64,000 bases of DNA, taken from Halovivax gelatinilyticus (lineage in GTDB: Archaea; Halobacteriota; Halobacteria; Halobacteriales; Natrialbaceae). The position numbers were made by a program, and so were the translations under genes. Below, one piece after another: positions 1 through 64,000 of the stretch. The notes under the pieces were generated by a model that was not told the origin of the DNA, did not search any database, and saw nothing but the letters and a program-made list of their open reading frames with translations. The stretch is from positions 1,377,992-1,441,991 of the forward strand of contig NZ_CP101322.1 in assembly GCF_024300625.1 (NCBI RefSeq). Direction: 5' to 3'. Every line of letters starts with the position of its first letter. Positions within the stretch are counted from its first letter, which is position 1.

Positions 1-2
1 TC

Positions 3-47
3 ATTTTCGCGGTCATTATTGGGATCGTGGGATTCGTCACCGAATGA
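3..47 (+). CDS. C-terminal end of a membrane protein (partial)
   Basis: One frame is open from the window edge and ends in a TGA at 45-47. It reads IFAVIIGIVGFVTE, a run of hydrophobic residues that looks like the last transmembrane helix of an integral membrane protein. Only 14 residues are visible, so no family can be named. It could also be a chance open stretch, because the other two forward frames are open over the same short interval. Confidence 0.3.
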   Translation: MFAVIIGIVGFVTE

Positions 48-180
48 GTGGTGTCGACGGCCGTTGACGAGGACGGTCACGTTCTCGAAGCAAACGAGAG
101 CGGACGGGGTTGATCCCCACGTCGACGGCGAACATCTCCCAGCGGCACCGACCATTAGCAGATCCGGTCCGGCGGCGCGG

Positions 181-519
181 TCAATCCTCCGTCCAGTACA
201 TCAGGTTCTCCTTTTCGGTTCCACACTCGGGGCAGATATCCGGGAGGCCGCCTGCGATCTCACCCATCTCGCCGCACTCCATACAGCGCCACATCAGTTC
301 GGCTTCACCCCAGGATTGGCCCGACTTGACGTGCTCGACCGAGAGCGATTCGATCCCTTCCCGCGTCGTGACGAAAAAGCCGTCCGTGTCGAAGCCGCGA
401 ACGGTTCCGAGCGGGATTCCGTCCGCGTCGTAGACCGTCTGCCCGGACCCGACGCGCCTGACGTCTTCGTCCGCGTTCCCCTGCGGATCGGTCGCCGACT
501 GGTCGCTGGTGTTGCTCAT
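181..519 (-). CDS. Small zinc-ribbon (rubredoxin-like) protein of unknown function
   Basis: A 112-residue acidic protein starting at the ATG at 519 (MSNTSDQS). An earlier in-frame codon at 570 would add an unlikely basic leader. The N-terminal half (about residues 20-65) looks like a small beta-barrel or PRC-like fold, with VYDADGIPLGTVRGFD and a following strand pattern. The C-terminal half has paired cysteines, CMECG and CPECG, spaced as in rubredoxin or zinc-ribbon knuckles, and ends in MYWTED. Such proteins are common and uncharacterised in haloarchaea. It lies 93 bp downstream of the PolD gene on the same strand and may be co-transcribed. The metal-binding role is inferred from the four cysteines only. 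Confidence 0.8.
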   Translation of the reverse strand: MSNTSDQSATDPQGNADEDVRRVGSGQTVYDADGIPLGTVRGFDTDGFFVTTREGIESLSVEHVKSGQSWGEAELMWRCMECGEMGEIAGGLPDICPECGTEKENLMYWTED

Positions 520-612
520 GAATGCGTTCACGCCGAGGGACACGGTAAAGCCAGGGCGCCAACAGTGCAAGCGTTCGCGTGCGCGAGAGCCGACCGAAGC
601 GAATCGAACGGT

Positions 613-3600
613 CTACATGAAGTCCGCAATTCCGCTCTGTTTGTTCTTGTCGTTCTCGAAGATACTCTCTAGGGATTTCTCGAGGACTTCGAGGCGCTGT
701 TTGGTGTAGTCGCGACAGCCGAACTCGTCTGCGACCTGGATGGCCGTGTCCATGTACTTGTTCACCGAGCCCTGGTGGACGGTGAGATTGACGTTGCCGC
801 CACACTCCCGGCAGACTTCCGACAGCGGCATCCGGCGGAACTTCTCCCCGCAGTCGAGACAGCGCGTCTCCTGTCGCGAAAACGCCCGCAGGTTGCCGAT
901 CAGGTCCGGCAGGAAGTGATACTCGATGACGCGCTCTGCGACGTCGGTTTCGTCGACGGCCCGCAGCTTGCGCGAGATCTCGAGCTGGGCGTCCATCTTG
1001 TCCATCATGGAGCCGAGCGTCTTGTACGCCGAGAGGTCCGGCCCCATCGCGATGTCGGTCGTGTCGTGGGTGTGGCGAAAGCCGGTGTACTCGTCGTCGG
1101 TGCCGAGCGTGTCCTCACCGATTTTGATGTCGACCTCGCCAGGATCCGCCTGTTCGAGCGTCGCCTCGTAGAACTCGTGAGGGTACTGCGAGACGATGTC
1201 CATGTTGTGCGCCTCGTCGTCGATCTCCGAAGGGTCGATTCGAGAGGACATGACGAGGGGGGCGTCCATCCGACCGCCACGTTTGTCGGGGAGGAAGGAC
1301 TTACTGAAGTTGAGGAGACCGTCCAAGAGGAGCATCACGCAATCTTCGTCGCCGTCACACTGACCGGTGTGTAGTCCGTTCGCGACGAGCGTGTGCGTGC
1401 CCGAAACGGTGAGACAGTAGGTGTACTCGGCATCGGATGGGACGATGTCGGTTCGTTCTACTCTATCAACCCCCGGACGACCGCCATCTGCGATGGCTTC
1501 CGAACGCGTCCTCGTATTCGATCCAGCCGTCGAGTCGGCTCGAGACGGCGTTGGAATTTCGTCGCCGATCTCGAGTTCGCTCGCAGGGATCCGGTCGAGT
1601 CCATCGTTCCAGACGACCATCGTGTGGTCGGGCGTAACGGTTAGCGAGCGTCCGTCTCGGGTTTCGATTCGCACGAGATGGTCCGGTGCCGGGTGTTTTG
1701 AAACGGTCTCGACCGGACGGGTCACGGGGACTCCCTCGGCGTTGATCGATGGAACCAGAACGGATGATTCGAGGTCCTGAATCAGCGTTCCGAAGTCGTC
1801 CTCGCGTGGATCGGTCAACCGAGACTCGACGAATCGTTCGATCGGTTCTTCGCGGACGGTTCCCGCCTCGGCTTCGTACTGGATCTTCGTCTCCGGATGA
1901 AAACAGTTGCGCCGTTTCGCCGCGTGGAAGTACGGGTGGGCGTAGCCCACGGCGGCGCTCGTAAAGCCGATCACGCGCCCGACCGTCGCGGCGCTGGTGT
2001 GGGGCGCCATGCCGAACACCAGCTCCCCGACCAGCTCGTCGCGCTCGTCGAGTTCGTAGTAGGGTTCCAGGCCGTAGTACTGGACGAGCAGGTCGTCGAT
2101 AAAGTTCGCCGTTTGCATCATGTGTTCGGCGGCGCCGTCGGAGAGAACGACGTCCTGGACGTTGAGCTCGACCAGCTGGTCCTCGTGCGTGAGCGGTTGG
2201 CCGTGGATGTCCGTCTCGTAGCCGAGCGCCTGGAGCTGGCCGACGGTGACGTCGAGTTCGCTCGCGCGCACCGAGGTCACGGGCAGGTCGGTCATGTCGT
2301 AGCGGACGGTGCCGTCTTTGAACGACGAGACGTCGTGTTTCGCCCGGAGGATGCCCTTCTCGATCGGTTCGGGGAGTTTGTCAGTCGAGGTGAGCCCCTT
2401 GACTCCCTTCAGGATCTCGAAGGCGTTCTCCCGCTCGCCGACGGAGTCGAGGGCGTCCCGGTAGGCCTCGTTTATATCGACGGGCCGTACCTCGGCGCAG
2501 GTGGCGGTTCGTTCACAACGGTCGCACTCGACGCGGCCGGCGTCGTCGGGTTCGATCCGCTCGTCACACTCCGGACAGCGATAGTCGGGTTCGGTTCGTT
2601 CGTCACACGCCGGACAGCGGTGTTCGTAGGACTCCTCGCCACAATCGGGACAGCGGGTCCGTCCGACCTGAACGTCGACGACGCCCGGCGTGTCCGACAT
2701 CGTCTCGGCGTGCGAGCCGGCCTTCGCGACGTCGCGTTGGGCGCCGCCGGCTTCGCTGATCGGAAAGAGCGTGTGGACCGCCGGACTCATGTCCCGGCTC
2801 TCTGACTTCTCGGGTCTGCCCATCCGGTTTCCGATCCGGGTGGGCGCACGCTCGCGTATCGAGAACGGAGCGACCTCGGTTACGGCTTCGACCGCGTTGT
2901 CGCCCGGTCGGTCGGTTCCCCAGGTTCGCGCCCGTTTCGAGAGGTCCTCGTCTCCCCAGGATCGGTCGATCCGTCCGGTCTTCGTGATCTCACAGCCGAG
3001 CGAATTGAGTAGCGGACGCGGATCGTCGACTTCGATTCGATCCTCGCGCTGGCGGTGTTCGACGACGATCGTTTCGAGCGCTTCGCGCGTCGCGTCGGTG
3101 TGTTCGAGTTCGAGGACGGGGCCGTCGTCGGTGTCCTCGATCCGACCGTCTTCGACCGCCGCGGCGAGGTCGCAAAAGGCCTCGACCGAGAGGTCGTGCC
3201 AGAGGTAGGTGTACGCTGGGTGAAGCGGGGCGTCGTACGTCGTTGCCCACTCGAGTGCGCGCTCTGAATCGGGGTGTTCTAAATCGATCGACGGGTCGTC
3301 CCGGAGCGCCTGGATATCGACACCGGCGGCTTCCAGATCCAGAATCCACCACTCGGGGACGTACGAGGACGGGGCGAGCGCGTGGTTGTTCTCGACGAAC
3401 TCGCCGTAGTTGACGAGGTACTCGCCCAGATCCAGAATCTTCTCGACGCCGTTTCGCAGTTCGAGCGCGGTGTCGGGGTCGTCGATCTGCCTGACGTCAC
3501 CGTTGGCCAGCCGGACCGTCGGTCCCTCGATCGAGTCGACGGGGACGACGCCGGCCGCCTTCCCCGGTCGCTCGGTCTTGACCTGCGTGCCGGTCGCGAG

Positions 3601-4746
3601 AAAGTCGTCCAGGAGGTGCATCGCGGCGGGGTGGACGCCGGCCGTCGCGAAGCCGTGATTGCGCGCACGTCCGTAGCGCAGCCGGAAGCCGCCGTTCGCG
3701 CAGGGGTGTGAAAAGACCGGACGGCCGGCGATCAGGTCGCGGAGGAACTTCTTCGACGGCTCGACGCGATTCGGACCGTCGAAGTCGGGGTCGTCGGATT
3801 CGACAGCAGTCACAGCGCGGTCGTTCTGGCCGTCACCGTCGTCCGCCTCAGCGTCGTCAGTATCGGCGCCGTCGACAGCGTCGGCGGTATCGTCGGCCGG
3901 TTCGTCGTAGTAGGTTCCGTCGATCAGATCCTGCAGCCATGGCCAGTCGACCTCGTCGAGCTGTGAGGTGTAGCGCTGGATCTTCGGCGCCTTGAGCGCG
4001 ATCCCTTCAGCGAGGACGAGACACATCCCGCCCCGGGCCGAGTTGGTGTCGACGCGTTCTAAATCCCGAAAGCCGGAGACTTCCTCGTCGCCGGTGGCCT
4101 CGCCGTCGAGCATGATCGGGAGGTTCCTCGCGATGAACTTCGTCTCCACGTCCTTCGGCGTGTACTGCAGGCCGGTCTCGGAATCGTAGAGCGAGACCTC
4201 CTCTGCGTAGCGTTCGATCTCGTCGTCGCGGGCCTGGTAGCTCTCGAGACCGACCAACGCGCGCGTGTAGTCGGCCACCAGCACGGACAGGGCTTGGGCG
4301 GTCCCGCCGGCCGACCTGATCGGGCCGGCGTAGTAGACGTTGACGAACTCGGTGCCGTCGCCGTTTTCTAAGAGTTCGACCCGATCGATGCCCTCGATCG
4401 GCGCCGCGACGACCCCCTCGGTCAGCAGCGCGACGGCCGTCCTGACCGCACCCTCGATCTTGCCGGCTTTCGTCTCGTACTCGCCGACCGTCCCCTCCGC
4501 AAAGTCCTTCGCGAGTTCCAGGGCGGCTTCCTCTCGGCTCATCTCGCCTTCGAGTTCGCGGACGCGCTCGGCGACGCCCTCGATTCCGAGGATGTTCTCG
4601 ACGCGGTCGGCCATGTCCCTGGCGACGGGAATCTCGACTTCGGGTTCCGGATCGCCGCCGCGAGCGCGGGCGCGCTGGGCGACGTCGAACGCGGTTTCGA
4701 GTTCGGCTTCGAGCGTTTCGAAGTACTGTGCGTCTTCCTCGCGCAT
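613..4746 (-). CDS. polC: DNA polymerase D large subunit (DP2), intein-containing precursor
   Basis: Large catalytic subunit of the archaeal replicative polymerase PolD, which pairs with the DP1 exonuclease subunit (not in this window). The 1377-residue precursor begins MREEDAQYFETLE. It has an acidic low-complexity insertion around residues 280-320, a zinc-finger cluster with CPDC, CPAC, CPEC and CDRC pairs near residues 695-745, and a C-terminal zinc site (CLDCG...CRECGG) near the end. The catalytic CDGDED motif is interrupted: KRRN is followed by an intein, and the extein resumes at CDGDEDCVML. Removing the 182 intein residues leaves about 1195 residues, normal for DP2. Its ATG lies one base after the stop of the upstream PPC-domain gene, so the two probably share a transcript. 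Confidence 0.97.
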   Translation of the reverse strand: MREEDAQYFETLEAELETAFDVAQRARARGGDPEPEVEIPVARDMADRVENILGIEGVAERVRELEGEMSREEAALELAKDFAEGTVGEYETKAGKIEGAVRTAVALLTEGVVAAPIEGIDRVELLENGDGTEFVNVYYAGPIRSAGGTAQALSVLVADYTRALVGLESYQARDDEIERYAEEVSLYDSETGLQYTPKDVETKFIARNLPIMLDGEATGDEEVSGFRDLERVDTNSARGGMCLVLAEGIALKAPKIQRYTSQLDEVDWPWLQDLIDGTYYDEPADDTADAVDGADTDDAEADDGDGQNDRAVTAVESDDPDFDGPNRVEPSKKFLRDLIAGRPVFSHPCANGGFRLRYGRARNHGFATAGVHPAAMHLLDDFLATGTQVKTERPGKAAGVVPVDSIEGPTVRLANGDVRQIDDPDTALELRNGVEKILDLGEYLVNYGEFVENNHALAPSSYVPEWWILDLEAAGVDIQALRDDPSIDLEHPDSERALEWATTYDAPLHPAYTYLWHDLSVEAFCDLAAAVEDGRIEDTDDGPVLELEHTDATREALETIVVEHRQREDRIEVDDPRPLLNSLGCEITKTGRIDRSWGDEDLSKRARTWGTDRPGDNAVEAVTEVAPFSIRERAPTRIGNRMGRPEKSESRDMSPAVHTLFPISEAGGAQRDVAKAGSHAETMSDTPGVVDVQVGRTRCPDCGEESYEHRCPACDERTEPDYRCPECDERIEPDDAGRVECDRCERTATCAEVRPVDINEAYRDALDSVGERENAFEILKGVKGLTSTDKLPEPIEKGILRAKHDVSSFKDGTVRYDMTDLPVTSVRASELDVTVGQLQALGYETDIHGQPLTHEDQLVELNVQDVVLSDGAAEHMMQTANFIDDLLVQYYGLEPYYELDERDELVGELVFGMAPHTSAATVGRVIGFTSAAVGYAHPYFHAAKRRNCFHPETKIQYEAEAGTVREEPIERFVESRLTDPREDDFGTLIQDLESSVLVPSINAEGVPVTRPVETVSKHPAPDHLVRIETRDGRSLTVTPDHTMVVWNDGLDRIPASELEIGDEIPTPSRADSTAGSNTRTRSEAIADGGRPGVDRVERTDIVPSDAEYTYCLTVSGTHTLVANGLHTGQCDGDEDCVMLLLDGLLNFSKSFLPDKRGGRMDAPLVMSSRIDPSEIDDEAHNMDIVSQYPHEFYEATLEQADPGEVDIKIGEDTLGTDDEYTGFRHTHDTTDIAMGPDLSAYKTLGSMMDKMDAQLEISRKLRAVDETDVAERVIEYHFLPDLIGNLRAFSRQETRCLDCGEKFRRMPLSEVCRECGGNVNLTVHQGSVNKYMDTAIQVADEFGCRDYTKQRLEVLEKSLESIFENDKNKQSGIADFM
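1360..1905 (-). other. Mini-intein within the PolD large subunit
   Basis: The region encodes residues 948-1129 of the precursor. It begins with Cys (CFHPETK, block A), has a block B core TVTPDHTMVV with the Thr-x-x-His pattern, and ends with block F/G residues YCLTV...HTLVANGLHTGQ followed by the +1 extein Cys. At 182 residues it is too short to hold a LAGLIDADG endonuclease, and no such motif is seen between blocks B and F. The C-terminal residue is Gln instead of the usual Asn, as in the Pyrococcus PolD inteins inserted at the same site, and the penultimate residue is Gly instead of His. The middle (about residues 120-150) is a hydrophilic linker where an endonuclease may once have sat. Confidence 0.93.
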
Positions 4747-4747
4747 G

Positions 4748-5182
4748 TTATAGCGGCCAGAGGTCGAGGTCGGTTCGTTCGTCGTGTGCCCGCTCGAGGG
4801 AGGCGTCGAACGCGCGGAGGTAGACCTCGCCGGCGAAGACGGTGGCGGCGTTTAGGTGTCCGGCCACCGTTTCGCCGTCAGGTCTAGAGAGGACTGCGTG
4901 CGTGTGTGCGAACCGCTCGCCGTCGAGTATCGACACGTTTCCGACGCAGCTCGCGACTTCCAGCGGTTCGTCGAACGTGATTGGCTCGTAAGAGAGGTCC
5001 TCCTGGTCGTAGAACCAGAGTTCTGCGTCCTGCACCGCCCCGAGCGCGGTGAACCAGGCGCCGTCCGCTTCGACCGCGCCGGCGAGGGCTTCGATCTCCT
5101 GGCGCCAGTCCGCACCGGTTTCGAGCCTGGCGACGTACTCGCCCGACGTCTCGATCGCTCGGTAGTTCATATCGACATTCAT
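4748..5182 (-). CDS. PPC/DUF296-domain protein (predicted DNA-binding)
   Basis: A 144-residue protein with a complete PPC (DUF296) domain. The hallmarks are a central GAVQDAELWFYD strand, EVASCVGNVSI, and the metal-site region HTHAVLSRPDGETVAGHL, in which the histidines correspond to the conserved zinc-binding cluster. In bacteria and archaea this domain stands alone, while in plants it is fused to AT-hooks. Its role in archaea is unknown, although DNA-associated functions have been proposed. The start is one of two close ATGs, at 5182 (MNVDMNYR) or 5170. The longer frame to 5263 has a poor N-terminus. Its stop is one base before the polC ATG. Confidence 0.9.
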   Translation of the reverse strand: MNVDMNYRAIETSGEYVARLETGADWRQEIEALAGAVEADGAWFTALGAVQDAELWFYDQEDLSYEPITFDEPLEVASCVGNVSILDGERFAHTHAVLSRPDGETVAGHLNAATVFAGEVYLRAFDASLERAHDERTDLDLWPL

Positions 5183-5385
5183 AGACGCGGGGTAGAAAAA
5201 GCACACCGGTCCCGCCCACGACGACGACCTGTTTCGAATCCGCCACGATTTGTCCGACCGCAACGTCCCGGGAAGTTCGGGAGCTGTCGAGGTATTTCGG
5301 TAAAAGGGCGTTGTCGGAAGATGGTGGCTGCGACGGGAAGCGTTCGAGTGTTATTACTAATTCCCGGATGAAAAAGGAGGGAAGT

Positions 5386-5423
5386 AAGATATATTTACTT
5401 TTTGTTTTATAGATATTATTAAG
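5386..5423 (+). promoter_or_regulatory. Promoter of the first peptide transporter operon
   Basis: An AT-rich block in otherwise GC-rich DNA contains overlapping TATA-like elements: gatatattta at 5386-5395, then ttttatag, then gatattattaag ending near 5423. The last lies about 26-36 nt upstream of the ATG at 5449, the usual distance for leaderless or short-leader haloarchaeal transcripts. Confidence 0.6.
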
Positions 5424-5448
5424 TGGCGCGACCCCGAGATGATCACCC

Positions 5449-7062
5449 ATGCTCCGTAGTAACACGACACGGCGTGAGGTGCTCGCCGCCGGTGGGGCGG
5501 TTTCGGCCTCCCTGCTGATCGGCTTTACCGGCACCGCCGCCGCACGGCAGGACGGAACGCTTCACATCACCCAGCAGGTCGAACCGGCCCACGACTACGA
5601 TCCGGTCGTTCTCAACGATGCCTACTCCGCGCGCATCGCGAACCACCTCTACGATGGACTCTACGAGTTCGGGCCGGAGCTGGACATCCATCCGAAAATA
5701 GCTGTCGACGAACCGGAGGTCGAAGAAGACGGGACGCGCTACATCGTCGAGATCCACGGTGGGATCGAGTTCCACAACGGGGATCCGCTCACCGCCGAGG
5801 ACGTGCTTCACTCGTTTACGGCACCGGTCGTAGAGGAGACGGACAACATCACGGAGTTCGACATGATCGACGTCGAGTCGTCGGACACCATCGACGAGCA
5901 TACGGTCCAGTTCGACCTCCTGGAGCCGTACGGGCCGTTCGACACGATGACGCTGGCGACGAACATCGTCAACAGCGAGCTTCGGATGGAAGAAGAGGGC
6001 ACGCCGCCGGCCGAGCGGTCGTACAACGTCGACAACCCCGTCGGATCGGGGCCGTTCGTCTACGTCGACCATCAGGACGGCGAGTTCTTCGACATGGAGC
6101 GGTGGGACGATTACTGGGACGAGCCGATGCCCGAACTCCAATCGGTTCGGTGGGTCGCGACCGAGGACGACGCGGCGCGCACGGCCCAGATTCGCGCGGG
6201 CGACACCGACATGGGACTGGGCATTCCACCGGCCGACTACGATTTGCTCGTCGAAGAGGACGACGTGCAGGTTCTCAACGAACAGAGCATCTCGTACTTC
6301 TACATCGCGTTCAACTGTAACGAAGGGCCGACGACCGAGCCCGAAGTGCGCAACGCGATCGAGTACACGTTCTCCGCGTCGACGTTCATCGAGGACATTA
6401 TCGGCGAGCTGGCCGAGAACGCGGTCGCCCCCATGGGGCCGGCGGTGGTAGAGGAGTGGGGCTTTCCGGCCGACGAGTACGCCGAGATGGAAAACGAATT
6501 CGATCCGGAACAGGCCGCCGACATGCTGGAGGGCCACGACGTCGACGGCTGGGAACCCGAACTCATCGCGCCGCCGGACGACATCCGCATCTCGCTGATG
6601 GAGCGCGTCGCCGCCCGACTCGGCGAGCTCGGACAGTTTGGCGTCGACGTCAACCCGCAGGTTCGCAGCCTCTCGTGGGCGGAGTTTTTAGAGCGGTACA
6701 CGACCGGCAACGAGAGTGACTACGCCATGTACACCCTCGGGTGGACCGGCGGCCCCGACCCCGACGCGTACTACTGGCCGCTCTTTCACGAGGAGAACGC
6801 GGGCATCACGCAGGGACACTACTACGAGAATCCCGAGTTCCACGAGATGCTGCGCAACGCGCGCGAAAGCGTCGACCAGGACGAGCGGTTCGAACTGTAC
6901 GACGAGGCGACGCGCACGCTGCTCGAAGACAAGGTCCACGTCCCGACCTACAGCATCCACAACAGCGTCGCCGCGATGCCGGACGTCGAGGACATCGAGG
7001 TCCACCCGGACTCGGGGACGAAACCTCGGGTGGTTTCCGACCACCACAACACCTCGGTCTGA
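5449..7062 (+). CDS. dppA: Peptide ABC transporter substrate-binding protein (copy 1)
   Basis: Extracytoplasmic solute receptor of SBP family 5 (DppA/OppA type) with 537 residues. The N-terminus has a twin-arginine signal (TTRREVLAAGG, Arg8-Arg9) and a hydrophobic stretch ending near TAAARQ, predicting Tat export of a folded protein. Unlike its paralogue at 12498, it has no lipobox cysteine, so how it stays at the membrane is unclear. Family hallmarks include YDGLYEFG, GIEFHNGDPLTAEDVLHSF, DNPVGSGPFVY, FNCNEGP and LGWTGGPDPDAYYWPLFH. It opens a five-gene operon and is followed by the two permeases and two ATPases. Peptides are the most likely substrate, but members of this family also bind nickel, sugars or antibiotics. 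Confidence 0.93.
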   Translation: MLRSNTTRREVLAAGGAVSASLLIGFTGTAAARQDGTLHITQQVEPAHDYDPVVLNDAYSARIANHLYDGLYEFGPELDIHPKIAVDEPEVEEDGTRYIVEIHGGIEFHNGDPLTAEDVLHSFTAPVVEETDNITEFDMIDVESSDTIDEHTVQFDLLEPYGPFDTMTLATNIVNSELRMEEEGTPPAERSYNVDNPVGSGPFVYVDHQDGEFFDMERWDDYWDEPMPELQSVRWVATEDDAARTAQIRAGDTDMGLGIPPADYDLLVEEDDVQVLNEQSISYFYIAFNCNEGPTTEPEVRNAIEYTFSASTFIEDIIGELAENAVAPMGPAVVEEWGFPADEYAEMENEFDPEQAADMLEGHDVDGWEPELIAPPDDIRISLMERVAARLGELGQFGVDVNPQVRSLSWAEFLERYTTGNESDYAMYTLGWTGGPDPDAYYWPLFHEENAGITQGHYYENPEFHEMLRNARESVDQDERFELYDEATRTLLEDKVHVPTYSIHNSVAAMPDVEDIEVHPDSGTKPRVVSDHHNTSV

Positions 7063-7179
7063 GAGTCGCCCCCGCCGACGGGCGTCTCAACGCGCCGACC
7101 AAACCCTATCCGGAAACACCTCGAACCCTTTCGAGACGGCTTCGAACGGCCGGATTCCGCGAGCGAAGATCGAACGACC

Positions 7180-8178
7180 ATGACCCTGCTGCGGTACACG
7201 ATCAGTCGGCTTCTGCAAGCGGTTCCGGTACTGGTCGGTATCGCGTTCATCACGTTCGTCCTGGTCAACTCGATGCCCGGCGATCCGGTTTCGATCATGG
7301 TCGAAGGTCAGGAGGTCGACCAGGAGACCATCGACATGCTGGAGGCTCGCTACGGGCTCGACGAACCGTTCCACGAGCGGTTCATCACGTACATGGCCGG
7401 ATTGGCCCAGGGCGACCTCGGGTACAGCATCCATCACAACATGCCGGTCGCCGAGTTGATGCTGATTCGACTCGGTCCCACCCTGCTACTCGTGCTCTCG
7501 GCGTTCGCCTTCGCGCTCGTGACGGCGGTGCCACTCGGCGTGCTGGCCGCCAAGCGTCGAAACGAGCCCACGGATCACTTCTCCCGGATCATCGCGCTGA
7601 TCGGCGTCAGCACGCCGTCGTTCTGGATCGGTATCATGCTGATACTCATCTTCGCGGTGTGGCTCGGCTGGCTTCCGTCCGGTCGGCTGGTCTACCCGTG
7701 GCGCGATCCGGCTCACTACGGCTACGGCGGTCAGCTCGAGTTGTGGTACCAGACGATCAGACACCTGCTGTTGCCCATGGTGGCGCTCGGAACCCTCCAG
7801 ATGGCGACGATCATGCGGATCGAACGCTCCTCGATGGTCGAGAGTCTGCAAGAAGAACACGTCAGGCTCGCCCGAGCGTACGGCGTCCCCGAGCGACGGG
7901 TGCTCCGAAAGCACGCCTTCCGACCCGCGCAACTGCCGATCATCACGATCGTCGGCCTGAACCTCTCGACGGCGCTCGGCGGGGCGGTGCTGATCGAGAC
8001 GGTGTTCGAGATAAACGGCATGGGCCGGTTGCTGATCCAGTCGATCGAAAACTTAGACTACCAGGTGGTGATGGGCGTGACGATCGTGCTGGCGACCATC
8101 TTCGTGATCGGCGTCATCGTCACGGACATCTCGTACGCGTACATCGACCCGCGCGTCAGTTACGGTGATCGAGCGTAA
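7180..8178 (+). CDS. dppB: Peptide ABC transporter permease DppB-type (copy 1)
   Basis: A 332-residue inner-membrane permease of the binding-protein-dependent transport family. It starts MTLLRYTISRLLQAVPVLVGI, a typical DppB first helix, followed by LPSGRLVYPW in the middle and five further hydrophobic segments. The EAA-type loop that contacts the ATPases is near residues 225-255 (VRLARAYGVPERRVLRKH). It lies 117 bp after the receptor gene and only 2 bp before the second permease. With DppC it forms the heterodimeric channel. Confidence 0.95.
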   Translation: MTLLRYTISRLLQAVPVLVGIAFITFVLVNSMPGDPVSIMVEGQEVDQETIDMLEARYGLDEPFHERFITYMAGLAQGDLGYSIHHNMPVAELMLIRLGPTLLLVLSAFAFALVTAVPLGVLAAKRRNEPTDHFSRIIALIGVSTPSFWIGIMLILIFAVWLGWLPSGRLVYPWRDPAHYGYGGQLELWYQTIRHLLLPMVALGTLQMATIMRIERSSMVESLQEEHVRLARAYGVPERRVLRKHAFRPAQLPIITIVGLNLSTALGGAVLIETVFEINGMGRLLIQSIENLDYQVVMGVTIVLATIFVIGVIVTDISYAYIDPRVSYGDRA

Positions 8179-8180
8179 TC

Positions 8181-9167
8181 ATGGCCACGACCGAAGGACA
8201 ACTCGACGGCGACGGCGGCGACGAACCGCAGATCGGGTGGCGAAACACCTACCGCCAGGTCAAAGCGGACCCGACGGCCCGGTGGGGACTCTACATCATC
8301 GCCCTGGCCACGTCGGTCGCGGTCTTCTCGGCGGTCGACGCCAACCTCTCGCGGCTGACGTTCGACGCCTACCAGGACTACACGATGGGGGAGTGGCTGC
8401 CGATACTCGAGAATCCGGAGACACTCCCGCCGCCGGGCGAGAGCGAGCCATACCAACCGCCCGCGTTCGCCGACGGCGGCGCCTGGGAGAATCCGCTCGG
8501 AACCGACGAACACGCCCGAGACTACCTCTCGCGAATTATCTACGGCGCCCGCGTCTCGATGGCGGTCGGATTTTTCGCGACCGTGCTCGGATTGACCGGC
8601 GGCGTCCTCATCGGAGCGGTGGCAGGCTACTACGGCGGCTGGATCGACGACGTCCTGATGCGCTTCGTCGAGACGATTTACTCGATCCCCGCGCTGGTGC
8701 TGGTGATCGTGTTCACGATCTTCGTCAGCGGGGGCAATCCGGACGTCATCTACGCGATCGTCGGCGTCGGCATCGCGTCGGTCCCCGTCTTCGCCCGAAT
8801 CATACGCAGCCGCGTGTTGAGCGTCCGGGAGATGGACTACGTCGAAGCCGCTCGCGCGGCCGGCGTCAAGGACCGTCACATCATCTGGCGTCACGTCGTC
8901 CCGAACAGCTTCGCACCCGTGCTGGTGTACGCGACGCTCCAGATCGGCTTCGCGATCCTGATCGTCGCCGGGCTGTCGTTTCTGGGCTACGGCGCGCAGC
9001 CGCCGACGCCCGACTGGGGCCAGATGCTAAACTACGCGCACGGGCAGATGCACGTAAACCCGTGGATGAGCATCTGGCCCGGCATCGCGATCTTGATCAC
9101 CATCATGGGGTTCAACCTCTTCGGCGACGGGTTGCAAGACGCTCTCGACCCCCGAATAGACAATTGA
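8181..9167 (+). CDS. dppC: Peptide ABC transporter permease DppC-type (copy 1)
   Basis: A 328-residue partner permease. A hydrophilic N-terminus with QIGWRNTYRQVK precedes the first transmembrane helix. A long loop contains the family marker HPLGTDEHARD-like text (here NPLGTDEHARDYLSRIIYGAR), and the cytoplasmic EAA loop is VEAARAAGVKDRHIIWRH. The C-terminus GDGLQDALDPRIDN is the standard ending for DppC. The central loop around residues 60-95 is longer than in bacterial DppC, as is common in halophiles. Confidence 0.95.
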   Translation: MATTEGQLDGDGGDEPQIGWRNTYRQVKADPTARWGLYIIALATSVAVFSAVDANLSRLTFDAYQDYTMGEWLPILENPETLPPPGESEPYQPPAFADGGAWENPLGTDEHARDYLSRIIYGARVSMAVGFFATVLGLTGGVLIGAVAGYYGGWIDDVLMRFVETIYSIPALVLVIVFTIFVSGGNPDVIYAIVGVGIASVPVFARIIRSRVLSVREMDYVEAARAAGVKDRHIIWRHVVPNSFAPVLVYATLQIGFAILIVAGLSFLGYGAQPPTPDWGQMLNYAHGQMHVNPWMSIWPGIAILITIMGFNLFGDGLQDALDPRIDN

Positions 9168-9188
9168 GAAGGCGATCCGACAGCTACC

Positions 9189-10298
9189 ATGAACGCCGAC
9201 ACCATCCTCACGGTCGAGAATTTGAAGACGCAGTTCTACACCGAACAGGGCGTCGTCCGGGCCGTCGACGGCATCTCCTTCGACGTCCGGGCGGGCGAGA
9301 TCGTCGGCATCGTCGGCGAGAGCGGGGCGGGAAAGAGCGTGGCCACCAACAGCATCATCCGGCTAATCGAGTCGCCGGGCGAGATCGTCGACGGCGAGAT
9401 CACCTACATGGGCGAGACGACGATCGTCGGCTTCGAAGAACGGAGCGACGGAACACTCGTTCCCCGCGACGAGATGCTCTCTAACGAGGCCATGCGCCGG
9501 GATATTCGCGGCAACGAGATCGCCATCATCTTCCAGGATCCGATGGAGTCGCTGAATCCGGTCTACACCATCGGCGGCCAGCTCCGCGAGTTCATCGAGC
9601 TCAACCGCGAACTGGACGGCATCGATCCGAAGACCGAAGCGATCCGAATGCTCCGGGAGGTCGGCATTCCCGAGCCGGAGGCGCGCTACGACGATTACCC
9701 CCACGAGTTCTCGGGCGGGATGCGCCAGCGCGTCCTGATCGCGATGGCGCTCGCCTGCCGTCCGAACCTCATCATCGCCGACGAGCCGACGACGGCCCTG
9801 GACGTCACCGTCGAGGGTCAGATCCTCGATCTGGTGGCGGATCTCCAGGAGCAGTACGGGACGAGCTTCATCTGGGTGACCCACGACATGGGCGTCGTCG
9901 CCGAGATCGCAGACCGGGTCAACGTGATGTACCTCGGGAAGATCGTCGAACAGGGCGAGGTCGACGACATCTTCCACGAGACGAGTCACCCGTACACGAA
10001 GGCGCTGCTCGATTCGATCCCGCGTCCCGACCGGACCGTCGACGCGCTCGATCCGATCGTCGGCTCTATCCCGAGCCCGATCGATCCGCCGCCGGCCTGT
10101 CGGTTTCACACGCGGTGTCCCGACGCGCGGCGAGCGTGCACCAGGATCGAGCCGACGTACGTCGAGATCGACCAGGCCACGGACCACCGGACCGCGTGCA
10201 TCAAGTACGACGACGTCGGCTACTGGGAGAGCACGCCGCTCGAACACGCGAAAGAACAGGAGACCTCCTACGTCGAACGGCCGGGTGGTGACGGATGA
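9189..10298 (+). CDS. dppD: Peptide ABC transporter ATPase DppD-type (copy 1)
   Basis: A 369-residue ATP-binding subunit. Walker A is GESGAGKS (residues 43-50), the Q-loop is [10 protein letters not shown], the signature is FSGGMRQR (174-181) and Walker B is LIIADEP (194-200). The C-terminal oligopeptide/dipeptide domain has [14 protein letters not shown] and a later TACIKYD, the four-cysteine pattern that in characterised relatives can hold an Fe-S cluster. A roughly 20-residue insertion between Walker A and the Q-loop ([19 protein letters not shown]) is shared with the second copy. Its end overlaps the DppF start by 4 nt, implying translational coupling. Confidence 0.95.
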
Positions 10299-11626
10299 GC
10301 GACGTCGTCGACCCGATCATCGAAGTGCGAAACCTCTCGAAGTACTTCTCGGCCCAGAGCGGCTACGTCGCTAGCGTCCTCGGCTCGCCGGACGTCCAGG
10401 CGGTCGACGAGGTGACCCTGGATATCCGCCGGGGCGAAACCCTGGCGCTCGTCGGCGAGAGCGGTTGTGGAAAGAGCACGCTCGCACGAACGATCCTGCA
10501 ACTCGATCGACCGACCGCTGGAACCGTCAGGTTCGACGGCGCGGACCTCACGGCGATGAGCGATCGGGAGCTCAGACCGCTCCGACGGAACATGCAGATG
10601 ATCTTTCAGGACCCGCACTCGTCGCTGAATCCGCGGATGAAAGTCGGCCAGATCATCGAAGAGCCGATGCTGGCCCACGATCTGTACGACGGCGACGAGC
10701 GCACCCGGCGGGCCAAGGAGTTGCTCGAGAAAGTCGGCCTCGACGCCGACCACTACTACCGGCACCCACACGAGTTCTCGGGCGGCCAACGACAGCGGAT
10801 CAATCTCGCGCGCGCGTTCAGTACCGATCCCGACGTCATCATGTGCGACGAGCCGACGTCCGCGCTAGACGTCTCCGTGCAGGCGCAGGTGCTGAACGTG
10901 ATGGACGAACTCCAGGACGAGTTCGACGTGACCTACCTGTTCATCTCTCACGATCTGAGCGTCGTCAGGTACATCGCCGACCGCGTCGCCGTGATGTACC
11001 TCGGTCACATCGTCGAACTGGCCGAGAAGGAAGAACTCTTCGAGAATCCACGGCACCCGTACACGCGCGCCCTGCTCGACGCGATACCCGTTCCGGATCC
11101 GCGAGAGCGAGACGCCAGAGCGTCGCTCGAAGGCGACGTCCCCAGCCCGATCGATCCGCCGACGGGCTGTCGGTTTCACACGCGGTGTCCTCGCCTCATC
11201 CAGCCCGGCACCCACGACGTCGAGTCCGCGGAACTGTCGGCGGCGGCTCGTGAGGCGGTGCTTCCCGCGTACGATATGCCAGACGAGATCTGGGACGACG
11301 TGCGGACGTTTACGCGTGCGGTGAAACGGCGATCGTTCGGGCTGGAAGAGATCGAAGCGTCGGAGGCTGCCGTCACGGACTTCGTCGAGGCGGAGTTCTT
11401 CCCCGACGGCCGGCCGAGCGGGCCAGCTAACGGCGTAATTCAAGAGGTGATCCGGTTACTCGCCGACGGTGCGTGGGACGAAGCGAGACCTCTCGTTCGG
11501 ACGACGTTCGAGGCGACGAGCGTCTGTGCGACACGACGGCCCGCCTACGAACTCGAAAGCGAGATCGGATCGGACCGGCACTTCGCTGCCTGCCACCTCC
11601 ACGCAGAGTCCGGTCGAAGCGAGTGA
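10295..11626 (+). CDS. dppF: Peptide ABC transporter ATPase DppF-type with long C-terminal insertion (copy 1)
   Basis: A 443-residue second ATPase. Walker A is GESGCGKS (54-61), followed by [17 protein letters not shown], the signature FSGGQRQR and Walker [13 protein letters not shown]. Usual DppF proteins have about 325-350 residues. Here the cysteine-rich tail is split: CRFHTRC lies near residue 291, and the matching SVCATRRP...FAACHLH resumes near residues 409-434. The inserted 108 or so residues (roughly 300-408) are acidic and predicted mostly helical. The second-copy DppF has the same arrangement. The gene ends 42 bp from a convergent gene. Confidence 0.93.
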
Positions 11627-11650
11627 ACGGACGGTCCATCGTCTCGGTGA

Positions 11651-11696
11651 AGTCGTATCGTCGTCCGGTCAGTGCAGTCGTATCGTCGTCCGGTCA
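11651..11696. repeat. Direct repeat of 21 bp at the convergent 3' ends
   Basis: Two identical copies of a 21-bp unit beginning agtcgtatcg occur at 11651-11671 and 11676-11696, with a 25-bp period. The right copy overlaps the last codons of the minus-strand gene (DRTTIRL), and the left copy lies beyond its stop. The array fills most of the space between the dppF stop and the convergent gene. Confidence 0.85.
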
Positions 11697-12172
11697 CTAA
11701 CCGAATCTCCCGCCGTCGCGAGATAGGCCGCGATTTCGTACTCGCCGGGATCGGCCTCGATCCAACGCGTCGGCGAACCGGTTCGCTTGAATCGACCGTC
11801 CCAGGTTCGGACGATCCGACGCGTTTCGAAGCCACGGAACTCGACGCTGTCACGGTGGGCCGACAACCGACGGGGCTCGTCGCTCGCCTCAAGATACCCG
11901 TCGACGGTCCAGCCCCAGAGTCGCCCCCCTTCGGTCGCGACGGTGATCGGAACCGGGAGACGGTTCGTGAACGCGATCGTGAATTCGACCGGTTCGCCGA
12001 CCGCGTAGGTGGATCGATCCGTCGTCACCGACACAGAGACGGCGACTCTGGCAACCCGCTGTGGAACGAGGGATGCGATACGTCGTCCGAACACCCGCTG
12101 TCGTGACTCGTCCAGTTCTCTCGGTGCCGATTTACCGCGGTTCGGACGCGACCGTGGACCCGATTTCATAGT
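11669..12172 (-). CDS. BsuPI-like beta-sandwich protein of unknown function (copy 1)
   Basis: A 167-residue protein convergent with dppF copy 1. The start is taken as the ATG at 12172 (MKSGPRSRP) because a minus-strand TATA (ctttatac, 12215-12222) is too close to the ATG at 12205. The body (about residues 45-165) is a predicted beta-sandwich: VSVTTDRSTYAVGEPVEF, TNRLPVPITV, LWGWTVDG, RRIVRTWDGRF, then DPGEYEIAAYLAT. This order (Y-x-x-GEPV, TN, W-WxxDG, TWDG, PGxYxxxAxL) resembles the BsuPI intracellular proteinase inhibitor fold. No export signal is seen, so it should be cytoplasmic. A clear paralogue sits in the same place beside the second transporter operon (18693-19184). The function is not established. 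Confidence 0.8.
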   Translation of the reverse strand, partial: TMKSGPRSRPNRGKSAPRELDESRQRVFGRRIASLVPQRVARVAVSVSVTTDRSTYAVGEPVEFTIAFTNRLPVPITVATEGGRLWGWTVDGYLEASDEPRRLSAHRDSVEFRGFETRRIVRTWDGRFKRTGSPTRWIEADPGEYEIAAYLATAGDSVSDRTTIRLH

Positions 12173-12497
12173 GACGTCGGTGGCGGAAGGTACCACGACG
12201 TTCACCGCTCACCAGTATAAAGGGCCGATACTCGCCCACAGTTTTCCCGTAATATAACGCGGGTTCGACGATGATGCTACCCAACACGGATAAAGAGATA
12301 CATAAAAGGAAGATGTTGCCTCGATGTGTCCGTCGAGGGCAGTAGCCACACACAGACCATAATTCTCTATTTTTGTTCAGTATTTTTTATTGAACGCCCG
12401 TTGAAGGTGCAGTATCGAGTAGTCCGTAAATAACGTTGCGGCAGACAGTGACACAGATCGATAGGTATAATACCCATGGTGAGAGCAGATTGGTAGT
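12173..12497. promoter_or_regulatory. Divergent intergenic region with two promoters
   Basis: This stretch holds no credible gene. It contains a minus-strand TATA (12215-12222) for the BsuPI-like gene, and a plus-strand TATA with ggtataatacc at 12464-12474, 24 nt before the ATG at 12498, which predicts a leaderless transcript for the second peptide receptor. An AT-rich block around 12360-12395 (including attttttatt) is of unknown role. Confidence 0.65.
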
Positions 12498-14078
12498 ATG
12501 GCACACGATATGCCGCAACTCACACGGCGACACGTGCTTGGCTCGGGTGCTGCAATTTCCGCCGCAGCGATCGCAGGGTGTTTCGGTGGCGACGATGACG
12601 ACGATAGTTTCATCCACATCACCCAGTCACAGGAACGTGACGAGGACTTCGATCCCGTCATTGCGAACGACGCCTACAGCGCGCAGGTGTACCAGCTCGT
12701 CTACGACGGACTCTACGAGTTCGGCGAAGGACTCGAGCTCGAACCGAACGTCGCGACGGACTTTCCGGACGTCGAAAACGACGGAACCCGATACCTCTTC
12801 GAGATTCACGAGGGGATCGAGTTCCACAACGGCGACGAACTGACGGCGTCGGACGTCGCCCACTCGTTTACGGCCCCGGTCGAAGAGGACACGGAGAACG
12901 CCTCCAGCTACAACATGATCGAGGACATCGAGATCATCGACGACCACCAGCTTCAGGTCGACCTCTTCGATCCGTACGGTCCGTTCGAACTCCAGACGAT
13001 GGCGGTCACGATCGTCAACGAAGACGTCAGAACGGACGACCCCGAGGACTACAACACGAATCCAGTCGGCTCCGGTCCGTACACGTGGGGCGACTGGTCG
13101 GCGAACGAGTTCGCCGAGGTCGAACTCTGGGACGACTACTGGGACGACGACCTCGAGTTGAACATCGATACGGTCCGGTTCGAAGCCCACGCCGACGAGG
13201 CCGGCCGCATCTCCGACATCGACGCCGGCAACACGGACGTCGCCATGGACATTCCGAACGCCGACTGGGAGGACTTAGACGCCAACGACGACGTCACCGT
13301 CACCGGCGCCGAGAGTCCGACGTACATGTACATGGCCTTCAACTGTAACGAGGGGCCGACGACGAACCCTGAGGTTCGTCGGGCGATCTGTCACGCGTTC
13401 TCGATGCAGGACTTCATCGAAACGCACGCCGAACACGTCGCGTCGCCGATGTACAGTCCGGTCCCGCCGGTCGTCAACGAGGTCTGGGGCTTCCCGGAAG
13501 ACGAGTACCGGGACATGCTCCCCGAGTACGATCCGGACGAGGCCGAAGCGCTTCTCGACGAGCACGCCCCCGACGACTTCGAACCGACGATCATCGCGCC
13601 GGAAGGGCTCAGAGCCCAGCTCGCCGAACGGATCGCGACCCGTCTCGACGAGATCGGTTACGGCGCGGACGCCCAGATCCTCTCGTTCGACGCGCTGGTC
13701 GACACCTACGTCACCGGCGAATACGAAGACTACGCGATGTACTTCCTGGGATGGACCGGCGGTCCCGACCCGGACTACTACCTCTACCCGCTCTTCCACG
13801 AGAGCCAGGAGGAAGTAAACCAGGGCCACTTCTACGAGGGAAGTGACGGCTTCCACGACGCGATCGCGGAAGGTCGCGAGACCGCAGACCAGGACGAGCG
13901 CTACGACATCTACGAACCGGTGATCCGAGAGATTGTCGAGGAACTCCCGGCGCTGCCGGCGTTCACGCAGGACAACACGATGGCGATCGGCCAGTACGTC
14001 GACGGCCTCGAAGCGCACCCGAACGTGGCGTCGAACCCCAACCTGGCGTCCAAACACTACGACGTCTCGGTGGAATAA
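12498..14078 (+). CDS. dppA: Peptide ABC transporter substrate-binding lipoprotein (copy 2)
   Basis: A 526-residue SBP family 5 receptor, a clear paralogue of the protein at 5449. The signal has both a twin-arginine motif (LTRRHVLGSG, Arg10-Arg11) and a lipobox IAGC with Cys28, predicting a Tat-exported lipoprotein anchored outside the cell. A run of aspartates (GGDDDDDSF) follows as a tether. Shared core motifs are YDGLYEFG, GIEFHNGDELTASDVAHSFTAPV, NPVGSGPYTW, FNCNEGPTT and FLGWTGGPDPDYYLYPLFH. It is the first gene of the second five-gene operon and probably delivers peptides to the permeases downstream. Confidence 0.94.
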   Translation: MAHDMPQLTRRHVLGSGAAISAAAIAGCFGGDDDDDSFIHITQSQERDEDFDPVIANDAYSAQVYQLVYDGLYEFGEGLELEPNVATDFPDVENDGTRYLFEIHEGIEFHNGDELTASDVAHSFTAPVEEDTENASSYNMIEDIEIIDDHQLQVDLFDPYGPFELQTMAVTIVNEDVRTDDPEDYNTNPVGSGPYTWGDWSANEFAEVELWDDYWDDDLELNIDTVRFEAHADEAGRISDIDAGNTDVAMDIPNADWEDLDANDDVTVTGAESPTYMYMAFNCNEGPTTNPEVRRAICHAFSMQDFIETHAEHVASPMYSPVPPVVNEVWGFPEDEYRDMLPEYDPDEAEALLDEHAPDDFEPTIIAPEGLRAQLAERIATRLDEIGYGADAQILSFDALVDTYVTGEYEDYAMYFLGWTGGPDPDYYLYPLFHESQEEVNQGHFYEGSDGFHDAIAEGRETADQDERYDIYEPVIREIVEELPALPAFTQDNTMAIGQYVDGLEAHPNVASNPNLASKHYDVSVE

Positions 14079-14138
14079 CGCACCGATCCGTCGGTCGCCG
14101 GGGTTCGTCGGAATGTAGCCGGCCACGAGAGGAGAATA

Positions 14139-14152
14139 GCAATATAATAATA
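14139..14152 (+). promoter_or_regulatory. Internal promoter candidate before dppB copy 2
   Basis: An AT-rich element (gcaatataataata) lies 14-27 nt upstream of the dppB ATG at 14166, in the 87-bp gap after the receptor gene. It resembles a haloarchaeal TATA box and may give the membrane and ATPase genes extra transcription independent of the receptor. Copy 1 has no comparable element in its 117-bp gap. Confidence 0.45.
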
Positions 14153-14165
14153 CTACCGCCAAACT

Positions 14166-15167
14166 ATGGGACTACTCAAGTACACGATTTTTCGGTTCCT
14201 CCAGTCGATACCTGTCCTTCTCGGTATCTCCGTGATCGTATTCGCACTCGCGAATCTGGGGCCGGGGGATCCGGTTCGAATGATGTTACACGGACAGGAG
14301 TACGACCAGGAGATGGTCGAAGCGATCGAGGCGCGGTACGGACTCGACCGACCGGTTCACGAACGGTATCTGACCTACATGGCCGGCATCTTCCAGGGCG
14401 ACCTGGGAGAGAGCATCCACCGAAACCGGACGGTGCTCGGCCTCATGGGCGACCGGATCGCACCGACGCTGCTTCTGGTTCTGTCCGCGTACGCGTTCGC
14501 ACTCGCGACGTCGATTCCGCTCGGAATCCTGGCCGCAAAGCGACGAAACAAGCCCGAAGACCACGTCTCACGGATCATCGCGCTGATCGGCGTGAGCACG
14601 CCGTCGTTCTGGATCGGGATCATGTTGATCCTGCTCTTTGCCGTGACGCTCGGCTGGTTGCCTTCGAGCGGGCTCGTCTACCCGTGGCGCACCCCGGCAG
14701 ATTACCGCGGAATCGGTAGTTATCCGGAGCTGTACTACGAGACGATTCGCCACCTGCTGTTGCCGATGATCGCCCTCGGGACGCTCCAGATGGCGACGCT
14801 GATGCGCGTCGAACGGACCCAGATGATCGACTCGCTCCAGAAGGATTACGTCAAGCTCGCCCGCGCGTACGGCATCTCGGAACGAACGATCCTGCGCAAA
14901 CACGCGTTCCAGGTCGCCCAGCTTCCGGTGATCACGATCGTCGGTCTGAACCTCTCGACGGCGATCGGCGGGGCCGTCCTCACCGAGTACGTCTTCAACA
15001 TAAACGGGATGGGGCGGCTGTTCATCGAATCGATCGACCAGAACGATTACCAGGTCACCATGGGAATCACGATGTTGCTCGCGACGCTGTTCGTCATCGG
15101 CGTCATCATCACCGACATCGCGTACGCGTACGTCGATCCGCGAGTGACCTACGGGGAGAGTGAGTGA
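14166..15167 (+). CDS. dppB: Peptide ABC transporter permease DppB-type (copy 2)
   Basis: A 333-residue permease closely matching the copy-1 DppB throughout, for example IIALIGVSTPSFWIGIMLIL and TIVGLNLSTAIGGAVL, with the EAA loop VKLARAYGISERTILRKH. It has six hydrophobic segments and ends AYVDPRVTYGESE. Its stop overlaps the possible GTG start of dppC. It should pair with the DppC that follows, although swapping with copy-1 subunits cannot be excluded given their similarity. Confidence 0.95.
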   Translation: MGLLKYTIFRFLQSIPVLLGISVIVFALANLGPGDPVRMMLHGQEYDQEMVEAIEARYGLDRPVHERYLTYMAGIFQGDLGESIHRNRTVLGLMGDRIAPTLLLVLSAYAFALATSIPLGILAAKRRNKPEDHVSRIIALIGVSTPSFWIGIMLILLFAVTLGWLPSSGLVYPWRTPADYRGIGSYPELYYETIRHLLLPMIALGTLQMATLMRVERTQMIDSLQKDYVKLARAYGISERTILRKHAFQVAQLPVITIVGLNLSTAIGGAVLTEYVFNINGMGRLFIESIDQNDYQVTMGITMLLATLFVIGVIITDIAYAYVDPRVTYGESE

Positions 15168-15169
15168 CG

Positions 15170-16165
15170 ATGGCTATCGGAGAATCTCAACTCGATCAAG
15201 ACGGCTCGCAGGGTGGCGACGGCGTCGACGCGAAGGTCGGCTGGCGCTACACGCTCCGAAAGATCAAGCGCGATACGACGGCACGCTGGGGGCTGTACGT
15301 CGTCGGATTCGTCATGCTCGTCGCCGCGTACGCGACGGTCGACACGCACCTCTCGCGGTTTACGTTCGGGATGGCGTCCGATTACGCCGTCGCGAACGCC
15401 GTCCCGTTCCTGGACCATCCGACCCACATTCCGGAGCCGGGCGAAGGAGAATCGCACGTCCCGCCCGCGTTCTTAGCGGAGGGGACCTGGTCACACCCGC
15501 TCGGGACGGACCCGGACGGGCGAGATTACCTGACGAGGATCATTTACGGCACCCGCGTCTCCGTTAGCGTCGGCATCGGCGCGACCGGGTTCGCCCTGTT
15601 CTTCGGGACGATCGTCGGTGCCGTTTCGGGCTACTACGGCGGCTGGGTCGACGACACGCTCATGCGCGCCGTCGAGATCCTCTACGCGATCCCGCCGCTG
15701 ATCCTCATCATCGTCATCACGGTGTTCGTCGGCGATACGAGCCTTCACTGGATCGTCATCGGCGTCGGCGTCGCCTTTATTCCGGTCTTCGCTCGGATCA
15801 TACGCAGCCAGGTGCTTTCCGTCAGGGAGATGGATTACATCGAGGCGGCCCGGGCGGCCGGGGTGAGAGACCGACACATCATCTTCAAACACATCGTCCC
15901 GAACAGCTTCGCGCCGTTGCTGGTGTACGCGACGTTACAGATCGGCGTGACGATCCTCATCGTCGCCGGCCTCTCGTTCCTGGGCTACGGCGTCCAGCCG
16001 CCGACGCCCGACTGGGGACAGATGCTCAACATCTCACACGGCTACATGCACTCGAACATCTGGCTGTCGATCTGGCCGGGCGTCGCGATCATGATCACGA
16101 TTATGGGCTTCAACCTCTTCGGCGACGGGCTGCAAGATGCCTTGGACCCCCGCATTGACAACTAA
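15170..16165 (+). CDS. dppC: Peptide ABC transporter permease DppC-type (copy 2)
   Basis: A 331-residue partner permease. The ATG at 15170 (MAIGESQLDQ) is preferred, although a GTG six bases earlier (15164) overlaps the dppB stop and would give two more residues. Features match copy 1: HPLGTDPDGRDYLTRIIYGTRVS, EAA loop IEAARAAGVRDRHIIFKH, GYGVQPPTPDWGQML and the terminal GDGLQDALDPRIDN. Most differences from copy 1 lie in the extracytoplasmic loop around residues 60-100. Confidence 0.95.
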   Translation: MAIGESQLDQDGSQGGDGVDAKVGWRYTLRKIKRDTTARWGLYVVGFVMLVAAYATVDTHLSRFTFGMASDYAVANAVPFLDHPTHIPEPGEGESHVPPAFLAEGTWSHPLGTDPDGRDYLTRIIYGTRVSVSVGIGATGFALFFGTIVGAVSGYYGGWVDDTLMRAVEILYAIPPLILIIVITVFVGDTSLHWIVIGVGVAFIPVFARIIRSQVLSVREMDYIEAARAAGVRDRHIIFKHIVPNSFAPLLVYATLQIGVTILIVAGLSFLGYGVQPPTPDWGQMLNISHGYMHSNIWLSIWPGVAIMITIMGFNLFGDGLQDALDPRIDN

Positions 16166-16167
16166 CA

Positions 16168-17304
16168 ATGAGTACCGAACCACTCCTACGCGTCAGGAAT
16201 CTCAAGACACAGTTTTTCACCGAATCGAACACCGTCCGCGCCGTCGACGGCATTTCCTTCGACGTCTACGAGGGAGAGATCGTCGGCATCGTCGGCGAGA
16301 GCGGCGCGGGAAAGAGCGTCGCGTCGATGAGCCTCATGCGCCTCATCGAGAGCCCCGGCGAGATCGTCTCGGGTGAGATCACCTACAGAGGCGAGACGAT
16401 TTTCGCCGTCGAGGAGCGGTCCGACGGCGAACTCGTCGAACGTGAGGATATGCTCACGAACGAGGAGATGCGCGATGGGATTCGCGGAAACGAGATCGCC
16501 GTCATCTTCCAGGACCCGATGGAATCGCTCAATCCAGTCTTCAAAGTGGGCGCACAACTTCGTGAGTTCATCGAAGTGAACCGAGACCTCCCGAAGGCCG
16601 AGGCGAAGGCGGAAGCCATCGATATGCTCCGCGAGGTCGGCATTCCCGAACCGGAAACCCGCTACGACGAGTATCCACACCAGTTCTCGGGCGGGATGCG
16701 CCAGCGCGTACTGATCGCGATGGCGCTCGCCTGCCAGCCGAACCTCATCATCGCCGACGAGCCGACGACGGCCCTGGACGTCACCGTCGAGGGCCAGATC
16801 CTAGACCTCGTCGCCGACTTACAGGAGAAATACGACACGAGTTTCATCTGGGTGACCCACGACATGGGCGTCGTCGCCGAGATCTGCGACCGGGTCAACG
16901 TGATGTACTTGGGGGAGATCGTCGAACAGGCGCCGGTCGACGAACTGTTCTACGAGACGAGCCACCCGTACACGAAGGCGCTGCTCGACTCGATGCCGCG
17001 CCCAGACCGGACGGTCGAGGAGTTGAACCCGATCACCGGCATCATGCCCGAAGCGATCAATCCACCGTCCGGCTGTCGGTTTCATCCGCGGTGTCCGGAC
17101 GCCAGAGAGATCTGCCAGCGCGTCCACCCCGAACCGAAGGCGATCGAGCGTCAGGGTGAGTATCCTCACCGAACCGCCTGCGTACAGTACGAGCCGTTCG
17201 ACGTCGGCTACGACGGGAGCGCACCGCTTTCGACCGAGGCGACGGCGAAGGCGCGTGCGGAGCGTTCACCCACCGCCTCGATCGACTCCGGAGGTGACCA
17301 ATGA
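16168..17304 (+). CDS. dppD: Peptide ABC transporter ATPase DppD-type (copy 2)
   Basis: A 378-residue ATPase starting two bases after the dppC stop. It has Walker [10 protein letters not shown]-loop [10 protein letters not shown], signature FSGGMRQR and Walker [13 protein letters not shown]. The C-terminal domain contains [14 protein letters not shown] and a later TACVQYE. The same charged insertion as in copy 1 precedes the Q-loop ([20 protein letters not shown]). A short acidic and serine-rich tail (about residues 350-378) is specific to this copy. It overlaps the next gene by 4 nt. Confidence 0.95.
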
Positions 17305-18644
17305 GTAGCGATCGCCAGCGCGTCGAATCCGACCGATCGGCCGGCTCGGACGCCTCCGGCGAGCCGCTGTTGAAGGTCGAGGGGCTGAAAAAGTACTTTT
17401 CGTCCGATACCGGCATGTTCGACGGCCTGACGCTCGATTCGGGCTCGTTCCCGCCGGTCTCGTTCGAGCGCGAGACGGTCAAAGCCGTCGACGACGTCTC
17501 GTTCGAGATTCGCGAGGGAGAGACGCTCGGACTGGTCGGCGAGTCGGGCTGTGGAAAGAGTACGCTCGGACGGACGATCCTCAGACTCGTCGAGGCGACC
17601 GAGGGGAGCATCTACTTCAAAGGCCGGGATCTCGCGCAACTGTCGGGCTCTGACTTACGAGAGATGCGCTCGGAGATCCAGATGATCTTTCAGGATCCGC
17701 AGGCGTCGCTCAATCCGCGGATGAAGGTCGGTCAGATCGTCGAAGAGCCGATGAAAGCCCACGGAATGCTAGACGACGAGGGGCGAGAAGATCGGGCGAA
17801 GATGCTCTTAGAGAAGGTCGGCCTCGATCCGCACCACTACAATCGTCACCCGCACGCGTTCTCCGGCGGCCAGCGCCAGCGGATCAACCTCGCGCGGGCG
17901 CTGTCGGTCAACCCGGACTTCATCGTCTGTGACGAACCGGTCGCCTCGCTCGACGTCTCGATCCAGGCGCAGGTGTTAAACACGATGGAGTCGCTCCAGG
18001 AGGAGTTCGGGCTCACGTACCTCTTCATCGCCCACGATCTGTCCGTGATTCGGTACATCTCCGATCGGGTCGCCGTCATGTACCTCGGTAACATCGTCGA
18101 ACTCGCGGAGAAAGAAGAACTCTACGAGAACCCGAGCCACCCCTACACCAGGGCGCTGCTCGATGCGATTCCCGTGCCCGATCCGCGCGGGCGCGAGACG
18201 CGCGGCGTCTTGGACGGCGAGGTTCCGAGCCCGATCGATCCGCCGTCGGGCTGTCGCTTCCGAACGCGGTGTCCGAAGCTCATCGCACCGGCAGAGTACG
18301 GTCTGACGGACGCAGAGTGGACCGAAGTGAGGCGGTTCATGCGCGCCGTCGATCGGCGAACCATCGAACCGGCACCGGCGAACGAGCTAACCGCTCAGTT
18401 CTTCGAAACGGGGCCGCCCGACGGCGAGGCCGGCGAGATCGTCTCCGAGGCGCTCTCTCAGATCGCGAGCGACGAGGCGGACGACGCCGACGGCTATCGC
18501 GACGAAGACTGGGACGAAGCCGCCACCTACCTCGTCGAGTCGTTCGCCGAGCAGAGCATCTGCGCGACAGAGCACCCGGATTACGAGATCGAACCGGAGT
18601 ACGGAAGCGGAGTTCACCTGGCCGCCTGTCACCTCCATCGGTGA
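17301..18644 (+). CDS. dppF: Peptide ABC transporter ATPase DppF-type with long C-terminal insertion (copy 2)
   Basis: A 447-residue ATPase with Walker A GESGCGKS, signature FSGGQRQR and Walker [13 protein letters not shown]. Between strands 1 and 2 it carries an extra segment ([16 protein letters not shown], about residues 38-53) that copy 1 lacks or has in shorter form. Like copy 1, the cysteine-rich tail is interrupted: CRFRTRC lies near residue 317, and SICATEHP...LAACHLHR resumes near residues 418-447, with about 95 acidic residues between. The insert starts similarly in both copies ([21 protein letters not shown] against [14 protein letters not shown]...). It ends 48 bp from the convergent paralogue gene. 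Confidence 0.93.
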
Positions 18645-18692
18645 GGACACCCTGTCGAACGCCGCGGCGGATCTGATTGGAGAGCGAATACG

Positions 18693-19184
18693 TTACCGGA
18701 GCGTAATCGTCGTCGAATCGGTCGGACGCTTCGACGCCGGCGCCGTCGCGAGAAACGCCGTCAGTTCGACCTCGCCGGGGTCGGGCAGTTTCGATTCGTC
18801 CCGACGGCCGACGTGGCGAATGTAGCCGTTCCACTCGATCGAAACACGGCGAGTCTGGCCGGCGCCGAACGGAAAGACAGCGGGCGTGCGTGAGAGGTAC
18901 CGTCGCTCGGTCGTCGCCTCCGTGTGGCCGTCGACGGCCCACCCCCAGCGTCGCTGTGTCGGCGTCGGGATCGAGACCGCGACGGGGAGTCGGTTGGTAA
19001 ACGAGACGGTGATCGGAACGGGTTCGCCCCTGTCGTAGCTGTCGCGATCGGTCGAGATAGAGACGGATATGGCCCGTTTTGCGACGGCGTTGGGCACCAG
19101 CTTTCCGAGTCCCCGACTGAAGACGGTTCCCTGCGTCTCGAAGCCGGGTACGTCGCCCGTTCGGGTTCGCGGATCGCGATCCAT
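18693..19184 (-). CDS. BsuPI-like beta-sandwich protein of unknown function (copy 2)
   Basis: A 163-residue paralogue of the protein at 11669-12172, aligning over its full length: RDSYDRGEPVPITVSFTNRL, RRWGWAVDGH, RRVSIEWNGYI, DPGEVELTAFLATA, and an ending STTITLR against RTTIRLH. It has no signal peptide. It is convergent with dppF copy 2, exactly as copy 1 is with dppF copy 1, so the gene was evidently duplicated together with the transporter. The BsuPI-like (proteinase-inhibitor) assignment rests on motif order only and is tentative. Confidence 0.8.
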   Translation of the reverse strand: MDRDPRTRTGDVPGFETQGTVFSRGLGKLVPNAVAKRAISVSISTDRDSYDRGEPVPITVSFTNRLPVAVSIPTPTQRRWGWAVDGHTEATTERRYLSRTPAVFPFGAGQTRRVSIEWNGYIRHVGRRDESKLPDPGEVELTAFLATAPASKRPTDSTTITLR

Positions 19185-19226
19185 CGAGCGGGCGTACGAA
19201 GGCGAGCGGAAAAACAGTCTCGTTCG

Positions 19227-19391
19227 TTACCGCCAGGCTGTCAGCGCCGGAGCGGCGGTGGCTTCCATCGAGAGCCAGGCGTCATCGGTCGAGATGTCCG
19301 CGATGACGTACTCGTCGCCGCCGCTATCGGAGTCGATCGAGCTGACGACGGTCGCGTTCGGTGCCGGTTGTGGGTGGGGGCCCATCACCAT
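19227..19391 (-). CDS. Small conserved haloarchaeal protein, 54 residues
   Basis: A short ORF beginning MVMGPHPQPAPNATVVSS and ending APALTAWR, with a stop at 19227-19229. A second ATG at 19385 would remove two residues. The central part (DEYVIADISTDDAWLSM) recalls short haloarchaeal proteins that share an EYVIADIS-DDAWL core. It is acidic, has no membrane segment or cysteine, and has normal haloarchaeal codon use. It sits between the BsuPI-like gene and the divergent CBS gene. The function is unknown. Confidence 0.7.
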   Translation of the reverse strand: MVMGPHPQPAPNATVVSSIDSDSGGDEYVIADISTDDAWLSMEATAAPALTAWR

Positions 19392-19469
19392 GATAGAAAC
19401 TCACACTCAGGGACGTATAAAGTCGTCGAACTGAGCGCGAAGAGAAAAATCGGCCGATAGAAACACTGG

Positions 19470-19478
19470 CTTTATACC
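19470..19478 (+). promoter_or_regulatory. TATA box of the CBS-glyS operon
   Basis: The sequence ctttatacc lies 24 nt before the ATG at 19502, predicting a leaderless transcript that runs through glyS. Confidence 0.65.
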
Positions 19479-19501
19479 GATTTTGGCCGTATTCGGTCGA
19501 T

Positions 19502-20356
19502 ATGAAGGTAGCCGACGCGATGACACCCCGCGACGACGTGGTGACGGCGACGCTTCCGGGTACGCGCAGCGACGTGCTCGAGTACCTCCAGGAGCGGTCG
19601 TTCTCTTCGGTTCCGGTGATCGCCGACTCGGACGACGGTTCCGAGTACCGCGGGTTGATCTCCCGGCAGTCGCTGATCGACCAACCTGACGAAGATCAGC
19701 TCGTGATGTTGATAGAGGACGTGCCGACGACGACCGCAGAGACACCCGTCGAGTCGGTCGCCCAGCTCATGGTCGAGGAGGGAGCCCGGCGCGTCCCCGT
19801 CGTGGACGGTTCGTTCGAGGGGATCGTCACAGTCACTGACGTCGTTGGGGCCATCGCTCGGGACAAGGTCGACGTCGACGCCGAAGTTGGCGAGTACGCG
19901 ACTCGCGACGTCAACACGACGCACGCCGAGGCGCCGCTGCTCGTCGCGGAGGCCGAACTCTCCTACGCGAACGTCCCCTACACGATCGCGCTCGACGACC
20001 ACGGCGAGATGGCCGGCATCCTCACCGAAGTCGACGTCATCGACGTCGCGCGGATCGTCGAGGGCGAGGAGTCGACGGGCAACAACTTCCCCGACCAGGA
20101 CGCCGAGTGGTCCTGGGAGGGCGTCAAGGCCGTCGGGAGCCGGTCACTTCCGACGCGCGACATCGAGTTGCCGAACGGGCCGGTACGCGAGTTCATGTCC
20201 GATGACGTGGTGACGGTGACGAAGGCCCGGTCGGTCACGGACGCCGCCCAGGCGATGATCAGTAACGACATCGAACAGATCCCGCTCGTCACGGGCGAAC
20301 GCCTCGTCGGCATCGTCCGGGACGTCGACCTCCTGAGAGCCCTCTATGACCGGTGA
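19502..20356 (+). CDS. Four-CBS-domain protein
   Basis: A 284-residue cytoplasmic protein made of two Bateman modules, i.e. four CBS motifs: residues 1-60 (VADAMTPRDDVVTA...VPVIAD), 68-120 (VESVAQLMVEEGARRVPVV), 125-185 (YATRDVNTTHAEAPL...MAGILTEVDV) and 225-284 (REFMSDDVVTVTKARSV...QIPLVTGERLVGIVRDVDLL). CBS pairs usually sense adenosyl ligands such as AMP, ATP or SAM. There is no fused catalytic domain, so it presumably regulates a partner. It overlaps the glyS start by 11 nt, a coupling that may be meaningful or only organisational. Confidence 0.93.
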   Translation: MKVADAMTPRDDVVTATLPGTRSDVLEYLQERSFSSVPVIADSDDGSEYRGLISRQSLIDQPDEDQLVMLIEDVPTTTAETPVESVAQLMVEEGARRVPVVDGSFEGIVTVTDVVGAIARDKVDVDAEVGEYATRDVNTTHAEAPLLVAEAELSYANVPYTIALDDHGEMAGILTEVDVIDVARIVEGEESTGNNFPDQDAEWSWEGVKAVGSRSLPTRDIELPNGPVREFMSDDVVTVTKARSVTDAAQAMISNDIEQIPLVTGERLVGIVRDVDLLRALYDR

Positions 20357-22184
20357 CGAACGAACGAGCGAGAAGTTGGTCGAACTGGCGAAACGGCGCG
20401 GCTACTTCTTCCAGTCGTCGTCCGCCTACGGCGGCGTCGGCGGGTTCTACACGTTCGGCCCGCAAGGTGCCGCGCTCAAGCGAAACGTCGAGGACGCCTG
20501 GCGCGAGCGCTTTACCGTCGGCGAGGGCAACGTCGAGATCGACGCGCCGACGATCATGCCCGAAGCGGTGTTCGAGGCGTCGGGCCACCTGGAGACGTTC
20601 GACGACATGCTCGTCGAGTGTCCCGACTGCGGCGAGTCCCACCGCGCCGACCACGTCGTCGAGGACAACACGGACTACGAGGACGCAGAGAGCCTCCCGA
20701 TCCCCGAGGTCGAAGAGGTAATCGCCGAGTACGAACTCGTCTGTCCGTCCTGCGGCGCCGGGCTCGCCGGTCAGGCCGTCGAGGATTTCAACCTCATGTT
20801 CGCGACGAACATCGGCCCCGGCGACGCCCAGCCGGGCTACTTGCGCCCGGAGACCGCACAGGGAATCTTCGTCGAATTCCCGCGGCTCAAAGAGTACGCG
20901 CGCAACACGCTACCGTTCGGTGTCACCCAGATCGGGCGGGCTTACCGCAACGAGATCAGCCCGCGCCGGTCGATCATACGCGTGCGCGAGCTCACCCAGG
21001 CCGAACTCGAACAGTTCGTCGACCCGGCCGGCGACGGACCGGACCTCTCCGACGTCGAAGACGTCACCGTGACGCTGTATCCGGCGAGCGAGCAACAGGC
21101 CGAAGACGGCGAGCCCTACGAGACGACGATCGGTGACGCCGTCGCCGAGGGGACGATCGCCGACGAGTGGATCGCCTACTACCTCGGCGTCGCCAAACCG
21201 TGGTACGAGTCGCTGGGCGTCGACATGGATCGCTTCCGGTTCCGCCAGCACCTAGCGGGCGAGCGATCGCACTACGCCAGCGACTGCTGGGACGCCGAGG
21301 CCGAGATCGATGGGGGCGGGGAATCGTCCGATTCCGGGTACTGGATCGAACTCGCCGGCTTCGCTCACCGCGGCGACTACGACCTCTCGAAACACGACGC
21401 CCACTCCGAGGATCGGTACACGGTATTCCGCCAGTACGACGAGCCGAAGACGGTCGAGCGGGCCGTCGTCGACCCGGACATGAGCTATCTCGGTCCGGAG
21501 TTCGGCGCCGACGCCCAGCGCGTCGTCGAGGAGCTAGAGACGCTCGCGGGCAGGGATCGGAGCGCATTTAGCGCGGCCGCAACGGCCGCGGAAGATTCGA
21601 GCGGCGACGAGTCGGAGCCGCGAGACGGCGCGGCCGTCGAGATCGACCTCGACGGCGAGACCCACGAGATTCCCGTCGAGAAGACCGGCTTCTCGGTCGA
21701 CGAACAGACCGAGGCGGGCGAGCACGTGATTCCACACGTGATCGAGCCCTCCTTCGGCGTCGATCGGCTGGTCTACACCGTTTTGCACCACGCCTACCGC
21801 GAGGACGAAGTCGACGGCGAAGCGCGAACGTACCTCGAACTCGATCCCGAAATCGCGCCGACGTTCGTGGGCGTTTTCCCCCTCCAGTCGGACGAGGCGC
21901 TCGAAGCCGAAGCGACGGCGATCGCACGAGCGTTGCGAGCGGCCGGACTGTCGGTCGCCTACGACGATTCGGGTAACATCGGACGTCGGTACCGCCGGCA
22001 GGACGAGGTCGGTACGCCGTTTTGCGTGACGGTCGACTACGAGACGGTAGAAGGGCAAGAAAAGACGGTGACGGTTCGCGAGCGCGACTCGACCGCACAG
22101 AAGCGACTGCCGGTTTCGGACCTCGCCGAGACGCTGTCGGCGCTTCGGGCGGGCGAGCTGGCGTTCGAGGACCTAGAGGGCTGA
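20346..22184 (+). CDS. glyS: Glycyl-tRNA synthetase
   Basis: A class II aminoacyl-tRNA synthetase, 612 residues, of the archaeal/eukaryotic alpha-2 type. The N-terminus ELAKRRGYFFQSSSAYGG and GFYTFGPQGAALKRN match motif 1. There is a zinc-ribbon-like insertion with CPDC and CPSC near residues 92-140, motif 2 in GRAYRNEISPRRSIIRVREL, motif 3 near PSFGVDRLVY, and a C-terminal anticodon-binding domain from about residue 495. An acidic, poorly conserved insertion around residues 410-430 (AATAAEDSSGDESEPRDG) is typical of halophiles. The enzyme charges tRNA-Gly with glycine. The ATG lies inside the end of the upstream CBS gene. Confidence 0.97.
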   Translation: MTGDERTSEKLVELAKRRGYFFQSSSAYGGVGGFYTFGPQGAALKRNVEDAWRERFTVGEGNVEIDAPTIMPEAVFEASGHLETFDDMLVECPDCGESHRADHVVEDNTDYEDAESLPIPEVEEVIAEYELVCPSCGAGLAGQAVEDFNLMFATNIGPGDAQPGYLRPETAQGIFVEFPRLKEYARNTLPFGVTQIGRAYRNEISPRRSIIRVRELTQAELEQFVDPAGDGPDLSDVEDVTVTLYPASEQQAEDGEPYETTIGDAVAEGTIADEWIAYYLGVAKPWYESLGVDMDRFRFRQHLAGERSHYASDCWDAEAEIDGGGESSDSGYWIELAGFAHRGDYDLSKHDAHSEDRYTVFRQYDEPKTVERAVVDPDMSYLGPEFGADAQRVVEELETLAGRDRSAFSAAATAAEDSSGDESEPRDGAAVEIDLDGETHEIPVEKTGFSVDEQTEAGEHVIPHVIEPSFGVDRLVYTVLHHAYREDEVDGEARTYLELDPEIAPTFVGVFPLQSDEALEAEATAIARALRAAGLSVAYDDSGNIGRRYRRQDEVGTPFCVTVDYETVEGQEKTVTVRERDSTAQKRLPVSDLAETLSALRAGELAFEDLEG

Positions 22185-22275
22185 TCGGCGGCCGAGGTCG
22201 ACGGCCCGCGCGTTCTTTCGTTCGAGTCACCGTCAACCGACGAACTGAAGGTATCCCCGTTCGAGCGGGTGGACG

Positions 22276-22866
22276 ATGGCGGACGAACTGAAGCGACGGC
22301 TGGTACACGCGAGCGGGTCCGGTCTCGTCGCGCTCTATCTCCTCGCCCAGCACCTGGAGCTGGGCCTCTCCTGGAATCGATTTCGCGTCCTGCTCGTGGT
22401 GCTCGCGGTCGGCACGATCGGACTCGAGTACCTCCGGTTGCGCGTCGGCCTGGAGTGGTGGATCTACGAGAAGCTGACCAGAGACTACGAGCAGGATCAG
22501 TTCGCCGGCTACGGCTGGTACATGGTCAGCATGACGATCGTCGTGCTGGCGTTCGAACCGGCCATCGCGCTGCCGGCCATGCTGATGCTGGCGCTGGCGG
22601 ATCCGCTCAGCGGGGCGTTTTCGGCGGATTCGCTGCGGGCCGTAAAGCGACCGACGGTCCTCGTCGTGATGTTTCTCGCCTGCGCCGCGCTCGCCGCGCC
22701 GTTTCTCTACGAGTACCCGCAGGCCGTCGTCGCGGCCGCACTGGGCGGGACGATCGCCGACGGCGTGACGGTGAAACGGGGCGACTTCGTCCTCGACGAC
22801 AACCTGACGATTCCGATCTACGCCTCGGTGGCCGCCTGGATGGCGATCGAGTTCGTCCCCGTCTAG
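22276..22866 (+). CDS. Dolichol kinase / CTP-transferase-like membrane protein
   Basis: A 196-residue integral membrane protein with about six transmembrane segments. It begins with a cytosolic ELKRRLVHASGSGLVALYLL, the start typical of the dolichol kinase and phosphatidate cytidylyltransferase superfamily. LADPLSGAF and the later GGTIADGVTVK correspond to conserved nucleotide-lipid kinase loops. In haloarchaea such proteins could phosphorylate dolichol or polyprenols used in N-glycosylation or lipid salvage. It lies 91 bp after glyS. The specificity is inferred and not certain. Confidence 0.8.
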   Translation: MADELKRRLVHASGSGLVALYLLAQHLELGLSWNRFRVLLVVLAVGTIGLEYLRLRVGLEWWIYEKLTRDYEQDQFAGYGWYMVSMTIVVLAFEPAIALPAMLMLALADPLSGAFSADSLRAVKRPTVLVVMFLACAALAAPFLYEYPQAVVAAALGGTIADGVTVKRGDFVLDDNLTIPIYASVAAWMAIEFVPV

Positions 22867-23363
22867 GCCGGGTTCAATCGCCAGAATTCGAGCGTCAACG
22901 CGAGCGCGAAGGTCACCCAGAGGAGGTACGGAACCAGCAGCACCGCCGCCCGACGGTCGACGCGCCAGAAGGCGTAGACGGTCGCACAGACGAGGGCGAC
23001 GAGCGGAACGAGGACCGCGATCCCGCCGACGATCGACTCCAGTCCGAAGAACGCCGGCGTCCACGCGACGTTGAGCGCGAACTGGACGACGAACAGCCCG
23101 AGTGCGAGTCCGCCCGAGTCAGCGCGCCAGACGAGCCAGAGTGAGATTCCGAGCAGCGTAAAGAGTAGCGTCCAGACGACCGGAAACGCCAGTTCCGGCG
23201 GGTAAAACCACGGTTTTTCGAGGGCTCGAAACCAGGCGCTGTCTGGGCCGAAGACGACCCCGGGTGCCGATCCCAGAACGTTGACGAGGACCACGAAACC
23301 AACGACCTCGATGAGTGTCCGGAGGTCGATCGACGGGAACCGGTGGCGAAGGCCGTTCGTCAT
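22863..23363 (-). CDS. tspO: TspO/MBR family membrane protein
   Basis: A 166-residue tryptophan-rich protein with five hydrophobic helices and the family landmarks WFRALEKPWFYPPELAFPVVWTLLF, LNVAWTPAFFGLESI and YLLWVTFALALTLEFWRLN. TspO proteins bind porphyrins and related ligands, and in bacteria they are linked to oxygen- and pigment-dependent regulation. The start is the ATG at 23363 (MTNGLRHR), since the longer frame to 23441 adds a non-hydrophobic leader. The gene is convergent with the dolichol-kinase-like gene, and the two stop codons share the palindrome CTAG at 22863-22866. Confidence 0.93.
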   Translation of the reverse strand: MTNGLRHRFPSIDLRTLIEVVGFVVLVNVLGSAPGVVFGPDSAWFRALEKPWFYPPELAFPVVWTLLFTLLGISLWLVWRADSGGLALGLFVVQFALNVAWTPAFFGLESIVGGIAVLVPLVALVCATVYAFWRVDRRAAVLLVPYLLWVTFALALTLEFWRLNPA

Positions 23364-23451
23364 GCAGATTCGACGCGCTCCGAGAACGTAATATCCCCGT
23401 GTCACGTTCGGGAATCTGGCGAGTGTGCGATAACGTATCACGAGGCTTTAG

Positions 23452-23527
23452 ACGCTGTCACGGGTACTGTACGCTGTCACGGGTACTGTACGCTGTCACG
23501 GGTACTGTACGCTGATACGTGGTACTG
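23452..23527. repeat. Tandem array of a 19-bp repeat
   Basis: Three exact copies of acgctgtcacgggtactgt run head to tail at 23452-23470, 23471-23489 and 23490-23508, followed by a degenerate fourth copy (acgctgatacgtggtactg region, 23509-23527). The array is non-coding: because 19 is not a multiple of three, no frame repeats. It lies between tspO and the HTH-10 regulator, about 120 bp before the regulator's start. Confidence 0.95.
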
Positions 23528-23648
23528 CATTCTCCGATACGTTCGTCGGTGTGATCGCACGCTGATGGGTGAAATCGAGCATCTTCGTCGATGGTCGTCC
23601 GTTTTGAACCGCATTACTTATTCCCGCAGGAAACTAGCCGAGTTACAC

Positions 23649-24299
23649 ATGACCGTTCTCGTCGTTCTCTCCTCGCAGAACAACCGTTCGGCGCCGGATT
23701 CGGTCCCTCGACGGATCGTCTCCGAACTGCCGTCGGTTACGATCGACGTCGTTCACATCGATCAGCAGGGAGCAACGGCGATACCGTACTTCTGGGTTCA
23801 GGGCACCCGGCCGGCCGAGTTCGAGTCGGTCGTCGACGCCGACGAATCGATCGAGATCGTCGATCGAATCGAACGGACCGAAAACGGCACGTTCTACAAA
23901 GCTGCGTGGGAGGTGGACAGTCCGATTATTCACTGCGTGAGCGAGTCGGGTGGAATCGTCCTCGAAGCCGCGGGCGACGCGGACGAGTGGCGATTGAAGA
24001 TCTGGTTCGAAGATCGAGAGACCGCCTCCTCGTTCCAGGAGTGCTGTCGAACGCTCGGCGTGCCGTTGACGATTCACCGCATCTCGTCGGTGGCCGAGTA
24101 CTTCGCTGGCACCGACCTTTCCCTCTCGAACCGGCAACGAGAGGCGCTCGTCCTCGCCTATCGCGAGGGGTACTTCGACGAGCCGCGGCGAGTGACGCAG
24201 GCACAACTCGGTGAACAACTAGGCATCTCGTCGTCGGCGTTCGGACGTCGACTCCGTCGGGGTATCGAGACGATGATCGACGAAACGATCGTCGAGTGA
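23649..24299 (+). CDS. HTH-10 (bacterio-opsin activator type) transcriptional regulator
   Basis: A 216-residue regulator. The start is put at the ATG at 23649 (MTVLVVLSSQN), 25-40 nt after the AT-rich element cattacttattc. The upstream extension of the frame runs through the tandem repeats and is not protein-like. The N-terminal 150 residues form the ligand or GAF-associated domain typical of haloarchaeal Bat homologues. The C-terminal part (about 155-216) is the HTH: SNRQREALVLAYREGYFDEPRRVTQ, then QLGEQLGISSSAFGRRLRRG. It has no PAS or receiver domain. The target is unknown, and the adjacent tandem array could be its operator. Confidence 0.88.
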   Translation: MTVLVVLSSQNNRSAPDSVPRRIVSELPSVTIDVVHIDQQGATAIPYFWVQGTRPAEFESVVDADESIEIVDRIERTENGTFYKAAWEVDSPIIHCVSESGGIVLEAAGDADEWRLKIWFEDRETASSFQECCRTLGVPLTIHRISSVAEYFAGTDLSLSNRQREALVLAYREGYFDEPRRVTQAQLGEQLGISSSAFGRRLRRGIETMIDETIVE

Positions 24300-24411
24300 C
24301 CCGCGTTCGACACCGGTAGCCCGGATATCGATTCGAAACACGTGACCCCTCTTAAAACAGTGTCTAACTTAACGTCCAATCTATTGGTCCTTCGAACTGA
24401 TTGATCGGTAT

Positions 24412-24669
24412 ATGACGACCCCCACGCCCAGCACGAACTCTCACCGTAGAGATCTCACGATGGCGATCACCGACGCGGTCGCCGACGCGACGGACAGCGA
24501 GCCGCTGGAACTGACCCCGCTGTACGAGGCGATCGATCCGGACGCGCTCGGTGCGCTGTTCGCCGGACGGGAATCCACCGGAAAAGAGATCACGTTCACG
24601 TACGAGGGGCGGCGAGTAACCGTCACCGATAAGTCGCAGGTTATCGTCGGGAAAGAGCAGTCGGTTTGA
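24412..24669 (+). CDS. HalOD1 output-domain protein
   Basis: An 85-residue protein made of a single HalOD1 domain: a first helix AITDAVADATDSEP, LTPLYEAIDPDALGALF, then two strands ITFTYEGRRVTVT and SQVIV. In haloarchaea this domain occurs alone or attached to receiver domains and is presumed to be a signalling output. It follows the HTH-10 regulator by 112 bp on the same strand, so a regulatory link is possible but is not shown by the sequence. Confidence 0.85.
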   Translation: MTTPTPSTNSHRRDLTMAITDAVADATDSEPLELTPLYEAIDPDALGALFAGRESTGKEITFTYEGRRVTVTDKSQVIVGKEQSV

Positions 24670-24697
24670 CACCCCGAAGCGTTTCTCGTCACCCGCC

Positions 24698-25291
24698 TCA
24701 GAACTGTCGTTGCAACTCGATTATCTCGCTGTCGGTGTAGAACGGTCCCCCGAGCCGTCCGACGTTCGCCAGCTTTTCCGCGTCGATCTGGCCGTCGGTC
24801 TGAACCCGATCGGAGACGTGAACGTGACGGACGTCCCCGAGCGTCAGGAGCCGGTCGTGAACGGTCATCGTCCCGTAGAGGGTACACTCCATCGTGACGG
24901 CGGCGCCGGCCACGCGCGGCGGATCGATCGTGGTACACGGAGCGCGTTCGACGTCCGCGAAATCGAACTCGCTCTCGTCGGAATCGAGCGACGCCGAGGT
25001 GGCATCCATCTCCTCGGCGAGGGCCTCGCTCGCGACGTTGACCGCGAACTCACCCGTCTCGAGGACGTTTCTGGGCGTGTCCTTCAGTTCGTCACGGTCG
25101 CCGGCCGGCACGCTGAACGAGACGACCGGCTCCGCCGACGAGACGTAGTTGTACGCCGAAAACGGCGCGAGGTTGTCGACGCCGTCGCGACTGCGCGTCG
25201 AGATCCAGGCGATCGGTCGCGGCGAGACGGCGCTCTTGACGATACGACCTCGTTCGCGCGGCGTGAGGTCGGAAACGGTGTGTTCTGTCAC
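24698..25291 (-). CDS. Flavin reductase family protein
   Basis: A 197-residue FMN-binding split-barrel protein. Residues PRERGRIVKSAVSPRPIAWISTRS and NLAPFSAYNYVSSAEPVVSFSV are the conserved FMN-binding core, followed by DTPRNVLETGEFAVNV. It probably reduces or binds flavin for a partner oxygenase. The start is assigned to the GTG at 25291 (VTEHTVSD), about 25 nt after a minus-strand TATA-like ctttgtatc. The frame stays open to 25411 but that leader is arginine-rich and lacks a credible promoter. It is divergent from hef. Confidence 0.88.
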   Translation of the reverse strand: MTEHTVSDLTPRERGRIVKSAVSPRPIAWISTRSRDGVDNLAPFSAYNYVSSAEPVVSFSVPAGDRDELKDTPRNVLETGEFAVNVASEALAEEMDATSASLDSDESEFDFADVERAPCTTIDPPRVAGAAVTMECTLYGTMTVHDRLLTLGDVRHVHVSDRVQTDGQIDAEKLANVGRLGGPFYTDSEIIELQRQF

Positions 25292-25443
25292 GACCACAGA
25301 TACCGCCGCCCGATACAAAGTGGTTTCCGAGCGGGCGACTCTCGTGGCGGTGACGAACGTGTCTCGGGTTTCACACGAGCGACGGGAATCACTTCCACCG
25401 AGCTTTCTCAACCCTTAACCCGGGCCGCGACGAACCCGGATCA

Positions 25444-27909
25444 ATGGCAGTGACGGACGACGAGATCCCCTCCATCGACCACCCACTTCTCGAGCCGGAC
25501 TTTCTCGAACGGCGGCTCTACCAGCTCCAGTTGGCCGGGACGGCGGCCGACGACCACACGCTCGTCTGTCTCCCGACGGGCCTCGGAAAGACCACCGTGA
25601 GCCTGCTGGTCACCGCCAGGCGGCTCGACGAGGTCGGCGGAACGTCGCTCATGCTCGCCCCGACGAAGCCCCTCGTCTCCCAGCACGCCGAGTTCTATCG
25701 CGAAGCCCTCAAAATCCCCGACGAGGAGATCGTCGTCTTCACCGGCGACGTCAGCCCGGACGACCGCGAGGCGCTCTGGAACGAAGCGACGATCGTGATG
25801 GCTACGCCGCAGGTGATCGAGAACGACCTCGTCGGGAGTCGAATCTCGCTCGCCGACGTGACCCACCTCACGTTCGACGAGTGTCACCGCGCGACCGGCG
25901 ACTACGCGTACAACTACATCGCTGAGCGCTACCACGAAGACGCCCGATCGCCGCTCGTGACCGGCATGTCGGCGTCTCCCGGCGGCGACGAAGAGGCAAT
26001 CTTGGAGGTCTGTGAAAACCTCGGCCTGCACGAGGTCACGGTGATGACACGCGAGGACGCCGACGTCGAGGAGTTTACCCACGACACCGACGTCGAGTGG
26101 GAGCGCATCGAGCTCCCCGACGAGGTCCTCGAGATTCGCGACGCGTTGAACGAGGTGATCACCGATCGCCTGGAGAAACTCAAGGAACTCGGCGTGGCGC
26201 GCTCGACCCAACCCGATCAGTCCCAGAAGGACCTCAATCGGATGCGCGCGGAGCTACAGAAGTTGATCAACAACGACCAGTCGGAGGGCTACAAAGGCAT
26301 GTCCGCCCACGCCGAGGTGATGAAGCTCCGCCAGGCCGTGACGCTCGTCGAAACCCAGAGCGTCGAAGCGTTGCGTCGATACTTCGAACGCCAGCGCAAT
26401 CAGGCCCGCTCGTCGGGAGCGTCGAAGGCGAGCCAGCGACTGGTCTCCGATCCCCGCGTCCGCGAGGCGATGCGACGCGCGGAGAAATTCGACCAACTTC
26501 ACCCGAAGTACCGAAAGACCCGGATGTTACTCGCGGAGACGCTCGGACTCGACGGCGGCGAGCGGGTCATCGTCTTCACCGAATCCAGAGATACCGCCGA
26601 GGCGCTCACCGAGTTCCTCGGAGAGAGCTTCGACGCCCGCCGGTTCGTCGGCCAGGGCGACCGCGAGGGCTCCGACGGGATGACCCAGACCGAACAGCAA
26701 TCGGCCCTCGAAGCCTTCCGGGCCGGCGAGTTCGAGGTGCTCGTCTCGACGTCCGTCGCGGAGGAGGGCCTCGACGTCCCCGACGTCGACCTCGTCCTCT
26801 TTTACGAACCCGTGCCGACGGCGATTCGATCGATTCAGCGAAAGGGCCGGACCGGTCGCCAGTCGGAGGGGCGCGTCGTCGTCCTGATGGCCGAAGACAC
26901 CCGCGACGAGGCGTACTTCTGGATCTCACGGCGGCGGGAGAAGGAGATGGAATCGGAACTGCGCCAGCTCAAAGGACTGGCCGCAGAGCTCGCCGAGGAA
27001 CTAGACGACTCCCAGCAGTCGCTCGCGGATTTCGAATCGGCCGACGGCCCGTCGGACGACTCCGGGAGCCAGGAACGCGAGGAACCATCGGCAGAGACGG
27101 GCGGCGATAAATCGGACAGTTCCAGTGGAAGTGGAGGGGTCGGCGAACAGCCGGGTCTTGCAGATTTCGCGGCAGAAACTGACGGTAAATCAGGCGGCGA
27201 CCCCTCCACTTCCACTGGAGAGTCGGCGAGTGACCCGGTGCCGTCGGGCGATTGTGATGCAGTCGAAATCGTCGCCGACCAGCGGGAGATGGACGCGAAC
27301 ATCGCCAGAGATCTCTCGAAACGCGATGACGTGTCGGTTCGACTGGAGACGCTGTCGGTCGGCGACTACGTCTGCTCGGACCGCGTCGTCGTCGAGCGCA
27401 AGTCTACGGCCGACTTCGTCGACTCGCTGGTCGGCGGCGATCGGTCGATCTTCGAGCAGGTCGGCGCGATGGCCCGCCACTACGCCCGCCCGGTCGTCGT
27501 GGTCGAGGGTGGGCGACTCTACGAGCAACGGGACATCCACCCGAACGCGATTCGCGGCGCGCTCTCGAGTCTGGCCGTCGACTTCGGGGCGAGCGTCTTA
27601 CACACCGAGAGCGAACGGGATACGACCGAGCTCCTGGCCGTCATCGCCGGTCGAGAGCAGGAAGTAGCCGACCGCGAGGTGTCCGTCCACGGCGAGAAAC
27701 AGGACAAGACCCTCGGCGAGCAACAGGAGTACGTCGTCTCGTCGATCGCCGAGATCGGACCGGTGACGGCCCGCGCCCTGCTCAGTACGTTCGGGACCGT
27801 CGAGGCGGTCATGACCGCGACCGAAGACGAATTGCTCGACGTCGACGGCGTCGGCCCCGTCACTGCCGAGCGAATTCGAGAAGTCGTCGAGAGCGAGTAC
27901 ACCGGGTGA
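25444..27909 (+). CDS. hef: Hef helicase/nuclease
   Basis: An archaeal Hef protein, 821 residues, homologous to the FANCM/XPF family that processes stalled replication forks. The N-terminal superfamily 2 helicase has Walker A PTGLGKTT (residues 44-51), DECHR (near 145) and the C-terminal helicase motif QRKGRTGRQ. A low-complexity Ser/Gly/Asp linker occupies about residues 535-600. The ERCC4 nuclease domain has the catalytic VVERKSTADF near residue 648, and the tandem HhH domain is near 745-815. It also interacts with PCNA in relatives. The linker carries a perfect inverted repeat. The gene is preceded by a possible TATA (cccttaaccc) about 28 nt before the ATG. Confidence 0.97.
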   Translation: MAVTDDEIPSIDHPLLEPDFLERRLYQLQLAGTAADDHTLVCLPTGLGKTTVSLLVTARRLDEVGGTSLMLAPTKPLVSQHAEFYREALKIPDEEIVVFTGDVSPDDREALWNEATIVMATPQVIENDLVGSRISLADVTHLTFDECHRATGDYAYNYIAERYHEDARSPLVTGMSASPGGDEEAILEVCENLGLHEVTVMTREDADVEEFTHDTDVEWERIELPDEVLEIRDALNEVITDRLEKLKELGVARSTQPDQSQKDLNRMRAELQKLINNDQSEGYKGMSAHAEVMKLRQAVTLVETQSVEALRRYFERQRNQARSSGASKASQRLVSDPRVREAMRRAEKFDQLHPKYRKTRMLLAETLGLDGGERVIVFTESRDTAEALTEFLGESFDARRFVGQGDREGSDGMTQTEQQSALEAFRAGEFEVLVSTSVAEEGLDVPDVDLVLFYEPVPTAIRSIQRKGRTGRQSEGRVVVLMAEDTRDEAYFWISRRREKEMESELRQLKGLAAELAEELDDSQQSLADFESADGPSDDSGSQEREEPSAETGGDKSDSSSGSGGVGEQPGLADFAAETDGKSGGDPSTSTGESASDPVPSGDCDAVEIVADQREMDANIARDLSKRDDVSVRLETLSVGDYVCSDRVVVERKSTADFVDSLVGGDRSIFEQVGAMARHYARPVVVVEGGRLYEQRDIHPNAIRGALSSLAVDFGASVLHTESERDTTELLAVIAGREQEVADREVSVHGEKQDKTLGEQQEYVVSSIAEIGPVTARALLSTFGTVEAVMTATEDELLDVDGVGPVTAERIREVVESEYTG
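27121..27219. repeat. Perfect 22-bp inverted repeat inside the hef linker
   Basis: The arms lie at 27121-27142 and 27198-27219, each 22 bp, fully complementary, with 55 bp between them. The left arm encodes part of SSGSGGVG and the right arm GDPSTSTG, so both are translated in frame as flexible linker. The flanking bases do not pair. Confidence 0.95.
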
Positions 27910-27917
27910 GTCGTCCG

Positions 27918-28322
27918 TCAGTGAAGCTTCAACTCGACGCGGCGTCCGTCCGGATCACGGACGTAGGCGGCCCACGCCCTGCCGTAGGCGCCGTAGCGCT
28001 CGAACGGTTCACCGTCTTCGACCGCGACGCCGTGGTCGCGTAACTCGGTGAGTAGCGTCTCGAGTTCGTCTCTCGAATCCGTCTCCGCTGAACGGACTAA
28101 CAGACACAGGTGCTCGCCACCGACGTCTATCTCCCCGTCCGTCGGTACCAGGTGAACGTGTCTCCCGCCGGCGGCGACCGCGACGTAGGGAACCTCACCG
28201 GCGTCGAATCGCTCGCGGTCTCTGATAGGAAGCCCCAGCAGGTCGTGATAAAACGCGAGCGCCCGCTCTATGTCGGTCACCCGAATCGCGACGTGGTCGA
28301 GGTCGACGATAGCTCCGTCCAT
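27918..28322 (-). CDS. VOC (glyoxalase/bleomycin-resistance fold) protein
   Basis: A 134-residue VOC protein with the two beta-alpha-beta modules expected: DLDHVAIRVTDIERALAFYHDLLGLPI at the N-terminus, HLCLLVRSAETDSRDELETLL in the middle, and AYVRDPDGRRVELKLH at the end. The metal ligands His (DHVAI), His (EHLCL) and Glu (VELKL) are in place, consistent with a metal-dependent lyase, isomerase or dioxygenase. The specific substrate cannot be told from sequence. It is convergent with hef, with the stops 8 bp apart. Confidence 0.9.
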   Translation of the reverse strand: MDGAIVDLDHVAIRVTDIERALAFYHDLLGLPIRDRERFDAGEVPYVAVAAGGRHVHLVPTDGEIDVGGEHLCLLVRSAETDSRDELETLLTELRDHGVAVEDGEPFERYGAYGRAWAAYVRDPDGRRVELKLH

Positions 28323-28446
28323 ACCGAAGAATCGAACGGATTCCGGCTTATCCGTTCGGGTGTCGAAACCGTCACCGCCCTTCTACGTGGCAAAATTACG
28401 TTAATGGTGTCGTAGTTCTAATTATATTTAGTATTTAATTTCAAAA

Positions 28447-28455
28447 GTTTTATAC
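28447..28455 (+). promoter_or_regulatory. TATA box of the tfb gene
   Basis: The sequence ttttatacg lies 27 nt before the ATG at 28483, in an AT-rich 60-bp block. It gives a leaderless or very short-leader transcript. Confidence 0.65.
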
Positions 28456-28482
28456 GCCAGAGGGCGTTACAGGTTATTATCG

Positions 28483-29358
28483 ATGGTTGAAGCGGGTGAT
28501 GGGAGAAGCTGTCCCGAGTGTGCCGGGACGTTGCGCCCCTCGGGCACGGAGGTGTGCTGTGAGGAATGCGGACTTGTCGTCGACGTCGACCGGCTGGATC
28601 GCGGCCCCGAATGGCGGTCGTTCGCCGACGGGGTAGACCGACGTCGAACCGGCGCCCCGCTGACCCGATCGCGCCACGACCGCGGCCTCTCGACGGAAAT
28701 CGGCTACGAGGCGACCGGTCGCATCACGGGTCGGAAACGCCGGCAACTGGCCAGAATGCGACGCGAACACGGACGGACACAGATCGCGACGAAAGCCGAC
28801 AGTAACTGCGTGACTGGATTTAACGAGATTCGCAGACTGGTCGGTCGACTTTCACTCCCGTCTGACGCCACCGAACAGGCCTGTGCCCTCTTCGAATCGG
28901 CCCAAAACGAGGGGCTGCTTCCCGGCCGATCTGTCGAAGGGTTCGCCGCTGCGAGTATTTACGCCGTCTCCCGGACGTTGAACCTGCCACGGACGATCGA
29001 CGAGGTCACCGCCGAATCGAAAGCCACCGAACGCGAGTTGAAAGCGGCCTACGACGCGATGAATCGGGAACTCGGCCTCCCGACGGGACCGATCGATCCC
29101 GCCCGCTTTCTGCCGCGCTTTGCCTCGGAACTGGACCTCGAAGTGGACGTCGAGCGCCAGGCTCGAACCTACCTCGAAACGCTCGTCCAGGAGAACGCCA
29201 TCGGGAGTCGTAACCCGTGTGGCGTCGCCGCTGGCTGTCTCTACCTCGCCGCGAACGAACGCGGACTTGCCGTGACGCAGGCCGATGCCGGAACCGTCGC
29301 CGACGTCTCACCGGCGACGATCAGAAAGACCGTCGAGCGGATTAACGCCCTCAGATAG
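28483..29358 (+). CDS. tfb: Transcription initiation factor TFB
   Basis: A 291-residue TFIIB homologue. The N-terminal zinc ribbon is CPECAGTLRPSG...CCEECGLVVD (cysteines within about residues 8-28), followed by a B-finger-like linker (RGPEWRSFADGVDRRR; SRHDRGLSTEIG). Two cyclin folds follow: the first from about residue 105 (FNEIRRLVGRLSLPSDATEQA) and the second from about residue 200 (GLPTGPIDPARFLPRFASEL). Haloarchaea carry several TFBs with partly specialised promoter preferences. Which one this is cannot be decided from the window. Confidence 0.95.
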   Translation: MVEAGDGRSCPECAGTLRPSGTEVCCEECGLVVDVDRLDRGPEWRSFADGVDRRRTGAPLTRSRHDRGLSTEIGYEATGRITGRKRRQLARMRREHGRTQIATKADSNCVTGFNEIRRLVGRLSLPSDATEQACALFESAQNEGLLPGRSVEGFAAASIYAVSRTLNLPRTIDEVTAESKATERELKAAYDAMNRELGLPTGPIDPARFLPRFASELDLEVDVERQARTYLETLVQENAIGSRNPCGVAAGCLYLAANERGLAVTQADAGTVADVSPATIRKTVERINALR

Positions 29359-29405
29359 GCCCGCATAATCGCAACGACTTTTTCGATACCCCGACCAGCA
29401 CCGGT

Positions 29406-29780
29406 ATGGGAACCCGCGCGACGAATCTCCTGGGCGGACTGGTGGCCATCACGGCCGTCGCCACGCTCCCGCTCGGAATTCTCGCATTCGTCTTTTCCGG
29501 GTGGCAACTCGGGCTCGCCGTCTTCGTCGTCGGCTGGCTGCTTCTCGTTCCGACGTTCGCGATTCTGGCCGGCGTACTCGAAGAGTCTACGTCCGAAACC
29601 GACCGGCAACCGGCCGAGCGCGAGGATCCACTGGAAACGCTCCGCGAGCGCTACGCGAGCGGAGAAATCGACGAGACCGAGTTCGAACGTCGCGTCGACG
29701 AATTACTCGAAACCGATCCGACCGAGTCGGCGAGCAAAATCGACGAACGGACGACGGATCGAGAACTCGAACGGGAGTGA
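29406..29780 (+). CDS. SHOCT-domain membrane protein
   Basis: A 124-residue protein with two hydrophobic segments (LLGGLVAITAVATLPLGILAF and LGLAVFVVGWLLLVPTFAILA), then a cytoplasmic tail carrying a SHOCT domain, DPLETLRERYASGEIDETEFERRVDELLETD. SHOCT motifs often sit at the ends of membrane proteins and may mediate oligomerisation. It lies 47 bp after tfb and convergent with mcm. The function is unknown. Confidence 0.88.
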   Translation: MGTRATNLLGGLVAITAVATLPLGILAFVFSGWQLGLAVFVVGWLLLVPTFAILAGVLEESTSETDRQPAEREDPLETLRERYASGEIDETEFERRVDELLETDPTESASKIDERTTDRELERE

Positions 29781-29787
29781 AAAAACG

Positions 29788-31890
29788 TCACGTCGTCCGC
29801 AGGTGATCGGTCTTGGGCTCGTAGACCTCGCCCTTCTGTTTGAGTTTCTCGATCTCGTGTTCGGCCTTCGACTCGTCCATGCCGATCTCGCCTGCCCGCT
29901 CTAGGACGACGTCGATGGGGGCGCCGTCGTCGTACTCCTCTTCGACGTCGGCGATGAGCGCCTTGATGTTCTTGACCCGATCGCGCTGGGACTTCGATCG
30001 GCCGGCCTCGACGATGTCGGCGTCGAACTCGCCCGTCTCGGGATCGACCCCGATATCCTGGAGACAGGCGCGGGTGATCTCGATGATCCGCTCTGCGTCC
30101 TCGCGCTCGACCGTATCGGAGAGCCGGATCCGGGCGCTGGCCTCCGCCAGCCTGACGAGCGCCTCGAGCTGCCGGGCGGTGACCGGAACCGGGGCGTCCT
30201 CGTCGACGCCCTTCGACCGCAGGTCGACGTAGAAGTTCTGAATCGCTTCGCGCGCCTCCTCGGTCATCCGGGGGTGACAGTTCTGCTTCGCGTAGGCGAC
30301 GTACTTCCTGAGCAGGTCGGCGTCGATCGCCGGGTCGACCGTCGCAGTCATCTCCTCGATCTCCTCCGTGCTCACGTCGTGCGAGGTCATCTGCTCGCGC
30401 TGTGTCGTCAGCTCGCCCGCGTAGTTCGTGTTCAGGATGTGCTCTGCGAGGTTCGCGTCCTTCTCCTCGTCCGGCTGGTCCGTGACGGTGAAGATCAGAT
30501 CGAACCGCGAGATGAGCGCCGGTTCTAAGTCGATCTGCTCGCCGATCGGCTCGTACTGGTCGAACCGGCCATACTTCGGGTTCGCCGCACCGAGGAGTGA
30601 ACAGCGAGATTTCAAGGTCGCGTTGATCCCGGCTTTGGACACCGAGATTTTCTGCTGTTCGAGGGCTTCGTGCATGGCCGAGCGGTCGTCCGCGGCCATT
30701 TTATCGAGTTCGTCGACTGCGGCGATTCCCTGGTCGGCGAGGACGAGCGCACCCGCCTCGAGCGACCACTGCTGACCGTCGCCGAAATCGTCTCTAACCG
30801 CCGCTGCAGTAAGCCCCGCGCTACTGCTGCCTTTCCCGGAGGTGTAGACCGAACGGGGCGCAATATTTTGAATGTATGACAGCATCTGGCTTTTTCCTGT
30901 ACCAGGATCACCGATCAGGAGCATGTGCAGGTCCCCCCTGATCCGCGAGCCGTCGGGGAGGTGTTTGGTGACGCCGGAAAAGAGCTGGAGCATCATCGAG
31001 AGCTTCTCCTGGTCGTAGCCGTAGATCGAGGGGGCGATCGAGTCGACCATCCGATCGTAGATGTCCTCGGACTGAGAGAGTTCGACGATCGCGGCTTTGT
31101 CCTCGTCGGTGATGTCCATGTCCTCGAACTGCTCTTCGTCGACCTCGACGGACATTCCCTCCATGTAGAAGTCGAAGACGGGCGATTTCTCCTGATCCGT
31201 TCCCTGCTGTTCGAGCCTGAGGACGCCGGTCGCAGAGACGTGATCGCCGGGCGTCACCTGGCCGGTGATGTCGTCTTCGATGTGGACGTCGATGGCCTGT
31301 GGCGTTTCGCCGCCGCGCAGGCCCTCCGGGCTCTCCTGGATGCGAAGCTTCTGGGAGTCGATGAACTCCGACTGGTCGAAGTTGACCCGGAAGGGCCCCT
31401 GTCGCTCGCAGCCGTGACACTCGTGGGGTTCCTGGAAGTCGCTCGTCGACTGGGGAACGCGCGTCAGCGTGCCACAGAGCTGGCACTCGAAGGCGGCTTC
31501 CTCGACCTTCGGGCGGACGTCCGTCGCCTTGCGGACGATGCCGCGCACCTCGACGAGGCTGTTCATGTGCTGGGCGCGGATCTCCCGTATCTCGGGCGTC
31601 TCGGTATCGGGAAGGTTCCTGATCCGGACGTGCGCGCGTCCGAGGCTGACGTCGATCGGGAGGTCGTAGAGACGGAGTGCCTCCTCGGCGTAGCGCTGGA
31701 GCTGTTCGGGCTGGGCCAGGTAGTCGTCTGCGAGATCGGGGTCGAAGCGGTAGAGGTCGTCCCAGTCGACGTGGAGCGATCGCTGCTCGGCCGGATATCG
31801 CTGGGCGAGTTCCTTGATTTCCGCGTCGTAGTAGTTGCGGAAGAATCCCTCGAAGGCGTCGATGAGTTCCTCGTTCCCCGCTTGCGCCAT
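29788..31890 (-). CDS. mcm: Replicative helicase MCM
   Basis: A 700-residue minichromosome maintenance helicase. The N-terminal domain contains the zinc site CQLCGT...CHGC (about residues 135-161). The AAA+ core has Walker A GDPGTGKSQ near residue 328, Walker B with AAVDELDKM, sensor 1 (LLGAANPKYG) and the arginine-finger region ISRFDLIF near 460. A C-terminal winged helix ends at DHLRTT. It is the hexameric ring that unwinds DNA ahead of the PolD replisome. No intein is present. A minus-strand TATA (ctttatct, 31916-31923) is 26 nt before the start. Confidence 0.97.
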   Translation of the reverse strand: MAQAGNEELIDAFEGFFRNYYDAEIKELAQRYPAEQRSLHVDWDDLYRFDPDLADDYLAQPEQLQRYAEEALRLYDLPIDVSLGRAHVRIRNLPDTETPEIREIRAQHMNSLVEVRGIVRKATDVRPKVEEAAFECQLCGTLTRVPQSTSDFQEPHECHGCERQGPFRVNFDQSEFIDSQKLRIQESPEGLRGGETPQAIDVHIEDDITGQVTPGDHVSATGVLRLEQQGTDQEKSPVFDFYMEGMSVEVDEEQFEDMDITDEDKAAIVELSQSEDIYDRMVDSIAPSIYGYDQEKLSMMLQLFSGVTKHLPDGSRIRGDLHMLLIGDPGTGKSQMLSYIQNIAPRSVYTSGKGSSSAGLTAAAVRDDFGDGQQWSLEAGALVLADQGIAAVDELDKMAADDRSAMHEALEQQKISVSKAGINATLKSRCSLLGAANPKYGRFDQYEPIGEQIDLEPALISRFDLIFTVTDQPDEEKDANLAEHILNTNYAGELTTQREQMTSHDVSTEEIEEMTATVDPAIDADLLRKYVAYAKQNCHPRMTEEAREAIQNFYVDLRSKGVDEDAPVPVTARQLEALVRLAEASARIRLSDTVEREDAERIIEITRACLQDIGVDPETGEFDADIVEAGRSKSQRDRVKNIKALIADVEEEYDDGAPIDVVLERAGEIGMDESKAEHEIEKLKQKGEVYEPKTDHLRTT

Positions 31891-31915
31891 TGGACTGGTC
31901 TAGCGCGGTCATCCC

Positions 31916-31923
31916 AGATAAAG
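31916..31923 (-). promoter_or_regulatory. TATA box of mcm
   Basis: On the minus strand the sequence ctttatct ends 26 nt before the mcm ATG at 31890, the distance expected for leaderless transcription. Confidence 0.6.
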
Positions 31924-32094
31924 GGTCGCAAATTGCGGTGGTACTAGAGCGCGTGACGGTCGGCCCGAGTGATCGATCGGCTCCGTACCGGTTGTTCGGG
32001 GAGTTTCATCGGCCAGGAGCCCTCGTCAGGTGAGCGACGGTGAGTCACCACCTGGCAACAGCCTTAAATACTCGCCCGTCGCGAGTACCCACCC

Positions 32095-32682
32095 ATGGAC
32101 GAGAAGACGGAGGAACTGCGCGAGATTTTCACGAGCGTGACCGACGAGGAGACGGTAACCGAGTCACAGGAGGCCGGACGTGGATCGTTAGAGAAAGACG
32201 ACCGCACGATCGAAGAGCGCGTCGCGGGCGTCGTCGGGCAGATGCGCGAGCGATACGCGTTCGACACCGCGCTCACGGACGAGGAACTGGTGTCGGTCGT
32301 CCACCGGTTCTACGAGGACGAAAGCGACGGGGCGATCGCGGCCGATCTCGGCGTCGCCGAAGACGAGATCTTCGAGGCGCGGATGGCGCTCCACCTGGTT
32401 CGATCGGCCGAACTCCCCGATCTCGATCTCGTGACGCTCAGAGAGCGCGAAGACGGCGACGAAATGCTCGCCGACGAGTTCGATGTCACGGTCGAAGAGA
32501 TCCGGCGATACCGCGAACTCGCGCGAGCCCAGGCCGAATCGCGCGCGGCCAACGACCGCTATCGCGACGAGTTCGAGAGCCTCCTCTCGGACTCCGATCT
32601 CACCTCGCGAATGGCCGCAGACGTGCGCGAAGACGGGCTCGAAGACGCGACCGAGGGGATGGAAACCGACGTTTCGTTCTAA
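32095..32682 (+). CDS. cmi4: Conditioned-medium-induced protein 4 family
   Basis: A 195-residue acidic protein that matches the haloarchaeal Cmi4 family named from genes induced by conditioned medium in Haloferax-type species. It is mostly helical. Residues 55-190 contain two HTH-like stretches (DGAIAADLGVAEDEIFEARM and ADEFDVTVEEIRRYRELARAQ), so DNA binding is possible but unproven. A TATA-like ccttaaatact at 32062-32072 lies 22 nt upstream, giving a leaderless message. The family assignment is from recall of sequence features and the function is unknown. Confidence 0.8.
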   Translation: MDEKTEELREIFTSVTDEETVTESQEAGRGSLEKDDRTIEERVAGVVGQMRERYAFDTALTDEELVSVVHRFYEDESDGAIAADLGVAEDEIFEARMALHLVRSAELPDLDLVTLREREDGDEMLADEFDVTVEEIRRYRELARAQAESRAANDRYRDEFESLLSDSDLTSRMAADVREDGLEDATEGMETDVSF

Positions 32683-32738
32683 CCCGCTCTCGCCTCGAAG
32701 ATCGTCGACCCATTCCCGGCGTGATTCTCGTTCTACCG

Positions 32739-32748
32739 TTTATATACG
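32739..32748 (+). promoter_or_regulatory. TATA box of the Cas4-like gene
   Basis: The sequence tttatatacg ends 21 nt before the GTG at 32770. This supports the GTG as the real start, with a nearly leaderless transcript. Confidence 0.6.
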
Positions 32749-32769
32749 ATCGGGCGGCCAGGTCGGTGC

Positions 32770-33435
32770 GTGTCATCCGTCACGTTCGGCGAGCTACGAT
32801 CGGCCGCGTTCTGTGCCAGACAGTGTTACTACGATCGAACGACCGACGGAGGGACGCCGCCGAAACGCCACGCGACGATCAAGGCGCTTGCCCACCGGTA
32901 CGCGTCGTTACTCGACGCCGATCGCCGCCAGCTCACCGAGGAGCCGATCGCGATCGACCCTGCCGCCTACCGGGAGCGACTCGCTCGCGCTCGTGCTTTA
33001 CACCCCCGGTGGGAAGAACTCTGCGAGCCGGCGGCGCGAGACGTGCTGGTCGCCGGGCGCGACTGTCGCGGGATCGTCGACAAAGTGCTCGAGGACCCGC
33101 TCGAACCCGTCATGATCGCGACCGGAAAGCCGCCCGATCGCGGCGTCTGGGAAGCCCACTCGATCAAGGCCGTCGCGGCGGCGAAGGCGCTCGCCTGGGA
33201 GTACGGAGAGCGAGTCGAACGAGCGACCCTCGAGTACCCCGCCTACGGCGTGGTCCGTCGGATCGACCTGACTACCCGGCGGAAAGCCGCCTACCGGCGC
33301 ACGCTTCGGACCGTCCGCGAGATGGACGGACCGCCGGCGCGGACCGACGACCGGTCGAAGTGCGACCACTGCGAGTACGCTACACAGTGTGGGGTGAAGA
33401 CGCGAACGCTCCGGTCGCTGCTCGGCGGAGGATAA
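32770..33435 (+). CDS. Standalone Cas4/RecB-like nuclease family protein
   Basis: A 221-residue protein that starts at a GTG. It has the cysteine arrangement of Cas4-type Fe-S nucleases: an N-terminal Cys15/Cys19 (FCARQCYYDR) and C-terminal Cys198, Cys201, Cys207 (KCDHCEYATQCG). The RecB-type aspartate motif is probably GIVDKV (near residue 98), followed by EPVMIATGK, where the usual acidic residue of motif III is replaced by Thr. No cas1, cas2 or repeat array is visible, so it is not part of a CRISPR locus here. Such lone homologues are common in haloarchaea and are probably DNA-processing enzymes of unknown role. Confidence 0.75.
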   Translation: MSSVTFGELRSAAFCARQCYYDRTTDGGTPPKRHATIKALAHRYASLLDADRRQLTEEPIAIDPAAYRERLARARALHPRWEELCEPAARDVLVAGRDCRGIVDKVLEDPLEPVMIATGKPPDRGVWEAHSIKAVAAAKALAWEYGERVERATLEYPAYGVVRRIDLTTRRKAAYRRTLRTVREMDGPPARTDDRSKCDHCEYATQCGVKTRTLRSLLGGG

Positions 33436-33464
33436 CGGCGACGGTGTTCGGATCGAATGCCCGC

Positions 33465-34049
33465 TCAGTTCGCCGCGAGCCAGCGCTCGATCCGATCGGC
33501 GTCCGCGCCGCGGCGGTGGATCGACTCCGTCGAGACGTCGACGACCGTACTCTCGATGCCGCCCGTCTCGCCGCCGTCGAGAAGGACCGCCGACGCCTCG
33601 CGGACCGGCTCGTCGACGTCCGCGAGCCGGAGTGCGCTCGGTTCGCCGCTTTCGTTCGCGCTGGTCGCAGTGATGGGCCGGTCGGCCAGCTCACAGAGCC
33701 GAAGCGCGATCCGGTGATCGGGTATCCTGACGCCCACGCGGTCTCGTCCGGCCGTGAGGACGTCAGGAACGTGCTCGCGGCGCGGGCAGAGGACCGTGAC
33801 CGGGCCGGGCAGGAACGTCGCCATGAACCGACGTTCTCGGTCCGTCGCTCGAACGTGAGAGAGCGCCGTCGGAACCGACGGGACCGCCATCGAGATCGGA
33901 TTTTCTCGATCGCGACCTTTCACGTCGTACACCCGCTCGATCGCCGCCGGATCGGTCGCGTCGGCGGCGAGCCCGTAGACCGTCTCGGTCGGGTACACGA
34001 CGAGCTGACCCTCGGCGATCGCGTCGGCCGCCTCGCGAAGTTCGCCCAT
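33465..34049 (-). CDS. tsaC: Threonylcarbamoyl-AMP synthase (Sua5/YrdC family)
   Basis: A 194-residue YrdC-domain protein that makes threonylcarbamoyl-AMP for the t6A37 modification of ANN-decoding tRNAs. Conserved residues are VVYPTETVYGLAADATDP, KGRDRENPISM and GVRIPDH with TATSANESGEPS at the end of the active site. It lacks the C-terminal Sua5 domain, so it is the short YrdC form. The start is the ATG at 34049 (MGELREAAD). An earlier in-frame Met at 34076 adds nine poorly matching residues. Confidence 0.93.
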   Translation of the reverse strand: MGELREAADAIAEGQLVVYPTETVYGLAADATDPAAIERVYDVKGRDRENPISMAVPSVPTALSHVRATDRERRFMATFLPGPVTVLCPRREHVPDVLTAGRDRVGVRIPDHRIALRLCELADRPITATSANESGEPSALRLADVDEPVREASAVLLDGGETGGIESTVVDVSTESIHRRGADADRIERWLAAN

Positions 34050-34135
34050 AGCCCATCGTCGGGTGATCGCGAGCAAAAAGGTAGCGCTCGTCGGTCAGAA
34101 CGGTCGACGCTGTTCGGGTGAGAACGCGGCCCCGC

Positions 34136-34681
34136 TCACTCGGAACGGGCGGCCTCGATCGCGTCCGCGACGGCGTCGTAGTCCGGCGAGTCCGGCCACT
34201 CCGTCGCGACCCAAACGTACGCGACCGTTCCATCGTCGTCGAGCACGTAGATCGCGGGCCGGGGCTCTGTGATTCCCTCCATCCCGTCGAGATCGTGGAC
34301 GACGCCGTAGGTTTCTGCGACGGCGTTCGTCGGATCGCTGAAGACGCCGTAGGGCAGGTTCTTCTCGTCGAGAAACCGCGAGAGTTCGTACGGACTCGAG
34401 ATGGAGACCGCGGCGACCGTCTCGCCGTCCGGGGAATCGGCCCACGGGTCCGTCTCGACGCCGATCTCGCGATCGCGGAGTTCGGTTAGGGTGTACTCGG
34501 CGACGAAGGCGCCGGCCATCGTCGTAAAGACGAGGACGGTCGGTCCGTTCCCGACGAGATCCGACAGCGAGCGGTCGGCCCACTGTTCGGCGGTGACGAG
34601 CGGCCGGGTGAAGTCGGGCGCCGTCTCGCCGCGGTCGACGGAGTCGGCCGGTTCGAACTCGACGATATCGAACTCGGGCAT
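34136..34681 (-). CDS. Peroxiredoxin-like redoxin without cysteine
   Basis: A 181-residue thioredoxin-fold protein of the AhpC/TSA (redoxin) type: APDFTRPLVTAEQW, TVLVFTTMAGAFVAEYTLTEL, VAAVSISSPYELSRFL, YGVFSD, and RPAIYVLDDDGTVAYVWV. The position where the peroxidatic Cys normally sits (typically FVC or TPVC before TxE) is Ala in FVAEYTLTEL, and the whole protein contains no cysteine. It therefore cannot act as a conventional peroxidase. It directly follows (no gap; TGA then ATG) a glutaredoxin-like gene with CPYC, and the two are probably translated together. Confidence 0.88.
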   Translation of the reverse strand: MPEFDIVEFEPADSVDRGETAPDFTRPLVTAEQWADRSLSDLVGNGPTVLVFTTMAGAFVAEYTLTELRDREIGVETDPWADSPDGETVAAVSISSPYELSRFLDEKNLPYGVFSDPTNAVAETYGVVHDLDGMEGITEPRPAIYVLDDDGTVAYVWVATEWPDSPDYDAVADAIEAARSE

Positions 34682-34999
34682 TCAGGCGTCACCTCCGGAT
34701 TCGCCGTCATCGGTTTCGTAGCTTCGTTCCAGGTAGGTGACGATGTTCGCGCTCTCGGCCATCGTGACGCCGGTCGACTCGTCGACGAGGACGGGGACCG
34801 ACCGAACGCCAGCGACGCGCTTTACGGCGTCGCGTCGGGAGTGAAGCGGTTCGACGAATCGCGAGTGATACGAGAGGTCGAGGTCGTCGAGGACGCGGAC
34901 GACGCGCTCGCAGTACGGACAGCCCTGGAGTCGGTAGAGCGTGATCGGTGCATCGGTCGAGGCGGCGCCGCTGACCGGGACGTCGTCGGGAGTCGACAT
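34682..34999 (-). CDS. Glutaredoxin-like / GST N-terminal domain protein
   Basis: A 105-residue protein with the thioredoxin fold: ITLYRLQGCPYCERVVRVLDDL contains the active-site CPYC, then RFVEPLHSRRDAV, VRSVPVLVDESTG (cis-Pro) and MAESANIVTYLE. This matches the N-terminal domain shared by glutaredoxins and glutathione-S-transferase-like proteins. The start is the ATG at 34999 (MSTPDDVPV), since the frame to 35197 is not conserved-looking. Haloarchaea use gamma-glutamylcysteine instead of glutathione, so the natural thiol partner is likely different. Its stop adjoins the redoxin ATG. Confidence 0.9.
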   Translation of the reverse strand: MSTPDDVPVSGAASTDAPITLYRLQGCPYCERVVRVLDDLDLSYHSRFVEPLHSRRDAVKRVAGVRSVPVLVDESTGVTMAESANIVTYLERSYETDDGESGGDA

Positions 35000-35162
35000 G
35001 GACGCAGGTGGGACGGTGACGCCGAAAACGGTTGGTTTCCGGCACGGATCGCCGGCAGGTGGCACCATCGATGGACGATCGGCGTGACGGATCGCTACGA
35101 CCTGTGAGCGCGTCTGGAAGTAACAAGCGTTAATCGGTCGGAGTACGAACGTCAGCCAGTCA

Positions 35163-36539
35163 ATGGTCGATGGAGTGCTGACGGAGGTCGTTCTCACAGT
35201 CTACGATGTGCCGTTCACCGGCTTCGAGATCGAGCAGTCGACGGTGGCGATCCTCGGGACCCTCGTCGTAGCCGTGTTAATCCTGCTGTCCGGCTTTTTC
35301 TCCTCCTCGGAGATCGCGATGTTCTCGCTGCCGAAACACCGCGTCGAGGGAATGGTCGAGGAAGAAGTGGCAGGAGCCGACCGGGTCAAAGCGCTCAAGG
35401 ACGACCCACACCGGTTGCTCGTGACGATCCTCGTCGGGAACAACATCGTCAACATCGCGATGTCGTCGATCGCGACGGCGGTGCTCTCGATCTACTTCGG
35501 CGGGCTCGTCGGCGTGTTGCTCGCGACGCTCGGGATCACGGCGATCGTCTTGCTCTTCGGCGAGAGCGCGCCGAAGTCCTACGCCGTCGAGAACACCGAG
35601 TCGTGGGCGCTCCGGATCGCGAAGCCGCTCAAGGCGACGGAGTACCTGCTCTACCCGCTTGTTATCACCTTCGATTACCTCACACGGCTGGTGAACAAGG
35701 TGACCGGTTCGACCGAGGCGATCGAAACCCCGTACGTTACGCGAGACGAGATTCAAGAGATGATCGAGTCGGGCGAGCGCGAGGGCGTCCTGGAGGAAGA
35801 CGAACACGAGATGCTCACGCGCATCTTCCGATTCAATCAGACGATCGTCAAGGAGGTGATGACGCCTCGCCTCGACGTAACGGCCGTCTCGGTCGACGAG
35901 AGCGTCGAGGAGGCGATAGAAACCTGCATTCAGAGCGGTCACGCGCGCATTCCAGTGTACGAGGGGAGTCTCGACAACATCCTCGGCGTCGTTCACATCC
36001 GAGACCTGGTCCGGGATCTGAACTACGGCGAGACCGACGACGGCGATCTGGAGATCGACGACGTCATCGAGCCGACGCTGCACGTCCCCGAGTCGAAGAA
36101 CGTCGACGAGTTGCTCACCGAGATGCGCGAAAATCGCATGCACATGGCGATCGTCATCGACGAGTTCGGGACGACCGAGGGACTGGTCACCGTCGAGGAC
36201 ATGATCGAAGAGATCGTCGGCGAAATCCTAAAGACCGGCGAAGAAGAGCCGATCGAGGAGATCGACGAGTTCACGGTCGTCGTCCGGGGCGAGGTCAACA
36301 TCGAGGACGTAAACGAGGCGCTCGACATCGAGTTGCCGGAGGGCGAGGAGTTCGAAACGATCGCCGGATTCATCTTCAATCGAGCCGGTCGGCTCGTCGA
36401 AGAAGGTGAGGTGATAACCTACGACGGGATCGAAATCAGCGTCGAGGAAGTTGAGAACACGCGTATTTTGAAGGCCAGATTGACGAAGCCAGAACCCGAG
36501 GACGACGCCGACGATAGCGAAGAGGACCCCGAGGAATAA
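35163..36539 (+). CDS. CNNM/CorC-type membrane protein with DUF21, CBS and CorC_HlyC domains
   Basis: A 458-residue protein. The first part (about 25-195) is the DUF21 four-helix membrane domain (ILLSGFFSSSEIAMFSLPKHR). Then a CBS pair (about 200-335) has MTPRLDVTAVSVDESVEEAI, HARIPVYEG and ENRMHMAIVIDEFGTTEG. A CorC_HlyC transporter-associated domain spans about 350-440 (VVRGEVNIEDVNEALDIELP and GFIFNRAGRLVEEGE). Relatives affect magnesium or cobalt efflux or gating, and some are called hemolysins without evidence of hemolysis. The tail is strongly acidic. It is likely a membrane ion-transport regulator. Confidence 0.94.
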   Translation: MVDGVLTEVVLTVYDVPFTGFEIEQSTVAILGTLVVAVLILLSGFFSSSEIAMFSLPKHRVEGMVEEEVAGADRVKALKDDPHRLLVTILVGNNIVNIAMSSIATAVLSIYFGGLVGVLLATLGITAIVLLFGESAPKSYAVENTESWALRIAKPLKATEYLLYPLVITFDYLTRLVNKVTGSTEAIETPYVTRDEIQEMIESGEREGVLEEDEHEMLTRIFRFNQTIVKEVMTPRLDVTAVSVDESVEEAIETCIQSGHARIPVYEGSLDNILGVVHIRDLVRDLNYGETDDGDLEIDDVIEPTLHVPESKNVDELLTEMRENRMHMAIVIDEFGTTEGLVTVEDMIEEIVGEILKTGEEEPIEEIDEFTVVVRGEVNIEDVNEALDIELPEGEEFETIAGFIFNRAGRLVEEGEVITYDGIEISVEEVENTRILKARLTKPEPEDDADDSEEDPEE

Positions 36540-36599
36540 CGACCGAGTTGGGTCGTTGAGTCAAGGCAGTGCCGGTACCGGGCGTATCGATCCTGACCG

Positions 36600-37313
36600 T
36601 CAGATCGTCGCTTCCATGTCTCGGGCGACGCCCGGGGGCAGGACGAGCCGACGCGGGCCGGGGATGTACTCGCCGTCGCGAGTCCCGTACCGAAGCCGCG
36701 CGAACGCGGTGTTGCCGACGTATCGAACCGAGACGGACTCGATCTCCCCGAGATCGATCTCCTCGGGCGGATCGAAAAGGTAGATCACCGCGCTTTCACG
36801 GTCGTAGACGCCGGTCGAGCGGAGAAAGACCGCGAGTAACACCAGTACGAGGGCGAACGGGATCGTCGCCGCCGCCAGCATCTCGCCGACGTTGCCGCCG
36901 ACGAGGGCGTCGAGCGCGAAGATGACGGAGGCCATGACGACGGCACCGACGGCCGCGTCGATGCCGCGTTTCAGCCGTTTGGCGTCGGCGCCCGCGGTAT
37001 CCTCCCGGGTAGATGCGTCGGCCGTCGCGCCGCCGGCCGGGTAGGAGTCGCCGGGAAGGTACGCACTCATCGCTGCGAGCCGTCGTTCGGGGTCACCGGC
37101 GATGGCGAGGGCGACGATGGTCGCGGCGACGGCGAACAGGGCGGCGACGACGACCGATTGGCCGCCGGTCTGGGCCGTCAGCCCGAACAGCCGCCCGAAG
37201 ATGATGAGCGCGAGGGCGCCGAGGAGCGTTCCCACGCCGAGCGCCCAGCTCACGCGGATCGTTCGGGAGGTGTCGGCGTCCCGGTGCCACTGGATCCGAT
37301 TCGACTCGCTCAT
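36600..37313 (-). CDS. Haloarchaeal membrane protein of unknown function
   Basis: A 237-residue protein starting at the ATG at 37313 (MSESNRIQWHRD). It has two transmembrane pairs: residues about 18-75 (WALGVGTLLGALALIIFG and VVVAALFAVAATIVALAIAG) and 120-170 (AAVGAVVMASVIFALDALVGG and TIPFALVLVLLAVFLRS). The C-terminal 60 residues form a cytoplasmic domain with repeated strands, including a likely PH-like fold (IDLGEIESVSVRYVGNTAFARLRYG). A similar architecture, membrane helices then a small beta domain, is common in haloarchaea. The function is unknown. Confidence 0.75.
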   Translation of the reverse strand: MSESNRIQWHRDADTSRTIRVSWALGVGTLLGALALIIFGRLFGLTAQTGGQSVVVAALFAVAATIVALAIAGDPERRLAAMSAYLPGDSYPAGGATADASTREDTAGADAKRLKRGIDAAVGAVVMASVIFALDALVGGNVGEMLAAATIPFALVLVLLAVFLRSTGVYDRESAVIYLFDPPEEIDLGEIESVSVRYVGNTAFARLRYGTRDGEYIPGPRRLVLPPGVARDMEATI

Positions 37314-37371
37314 ACGGAAGGGTCGACGGTCGAAGACATTAGGGCGTTCGGTCTCACGCGGACGACCGGCC

Positions 37372-38562
37372 TCACGCAAAGAGGAACTCGAAGGTCCAGA
37401 AGGCACCGAAGCTCAGGAGGAGCGCGCCGACGAACGAGAGGAACCAGGCGAGGACGGTAAACGCCATCTTCCGGCCGCTGACGCCGCCGCCGGCGCCGAC
37501 TGCCGCGTAGCCGCTGCCGATGATCGAACTGACGACGATCTCGTTGAACGAGACGGGGATGCCAAAGAGGACGGCGACCTGCGCGAGCGCGAACGAGGGG
37601 ATGAGCGCGGCGATCGACCGGCGCGGGCCGAGCGAGGAGTAGTCCTGGGCGATCGCCTTGATCATCCGCGGCGCGCCCGTCCACGACCCCACGAGTAATC
37701 CGACGCCGCCGCCGGCGAGGAGGGCGAACAGGGGTATGCCAGCGTCGTCTCCCAGCGGGACGAGCGGCCCGACGGCGAGGCCGACCTGACTGCCGCCGGC
37801 CGAGAACGCGACGAGAGCGCCCATCACGAGGAGGAATCGGCGTTCGGTCCGCACGGGATCGTTTCGCATGCCGATCGCGGTCGGAACGACCCATCCGAGC
37901 GCGACGGCGGCGGTCACGACGAAGATTCCGGCGGCCACCGGGCCTGGAAGGAACGCGCCGACGGCCGCGGCGATCGACGCGCCGTCGCCGTCGGAGCCGA
38001 GGACGGCGAATTCGATGTTCGCCACGAGAACCCCGACCAGCCCGGACAGTCCGATCACGACGACGCGTTCCGGAACGGGTTCGTCGCGCAGGGCGCGCGC
38101 GATGAGATACGCCGAAAACCCGCCGACAAAGGGCGTGAGCGTCCACATCGTCGCGATTTCGGCGTACTTCAGCCACGCCGGATCGCCGCCGAGGGCGAGT
38201 CCGACGCCGATGACGGCGCCGGTCGAGGTGAAGGCCGTCGCGATCGGGTAGCCGGCGAAGACGCCGATCGCGACGAGCACCGCTGCGAGCGTCAGCGCGA
38301 TCGTCACCGCGGCGGGCGTGAGCGAGACGCCGGCGATGAGTTCCCGACCCATCGCCTCGGAGACGTTCTGGCCCTGTAGCACGGCTCCCGCCAGTCCGAG
38401 AATTCCGACGAGAAAGCCGGCGCGCATCACCGAGATCGCGTTGGCGCCGACCGCCGGCGCGAACGGGGTCGAACCGGACGAACCGGCACCGATCGACCAC
38501 GCCATAAAGAGGCTCGCCATCGCGGCGATGAGGAACGTCGCGATCGTCGCGATCTCGACCAT
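37372..38562 (-). CDS. Inorganic phosphate transporter (PiT family)
   Basis: A 396-residue membrane protein with about ten hydrophobic segments and the PiT hallmark GANAIS (APAVGANAISVMRAG) near residues 37-50, with a related second-half motif SFNEIVVSSIIGSGYAAVG. It also carries GYPIATAFTSTGAVIG. PiT proteins are cation-coupled low-affinity phosphate permeases. No PhoU-like gene is seen adjacent. It is followed 58 bp later by an unrelated hypothetical membrane gene on the same strand. Confidence 0.92.
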   Translation of the reverse strand: MVEIATIATFLIAAMASLFMAWSIGAGSSGSTPFAPAVGANAISVMRAGFLVGILGLAGAVLQGQNVSEAMGRELIAGVSLTPAAVTIALTLAAVLVAIGVFAGYPIATAFTSTGAVIGVGLALGGDPAWLKYAEIATMWTLTPFVGGFSAYLIARALRDEPVPERVVVIGLSGLVGVLVANIEFAVLGSDGDGASIAAAVGAFLPGPVAAGIFVVTAAVALGWVVPTAIGMRNDPVRTERRFLLVMGALVAFSAGGSQVGLAVGPLVPLGDDAGIPLFALLAGGGVGLLVGSWTGAPRMIKAIAQDYSSLGPRRSIAALIPSFALAQVAVLFGIPVSFNEIVVSSIIGSGYAAVGAGGGVSGRKMAFTVLAWFLSFVGALLLSFGAFWTFEFLFA

Positions 38563-38681
38563 CTACTGGTGCCTACTGGTGGCCACTACAAGTGTGTGCC
38601 GACCCGGAATGCCGGTGGAGAACGTTCACGGATCGATCACATCGAGCACACAGCGACGACGAATCGGAGAGAGACAGGACG

Positions 38682-39401
38682 TTACGTCGTCGTCGACTTC
38701 GAGGGATCTTCGGGCTCCGGCGGCGGTTCGACGCCCTCGATCGCCTCGGCCGCCTCCGTGTCTTTTTCAGTCTCGACGTGCCAGCGGTCGACCTCGTCGT
38801 CGAGCGTCGCGAGCGTCTCGGAGACGCGATCTTTGAGGTCGTCGTCGTTGACGTTCACCTCGAAGACGAACTCGTCGGCACCGTTTCCGCGACCCGACTG
38901 CTGGACGTTCGCGCTGACGAGTTCGTTGTCGAAGTAGTACGGGGCGAGTTGGGTCATGACGCGCTGGTAAACCGTATCTTCGACGCGGCGAATCGCCTTC
39001 CGACCGGCGGAGTCGGCCGCCCGCGCGACGTAGTCGATCGACTCTTTCCAGCTGTCGACGGCCTCGTTCGCGTCGTCGTTGTCCAGTGCCTCGTAGGACT
39101 CCGAGAGCTTCTGTCCGGCGGTTTTGATGTCCTCGTCCGGCCGCTTGCCGGCTCGCTCGCCCTTGCCCTCGTCGAGGTGGGCTTGCTCTGCGGTCTTCTC
39201 GCTCACGTCACGATCGAGGCGCTCGTGAGATTTCGGTCGCCACTCGTCCCACTCCTCGAAGTCGGGCGCGTACTTCGCGCCCGCATCCGCGTCCGGGTCG
39301 TGTGCACCTTCATCTCTGAGGGCTGCAGTTACTCGTTCGCCGTGTTCGACGACGTCGCTCCACTCGCCGCGAATCTTGAACCCGGAGATACTCTCTTCCA
39401 T
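38682..39401 (-). CDS. DUF5828 family protein
   Basis: A 239-residue, highly charged, mostly helical soluble protein: SGFKIRGEWSDVVEHGERV at the start, AKYAPDFEEWDEWRPKSHERLDRDV in the middle, then VDSWKESIDYVARAADSAGRKAIRRVEDTVYQRVMTQLAPYYFDNELVSANVQ. The tail is PEPEDPSKSTTT. It matches the haloarchaeal DUF5828 family as I recall it, and the function is unknown. A minus-strand TATA (gcttataagg, 39431-39440) lies 29 nt upstream. Confidence 0.75.
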   Translation of the reverse strand: MEESISGFKIRGEWSDVVEHGERVTAALRDEGAHDPDADAGAKYAPDFEEWDEWRPKSHERLDRDVSEKTAEQAHLDEGKGERAGKRPDEDIKTAGQKLSESYEALDNDDANEAVDSWKESIDYVARAADSAGRKAIRRVEDTVYQRVMTQLAPYYFDNELVSANVQQSGRGNGADEFVFEVNVNDDDLKDRVSETLATLDDEVDRWHVETEKDTEAAEAIEGVEPPPEPEDPSKSTTT

Positions 39402-39491
39402 CCGACTGGGCCGGTCGTAAGACGCGGACCCTTATAAGCTTCCTCGCCGGAGTTGGCCGGCCCCAGGCAATCGGCCGCCAGCCAGGATCGA

Positions 39492-39502
39492 TACCTTATA
39501 TG
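39492..39502 (+). promoter_or_regulatory. TATA box of upp
   Basis: The sequence taccttatatg lies 26 nt before the ATG at 39529 and about 50 nt from the divergent TATA of the DUF5828 gene (39431-39440). Confidence 0.65.
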
Positions 39503-39528
39503 TCCGTCCGCTGGTGTGTGAAGACGAG

Positions 39529-40206
39529 ATGGCGATCGAAGATCGCGACGACGCGTACCTCGTAACCCACGCACTGGCCAGAGACACCCTCTCTCGGCTT
39601 CGATCGGTCGAGACGGAACAGGTGAGTTTCAGGAAGGGGCTCGTCAAACTCGGACGGGTCTGTGGCTACGAAATAATCGACGGGCGGATGGAGACCGAGT
39701 ACGTCGAGATCGAGACGCCGCTCGAGCCGACGATGGGCGAGCGGGTCCGCGGGCTCGACGACGTCGTCATCGTCAACGTGTTGCGCGCGGCGACGCCCTT
39801 CGTCGAGGGATTGTTGAAGGCGTTCCCGCGCGCCCGACAGGGCGTCATCAGCGCCAGTCGGGACGAATCCGCGGGCCGAACCGACGAAGGATCGTTTCCG
39901 ATCACGATCGACTACGTCAAACTGCCCGAGATTCGCGAGGAAGACACCGTCATCGTCGCCGACCCCATGCTCGCGACCGGCTCGACGATGAACGCCGTGC
40001 TGGAACGTGTCGTCGAAAACGCCCCGACGCCGGAGCACCTGATCGTCCTCTCTGCGGTCTCGGCACCGGAGGGACTGCTCCGCGTCGGTGACGCGTTCCC
40101 CGAGGCCGACTTGCTCACGGTCTCGATCGACGACCGGTTGGACGAGGAGGGCTACATCGTCCCCGGACTCGGCGACGCCGGGGATCGGGCGTTTCGGACG
40201 AAGTAA
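39529..40206 (+). CDS. upp: Uracil phosphoribosyltransferase
   Basis: A 225-residue salvage enzyme converting uracil and PRPP to UMP. It contains [16 protein letters not shown] (substrate loop), the PRPP-binding motif [14 protein letters not shown], and the uracil-binding tail [17 protein letters not shown]. The start is the ATG at 39529 (MAIEDRDDA). An in-frame GTG 15 nt earlier would extend it only slightly and would crowd the TATA box at 39492-39502. No uracil permease gene is adjacent. Confidence 0.96.
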
Positions 40207-40207
40207 A

Positions 40208-40240
40208 CGCGGTTTGAGGCCCGAAGGGCCGAAAACCGCG
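40208..40240. terminator. Stem-loop immediately downstream of upp
   Basis: An 8-bp arm cgcggttt at 40208-40215 pairs with aaaccgcg at 40233-40240, and an inner ggccc (40218-40222) pairs with gggcc (40226-40230) across a gaa loop. The hairpin begins one nucleotide after the upp TAA. It is not followed by a clear T-run, so it may act in mRNA stability or processing instead of classic termination. A second, weaker palindromic stretch (gcggtgaacggagtgaaccgc, 40249-40270 region) follows. Confidence 0.6.
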
Positions 40241-40338
40241 AATTAGCGAGCGGTGAACGGAGTGAACCGCGAGCAGCGCGATACTGTGAATACTGCACAG
40301 CGGCCCCGAAACGAGTGAAGAACGTGCCCAGCGACGCC

Positions 40339-40587
40339 TCACTCCATCTCACACGTATCGAGTCCGATCAGTTCGTTCACCGGACAGCGGCCGATGACGG
40401 CCGTCGCGAGCAGGTCGCTACCGCCGATGAAGGCGAGTGCACCGGGCGTCGAGTCGCGAAATCGGTAGCCGACTCCGAGCAGTCCGGTTGCGACGAAGAC
40501 GCGGCCGATACGGTCGAGACCGCGACGTTGCAGTTCATGTGGGTGGTTAGTCGGGGAAGGAGTGAGGAGCGGTCGTTTCACGTGCAA
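40339..40587 (-). pseudogene. YgaP-like (DUF2892) inner-membrane protein, probably frameshifted at its N-terminus
   Basis: The frame contains LDRIGRVFVATGLLGVGYRF, FIGGSDLLATAVIGRCPVNELIGLDTC, which is the transmembrane DUF2892 fold including its CP motif. Family members start with a short M-x-x-NVGGLDR-like leader. Here the only nearby ATG (40538, reading MNCNVAVST) is in a different frame, while LDRIG is read in the annotated frame. A one-base deletion in what would be GTCGGCGGT restores MNCNVGGLDRIGR exactly. The annotated frame otherwise begins at TTG 40587 or GTG 40581. It may still be translated from GTG, so pseudogene status is not certain. Confidence 0.55.
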
Positions 40588-40679
40588 CGCGCGGGACGGT
40601 GTGACGTCGGCAACGAACTCACGATCAGCGGCCGCCGGATGTATCGACCTCGTGGGTTCTCGTTTCTTGGTCGGCCGCG

Positions 40680-42860
40680 TTACTCGTCGTCCTCGGTATC
40701 GTCGTTCTCGTCTTCGTCCCCCTCGCCGGCTGAGAGTCCGTCGTTGGGATCGCGTTCGAGCGCCGGCGGGTCGTCGAAGTGTTCGGAGTAGCCGTCGAAC
40801 CAGCGGCGGATGCGCTCGATCCGGTCGACGACGTGGGCCGGTTCGCCCGACCGGGACAGTTCGTGTCCTTCGCGGGGATAGCGAACGAGTCGGGTATCGA
40901 CGCGGTGTTTTTTCAGACCGACGTAGAACAGCTCGGCCGTGTTGGCCGGCGTGCGGTAGTCTCGGTCGGAGTGGATGAGCAGCGTCGGCGTGTCCACCTC
41001 CGGGACGAGCGACGTCGGCGAGTGTTCCCAGAGGAACTCGGGTTCCTCCCAGGGCGTCGTCCCGAAGTCGTACTCGACGAGTTTGAACGCGCCGTCGGTC
41101 GAGCCGTAGAAGCCGGTGAGGTCGTAGACGCCGCGCTGGGAGACGGCGGCCGTAAAGCGATCGGTTGAACCGACCGTCCAGGCGGTCATGTAGCCGCCGA
41201 AGCTGCCGCCGGTGACGAACTGTTCGGTCTCGTCCACCTCCGGGCGCTCGCAGACGAGATCTGCGCCCGCGAGGACGTCAGAGAGCGTGACGTCGCCCCA
41301 GTCGCGGTAGATGCCCATCGCGTGGTCCTCGCCGTAGCCGGTCGATCCCCGGGGGTTCGACCAGAAGACGGCGTAGCCGCTCGCCGCGAGGGTCTGGAAC
41401 TCGTGCCACATCGTCCCCGACGTCGTCCACTGGGTGTGCGGTCCGCCGTGGATCTCGACGACGAGCGGGTAGGGTTCGTCGCCGATCCGGACGGCCGCGT
41501 CGGTGTCGGATTCGTCCGCTTGGTCGTCGGCGGGTTCGACGTCCGCTGGCGGCAAGAGGAGCCATCCTTGCAGGTCGACACCGTCGTTTTCGTACCGGAG
41601 TTCTTCCGGTTCGGCGACGGCGCGCGAGGAGAGGTACGATTCGTTGACGGTCGTCAGGCGTCTCGGCTCGCCCCCGTCGCGGTCGGCGACGAAGACGTCG
41701 CCGGGGTGGGACCACTCGCTCTGGGCGACGGCGATGGACTCCTCGCCGATCGAGACGCCCTCGACGGTGACGCCCTGGTCGTAGATCGGTTCCGGCGGGT
41801 CGCTCGCGTCGCCGGGAACCGAGTGGACGACGACCGATCCATCGTCGGGCGTCGCGAAGAAGAGCCGCTCTTCGTCGGGACCCCACTCGAAGCCGCCGAA
41901 TCCGAGCGTCCGGTCCAGGGGCTCGGTCGGGACGACCTCGTCGCCCGTCTCGCGGTCGTGGACGACGATGTCGACCTGACGCATGGACATGCGGTCTTCG
42001 GGAACGCGCGGGAAGGCGACCAGCCCGTCCGACGTCGCCTCGATCATTCCGCCCCAGCCGGTCGTCTGGGTGAAGACCTCCGGGTCGGCGGCGTCCGCGT
42101 CTGCGCCGTCATCCGGCGAGCCGACGGGGTGTTCGTAGATATCGAATGTGACGGCATCGTCCGGTTCCTCGTGGTCCTCCTTGCTGGCGTAGTAGACGGT
42201 TTCCGCGTCGCCCCAGCCGGGTCCGACGTAGTCTGCGTCGCCGTCGGTGAGCCGAACGAGGGCGTCCGCACGGGACGGCTCGTCCGGACCCGTCGCGTCG
42301 GTCGCCGCGAGCGCCGCCTCGACGTCGAGAACGTAGACGTGACTTCGCTTTCCGTCGTAGTATTGCTGCATCGAGCGGTAAACCAGGCGGTCGATCACCC
42401 GCGGGTCGGGCGACTCAGGTTCGTAATCCGCGTCGACGGAGAAGTCACGACCCTCGTCGCGGTCCTCGGCGGTGACGGCCTGCGTGAAGACGATCCGAGA
42501 GCCGTCCGGGCTCCACTCGATGCCTGTTACACCGCCGGCCACCTCGGTCACCTGCTGGGCTTCGCCGCCGTCGGTCGGGAGAATCCACAGTTGCGGTCGG
42601 TCGTCGTCCGCACCGCGGGTGCTCACGAACGCCAGGTACGAACCGTCGGGACTCCAGCGCGGCTGGCTGTCGACGCCCTCGGCGACGGTGAACTGGCGGG
42701 GCTCGCCGCCCGCGGTCGGGACGACGTAAATCGTCGCCGCGTACGATTCGTCGTCTTCGGCCACTTTGCGGACGTACGCAACCCGCTCGCCGTCGGGAGA
42801 CAGTTGCGGGTCGGCCACGTGGACGAGGTCGTGGTAATCGGCTGCGTCAATTGGCTGCAT
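40680..42860 (-). CDS. S9 family peptidase (acylaminoacyl-peptidase / prolyl oligopeptidase type)
   Basis: A 726-residue serine peptidase. The N-terminal half is a beta-propeller with Tol-type blades (LSPDGERVAYVRK, RWSPDGSYLAFVS, EWSPDGSRIVFT). The C-terminal alpha/beta-hydrolase has the oxyanion region VEIHGGPHTQW, the nucleophile motif GGSFGGYMTAW (Ser near residue 555), Asp in IHSDRDYRTP and His in REGHELSRSGEP. It removes N-acylated residues or dipeptides from short peptides in the cytoplasm, since no signal peptide is seen. A 15-residue acidic tail (EDENDDTEDDE) closes the protein. Confidence 0.94.
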   Translation of the reverse strand: MQPIDAADYHDLVHVADPQLSPDGERVAYVRKVAEDDESYAATIYVVPTAGGEPRQFTVAEGVDSQPRWSPDGSYLAFVSTRGADDDRPQLWILPTDGGEAQQVTEVAGGVTGIEWSPDGSRIVFTQAVTAEDRDEGRDFSVDADYEPESPDPRVIDRLVYRSMQQYYDGKRSHVYVLDVEAALAATDATGPDEPSRADALVRLTDGDADYVGPGWGDAETVYYASKEDHEEPDDAVTFDIYEHPVGSPDDGADADAADPEVFTQTTGWGGMIEATSDGLVAFPRVPEDRMSMRQVDIVVHDRETGDEVVPTEPLDRTLGFGGFEWGPDEERLFFATPDDGSVVVHSVPGDASDPPEPIYDQGVTVEGVSIGEESIAVAQSEWSHPGDVFVADRDGGEPRRLTTVNESYLSSRAVAEPEELRYENDGVDLQGWLLLPPADVEPADDQADESDTDAAVRIGDEPYPLVVEIHGGPHTQWTTSGTMWHEFQTLAASGYAVFWSNPRGSTGYGEDHAMGIYRDWGDVTLSDVLAGADLVCERPEVDETEQFVTGGSFGGYMTAWTVGSTDRFTAAVSQRGVYDLTGFYGSTDGAFKLVEYDFGTTPWEEPEFLWEHSPTSLVPEVDTPTLLIHSDRDYRTPANTAELFYVGLKKHRVDTRLVRYPREGHELSRSGEPAHVVDRIERIRRWFDGYSEHFDDPPALERDPNDGLSAGEGDEDENDDTEDDE

Positions 42861-43021
42861 ACCACGTGCCTGCCGTCCGGTCCGAGTAAATGTTTCGAAT
42901 CGTAAGGTCGGCCGAAGACCAGCGCACCCGCCGATTCCGCCCCAACCGTTTCATCGAAGCAGACGGGGGATTTCGTTCAGTTCGAAACAGTCCGAACCGT
43001 CGAACATTCACGACAAATACT

Positions 43022-43034
43022 TGATAGCTATATG
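43022..43034 (+). promoter_or_regulatory. Promoter of the TRAP transporter operon
   Basis: The AT-rich element tgatagctatatg lies about 25 nt upstream of the ATG at 43059, which is therefore preferred over the in-frame upstream ATG at 43032 that overlaps the element. Confidence 0.6.
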
Positions 43035-43058
43035 CCGCCGGCGTGCGAACTACCGGGT

Positions 43059-44129
43059 ATGGCGCGAGAGATACAACGGCGCACGGTCATCCGCACGATC
43101 GGTGCGGCTGGAACCGTCGCACTCGTCGGTACGGCACAGGCACAGGACGACGATGACGAAGAGATCGACGAGGAGCCAGAACCCGAAGAGGACGGACAGA
43201 TACTCGTCTGGGACGCCGGCGGAACGGGCGGGACGTACTACCCGCTGTCGGGTGAGTTCAAGACGATCGTCGAAGAGCACACCCCCCACGGCTTGCAGGT
43301 CCAGTCGACCGGAGCCAGCGTCGAGAACGTCGGCAGCCTCGCCCGGGAGGAAGCCGACTTCGCGCTGATCCAGAACGACATCAACTTCTTCGCGTACAAC
43401 GGGACCGGCCTGGAGGAGTTCGAAGACATGCCGATCGAGACCCTTAGAGGGGTCGGATCGCTCTATCCGGAGACGATCCACGTGGTCGTCGAGGAGGGCG
43501 CCGGGTACGAGTCCGTCGAGGACCTCGACGGAGCCGCCATCAACACCGGTGACCTGGGCAGCGGAACGCAGGTCAACGCGCTCCAGATCTTAGAATCCGC
43601 AGGCGTCGAGGACTTCGACGAGCAGAACACCGACTTCGCGACGGCAGCCGACCAGTTGCGCGACGGCGACATCGACGCCGCGTTCATCGTCGGCGGCTGG
43701 CCGGTCGGCGCGGTCGAGGAACTCGCGACGACCGCCGACATCGACATCCTCGAGATCGGCGACGAACTCCGCGAGGAACTTATAGAAGACGTCGAGTTCT
43801 TCGCCGAGGACGAGATTCCGGCGGACACCTACGACGGTATCGACGAGGACGTCGAAACCGTCTCCGTCCAGGCGATGATTACCACCCACGAGGCGGTCGA
43901 CGAGGCAATCGTCGAGGAGGTCACCGCCGCCATCTTCGACAACACGGACGACCTCTCGATCAAGGAGGAGTTCATCGACGTCGAATCTTCCCAGGACGGC
44001 ATGTCGATTCCGCTCCACCCCGGCGCGGAGGCGTACTTCGAGGAACACGAGGACGTCGATCTCGACGACGAGGACGAACCCGATGACGATGAAGATCCAG
44101 ATGACGACGACGGTGAGGACGACGAATAG
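43059..44129 (+). CDS. TAXI-family TRAP transporter solute receptor
   Basis: A 356-residue extracytoplasmic receptor. The N-terminus has a twin-arginine signal (IQRRTVIRTIGAAGTVALVGTAQA) with no lipobox, so it is predicted to be released through the Tat pathway. The body has VWDAGGTGGTYYPLSGEF, STGASVENVGSLAREEADFALIQND (TAXI core) and HVVVEEGAGYESVEDLDG. In TAXI systems it binds organic acids, glutamate or similar solutes, but the ligand here is unknown. A 27-residue poly-Asp/Glu tail ends the protein. It heads an operon with the DUF1850 protein and the fused permease. Confidence 0.93.
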   Translation: MAREIQRRTVIRTIGAAGTVALVGTAQAQDDDDEEIDEEPEPEEDGQILVWDAGGTGGTYYPLSGEFKTIVEEHTPHGLQVQSTGASVENVGSLAREEADFALIQNDINFFAYNGTGLEEFEDMPIETLRGVGSLYPETIHVVVEEGAGYESVEDLDGAAINTGDLGSGTQVNALQILESAGVEDFDEQNTDFATAADQLRDGDIDAAFIVGGWPVGAVEELATTADIDILEIGDELREELIEDVEFFAEDEIPADTYDGIDEDVETVSVQAMITTHEAVDEAIVEEVTAAIFDNTDDLSIKEEFIDVESSQDGMSIPLHPGAEAYFEEHEDVDLDDEDEPDDDEDPDDDDGEDDE

Positions 44130-44149
44130 GTGACGACCATGAACGGGAC

Positions 44150-44830
44150 GTGAGTTCGTCGAGCACGACGGGGCGAGAACCCCCAGACCGACCATCCCGT
44201 CGGAAGGATCGACTCGCGAGGAGAGACGCCTCGCGTTCGACCCGACGGCGATTCGTCGTCGCCGCGTTCGGGCTGGTCGGAGCGGTCGCCAGCGACGGCG
44301 TCGCGAGGACCACAACCGCGTTCGATGCCCACGACGGGGCGCTCACCGCCGCTTCCGACGGGGACGCCGAATCGTCGACCGCCGGGGACGCCGAACCGGC
44401 AACCTCGTCGAATCGAAGGCTCGTCGTCGCCGTCGCGGAGACGGACGAGCGACTCGTCGAGCGGTCGGTGGCAGACGGCGACGAGGTGACGCTCGCCTAC
44501 ACGCACAGCGTCGAGAAGACGCCCGTCAGGGAGGTGTACGTCGTCGACGGTGACGAACTGCACCACGACCGGATCGAGTTCGCGTCGTTCGGTGCCGGCC
44601 TTCCGTCCCACGCGGCGGTGACGCGGACCGACGACGGGCTGTACGTCGCCCCGGTCGATCGCACCTACGGTGAGGTGTACGTCTCACCGGGGTCGATCGC
44701 CGAGCACAGGCTACGCGTCGACGAGGGCTGCTACGATCTGCTCGAGCGATCGGACGGAGACACAGTACGGCTGTTCGTCGAGTCCGGCGAGACACGTCGA
44801 ATCGATCTCACCGCGAGTGATCTGTCGTGA
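44150..44830 (+). CDS. DUF1850 protein associated with the TRAP transporter
   Basis: A 226-residue protein starting at GTG 44150 and ending at the TRAP permease start (4-nt overlap). The N-terminal basic stretch RSTRRRFVVAAFGLVGAVASD looks like a Tat-type signal. The core contains ERSVADGDEVTLAYTHSVEKTPVREVYVVDGDELHHDRIEFASFGAGLP, a DUF1850 pattern, which is regularly found between the TAXI receptor and the fused permease in archaeal and bacterial TRAP systems. Its exact role, possibly periplasmic assembly or gating, is unknown. Confidence 0.85.
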   Translation: MSSSSTTGREPPDRPSRRKDRLARRDASRSTRRRFVVAAFGLVGAVASDGVARTTTAFDAHDGALTAASDGDAESSTAGDAEPATSSNRRLVVAVAETDERLVERSVADGDEVTLAYTHSVEKTPVREVYVVDGDELHHDRIEFASFGAGLPSHAAVTRTDDGLYVAPVDRTYGEVYVSPGSIAEHRLRVDEGCYDLLERSDGDTVRLFVESGETRRIDLTASDLS

Positions 44831-47526
44831 GCGTCGATCCCGGCCCGTCGGACGAACTATCGGAGGAAGAGACCGAAGAGATCCTTCGGGAGGTCGAACG
44901 CCGCCGGACGCTTCGAGGGACGGCCGTCCTCGTCGTCGCCGTCATCGGAGTCGCGTTCTCGACGTTTCAGATCTGGATCGCCGCCCGCGGCTTTACGCTC
45001 GCGGCGACGCTCCCGGTCGTCGGCGAGGTCCACCTGACCTCGCTCCAGCAGCTCCAGATCAACGCGATTCACGTCACGTTCGCCCTCTTGCTCGCGTTCT
45101 TGCTCTTTCCACCCACGCGAGGCGACGGACCGATTACCCGGCGACTGGGACGGATCGAACCCGCCGCAAGCAGCCGGTTCGGCCGAGACCATCCGCTCAC
45201 GCGGATCGCCGGGCGCGTCCGGAGAGCCGGCCGCTGGCTGGCCGTCGATCCCGACATGAATCGCATCACTCCGCTCGATTACGTGCTCTTTTTCGCCTCG
45301 CTCTTGCCGGTACACTACATCGTCACCGAGTTCGACGAGATCCGTCAGCTCGCCGTCTTCGGTATCCACTCCGGCCGGCCGATCCAGGAGACCCATCCGT
45401 CGCTAGAGCCGCTCGTCTCCGCCGTCGCGACCGCGGGAATCCCGCTCGACGAGTGGTCCTACCCGTTCGTCCTGGGCGTGCTCGGCATCATCCTCGTCCT
45501 CGAGGCGACCCGTCGGGCGCTCGGCTTGCTGCTCATGTCGCTCGTCTCGCTGTTCATCGTCTACGCCCGCTGGGGGCACAACATCCCGCGCGACTCGGTC
45601 CTTGGTTCGCTCGCCATCGTCGAGACGACCTGGGGAAATCTCGTTTACAACCTCTGGTACACGACCGAGGCAGGCGTCTTCAGCACACCCGTGACGGTGA
45701 GCGTTCGCTTCATCTACATCTTCATCCTCTTCGGCGCATTCCTCGAGATGAGCGGGGCGGGCCGGTGGTTCATCGATCTGGCATACTCGGCGACCGGCAC
45801 CAGACAGGGCGGCCCGGCGAAGGCCAGCGTCGTCTCCAGCGGGTTCATGGGGATGCTGTCGGGGTCGTCGATCGCCAACACGGTGACCACCGGCGCGTTC
45901 ACGATCCCGCTGATGAAGCGCTCTGGCTACTCGCCGGAGTTCTCCGGGGCCGTCGAGTCCTCGTCTTCGTCCGGCGGGCAGATGCTGCCGCCGGTCATGG
46001 GCGCCGCCGCGTTCCTCATCGTCGAGTTCACCGGCACGCCCTACGCCGACGTGATCATCGCGGCGACGCTCCCGGCGGTCGCCTTCTTCTTCGGTATGTG
46101 GGTGATGGTCCACTTCGAGGCGGTCCGCGGCGGTATCGGTGGACTCGCGAGGGATGAACTGCCGAATCTTCCCCGACACCTTCGCCGCGGCTGGTTCTAC
46201 CTGCTGCCCCTCGCGCTGTTGCTGTACTTTCTCGTCTGGCTTCGGCTGTCGATCAACCGGGCGGGCTGGTACACGATCGTCTCCGTGATCGCGCTCATCG
46301 CGGTGATCGCGGCGTACAACCGGCGAACGCGCGGTCCGCTGCTTGGTACCATCGGGCTGCTCTACGCCGGACAGGTCGCGTCGTACTGGGCCTACGGCGT
46401 CGGCCTCGTGGAGGGGATCCAGGCCGCGCTGGGCGTCGGCCCCGCGGGCACCCCGCGAACGCTCGAATCCGCCGTGATGACGACGGCGATGGACCTCGCG
46501 ACGATCGTGATCGCGGTTAGTCTCGCGTTTTTGCTCCTGCGACCGCGCCTCGAGACGCCGCTACTCGAACTGGACGACTCCGTCGACGACGTCGCCGAAC
46601 GGGGCGCCGAGCTGGTTGGCCGGCCCGCGATGGCGGCGAATCCCGCCTACCGCTTCGGGACGTTCATCCTGAAATCGATGGAATCGGGCGCGCGCACGGC
46701 GACGACGGTCGTGATCGCGGTTGCCGCGGCCGGCGTCATCCCCGGCGTGATCAGCGTCACGGGACTGGGTCCGAATCTCACCGCACTTATCCTGTCCGTC
46801 AGCGGCGAGTCGCTGGTCCTGTTGCTGGTTCTGACCGGCATCTCCGCGGTCATCTTCGGCCTCGGCATGCCGACGACCGTGATGTACATCATCCTCGTCG
46901 CGATGCTCGGACCCGCGTTAGAGGAGTTCGGCGTCGCGATCCTCGCTGCTCACCTCTTCATCCTCTACTTCGGGTTGATGGCCGACGTCACGCCACCCGT
47001 CGCCGTCGCCGCGTTCGCCGCCGCTGGCGTCGCAAAGTCCGACGAGTTCGCGACCGCGGCGATCGCCTTCTTGCTCTCGCTCAACAAGATCCTCGTTCCG
47101 TTCGCGTTCATCTTCTCGCCAGGCATCCTCTTGCTCCGCGTCGACGGGGCCGAACCGCGCATCATCGGGTGGGCCGACATCGCCGACGTATCCTTTTTCG
47201 TCCCCGAGGTCGTGATCCCCGTCGTCGGCATGTTCCTCGGCGTCTACGCCCTCGGCGCGACGATCATCGGCTACCAGTTCGCCGAGGTCGACGGCGTGGA
47301 CCGCGCCCTGTTCTCAATCTCCTCGCTGTTACTGATGGTGCCGGAACTGCTCGTCCTCATCGCGGATCCGATTCTCGCACTCGTCGGCGGACCGTCGCTC
47401 TCGACCGCGTTCGCGGTGACCGTCTCGCTTCGCGTCGTAGGCCTCGCGATGTTACTCGTCCTCTCGGTCGCGAATCGCCGCGAGTCGAAGGCGCCGGAAC
47501 CGGGGACGGCGCCGACGGCGACGTGA
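44827..47526 (+). CDS. Fused TRAP transporter permease
   Basis: An 899-residue membrane protein combining the small (DctQ-like) and large (DctM-like) permease subunits. After a cytoplasmic N-terminus (SDELSEEETEEILREVERRRTL) there are more than 15 hydrophobic segments. The large-subunit signature includes GGPAKASVVSSGFMGMLSGSSIANTVTTGAFTIPLM, SSSSGGQMLPPVMGAAAFL, VIFGLGMPTTVMYIILV and a C-terminal YFGLMADVTPPVAVAAFAAAG. The protein uses ion gradients to import the solute caught by the TAXI receptor. The start is GTG, within the tail of the previous gene. Confidence 0.93.
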   Translation: MSVDPGPSDELSEEETEEILREVERRRTLRGTAVLVVAVIGVAFSTFQIWIAARGFTLAATLPVVGEVHLTSLQQLQINAIHVTFALLLAFLLFPPTRGDGPITRRLGRIEPAASSRFGRDHPLTRIAGRVRRAGRWLAVDPDMNRITPLDYVLFFASLLPVHYIVTEFDEIRQLAVFGIHSGRPIQETHPSLEPLVSAVATAGIPLDEWSYPFVLGVLGIILVLEATRRALGLLLMSLVSLFIVYARWGHNIPRDSVLGSLAIVETTWGNLVYNLWYTTEAGVFSTPVTVSVRFIYIFILFGAFLEMSGAGRWFIDLAYSATGTRQGGPAKASVVSSGFMGMLSGSSIANTVTTGAFTIPLMKRSGYSPEFSGAVESSSSSGGQMLPPVMGAAAFLIVEFTGTPYADVIIAATLPAVAFFFGMWVMVHFEAVRGGIGGLARDELPNLPRHLRRGWFYLLPLALLLYFLVWLRLSINRAGWYTIVSVIALIAVIAAYNRRTRGPLLGTIGLLYAGQVASYWAYGVGLVEGIQAALGVGPAGTPRTLESAVMTTAMDLATIVIAVSLAFLLLRPRLETPLLELDDSVDDVAERGAELVGRPAMAANPAYRFGTFILKSMESGARTATTVVIAVAAAGVIPGVISVTGLGPNLTALILSVSGESLVLLLVLTGISAVIFGLGMPTTVMYIILVAMLGPALEEFGVAILAAHLFILYFGLMADVTPPVAVAAFAAAGVAKSDEFATAAIAFLLSLNKILVPFAFIFSPGILLLRVDGAEPRIIGWADIADVSFFVPEVVIPVVGMFLGVYALGATIIGYQFAEVDGVDRALFSISSLLLMVPELLVLIADPILALVGGPSLSTAFAVTVSLRVVGLAMLLVLSVANRRESKAPEPGTAPTAT

Positions 47527-47625
47527 AACGGGAAGATCCGCCGACGAAGAGGTGAAACAGTTTGATGTGTTCGCACCATATTCGTCGAAACGAAGGCTTA
47601 TGTGTCGACTCGTAGAAGGGATCGT

Positions 47626-48480
47626 ATGCGCAGGGAACGAAGGGGTCGGCTCTCGTCCCGGACCCGGTTTCGCCTCGCCTTCGGGATCTTCCTGGGGTCG
47701 GCCCTCGCCGGGCTCGTCCTGACGGGAGCGACGGCCGCGGGCGTGGCATTCGAATCGGCACTCGGCGGTGGCGCGGTTGCACTCGTGATCGGGACGGTCG
47801 CCGGTATCGCGATCGAGAGCCGGATCGACCGGCTCGCCACGGCGATCGGCCGGACACGAAGTCGGCGCGCGGCGGTGTTCGCCCCCTTCGGCGCGATCCT
47901 GGCGTTCGTTCCTATCTCGCTGGTCTCGACCCTGCCCGTGGTGACGACGTCCGTCGCCCTCTGGTCGACACTCGGCGTCGGCGTCGCCGGGTGGATCGTC
48001 ACGACGATGGCCCAAACGCGTCACATCGACCGCGTCATCGACGACGAACCCGTCCGATCGGTTCGAATTCGCCCACGTCGGCGTCCGTACTTCGATCTGG
48101 CGTTTCTCGCCCTGACGCTGGGACTGTTCGGGATGAACGCCTACGACGGGAGGTGGACGATGGCCGGGGTCTGGGCCGCGGTCGGTGTTTCGTGGATAGT
48201 TAGCCGCGTGCTCGAGGGGCGGATCGAACTCGAGGGCGTCGGCGACCAACTCACGCTCGATATTCACGACGCCGGCCTGGTCCGGCGGTACCCGTTCTCC
48301 CGCTCGTTCGTTCCGTGGGACGAGATCAACCACGTTCGACACCAGGACGGAGAACTCGTCTTCGACCGGCACCTCGTCGACACCCGGTTCGACCGCGACG
48401 AACTCGACGACGTCCACTCGGTCGTCGAGTCGATCGAACGAGTTGCGGGCGTCTCGGTCCTCAGGCAGTCACATCGCTAG
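47626..48480 (+). CDS. Membrane protein with C-terminal PH-like domain
   Basis: A 284-residue protein. The start is the ATG at 47626 (MRRERRGRLSS), about 25 nt after the TATA-like ggcttatgtg; an in-frame GTG at 47602 is alternative. About six hydrophobic segments occur between residues 15 and 180 (FRLAFGIFLGSALAGLVLTGA, FAPFGAILAFVPISLV, YFDLAFLALTLGLFGMNAY). The last 90 residues resemble a bacterial PH-type domain (LTLDIHDAGLVRRYPFSRSFVPWDEINHV). The function is unknown. It is convergent with the YigZ gene. Confidence 0.7.
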   Translation: MRRERRGRLSSRTRFRLAFGIFLGSALAGLVLTGATAAGVAFESALGGGAVALVIGTVAGIAIESRIDRLATAIGRTRSRRAAVFAPFGAILAFVPISLVSTLPVVTTSVALWSTLGVGVAGWIVTTMAQTRHIDRVIDDEPVRSVRIRPRRRPYFDLAFLALTLGLFGMNAYDGRWTMAGVWAAVGVSWIVSRVLEGRIELEGVGDQLTLDIHDAGLVRRYPFSRSFVPWDEINHVRHQDGELVFDRHLVDTRFDRDELDDVHSVVESIERVAGVSVLRQSHR

Positions 48481-48498
48481 CCCCCGGAAATCGCGTCG

Positions 48499-49116
48499 CT
48501 AATCCCCGGATTCGATCTCGGCGCGCCCGCTCGTCGCGCTCCGGATTCGATCACGAAAGGAGTCAGCCTCCTCGACCGGCACGTTCACGTCGAACGAAAC
48601 GGCTTCGGCGTACTCGGCGTCGAAGTCGTAGCCCTCGCTCTCGATGATCCCCCGAACGGTGCCCGAATCGTCGTACTCGACGCCGATCGCGACTCGCTCG
48701 TGCGGACGCCGGGAGACGACGCCGGCGGCGTCGACCGCCTCTTTGACGGCCCGGGAGTAGGCTCGAACCAGTCCGCCGACGCCGAGGTTCGTCCCGCCGT
48801 AGTAGCGGGTCACGACGACGGCGACGTTCTCCAGATCCCGGCCCTCGAGGACCGACAACGCCGGTTTGCCGGCCGAGCCCGACGGCTCGCCGTCGTCGCT
48901 CGAGTACTCGCGCAGGAAGCTCCCGTCCTCGCCCGCTCGCACGCGGTAGGCCGGGACGTTGTGCGTCGCGTCGTCGTAACGCTCGCCGACCTCGGCGACG
49001 AACTCCTCGGCCTCCTCGACCGTCTCGACGGGCCGGACGTGGCCGAGAAACTCCGATCCCTGTACCTCGAAGGAGGCGGTGGCAGGTTCGGAAACGGTCG
49101 CGTAGGAGCCGGTCAT
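48499..49116 (-). CDS. YigZ/IMPACT family protein
   Basis: A 205-residue protein with the UPF0029 N-terminal domain: ASFEVQGSEFLGHVRPVETVEEAEEFV, YDDATHNVPAYRV, and EYSSDDGEPSGSAGKPALSVLEG, then the strongly conserved VAVVVTRYYGGTNLGVGGLVRAYS. The C-terminal half is the domain of unknown function that follows in YigZ. Relatives bind nucleic acid or interact with ribosome-associated factors, and the archaeal role is not known. Confidence 0.93.
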   Translation of the reverse strand: MTGSYATVSEPATASFEVQGSEFLGHVRPVETVEEAEEFVAEVGERYDDATHNVPAYRVRAGEDGSFLREYSSDDGEPSGSAGKPALSVLEGRDLENVAVVVTRYYGGTNLGVGGLVRAYSRAVKEAVDAAGVVSRRPHERVAIGVEYDDSGTVRGIIESEGYDFDAEYAEAVSFDVNVPVEEADSFRDRIRSATSGRAEIESGD

Positions 49117-49193
49117 GGCGGTAGGCGGTGGAACGAACGGCGGGGAGAGCAGGTGGGTAACGCTATCATCTTCGAGTCACTGGGCTCGTCGAG

Positions 49194-49697
49194 TCACTGT
49201 AACTCGATCTTGCGGACGAAGTCGAGGTCGCGGATCTGCGTGATTAGCCCGCCCGGGAGATCTTCGTCCGTGACGAGGTAGAGCCGGGGTTCGTCGGTGA
49301 ACTCGGGATCCTCGCTGATCGTCTGGCGGATCGAGACGCCGTTTTCGGCGACGAGCGTACAGACCGTCGCGACGATTCCCGTCGCGTCGGGGTCGTCGAC
49401 TTCGATCGTGAGGACGGTCAGATCGAGGACGGGAGCGAGGTCCATCAGACTCGGCACCTGGGAGATGTTCTGGAAGATCCGTCTGAGTTCGTCGTCCGCG
49501 AGGATGACGTCGGTCGTGGAGTCGACGACCCGGCGGTCGACGTCGATCTCGCGGGCGATGCCGGTGTTGGGAATCTCGATCCCGCCCGAGACCACCCGCC
49601 CCTCGTCGTTGACGGAGAAGCCGCGCTCTAACAGCAGGCGGATCACGGCCTGCTGGCTCGGCGAGCCCTCGAACTTCTCCATGATCTCGTCGAACAT
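49194..49697 (-). CDS. ACT-domain amino-acid-binding regulator
   Basis: A 167-residue protein with an N-terminal helical DNA-binding-like segment (MFDEIMEKFEGSPSQQAVIRLLLERGFSV) and C-terminal ACT domain (LDLTVLTIEVDDPDATGIVATVCTLVAENGVSIRQTISEDPEF). This is the archaeal COG2061 type, predicted to sense amino acids. The start is set at the ATG at 49697, which lies about 25 nt after the TATA-like atttgtagg. A GTG at 49718 would extend the protein by seven residues but lies on the promoter. Confidence 0.9.
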   Translation of the reverse strand: MFDEIMEKFEGSPSQQAVIRLLLERGFSVNDEGRVVSGGIEIPNTGIAREIDVDRRVVDSTTDVILADDELRRIFQNISQVPSLMDLAPVLDLTVLTIEVDDPDATGIVATVCTLVAENGVSIRQTISEDPEFTDEPRLYLVTDEDLPGGLITQIRDLDFVRKIELQ

Positions 49698-49809
49698 GGA
49701 ACCCGGTTTTTCGGCCACCTACAAATCTCTCCCGAAGGGCGGGTCGTGGCGGAGTTGACGCCGATGGGGCGACGGTCGGTTTTTTGTCGGTGGCCGGTAA
49801 TCGCCTCTC

Positions 49810-50508
49810 ATGCGAGAACTTCGGACCTGCGACTTCTGTGGCGAGAACGCCCTCGGCACGTTCGAGATCGTACCGCCGGAACTGAACCCCAGCGAGGCAG
49901 AACAGCGCCGCGTCGTCCTCTGTGAATCGTGTCAGGCGACGCTCGCCGAACTGCTCGAACCCCTGCTGGCCAGAGCCGGTGCGAACGGGGCGAGTGCTGA
50001 AGAATCGTCGGCCGCTCCGTCGTCCGAGACGGACTCGGCGGAGGCGCCCGACACGGCCGATCCCGACGACTCGGGAACGACCGGCGCCACCCCGACCGAT
50101 TCCACCTCGAGTGCCGAAACCGCCGGTACCGCGACCTCGCAGCCGAGCGACGGGCGGTCTGCAGGCGCTGACGAGTCGACGGCGGGCGTGACGATCGATG
50201 GATCGAGCGCGGGGTCACCCGGTGCGACCGAGGAGACGACCGACGAGACGACTACCGGATCGAGCGAGGCCTCGGAGTCCGACAGTGGGACGGCCGACGC
50301 GCAATCGGCACGGTCGGCGCCGCCACGGGCGTACGGCAACGTGCTCAGACTGCTTCGCAACCGCGAGCTGCCGATGGCCCGACGCGACGTCGAGGGGCTC
50401 GCCGCGGGCGCCTACGATCTCGAATCACACGAGGTCGAGGCGGTTCTCGATCACGCGATCGAGCGAGGCGAATTGGTCGAGGACGGCACGAACATTCGAC
50501 TCGGGTAG
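49810..50508 (+). CDS. Zinc-finger protein with long Ser/Thr/Asp linker
   Basis: A 232-residue protein. The N-terminus carries a CxxC...CxxC zinc site (RTCDFCGENALGTFEIVPPEL and VVLCESCQATLAELLEPLL). The middle (about 55-175) is an acidic, Ser/Thr/Gly/Asp-rich low-complexity linker. The C-terminal 60 residues resemble a winged-helix half (YGNVLRLLRNRELPMARRDVEGLAAGAYDLESHEVEAVLDHAIERGELVEDGTNIRLG). It is probably a haloarchaeal regulator, although DNA binding is inferred from the helices only. Confidence 0.8.
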   Translation: MRELRTCDFCGENALGTFEIVPPELNPSEAEQRRVVLCESCQATLAELLEPLLARAGANGASAEESSAAPSSETDSAEAPDTADPDDSGTTGATPTDSTSSAETAGTATSQPSDGRSAGADESTAGVTIDGSSAGSPGATEETTDETTTGSSEASESDSGTADAQSARSAPPRAYGNVLRLLRNRELPMARRDVEGLAAGAYDLESHEVEAVLDHAIERGELVEDGTNIRLG

Positions 50509-50570
50509 GGGCTGATCCCGACTCACCTGTCGTACCGACACCTTTTGACGGGGAGGGTGAATGGGCGTGC

Positions 50571-50957
50571 ATGGCCGGTGATGATAGCGGCCGGTCGGTC
50601 AGAAGAGTCGGGCCGATTCTGCTTTCAGCCACGCTGATCCTCACGCCGACGGCGCTGCAGGTGGCCGGCCTGCTCGATCAGACGGCAACCCTCCTGGCGA
50701 CGGTCGCTATTCTGGCGATCGCATCCGGCATCGGTCTCACGAGACGCGATCGGCACCCGTCCGACGACGAGAGCGAGAACGAGGGAACCGTCTGGGACGC
50801 CATCGCCTCCTGGCAGTACGACGGGCGTCACGTCGAGTCCGGCGGCCTCACGCGAGGTGAACAAGAGAAAGCGGTTTCGGAGATTCACGCGCAGGCGGAC
50901 GCGATCGAGGCGGAGACGACGCAGCTCGACGGCGATCCGCCGGATGAAACACAATAA
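50571..50957 (+). CDS. Haloarchaeal membrane protein of unknown function
   Basis: A 128-residue protein with two hydrophobic helices (VGPILLSATLILTPTALQVAGLL and TATLLATVAILAIASGIGL) and a cytoplasmic tail (TVWDAIASWQYDGRHVESGGLTRGEQEKAVSEIHAQADAIE) with a helix near the C-terminus. It has no recognisable family. It lies 63 bp after the zinc-finger gene and may be in the same unit. Confidence 0.75.
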   Translation: MAGDDSGRSVRRVGPILLSATLILTPTALQVAGLLDQTATLLATVAILAIASGIGLTRRDRHPSDDESENEGTVWDAIASWQYDGRHVESGGLTRGEQEKAVSEIHAQADAIEAETTQLDGDPPDETQ

Positions 50958-50974
50958 GGAAACGAGGTTGTCGG

Positions 50975-51382
50975 TCACTCTTGGCCGATTGCGAGGTCAA
51001 TTTCAGTATCACTTTTTATAAAGGCAGAGAAACTCGCGGTTGATGTTGGCGCGAATCGCTGACCCACCGTTTCCTCGACCTCGGGATTATCCCGTAATCC
51101 GACGGTCGCGCTGATTTCTGGATTGATGTCATCTTCATCCAGCGTTTCGGTGAAGTGTACTCGCTCGTTTTCGTCTCGCGTCACGGTCAGCGTCTCGGAT
51201 TCGAGGACGGTACCAGTCGTTACGTTCTCGACGGTCACTGACACCTCGTGCGGTACGCCGGTATGGTTCGCGAAGAAGACGTACGATTCGATCGTGTCGG
51301 AGTTTCCGTTCAATCCGAGGCAGCCGCTCAGCATACTAACCGTGCCGAGCGAGACGAGGAGTCGGCGACGGTAGACCATCAT
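50975..51382 (-). CDS. Small lipoprotein (paralogue A of a local pair)
   Basis: A 135-residue lipoprotein with an Arg-rich leader and a lipobox (YRRRLLVSLGTVSMLSGC, Cys21; ATG at 51382 or 51379). The mature part has an immunoglobulin-like pattern: ESYVFFANHTGVPHEVSVTVENVTTGTVLESETLTV, then EATVGLRD-like strands and a hydrophilic C-terminus. It resembles the neighbour 51432-51872, with leaders and strand order similar, and both have a TVxN...xxG-type motif. A TATA-like tatactttatg lies just upstream. The function is unknown. Confidence 0.7.
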   Translation of the reverse strand: MMVYRRRLLVSLGTVSMLSGCLGLNGNSDTIESYVFFANHTGVPHEVSVTVENVTTGTVLESETLTVTRDENERVHFTETLDEDDINPEISATVGLRDNPEVEETVGQRFAPTSTASFSAFIKSDTEIDLAIGQE

Positions 51383-51431
51383 CGAAATGTCATAGTAAAC
51401 ATAAAGTATAATATTTTGTTATATTCGTCAC

Positions 51432-51872
51432 CTATACTTTTCGGATCGAAACACCAATTTCGCCATCGGCGTATATCGTTACTGCGAAACTCGCCCCGGA
51501 AGCTGGCGAAAATATTCCCTCTTCAGAGTCCATACTATTCGGATCATCAGTTCTGCGAGCGCTAGCACGAATGCGCGGATAGTTCCCATCGTCGTCCGGT
51601 TTCGAGGAAAACGAGAACGTTCGATGCTCTTTCGGGCCGACAGTGACCATTTCCTCGAGGAGCCGTTCACCAGAAAACAGATTTACTATCGTTACCTCGA
51701 CCTTTCTGTCAGTTTCTTTCTGATTATATATTGATATATGAGACTCGGAGCGATCAGTACCGTCGTCGTCCGAGTGAAACCCGAGACATCCACCGCTAAC
51801 AAACGCCAGCGTCGTGACTGCTCTCGTCGCAAATCCGCGTCTCGTAAGCGTTGATCGAGTGAATGGAGTCAT
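51432..51872 (-). CDS. Small Tat lipoprotein (paralogue B of a local pair)
   Basis: A 146-residue protein with a Tat-type leader (LTRRGFATRAVTTLAFVSGGC, Arg11-Arg12, lipobox Cys29) and a short acidic tether. The mature domain has ISIYNQKETDRKVEVTIVNLFSGERLLEEMVTVGPKEHRTFSFSSK, which echoes the paralogue 51 bp downstream. Both sit in a block of lower GC and different codon use than the surrounding housekeeping genes. No family assigned. Confidence 0.7.
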   Translation of the reverse strand: MTPFTRSTLTRRGFATRAVTTLAFVSGGCLGFHSDDDGTDRSESHISIYNQKETDRKVEVTIVNLFSGERLLEEMVTVGPKEHRTFSFSSKPDDDGNYPRIRASARRTDDPNSMDSEEGIFSPASGASFAVTIYADGEIGVSIRKV

Positions 51873-51887
51873 ACTGGAAACGTGGGG

Positions 51888-52548
51888 TCAGCAGGGTTCA
51901 CCTGGTTGACAGCCCGGCGGTCCATCATCGTCGCCATCGTCGTAATATTCATCACTCAACCATCGTACACCTTCCGATTCGGTGCAATTAGATACCGTAT
52001 CAGTCCAATTTTTCGCTGACGTCGAATCCTCACGACAGAACTCGTTTGGCGTGCTGTTTCCAAACCCAGGTTCAACGTATCCGGTGGGCATTGGTGACGT
52101 GCGGTCTCTGGCCCGATACCAGGCTGACTTCACTTCTCCGAAACTGTGGTCAGTTTCTGCGTTCGGAGATTGGCTATCATCGAGTGCTGACTATCTCATC
52201 GACCGTGACGTACTCGTCGACGAACCAGGTGTCGAACGTCTCGGGCGAGTCAGCCACCTCGGTCATTTCAATGTCGAAGGTCGGAACGAGTGCGGGTTGT
52301 TCTTCAAAGCTCAGCCGATAGTACTCGGACTGATCCGCAACCACGAAGGTACCAGACTGTGACGAGATAGCTGTTGGTACCGTCTCATTCGGGTTGAACG
52401 CGTACTCCGGCTCGTTCGACTCCCGGGTTTCGCCTTCCCGATACGTCCGTGCCGCCAGATACCGCGCTCTCGCCACCGCCCGTATCACAGGCTTCGACGC
52501 CTCTCCACCGAACGCGTCGAGCGACATCACATCGTCGTCATCCAGCAT
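51888..52548 (-). pseudogene. Hypothetical gene broken by a frameshift
   Basis: One frame runs from ATG 52548 (MLDDDDVMSLDAFGGEAS) to a TGA at 52177 and ends VDEYVTVDEIVSTR. A second frame, which would start only at GTG 52133, is open further upstream and reads LDDSQSPNAETDHSFGEV directly into KSAWYRARDRTSPMP and on to a stop at 51888 (PPGCQPGEPC). The open stretches meet at about 52177-52190. One extra base near ACTCGAT joins VDEIVST to LDDSQSPN in one frame, which suggests a single-nucleotide deletion. No family is recognised. The C-terminal part has four cysteines. Confidence 0.6.
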
Positions 52549-52620
52549 TCGGGCATCGAGTTTTTCAGCGTTCAGCGTCGGATGAGTATGCCCCGTTTAG
52601 CAGTTGGCGCTAGCAACCCA

Positions 52621-55149
52621 TCACGATTCGTCGCTCAAAAGCGAGCGCGACGAGTTCGTCACCACCAGCGCGCTCGACAGCCCCATCGCGACCGCGGCGA
52701 ACAGCGGGTTGAGCAGGCCGGCGACGGCGATCGGGATGGCGATCGCGTTGTAACAGAAGGCCCAGCCGATGTTCTGTTTCACGCGGCGACCGGCCGCGGT
52801 CGAGACGTCGAAGACCGTCTCCAGGTTCGCGATGTCGTCGTCGACGATCGCGACGTCGGCGGCGTCGGCGGCCAGGGCGGTGCCGCCGCCGAGGGCGATG
52901 CCGAGGTCGGCGCTCGCCAGCGCGGGCGCGTCGTTCGTCCCGTCGCCGACCATGGCCGTCCGTCCGCGCGATCGTAACCGGCGAACCGTCTCGGCTTTCC
53001 CCTCCGGCGGGACGCCGGCGAACACCCGCGAAACGCCGTCGTGGTCCCGGAAGAAGGCGGCCGCTCGCTCGTCGTCGCCGGTGAGCACGACCACCTCGAC
53101 GCCGCGGTCGGCGAGGCCGGCGATCGTCTCGTCCCAGCCCTCGCGAGGTTCGTCGCCGACGACCACGACGCCCTCGGCGGTTCCGTCGCGGCCGACGAGC
53201 ACCGGGAGCCGACCGAACGCGCGTTCGGAGTCGACGGCCTCGGCGAGGTCGTCCGATACTGACCAGCCCCGTTCGGCGAAGAGGTCCGGGTGACCGACGA
53301 GGACCTGCTCGCCGTCGACGGTGCCGCCCACGCCCGTCGCGTACGAGCGGAAGTCGGTGACCCGGGCGTCCTCGGCGGCGTCCGTTCCGGTGTCCTGCTC
53401 GCCCTCCTCGCGGGCGACCGGCTTCGAGACGCCGCCGTCGGTCGCCGGATCGGCCGATCGGATCGGGATGCCCGACTCCGTCGTCCGTTCGGAAGCAGCA
53501 GCGTCCGGTTCGTCCGGCTCCGGGCCGAACGCCGCGGCGATGGCGCCGGCGACCGGGTGCGCCGAGCGCTGTTCTAACGCGGCGGCCCGTTCGAACAACT
53601 CGGTCGGGCCGTCGGCGTCCAGGACCTCCATCTCGCCGGTGGTGAGCGTGCCCGTCTTGTCGAAGACGACGACGTCCACGTCGCGGATGCGCTCGAAGAC
53701 GGTCTCGTCGAAGACGACGATTCCGCGGTCGAGGGCTTCCCGAACGCTCGTCGCGACCGCGAGCGGCGTCGCCAGGCCGAGCGCGCAGGGACAGGAGACG
53801 ATGAGGACGGTGAGGCCGATCAACATCGCCGTCGCGACCGACGCGCCGGTGAGGAGGTAGATCGCAGCGACGACGAGGGCGACGACGGCCACGAGCGGGA
53901 CGAAGATCGTCGCGAGGCGATCGGCGAGCTTCTGAATACCGCTCTGGGAACTCTGGAGGTCCCAGACGAGGTCGGCGATGCGGTCGACGCTGCTTCCCGG
54001 ATCGTCGTCGACGGCGACGACGAGCGAGCCGTCGGTCAGCACCGAGCCGCCGACTACCGTGTCGTCGACTCGTTTCCCGACCGGGAGCGACTCGCCGGTG
54101 ATCACCGCCTCGTCGACCGCGCCTTCCCCCTCGACGACGGTGCCGTCGACCGGTATCCTCTCGCCCCCGCGGACGAGTAACCGATCGCCGGATTCGAGAT
54201 CGGCCACGTCGACTGCGGTCGTCGAGCCGTCGGGTTCGTACCGGGTCGCCTCGCGGACCTGGGCGGCCGAGAGGTCGGCGAGCGTCTCGGTCGCGCGACG
54301 CTTGATCCTGCCCTCGTAGTAGCCGCCGACCGTGACGACGAGGACGATCGCGACGGTGACGTCGTAGTAGACGTCGACCTGGCCGTTGGCGACGGCGAGC
54401 GTGCTGTAGACGTACGCCGCCCCCGCCGCGAGCGTCACCAGCAGGTCCATGTTCGGATTTCTGGTCTTTACGCTGACGTAGGCGCCCCGGATGATCGGCG
54501 CGCCGGTGACGAAGAAGACGACGCTCGTCAGCGCGAACAGGACGAAGAAGAAGGGCACCGAGACGTCGCTGGTCACCATCTCGACCAGGAATTCGTGGGT
54601 CGCGTCGTCGTAGTACGGCGGCTGGACGTGCAGCGGGTAGATGAGCAGGGCGTACTGCATCATCACGACCATCCCGAAGAGGACGCCGACGATGAGTCGC
54701 GCCTCGTTCTGATCTTTCGCCCGGCGGCTGGCGAGGGAGTCCTCTCGTGGGTACGCCGAGTAGCCGAGTCCGGAGAGTACGTCGAGAAGGGCATCCTCGT
54801 CCGTTTTTTCGGGGTCGTAGTCGATCCGAACCGTCTCCGAGACGTAGCTCGCGGCCACGTCGTGGACGCCGTCGGCGTCGCCCCCGACCCGTTCGATGAA
54901 CACTTCGCAGGTCGAACAGTGCATGCCCTCGACCTGGACGAACGCGCGCTCGCTTCCTTCCGGGACGTCGACCGGTTCTTCGGGATCTGAGTCCGTTCCG
55001 TCGGCGGCGTCGAAGCCCGCCGCTGAGACGTCGTCCAGCGTCTCGGCGACGTGCAGACAGCCCGTACAGCAGTAGCGGTCGCCGGCGTCTCCCTCGACCG
55101 CCGTCGACTCAATCGGCAGGTCACACAGCGTGCAGACGGACTCGCTCAC
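52621..55149 (-). CDS. copA: Copper-translocating P-type ATPase
   Basis: An 842-residue P1B-type ATPase. An N-terminal cysteine-rich metal site (CTLCDLPIES...YCCTGCLHVAE, like a small YHS or TRASH module) is followed by an HMA domain with VEGMHCSTCEVFIERVGG (Cys near residues 75-80). The membrane CPC motif is VSCPCALGLATP near 451, the phosphorylated Asp is in FDKTGTLTTGEM, and the hinge is VGDGTNDAPALASADLGIALGGG. The GTG start at 55149 is preceded by gaggtg at a suitable distance, a plausible ribosome-binding site. It exports copper (or silver) and protects against metal stress. It is flanked upstream by hisB on the same strand. Confidence 0.95.
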   Translation of the reverse strand: MSESVCTLCDLPIESTAVEGDAGDRYCCTGCLHVAETLDDVSAAGFDAADGTDSDPEEPVDVPEGSERAFVQVEGMHCSTCEVFIERVGGDADGVHDVAASYVSETVRIDYDPEKTDEDALLDVLSGLGYSAYPREDSLASRRAKDQNEARLIVGVLFGMVVMMQYALLIYPLHVQPPYYDDATHEFLVEMVTSDVSVPFFFVLFALTSVVFFVTGAPIIRGAYVSVKTRNPNMDLLVTLAAGAAYVYSTLAVANGQVDVYYDVTVAIVLVVTVGGYYEGRIKRRATETLADLSAAQVREATRYEPDGSTTAVDVADLESGDRLLVRGGERIPVDGTVVEGEGAVDEAVITGESLPVGKRVDDTVVGGSVLTDGSLVVAVDDDPGSSVDRIADLVWDLQSSQSGIQKLADRLATIFVPLVAVVALVVAAIYLLTGASVATAMLIGLTVLIVSCPCALGLATPLAVATSVREALDRGIVVFDETVFERIRDVDVVVFDKTGTLTTGEMEVLDADGPTELFERAAALEQRSAHPVAGAIAAAFGPEPDEPDAAASERTTESGIPIRSADPATDGGVSKPVAREEGEQDTGTDAAEDARVTDFRSYATGVGGTVDGEQVLVGHPDLFAERGWSVSDDLAEAVDSERAFGRLPVLVGRDGTAEGVVVVGDEPREGWDETIAGLADRGVEVVVLTGDDERAAAFFRDHDGVSRVFAGVPPEGKAETVRRLRSRGRTAMVGDGTNDAPALASADLGIALGGGTALAADAADVAIVDDDIANLETVFDVSTAAGRRVKQNIGWAFCYNAIAIPIAVAGLLNPLFAAVAMGLSSALVVTNSSRSLLSDES

Positions 55150-55154
55150 GGCAA

Positions 55155-55160
55155 TTCACC
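55155..55160 (-). promoter_or_regulatory. Shine-Dalgarno-like site of copA
   Basis: On the minus strand gaggtg sits about 6 nt before the GTG start of copA. SD sequences are uncommon in this window, where most genes appear leaderless, so this one supports the GTG as start. Confidence 0.5.
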
Positions 55161-55322
55161 TCGATCGTCGTCTCGACCGGCCGGAGCAGTGTGAGCGGCC
55201 ACGCTCCGGGCGTTGAGTTCGCGCGGGCCGCCGAGACGACCGTGCATGGAGAGTGCTCGGTGTTCGACGGGAAAAACGGTTTCGCGGTGGATTTTGGTGT
55301 GCGATCGGTTCGAGCCGATAGA

Positions 55323-55913
55323 TCACAGGTCGCCTTTCGTACTCGGCGTCGCCTCGCCCCGGCGTTCGTCGACCCGGGTCGCGTCGTCAATCGTTCGCGC
55401 GGCGGCCTTGAACAGCGCCTCGATCTCGTGGTGGGCGTTCTCGCCCTCGATTTCGGCGTGCATCGTCAGGCCGGCGTTCGTCGCGAACGAGCGCCAGAAG
55501 TGACCCGCCATGTGGCTGGTCAGCTCGCCGACCGATTCCTGGGAGAAGTCGCCCTCGAAGCGAAAGAGCGGGCGGCCGCTGAGGTCGACGACGACGGACG
55601 CGACGGCCTCGTCGAGCGGCACCCGACGGTCGGCGAAGCGGACGATACCCGATTTGTCGCCGAGCGCTTCGTCGAGCGCGGTTCCCAGACAGAGGCCGAC
55701 GTCCTCGACGGTGTGGTGGTCGTCGACGTGGAGATCGCCGTCGCAGGTCACGGAGAGGTCGAAGAGACCGTGGGTCCCGAATGCGGTGAGCATGTGGTCG
55801 AAAAAGCCGATGCCCGTCTCGACGTCGGTCTCGCCGGCTCCGTCGACCGCGAGCGTACACTCGATGGCCGTCTCGGCCGTCTCGCGCGAGACCGTCGCGG
55901 ATCGGTCGCTCAT
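55323..55913 (-). CDS. hisB: Imidazoleglycerol-phosphate dehydratase
   Basis: A 196-residue HisB of the monofunctional type, catalysing dehydration of imidazoleglycerol phosphate to imidazole-acetol phosphate in histidine synthesis. It has [44 protein letters not shown] and a second His-rich motif ([26 protein letters not shown]), with the histidine clusters that bind the metal pair. The start is the ATG at 55913 ([12 protein letters not shown]). hisA is 585 bp away across a small unrelated gene, so the two are not a simple operon. Confidence 0.96.
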
Positions 55914-56214
55914 GTCACGACAACGGCACCGCGAGTACAAGGCGGTTGCGCTCACTGGCTCGTCGCGGCGTTCCGGCTATTCAGACCGATCCAGCCGAGC
56001 CGATTCCGGTCGGAAGTGAAGGTTTTTATAGAGGTTTTCGCCGGACGCATCTTATGGACTCAGAATCGTTTGTAAAACGTCTAAAGATTTCTCCCGGCGT
56101 TTCAAAACGTCGGTAGGTGTCCCCTCACCGGGTGAAATATCGCAAAACAGCGCCAATATTGGTCACATTATATGACGGTATGAATCGCGTGGTTCTATTA
56201 CAGGCTGACCAATC
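55914..56214. other. Non-coding stretch between hisB and a divergent small membrane gene
   Basis: No ORF in this interval has coding character. It holds a TATA-like sequence cattatatgac near 56166-56176 that may serve the gene at 56215, and an AT-rich run (ggtttttatagaggttttcg, about 56021-56042) of unknown role. Nothing else was recognised. Confidence 0.5.
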
Positions 56215-56478
56215 ATGCTGTCAAAATCCTCCCTCCTCACGCCCCGCCCGCTCGCCCGGGTCGGCCGCGACGCCGACGCCGCTCTGAGCGCGCTCGCCCG
56301 CTTACTGAAAGGTCCCCTCCAGTTCGTCTCGTTCTGGGCGGCGATCGGCCTGCCGTTCGCCCACCTGGGCATCCTCGCCCAAGGCCTCGAAAGCGCCAGT
56401 ACCGCCCTGCTATTCGTCAGCCTGCTCGCCCTGAACGCCGTTGCCCTCTACTTCGGCCACGGCTACAAGCAGCACTGA
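56215..56478 (+). CDS. Small membrane protein, 87 residues
   Basis: An 87-residue protein with two hydrophobic helices (LQFVSFWAAIGLPFAHLGILAQGL and ALLFVSLLALNAVALYFG) and a polar N-terminus (LTPRPLARVGRDADAALSALARLL). It lies between the divergent hisB and the convergent hisA. No family is recognised. Coding is supported by the transmembrane pattern and codon bias, not by known homologues. Confidence 0.6.
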   Translation: MLSKSSLLTPRPLARVGRDADAALSALARLLKGPLQFVSFWAAIGLPFAHLGILAQGLESASTALLFVSLLALNAVALYFGHGYKQH

Positions 56479-56497
56479 TCGGCCACGCCGACCGTTT

Positions 56498-57226
56498 TCA
56501 CTCCGCGACGTCCTGTGAATCCGCCAGCGAGAACCGCCCCTCGTAGAGCGCACTCCCCACGACGGTCGCCGCGGCGCCCGCCTCGTAGAGCGCGCGTACG
56601 TCTGCTAGGGTCGCCACGCCGCCGCTCGCGATCACCGGCAGCTCGGTCGCGTCGACGAGTTCGCGGACGGGATCGACGGCGACGCCGTCGAGTCGACCCT
56701 CTACGTCGACGTTCGTAAAGAGGACGGCGCCCGCACCCAGGTCGGCGTAGCGCTCGGCCGCCTCGGCCGGGGCCAGGCCGGTTCCTTGGGTCCAGCCCTC
56801 GACGACGACCTCGCCGCCCTTTGCGTCGAGGCTGACGACGACGGAACCGGGGTGGACCTCGCTTATTTCGGCGACGATTTCGGGCTCCTCGACGGCCGCA
56901 GTCCCGAGGATTACCCGGTCGACGCCGCGGTCGAGTAAGGAGATCGCCGCCTCGGCGGTTCGAATGCCACCGCCGAGCTGGACGGGAACGGAGACGGCGT
57001 CGACGATCGCTTCGATGGCCGCCGCGTTCTCGCGCTCGCCCTCGAACGCTCCGTCCAGATCGACGAGGTGGAGCGACCGCGCGCCCGCGTCGATCCAGCG
57101 CCGGGCTGCTTCGACCGGGTCGCCGTAGCGTTTCTCGGTGCCGCGTTCGCCCTGGACAAGTTGGACGACCTCACCGTCGGCGATGTCGACCGCCGGAATC
57201 ACCTCGAAGGTCGAAAACGAATTCAT
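56498..57226 (-). CDS. hisA: HisA isomerase
   Basis: A 242-residue ProFAR isomerase with the (beta-alpha)8 fold. The N-terminus FEVIPAVDIADGEVVQLVQGE carries the first catalytic Asp, and a second phosphate-binding half is seen at GGIRTAEAAISLLDRGVDRVILGT and ELPVIASGGVATLADV. It converts ProFAR to PRFAR in histidine biosynthesis. No other his gene except hisB is near, consistent with the scattered histidine genes of haloarchaea. Confidence 0.95.
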   Translation of the reverse strand: MNSFSTFEVIPAVDIADGEVVQLVQGERGTEKRYGDPVEAARRWIDAGARSLHLVDLDGAFEGERENAAAIEAIVDAVSVPVQLGGGIRTAEAAISLLDRGVDRVILGTAAVEEPEIVAEISEVHPGSVVVSLDAKGGEVVVEGWTQGTGLAPAEAAERYADLGAGAVLFTNVDVEGRLDGVAVDPVRELVDATELPVIASGGVATLADVRALYEAGAAATVVGSALYEGRFSLADSQDVAE

Positions 57227-57336
57227 ACGAATTTCGAGGATGTCGAACCGAATAATGTCACTGATTACACTCGGTGGATCGTCGGATCGCGCGTCTGTTC
57301 CCGGTTACGACCGCTTACACGAGAGGTAGCCGTTAC

Positions 57337-58782
57337 CTATCGGAGAGCCGCGCCCGGTCGTCCGTCGGTCTGTGGATCGGAGCCGGTGGAGCGCTCTCGA
57401 TGTGCCCACCCGTACCGAAACGCCTCGAGAACTGTTTTGAGGGCCGCCAGTATCGGAACGAGAACCGCAGGCCCCTCGATTAGTACGAGAAACAGCGTGG
57501 TGAGAAAGATCGGCAAGAGACACCGGGTGCTCGTCGCCGACAACGCCGCTCCCACGGATTTTGGCGAGCGATCATCCGCACCCCCATCCGTCGAAGCGCG
57601 AACGAAGAATCCGACGTACGTTCCGACGACGACTACGAGACCGACGATCAGAGAGGGACGGATGACGTCCGGTGGATGAATCGGTGCGAGAGCGAGCGTA
57701 AGGAGTGTCCCGGCGAAAATGAATCCGGAGAAGACGAGGCTTATCGCTCCAAATAGGACGATTCCGACGGCTACCACGAACCACTCGGCGATCGGGTGCG
57801 CGTCAGCGCGGTCTTCGATCGGTATCGCGAGAAACCGAAGGACGATGGTGCCGAGCGCGAGTTCGACCGCGTACAGTACGGCGAGCGTCGCGAGCGACCA
57901 GCCGGCGACGAAAAAGCCGACGATGGGAACGAGATTCACGAGTCCGAACGCGACGAGCAATCGAGGGGAGAACGCCGGAGGGGCGACGCAGTCACTGTGG
58001 AGCAGATCGTCTTCGGACAGTTCGGTGGGGTCGTGGGCGATGTCGCCGTCACCATCGTAGGTCTCCAGCCACTGCAGTTCGCTCCGCTGGTGACGAATTT
58101 CGACGAGGATCTTCAGTACCAAAAATCCGACCAGCACACCAGTAGCCGTCAGCCGGACGGGAACGATCGCGATAGAGAAGATAACAATGAGCGCGAAGAA
58201 CGTCACGTACAGGCCGAAAACGGTGGTGAACACCACTTTCGTACGGCGGACGATTCGATCTTTGACGAGTTCGTGGGACGCGTACGCGGGTGCGCCGCTC
58301 GATACGAACCGCCACCACTCCGACGCGTGGACGAGCAGTAGTCCACCCGCCGCGAGCCCCACCGTCACCGACGAGACCGTATCGAGCGGGCTCGTCTCCC
58401 CGACGGACGCGGCGATACCGAGTCCGAGCGCGAGCGGGATGCCGACGAACCCTGCGATAAACGAGAATTGGAGCGACCACGTGAAGAGGGCCTGGTCGAC
58501 GTTCCAGTAGGTGATACGCACCGGCTGTGGCGTCCACGGGCGGCCGATTCGAATCAATGTGGGAGCGGTCCGACCGCTCGCCTGCGGGTCGATGACGAGG
58601 AGTTTCGCACACACCGCCGCACTGACGAATACTACCTCGAGGACGTAGACTAACACAACTTCGACGAGCGAGACGGTGCCGGCGACGAGACCGACGACCG
58701 GGATCAGGTTGGCGATCGCGATGCCGATCGCCTGTCGCTGACCCCGAACCGTGGCGGACGACAAATCCATGAACGGTTTCAT
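57337..58782 (-). CDS. Membrane protein with an internal duplication (DUF6498-like)
   Basis: A 481-residue protein with about twelve hydrophobic segments in two halves that repeat each other. The first half begins IGIAIANLIPVVGLVAGTVSLVEVVLVYVLE, and the second, after about residue 260, has LVAFGLVNLVPIVGFFVAGWSLATLAVLYAVE, with VFSGFIFAGTLLTLAL matching the later part of half 1. A charged cytoplasmic linker around residue 240-265 (YDGDGDIAHDPTELSEDDLL) joins them. This resembles DUF6498 proteins as I recall them. The function is unknown. Confidence 0.75.
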   Translation of the reverse strand: MKPFMDLSSATVRGQRQAIGIAIANLIPVVGLVAGTVSLVEVVLVYVLEVVFVSAAVCAKLLVIDPQASGRTAPTLIRIGRPWTPQPVRITYWNVDQALFTWSLQFSFIAGFVGIPLALGLGIAASVGETSPLDTVSSVTVGLAAGGLLLVHASEWWRFVSSGAPAYASHELVKDRIVRRTKVVFTTVFGLYVTFFALIVIFSIAIVPVRLTATGVLVGFLVLKILVEIRHQRSELQWLETYDGDGDIAHDPTELSEDDLLHSDCVAPPAFSPRLLVAFGLVNLVPIVGFFVAGWSLATLAVLYAVELALGTIVLRFLAIPIEDRADAHPIAEWFVVAVGIVLFGAISLVFSGFIFAGTLLTLALAPIHPPDVIRPSLIVGLVVVVGTYVGFFVRASTDGGADDRSPKSVGAALSATSTRCLLPIFLTTLFLVLIEGPAVLVPILAALKTVLEAFRYGWAHRERSTGSDPQTDGRPGAALR

Positions 58783-58882
58783 CGGGAGGGTGACGGGAAA
58801 CTGATAAAATTGTGTCGATGGCCGTCGATCGAATCGGCCGGCCCGGACCGATCACATCGAACCCGGCCCCAGAGAGCGGCCG

Positions 58883-59776
58883 TCAGGGACGAACCGTCGA
58901 GTCGACGACATCGAGCCGTTGGTCGAGTTCGACGACGAGTTCCTCCCCGTCGAGCGGGACGCACACCGAAAATCGCCACGGGTCTCGCTCGAGGACGTCC
59001 GTTGTCCGATCGGTCACCGCCCAGCCGAGTTCCCACGCCGGGATCGCCGTGAGGTCGTAGCCGCGGTCGTGGTAGAACGCGATCGCGACGGGTTCGAAGC
59101 ACAGCACCTGCGAGACGGGCGCGTACTGAAAGCCGGTGCAGTCCGTGCAGTGATAGACGGCGTAGGCGTCGAGGTCGCGCGTGTCGTGGTGAGAGGGAAG
59201 CGGTCCGCCGTCATGTACGTCCGGTGAAACCGCCCGCGCACACCACGGACACTGCCCGGCGGTCATCGCGCCGAGGATGGTTCGACTCCGCCGGTGGACG
59301 GCCGGGACGAGGTCCTCGACGCCGCGGTCCGTGAGTCCGTGCGACGGCAGGTAGATGTCGGTGTAGGTCGCGTCGCAGGCCCGACAGCGGACGCGTACGA
59401 GCGTCTCGTACAGCGAGATCTCGATCGGTTCGCCACAGCGGTGACAGTCGGTTCCGACAGACGTGTCGTCGAGCGCCGAGGCCTCCTCGGTGAGCAGGCC
59501 GGCGACGAGCGTTCGATAGAGTACCATCCCCGGCCAGCGGAGCCGGTAACCGTCTGATTCCTTCGCGACGTAGTTGCCGAGCAGCTTCGTCAGGTGATAG
59601 TTGAATCGGCCGGAGTCACGAATATCGACGCGTGCTTGCAACTCGGCGTACGAGAGGTGCGGAATCCCCGTCTCCGGAGAGGCCGTCGCCGCGCCGAGTT
59701 CGCGCACGATCGCGACCCTGGTCTCGTCGGCGAGCAGCGAGAACGCAGTCTCGGCGTCGAGTTCGTCTTCCGTCAT
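58883..59776 (-). CDS. ArsR-type HTH regulator with two zinc-ribbon repeats
   Basis: A 297-residue protein. The N-terminal winged helix (about 5-80) has AFSLLADETRVAIVRELG, LSYAELQARVDIRDSGRFNYHLTKLLGNYV, similar to archaeal ArsR-type HTH. Zinc ribbons follow: CHRCGEPIEISLYETLVRVRCRACDATYTD (about 109-140) and CPWCARAVSPDV...YHCTDC (about 174-215). The C-terminal 80 residues are an unannotated beta-rich domain. The start is the ATG at 59776, eleven bases before the purA stop when read along the transcript. It is probably a metal or small-ligand-responsive repressor, but the target is unknown. Confidence 0.85.
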   Translation of the reverse strand: MTEDELDAETAFSLLADETRVAIVRELGAATASPETGIPHLSYAELQARVDIRDSGRFNYHLTKLLGNYVAKESDGYRLRWPGMVLYRTLVAGLLTEEASALDDTSVGTDCHRCGEPIEISLYETLVRVRCRACDATYTDIYLPSHGLTDRGVEDLVPAVHRRSRTILGAMTAGQCPWCARAVSPDVHDGGPLPSHHDTRDLDAYAVYHCTDCTGFQYAPVSQVLCFEPVAIAFYHDRGYDLTAIPAWELGWAVTDRTTDVLERDPWRFSVCVPLDGEELVVELDQRLDVVDSTVRP

Positions 59777-59786
59777 TCGGTCGGCC

Positions 59787-61205
59787 TCACGTTGGGCGCC
59801 CTTCGGTATCGATCTGTTGACCGGCGAGCGGGTTCCGGCGAACGATCGTTTCGTCGCGACCGGGGCCGACACCGATGGCGACGACGGGTACGTCGAGTTG
59901 ATCCTCGAGGAACGCCACGAACGCGCGGGCGCCGTCCGGAAGCGCGTCGTAGCCCGACTCGGCGATCCGCCCCCAGTCGTCGGCCGACCACGTCTCGACT
60001 GACTCGTAGACCGGCTCACAGCGCTCCCAAGCTGGAATCGTCGACGGCACGTCGGCCACCCGCTCGCCGTCGAGTTCGTAGGCCGTACAGACGCGTATCT
60101 CGTCGAACGCGGCGAGCGTGTCGACGTGGGTGAGCGCGAGTCCGGTGAACCCGTTGACCCTGGCTGCGTGACGGACCATCGGCAGGTCGAGCCAGCCCAT
60201 CCGTCGGGGACGGCCCGTCACGGTGCCGAAGCCGCCGACCAGTTCGCGGACGGTCGCCGCGCGCTCGTCGTCCATCTCCGTGGGCATCGGTCCGTTGCCG
60301 ACCCGCGAGAGGTAGCCCTTGACGACGCCGACGACGTGCCCGTCGGCGACGGCGCGCGGCGAAACGCCCGTCCCGACGATCGCACCACCCGCCGTCGGAT
60401 TCGACGAGGTGACGAACGGGTACGTGCCGAAATCGACGTCGATCTGCGTGCCCTGTGCGCCCTCGAACAGGATCGTCTCCCCGGCGCGGTGGCGCTCGGT
60501 CAGAAACGCCCCGGCGTCGACGATCATCCCCTCGGATTCGAGCCGGTCGCCGAACGTCAAGAGCGAGTCCGTGATCGGGTCCGGATCGAACGCATCGTCG
60601 GTATCGATGGCGGTCGCAGTGCCGCCGTCGTCGGTCGTCTCGGCCTCGCCACGGTTGACGGTCGTCTCGGCGTCGAAGTCCGCCTCTGCGACGCGACGGG
60701 TCCGAGAGACGGCGGCGTCGACCCGCGCCCGGAGGTGCTCCGGCTCGACGAGGTCGCCGACCCGAATCCCGTATCGGCCCGCCTTCGCCTCGTAGGCGGG
60801 CCCGATGCCGTTACCGGTCGTGCCGATCGCCTCTTCGTCGGCGGCGGCCGACTCGGCCGCGCGGTCTGCGAACCGGTGGAACGGAGCGACGACGTGTGCA
60901 CAGGCGGCGACCCGAACGTCCGGATCGAGCCCGCGCTCGCGGAGTCGGTCGACTTCGTCGAACAGCGTGTCGAGGTCGACGACGCAGCCGTTTCCGAGGA
61001 CGCCGACGGCTCCCTGGACCACCCCGCTCGGAATCAACCGGAGTTTGTAGGTATCCTCGCCGTGCGCGACCGTGTGGCCGGCGTTGGCGCCGCCCTGATA
61101 CCGGACGACGACGTCCGCGTCCGCGGCGAGCACGTCGACGAGGCCGCCTTTGCCTTCGTCCCCAAACTGGGAACCGATGATGGTAGCGTTCACGAACGGA
61201 TTCAC
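59787..61205 (-). CDS. purA: Adenylosuccinate synthetase
   Basis: A 472-residue enzyme making adenylosuccinate from IMP, aspartate and GTP on the route to AMP. The glycine-rich loop is GSQFGDEGKGGLVD, with GGANAGHTV, TTGNGIGPAYEAK, EGAQGTQIDVDFGTYPFVTSSNP and TGRPRRMGWLDLP. It starts at GTG 61205 or at the GTG four codons later (61193), which matches the family better. An acidic insertion of roughly 40 residues (about 165-205, ETTVNRGEAETTDDGG...) is absent from bacterial PurA. It precedes the ArsR-type regulator gene by 10 bp. Confidence 0.95.
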   Translation of the reverse strand: MNPFVNATIIGSQFGDEGKGGLVDVLAADADVVVRYQGGANAGHTVAHGEDTYKLRLIPSGVVQGAVGVLGNGCVVDLDTLFDEVDRLRERGLDPDVRVAACAHVVAPFHRFADRAAESAAADEEAIGTTGNGIGPAYEAKAGRYGIRVGDLVEPEHLRARVDAAVSRTRRVAEADFDAETTVNRGEAETTDDGGTATAIDTDDAFDPDPITDSLLTFGDRLESEGMIVDAGAFLTERHRAGETILFEGAQGTQIDVDFGTYPFVTSSNPTAGGAIVGTGVSPRAVADGHVVGVVKGYLSRVGNGPMPTEMDDERAATVRELVGGFGTVTGRPRRMGWLDLPMVRHAARVNGFTGLALTHVDTLAAFDEIRVCTAYELDGERVADVPSTIPAWERCEPVYESVETWSADDWGRIAESGYDALPDGARAFVAFLEDQLDVPVVAIGVGPGRDETIVRRNPLAGQQIDTEGRPT

Positions 61206-61440
61206 GGGAGAACGCTCATTAACCGTTCTGTGAAGCGCGATTCACCCACAGGGTCAGATCAGACACATACGGTGCTCGCCGGACGCGATGTCGACGACGA
61301 ACATGGTTGGTGTCAGAACTCACTAGGCTGTGAAGTTTTTACAAAGCGAAGGATTTACCTCAACGTCTACAGCTAGAATCACGTTAAACCAGTGATTACG
61401 ATTACGTGACACCGCTTCGGTTGTCGGGTTCACTATCGTT
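61206..61440. other. AT-richer non-coding stretch after the purA start
   Basis: This interval marks the drop in GC content that continues to the right end. No ORF above 30 codons looks coding, and no RNA gene or attachment site was recognised. It may include the purA promoter on the minus strand. Confidence 0.4.
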
Positions 61441-61704
61441 TTATTCGTTCGCCTCCTTCGTGAAGCTCACCCAGTTTGACGATAGACTGTCGACGTCGCG
61501 ACGGTTAGCGAACTCGAAGCGAACGTACACTTACGGGATTTCAGGCATGCCAGGTTGACGAACGAACGTACTACGCTGTTCGGTTTGCCGTCTCCAGACG
61601 TAACTCGCTTCGTCGACGGGTTCGTAATCGAACCGATCGTCAGACCGGGAAGAGGTACGATACCGTCTGAGAGTCAACCCGCCGCCGTTGTAATAGCCGT
61701 ACAT
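61441..61704 (-). pseudogene. Broken ORF with an internal in-frame stop
   Basis: From ATG 61704 the minus strand reads MYGYYNGGGLTLRRYRTSS and continues to FVRQPGMPEIP, where a TAA lies at 61531-61533. The same frame stays open past it, reading VYVRFEFANRRDVDSLSSN and WVSFTKEANE before the next stop at 61441-61443. Both parts have haloarchaeal-like codon use. This suggests a small gene interrupted by a nonsense mutation, or two unrelated stretches open by chance. No family is recognised. Confidence 0.35.
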
Positions 61705-61821
61705 GAAATAGGAAAGATCAAACAAATGATACGGCGGTTGCCGAATTACTTGGGTGTCAAGACTACACTCTGTCGGAAAAGTTCTCGCGAACCTTAAGTC
61801 GGGAACGTGGGATTTACGGGA

Positions 61822-62781
61822 TTAGGTGTGACCGTAGATTAGCGACGCTTTCCCATTGTGATCCAATCCACTGTTTCCAAAGTCAATAATGTCCTTCGTT
61901 GCATGCATATTCGATTCGTATTCATCATCGACGTTTTCGGCTATTCGATACTCTGACTCGAGATACGCAACCGCTTCGTGCGGGACCCAGTCATCTTCGT
62001 GAGCTGCCATTGCCATCACTACGTCATGGTGGGGAGTTTCCCAAATTCGAGCGTGAGTTCTGCCCGTGAAACCTGCAGGCCCTGAAGCGACTGAGGCATC
62101 GTGAGAACGATACTGGCCTGCATCTGGATCGTAAAGGTATCTTGTCGCATCTGCAACGCTTGTCGTCCAGTTGGTTCCCCACGGCCGGCGTTGGTTGTCG
62201 TGTTCACTCGCTGTGACGATATCATCCGCCATTGTATCGGGATCGCTCCATAGCTCACCAATAAGATTGATAGGCCCACTCTGTTCCCATATTCCATCGT
62301 TGAGGTTGTGATAGTAGTCGGGAACCTCGTCTGCGTAATGAGTGGGTGAAACGTCGTGACCAGCTGTAGATCCGTTCAACGTCTCCCCGTAATACCGTTC
62401 CCATTCCCCCTCAGTTCCAACGCGTGTGGTCCATGTGTCTCGTTTGACTACGACATCTCTCTTCGGTAGGTCGTCCTTGTTCGGATACGGTCGTTCGTAC
62501 TCTATAGACTCAGTTAGTGCCGCTTTCCCATATCGCTCTACCAAATCTGGACTAGTTTTTCGAATATCGATCTGAATCTTCTCCGGTGCAATGCGTGTTT
62601 TAATGAGCATATTGCCCTCAATATGGAGGTCCTCATCACTCGGTGCTTTCTCGCTGAGATTTGCTTTACCATTGCCGATTACAGTCGTTCCAGTGATTAA
62701 CCCACCGGCAGCGATCGAGTTGACGAAGGAACGACGTGTCACGCTCTTTCGTCCACCACAGCGATTGTTTCTGTCGGACAT
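61822..62781 (-). CDS. Tat-exported protein of unknown function
   Basis: A 319-residue protein beginning at the ATG at 62781 (MSDRNNRCGG). A Tat signal is visible at SVTRRSFVNSIAAGG (Arg16-Arg17), followed by ITGTTVIGNGKA, with no lipobox. The mature part is rich in aromatic and acidic residues and has motifs such as WERYYGETLNG, GPAGFTGRTHARIWETPHHDVVMAMAAHED and EYRIAENVDDEY. No catalytic signature is recognised. The coding sequence is AT-richer than the genes left of 61.2 kb, consistent with an accessory origin. Confidence 0.75.
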   Translation of the reverse strand: MSDRNNRCGGRKSVTRRSFVNSIAAGGLITGTTVIGNGKANLSEKAPSDEDLHIEGNMLIKTRIAPEKIQIDIRKTSPDLVERYGKAALTESIEYERPYPNKDDLPKRDVVVKRDTWTTRVGTEGEWERYYGETLNGSTAGHDVSPTHYADEVPDYYHNLNDGIWEQSGPINLIGELWSDPDTMADDIVTASEHDNQRRPWGTNWTTSVADATRYLYDPDAGQYRSHDASVASGPAGFTGRTHARIWETPHHDVVMAMAAHEDDWVPHEAVAYLESEYRIAENVDDEYESNMHATKDIIDFGNSGLDHNGKASLIYGHT

Positions 62782-63017
62782 CAAGAGTCAAATTTGGATG
62801 TATCTATAATGTATTTATGTATCTGATTTATATGGTTGAGTGTCAAAATATTATCGCTGCAAAATGTACATGGTTTGGAATGTTATAACATTTGTCTGGT
62901 TAAATATGTAACTGATTTTGTTTAAAATCCCACATCCACCCCTGAAACGTTTGAGTTCGGGTTGTTGTTCTTTACTTGAACTACCGTTTCGTTCACTAAC
63001 AGCGATAATGAGGAGTG

Positions 63018-63353
63018 TCAGTCGAGATTTTCTACTACCAGTTCGTAACAATTCGCAATGAGCACCGATAGCGCATAAACGTAAATAATGGCTACCTCTG
63101 TCGAGAACGACGATCGGTTTGCGTGCCCACCGAAGATCTCGTAGACGATTCCATCGAGATAACTTGCAGGCCTGAAAATTATCTCGAGAGGGGTGTTCAG
63201 AATTTCCCTAATGGTACCGAACTCCCCATCTGGGAATAACATCAGGAAGACGTAGTATTGGAGGATGAGGACACCAATAGTTCCCAGCACTATTAGGACG
63301 GATTTTCTCGGCCGAATAATCGACCAACTCTTCCGCAAATACGGGTATTTCAT
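63018..63353 (-). CDS. Small membrane protein coupled to a winged-helix regulator
   Basis: A 111-residue protein with three hydrophobic segments (SVLIVLGTIGVLILQYYVFLMLF, LEIIFRPASYLDGIVYEIF and AIIYVYALSVLIANCYELV). Its ATG overlaps the stop of the upstream regulator gene by 4 nt, so the two are translationally coupled. Such small wHTH plus membrane-protein pairs occur in haloarchaeal plasmids and integrated elements. The function is unknown. Confidence 0.7.
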   Translation of the reverse strand: MKYPYLRKSWSIIRPRKSVLIVLGTIGVLILQYYVFLMLFPDGEFGTIREILNTPLEIIFRPASYLDGIVYEIFGGHANRSSFSTEVAIIYVYALSVLIANCYELVVENLD

Positions 63354-63634
63354 CGGTGTTTACTGTATACAAGGTGCAATTCTCCCTCGAACTTTTTATA
63401 AGTTGAATAACACATGCTACCGAGCTCGGTCAGGACATATCCGCCGCGTTCCTTTCTCATCAGTTTGTATCTGCTCAGTTTTCGATTCCGATTATAAATT
63501 GTGCTTTTTGAGACGTCGAGTTTCTCGGCTAGTTCTCTTTTGTACTGGACGCCATCATCATTTAAAATTGAAAGGATCTCTGCGTGGTTACAGACAATAA
63601 CTGGGAGACTGGTTCCTGTTTTTTCGAACTCCAT
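63350..63634 (-). CDS. Winged-helix transcriptional regulator
   Basis: A 94-residue protein with an ArsR/MarR-like winged helix: HAEILSILNDDGVQYKRELAEKLDVSKSTIYNRNRKLSRYKLMRKERGGYVLTELG. Recognition helix residues lie in VSKSTIYNRNRKL, and the wing is MRKERGGYVLT. It is basic for a haloarchaeal protein. The ATG at 63634 lies about 20 nt after ttataag. It overlaps the membrane protein gene. Confidence 0.85.
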   Translation of the reverse strand: MEFEKTGTSLPVIVCNHAEILSILNDDGVQYKRELAEKLDVSKSTIYNRNRKLSRYKLMRKERGGYVLTELGSMCYSTYKKFEGELHLVYSKHR

Positions 63635-63909
63635 ATCGGAAGTTGCAGCCCCCGATACTTATAATTAATTGTCCTTATTATTATTATTATTGATAGCAGT
63701 TAAAGAGGGCAAATTGAACGCGTTTTTGGTGTCGCTATTGCTAATGAGCCGTCAAGCCCTGATAAATCGGACATCTGGCTAATAACTAATGGGGTGGTCT
63801 TTAGGTTGAGCATTGAGTATAAGACTATACATTACTTTGCTAATGTCAAGATAGAATTTGATGTGGTATAAATCATTCCAATTGATAGATTTGCTCTTGG
63901 GATCAAACT
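63635..63909. promoter_or_regulatory. AT-rich intergenic region with a TTA microsatellite
   Basis: The divergent space between the winged-helix gene and the terminal Tat gene. It includes a run of five TTA units (about 63675-63690) within an AT-rich block upstream of the winged-helix gene, and a minus-strand ttataag about 20 nt before its start. No small gene with coding character was recognised. Confidence 0.45.
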
Positions 63910-64000
63910 ATGGTTATGGTCGATTCATCGACTACTCGTGAATCTAGAAGTCAACACGTAAAGAGAAGGAAAATCCTTGGATCACTGGTCGCTACGGGTG
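63910..64000 (+). CDS. N-terminal part of a Tat-exported protein (partial)
   Basis: The frame starts at ATG 63910 (or 63916) and is open to the window edge: MVMVDSSTTRESRS followed by QHVKRRKILGSLVATG. The RR pair (Arg19-Arg20) followed by ILGSLVATG is a twin-arginine signal. Only 30 residues are visible, so the mature function cannot be given. Confidence 0.55.
   Translation, partial: MVMVDSSTTRESRSQHVKRRKILGSLVATG

Follow-up and report, generated by a model that had tools for sequence, protein, structure and literature searches.

The stretch of DNA analysed here, 64,000 nucleotides of Halovivax gelatinilyticus (the window), contains two five-gene operons for peptide ABC importers, and each is faced by a small gene, named bsu1 and bsu2. 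Dpp/Opp peptide importers are widespread nutrient pumps. The question that the locus raises is what a small protein encoded beside such a pump does. An earlier note on this DNA proposed that bsu1 encodes a BsuPI-like protease inhibitor, which would protect imported peptides or regulate peptidase activity.

The bsu genes and their family

The reading frame of bsu1 that had been given as 11669-12172 is real, but its start included one codon (ACG) too many; the best start is the ATG at 12169, which gives a frame of 166 codons. By our own reading of the sequence, a TATA-like TTTATA is better placed for this ATG than for the GTG at 12205. Each bsu gene is convergent with the last gene of the operon that it faces, with a gap of 42-48 bp between the two stops (Table 1). 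The motifs listed earlier were found in both copies, as YAVGEPV/YDRGEPV, FTNRLP, WGWTVDG/WGWAVDG and RTWDG/IEWNG, except that the last one (PGEYEIAAYLAT/PGEVELTAFLAT) reads PGEYEI in bsu1 and PGEVEL, not PGEYE, in bsu2. A recent tandem duplication of operon and gene within the window was considered and rejected, as bsu1 clusters with Natronoglomus and bsu2 with other Natrialbaceae.

Table 1. Features of the bsu loci in the window; positions are counted from its first nucleotide.
Feature	Position	Strand	Basis
Operon 1 substrate-binding protein (SBP_bac_5)	5449..7062	+	PF00496, E 1.5e-56
Operon 1 permease, DppB-like	7180..8178	+	ORF, operon position, homologues
Operon 1 permease, DppC-like	8181..9167	+	ORF, operon position, homologues
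Operon 1 ATPase, DppD-like, oligo_HPY tail	9189..10298	+	PF00005, PF08352
Operon 1 ATPase, DppF-like, long Cys2-Cys3 insert in C-terminal Cys tail	10295..11626	+	PF00005, PF08352, tail analysis
bsu1, Ig-domain protein, 166 aa	11669..12169	-	ORF, family alignment; AF2 pLDDT 84.8
TATA-like TTTATA upstream of bsu1 (putative)	12216..12221	-	Read from sequence
Operon 2 substrate-binding protein (SBP_bac_5), divergent from bsu1	12498..14078	+	PF00496, E 9.3e-64
Operon 2 permease, DppB-like	14166..15167	+	ORF, homologues
Operon 2 permease, DppC-like	15164..16165	+	ORF, homologues
Operon 2 ATPase, DppD-like	16168..17304	+	ORF, homologues, tail analysis
Operon 2 ATPase, DppF-like, tail insert as in operon 1 DppF	17301..18644	+	PF00005, PF08352
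bsu2, paralogue, 163 aa, about 42% identity to bsu1	18693..19184	-	ORF, alignment; AF2 pLDDT 84.4

Some other features of the window were observed along the way. A 25-bp direct repeat (92% identical, 11644-11693) covers the final codons and the stop of bsu1. The gene divergent from bsu2 (19502-20356) encodes a protein with four CBS domains, and its position is conserved in Natrialbaceae. The gene for the large subunit of DNA polymerase D (613-4746, reverse strand) carries an apparent intein-like insert (CFHPETK...VANGLHTGQC).

Homologues of the bsu proteins with intact frames were found in 37 of 61 related genomes, at 29-55% identity. A second, named genome collection, with species in common with the first, was scanned with alignment A2 for clade A only and yielded 37 loci, all of them in haloarchaea. 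A wider sample of the phylum gave just two weak partial matches outside the haloarchaeal order. As far as sequence searches of these collections reach, the family is confined to haloarchaea. Judged from the alignment, bsu1 is no chance reading frame, because its homologues keep intact frames and the motif columns are near-invariant. The tree splits the family into three well-supported clades (A, B and C), and the motif WxWxVDG is present in all 52 members compared with none of 18 haloarchaeal BsuPI proteins. Searches of Pfam, NCBIfam and PDB sequences returned no confident family for the bsu proteins, which are unnamed in Pfam and NCBIfam, and a literature search, conducted mostly outside the subscription journals, found no paper on them.

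The absence of a signal peptide, which had been claimed for the window copies, holds throughout the family. In a hydropathy scan of all members, the Kyte-Doolittle mean over 17 residues reached a maximum of 1.50 and never exceeded 1.5, and no signal peptide or transmembrane helix was visible. This supports a cytosolic location, as predicted from sequence. An amphipathic membrane-docking helix in front of the Ig domain was also sought and rejected, there being no excess over shuffled sequences.

Linkage to peptide importers

The association with a peptide importer turned out to be far stronger than the window shows. A peptide ABC operon adjoins the bsu-family gene at 36 fetched loci out of 40 and at 34 of the 37 loci of the second collection. 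Of the other four fetched loci, one has its operon 8 kb off with an insertion in between. So that loci would not be picked by eye, a census listed every bsu-family gene and every DppF-type tail in 37 genomes. It was found that 36 of 38 family genes lie no more than 2.5 kb from a DppF-type 3' end, all 36 facing that end, with a median gap of 143 bp; the chance expectation for such proximity is about 0.6% per gene, in genomes that are related and so do not represent independent events. The remaining two lie 5.9 kb from DppF on the same strand, which would fit an upstream placement like that in Haladaptatus (L131). The arrangement differs by clade: the gene is convergent with the operon in A, mostly co-directional and after the operon in B, and upstream of it in C (L131). 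The link has therefore either survived rearrangements or been re-established after them. Clustering of neighbouring reading frames, antisense frames included, showed that the A and B neighbourhoods have only the bsu gene and the transporter genes in common. A functional tie of the family to the importer is very likely.

The tie is not obligatory. Among the 61 genomes, 25 contain both an A-type gene and an A-type permease, four the permease alone, one the gene alone and 31 neither, a count that includes one permease under the search cut-off, added by hand. Importers of the same clade occur without a bsu gene (genomes G002, G003 and G020; loci L145-L147), and a truncated copy stands beside an intact operon in another genome (G026; L148). 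Conversely, full-length copies without a nearby operon were found at L053, L107 and L126. Where the operon is gone, the copy at L065 is truncated and that at L053 is without the near-invariant Gly of WGW. The gene is accessory and not an essential subunit, because importers without the gene and orphan copies both exist.

The subunit that the gene might serve was approached by comparing pairwise distances at 21 loci that have the flanking CBS gene in common, with partial correlations correcting for that gene. The bsu distances correlated with those of the DppF-type ATPase (r 0.80; partial 0.74) and the DppD-type ATPase (r 0.78; partial 0.78), and with those of the permeases and the substrate-binding protein (SBP) at r about 0.2-0.33. 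The contrast is sharpened by two loci of this kind, from Natrinema ejinorense and N. gelatinilyticum (L114 and L118), where a distant set, most like that of Halorubrum-type operons, has taken the place of the SBP and the two permeases, and both ATPases and the bsu gene were retained. With these two loci omitted, the partial correlations were 0.76-0.79 for the ATPases versus 0.45-0.59 for the rest. Linkage alone could yield part of this gradient, and the locus pairs are not independent. The comparison can only suggest that bsu divergence follows the ATPases more than the permeases or the SBP, because the operon genes rank in the same way by their physical distance from bsu. We hold, with about equal parts of confidence and doubt, that bsu1 and bsu2 belong to a family of small cytosolic single-Ig-domain proteins that is dedicated to Dpp/Opp importers and acts at their ATPase side.

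A rather doubtful competitor is that the bsu protein is a cytosolic binder that receives or buffers imported peptides at the exit of the pump, using the WxW motif as its ligand site. The linkage to peptide-type importers, being near-universal, would agree with such a role, as would the invariance of the aromatic pair and the Asp in WxWxVDG. However, a gene that stayed with the ATPases while the SBP and the permeases were swapped is a poor fit for a substrate-specific binder, and no comparable Ig domain that binds peptides in the cytosol is known to us.

It is improbable, too, that the gene is a mere genomic neighbour, either limiting expression of the operon through a convergent overlapping 3' transcript or hitch-hiking with no function in transport. 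The stops in the two window copies are just 42-48 bp apart, which would allow such an overlap, and the full-length orphan copies are also consistent with a neighbour. Against this, conservation across the clades is strong at the protein level, and the B and C clades are linked to the operon in other orientations. An accessory protein acting at the ATPase side remains the preferred reading.

A predicted Ig-like fold and the proposed protease inhibition

An AlphaFold2 model of bsu1, built with 37 natural sequences, has a mean pLDDT of 84.8; most of residues 37-166 are above 90, and the N-terminus is of low confidence. The bsu2 model is similar (84.4). As modelled, the fold of both is an Ig-like sandwich. 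Among solved structures, 3ISY, the Bacillus subtilis protein IPI (BsuPI), is the best or joint-best whole-domain match for both copies, aligned over nearly the full length (bsu1: Z 10.0, rmsd 3.3, 107 residues, TM by target 0.69; bsu2: Z 9.9, rmsd 3.5, 110 residues, TM by target 0.72). The earlier guess of a BsuPI-type fold was therefore correct as far as the Ig-like group is concerned. The score of 3ISY is tied with those of RbmA (Z 10.2 for bsu1; 9.6 for bsu2), CARDB (9.8; 9.1-9.2) and Spo0M (9.7; 9.4). RbmA of Vibrio cholerae, whose Ig-like domain is the nearest structural neighbour of IPI itself (PMC3901451), is a secreted biofilm matrix protein, unlike the bsu proteins. Membership of the Spo0M or arrestin families was rejected, as no full-length profile match was found: the Spo0M profile (PF07070) matched the family with a probability of 1-2%, and the match to Arrestin_C (PF02752) covered about 27 residues and was below the cut-off.

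The claim that the proteins belong to the BsuPI family itself did not stand. In the Pfam search, PF12690 matched neither bsu1 nor bsu2. Weak matches were found in 12 of 37 homologues (best E 0.0025), and four individual members scored 16.4, 15.1, 13.9 and 11.7 bits, all under the curated cut-off of 22.9 bits; a true BsuPI gene elsewhere in the same genome scored 100.9 bits. The loop motif [ML]FxQ is present in all 18 true haloarchaeal BsuPI proteins and in none of the 52 bsu-family members. A profile of 13 true haloarchaeal BsuPI proteins matched the bsu family with a score of 44.0, whereas 200 column shuffles reached 26.7 at most, yet a haloarchaeal CARDB profile, used as a control, scored 44.3, which showed that the BsuPI score was not specific. 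The profile probabilities for BsuPI and CARDB were 91.6 and 92.2 for alignment A3, 94.1 and 92.6 for the mixed alignment A1, and 79.5 and 33.7 for clade B, which alone leans to BsuPI (score 37.3 vs 28.4). Since the two profiles match alike, the bsu family is placed in the Ig-like superfamily and BsuPI is not singled out. The CARDB domains (PF07705; 3IDU/2KL6) resemble the bsu proteins in structural score (Z 9.1-9.8), in profile score and in a common VDG position. In the haloarchaeal genomes searched, CARDB matches were found mostly in long open frames, unlike the small bsu proteins, and PF07705 is absent from the Pfam families listed for A3 and A1 members.

The inhibitor role fared no better. 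The fold class shared with IPI, the weak PF12690 matches and a BsuPI profile score well above the shuffled controls would all suit a BsuPI-like intracellular inhibitor, whether it shields imported peptides or holds a cytosolic peptidase in check. However, the segment of IPI proposed to inhibit subtilisin is residues 62-68 of its wedge loop, conserved in BsuPI as MF[T/A]Q (PMC3901451), where MFTQ was located by counting along the alignment, and this is the motif that all 52 members are without. The sub-threshold PF12690 scores and the equal fit of CARDB count against it as well, and no recurring peptidase was found among the clustered neighbour frames of the bsu loci. Moreover, IPI is perhaps a competing substrate and not an inhibitor, and its family has been removed from MEROPS (PMC3901451). 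Protease inhibition by the bsu proteins is thus unlikely, and the tempting annotation as a protease inhibitor is corrected here. What the bsu proteins have in common with IPI is a small, single Ig-like domain that can be cytosolic; they differ from it by their own WxWxVDG motif and by their linkage to ABC importers. No ABC operon occurs in the 16 kb examined around the host's true BsuPI gene.

Two observations concern the true BsuPI genes. That of the host (G000:C1:2714805-2721152; L133) lies 2.4 kb from an SBP_bac_5 gene, with no ABC genes nearby. In 7 of 14 genomes examined, SBP-like tblastn matches occur in the 16-kb stretch around the true BsuPI gene.

A candidate partner of the importer ATPases

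In the reading that we prefer, the bsu protein would bind the cytosolic ATPase module DppD/DppF through a putative contact formed by the strand and loop of the conserved WxWxVDGxxEA, and the bound protein may adjust the assembly, stability or ATPase activity of the importer. More tentatively, it could be a sixth part of the archaeal peptide importer, an Ig protein of the cytosol that attaches to the DppD/DppF motor and governs import.

The DppF proteins beside bsu genes have an insert of 60-100 residues between Cys2 and Cys3 of their Cys tail. As an observation on haloarchaeal DppF-type ATPases in general, such a long insert was found in 130 tails from 33 of 37 genomes. It was rejected as a specific docking site, since 94 of the 130 tails have no bsu neighbour and only 36 are beside one. 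In another conceivable role, the bsu protein would be a sensor, of a cytosolic ligand or of redox, that stabilises the DppF Fe-S tail, whose oxidation disrupts the E. coli complex. This role would draw on the insert and on the need of that complex for the Fe-S domains of DppD and DppF to stay stable (PMC12136057), but it is most unlikely, given how common the insert is in DppF without a bsu neighbour.

A dedicated cytosolic partner of Dpp/Opp importers was not described in the literature searched. The bsu family provides a concrete candidate for one, present in dozens of haloarchaea, and, if the proposal is true, haloarchaea have a previously undescribed class of importer-specific regulators.

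Cytosolic proteins that act on importer ATPases are known from other systems, namely EIIA-Glc on MalK and the PII proteins on nitrate and urea importers (PMC10710835). By analogy, the bsu proteins would likewise act as cytosolic proteins on ATPase subunits, as EIIA-Glc does on MalK and PII on NrtCD and UrtDE; the likeness to EIIA-Glc on MalK or PII on NrtCD would be one of logic and not of fold. EIIA-Glc and PII have folds unrelated to that of the bsu proteins, are global regulators, are not encoded with one importer and do not serve peptide importers. The window operons are of the same type as DppABCDF of E. coli, in which five genes encode a peptide importer and both ATPases likewise have Cys tails. 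In the accessible text of the study of that complex, a sixth accessory protein is not mentioned, and it is the Cys-cluster (Fe-S) tails of DppD and DppF that hold the complex together (PMC12136057).
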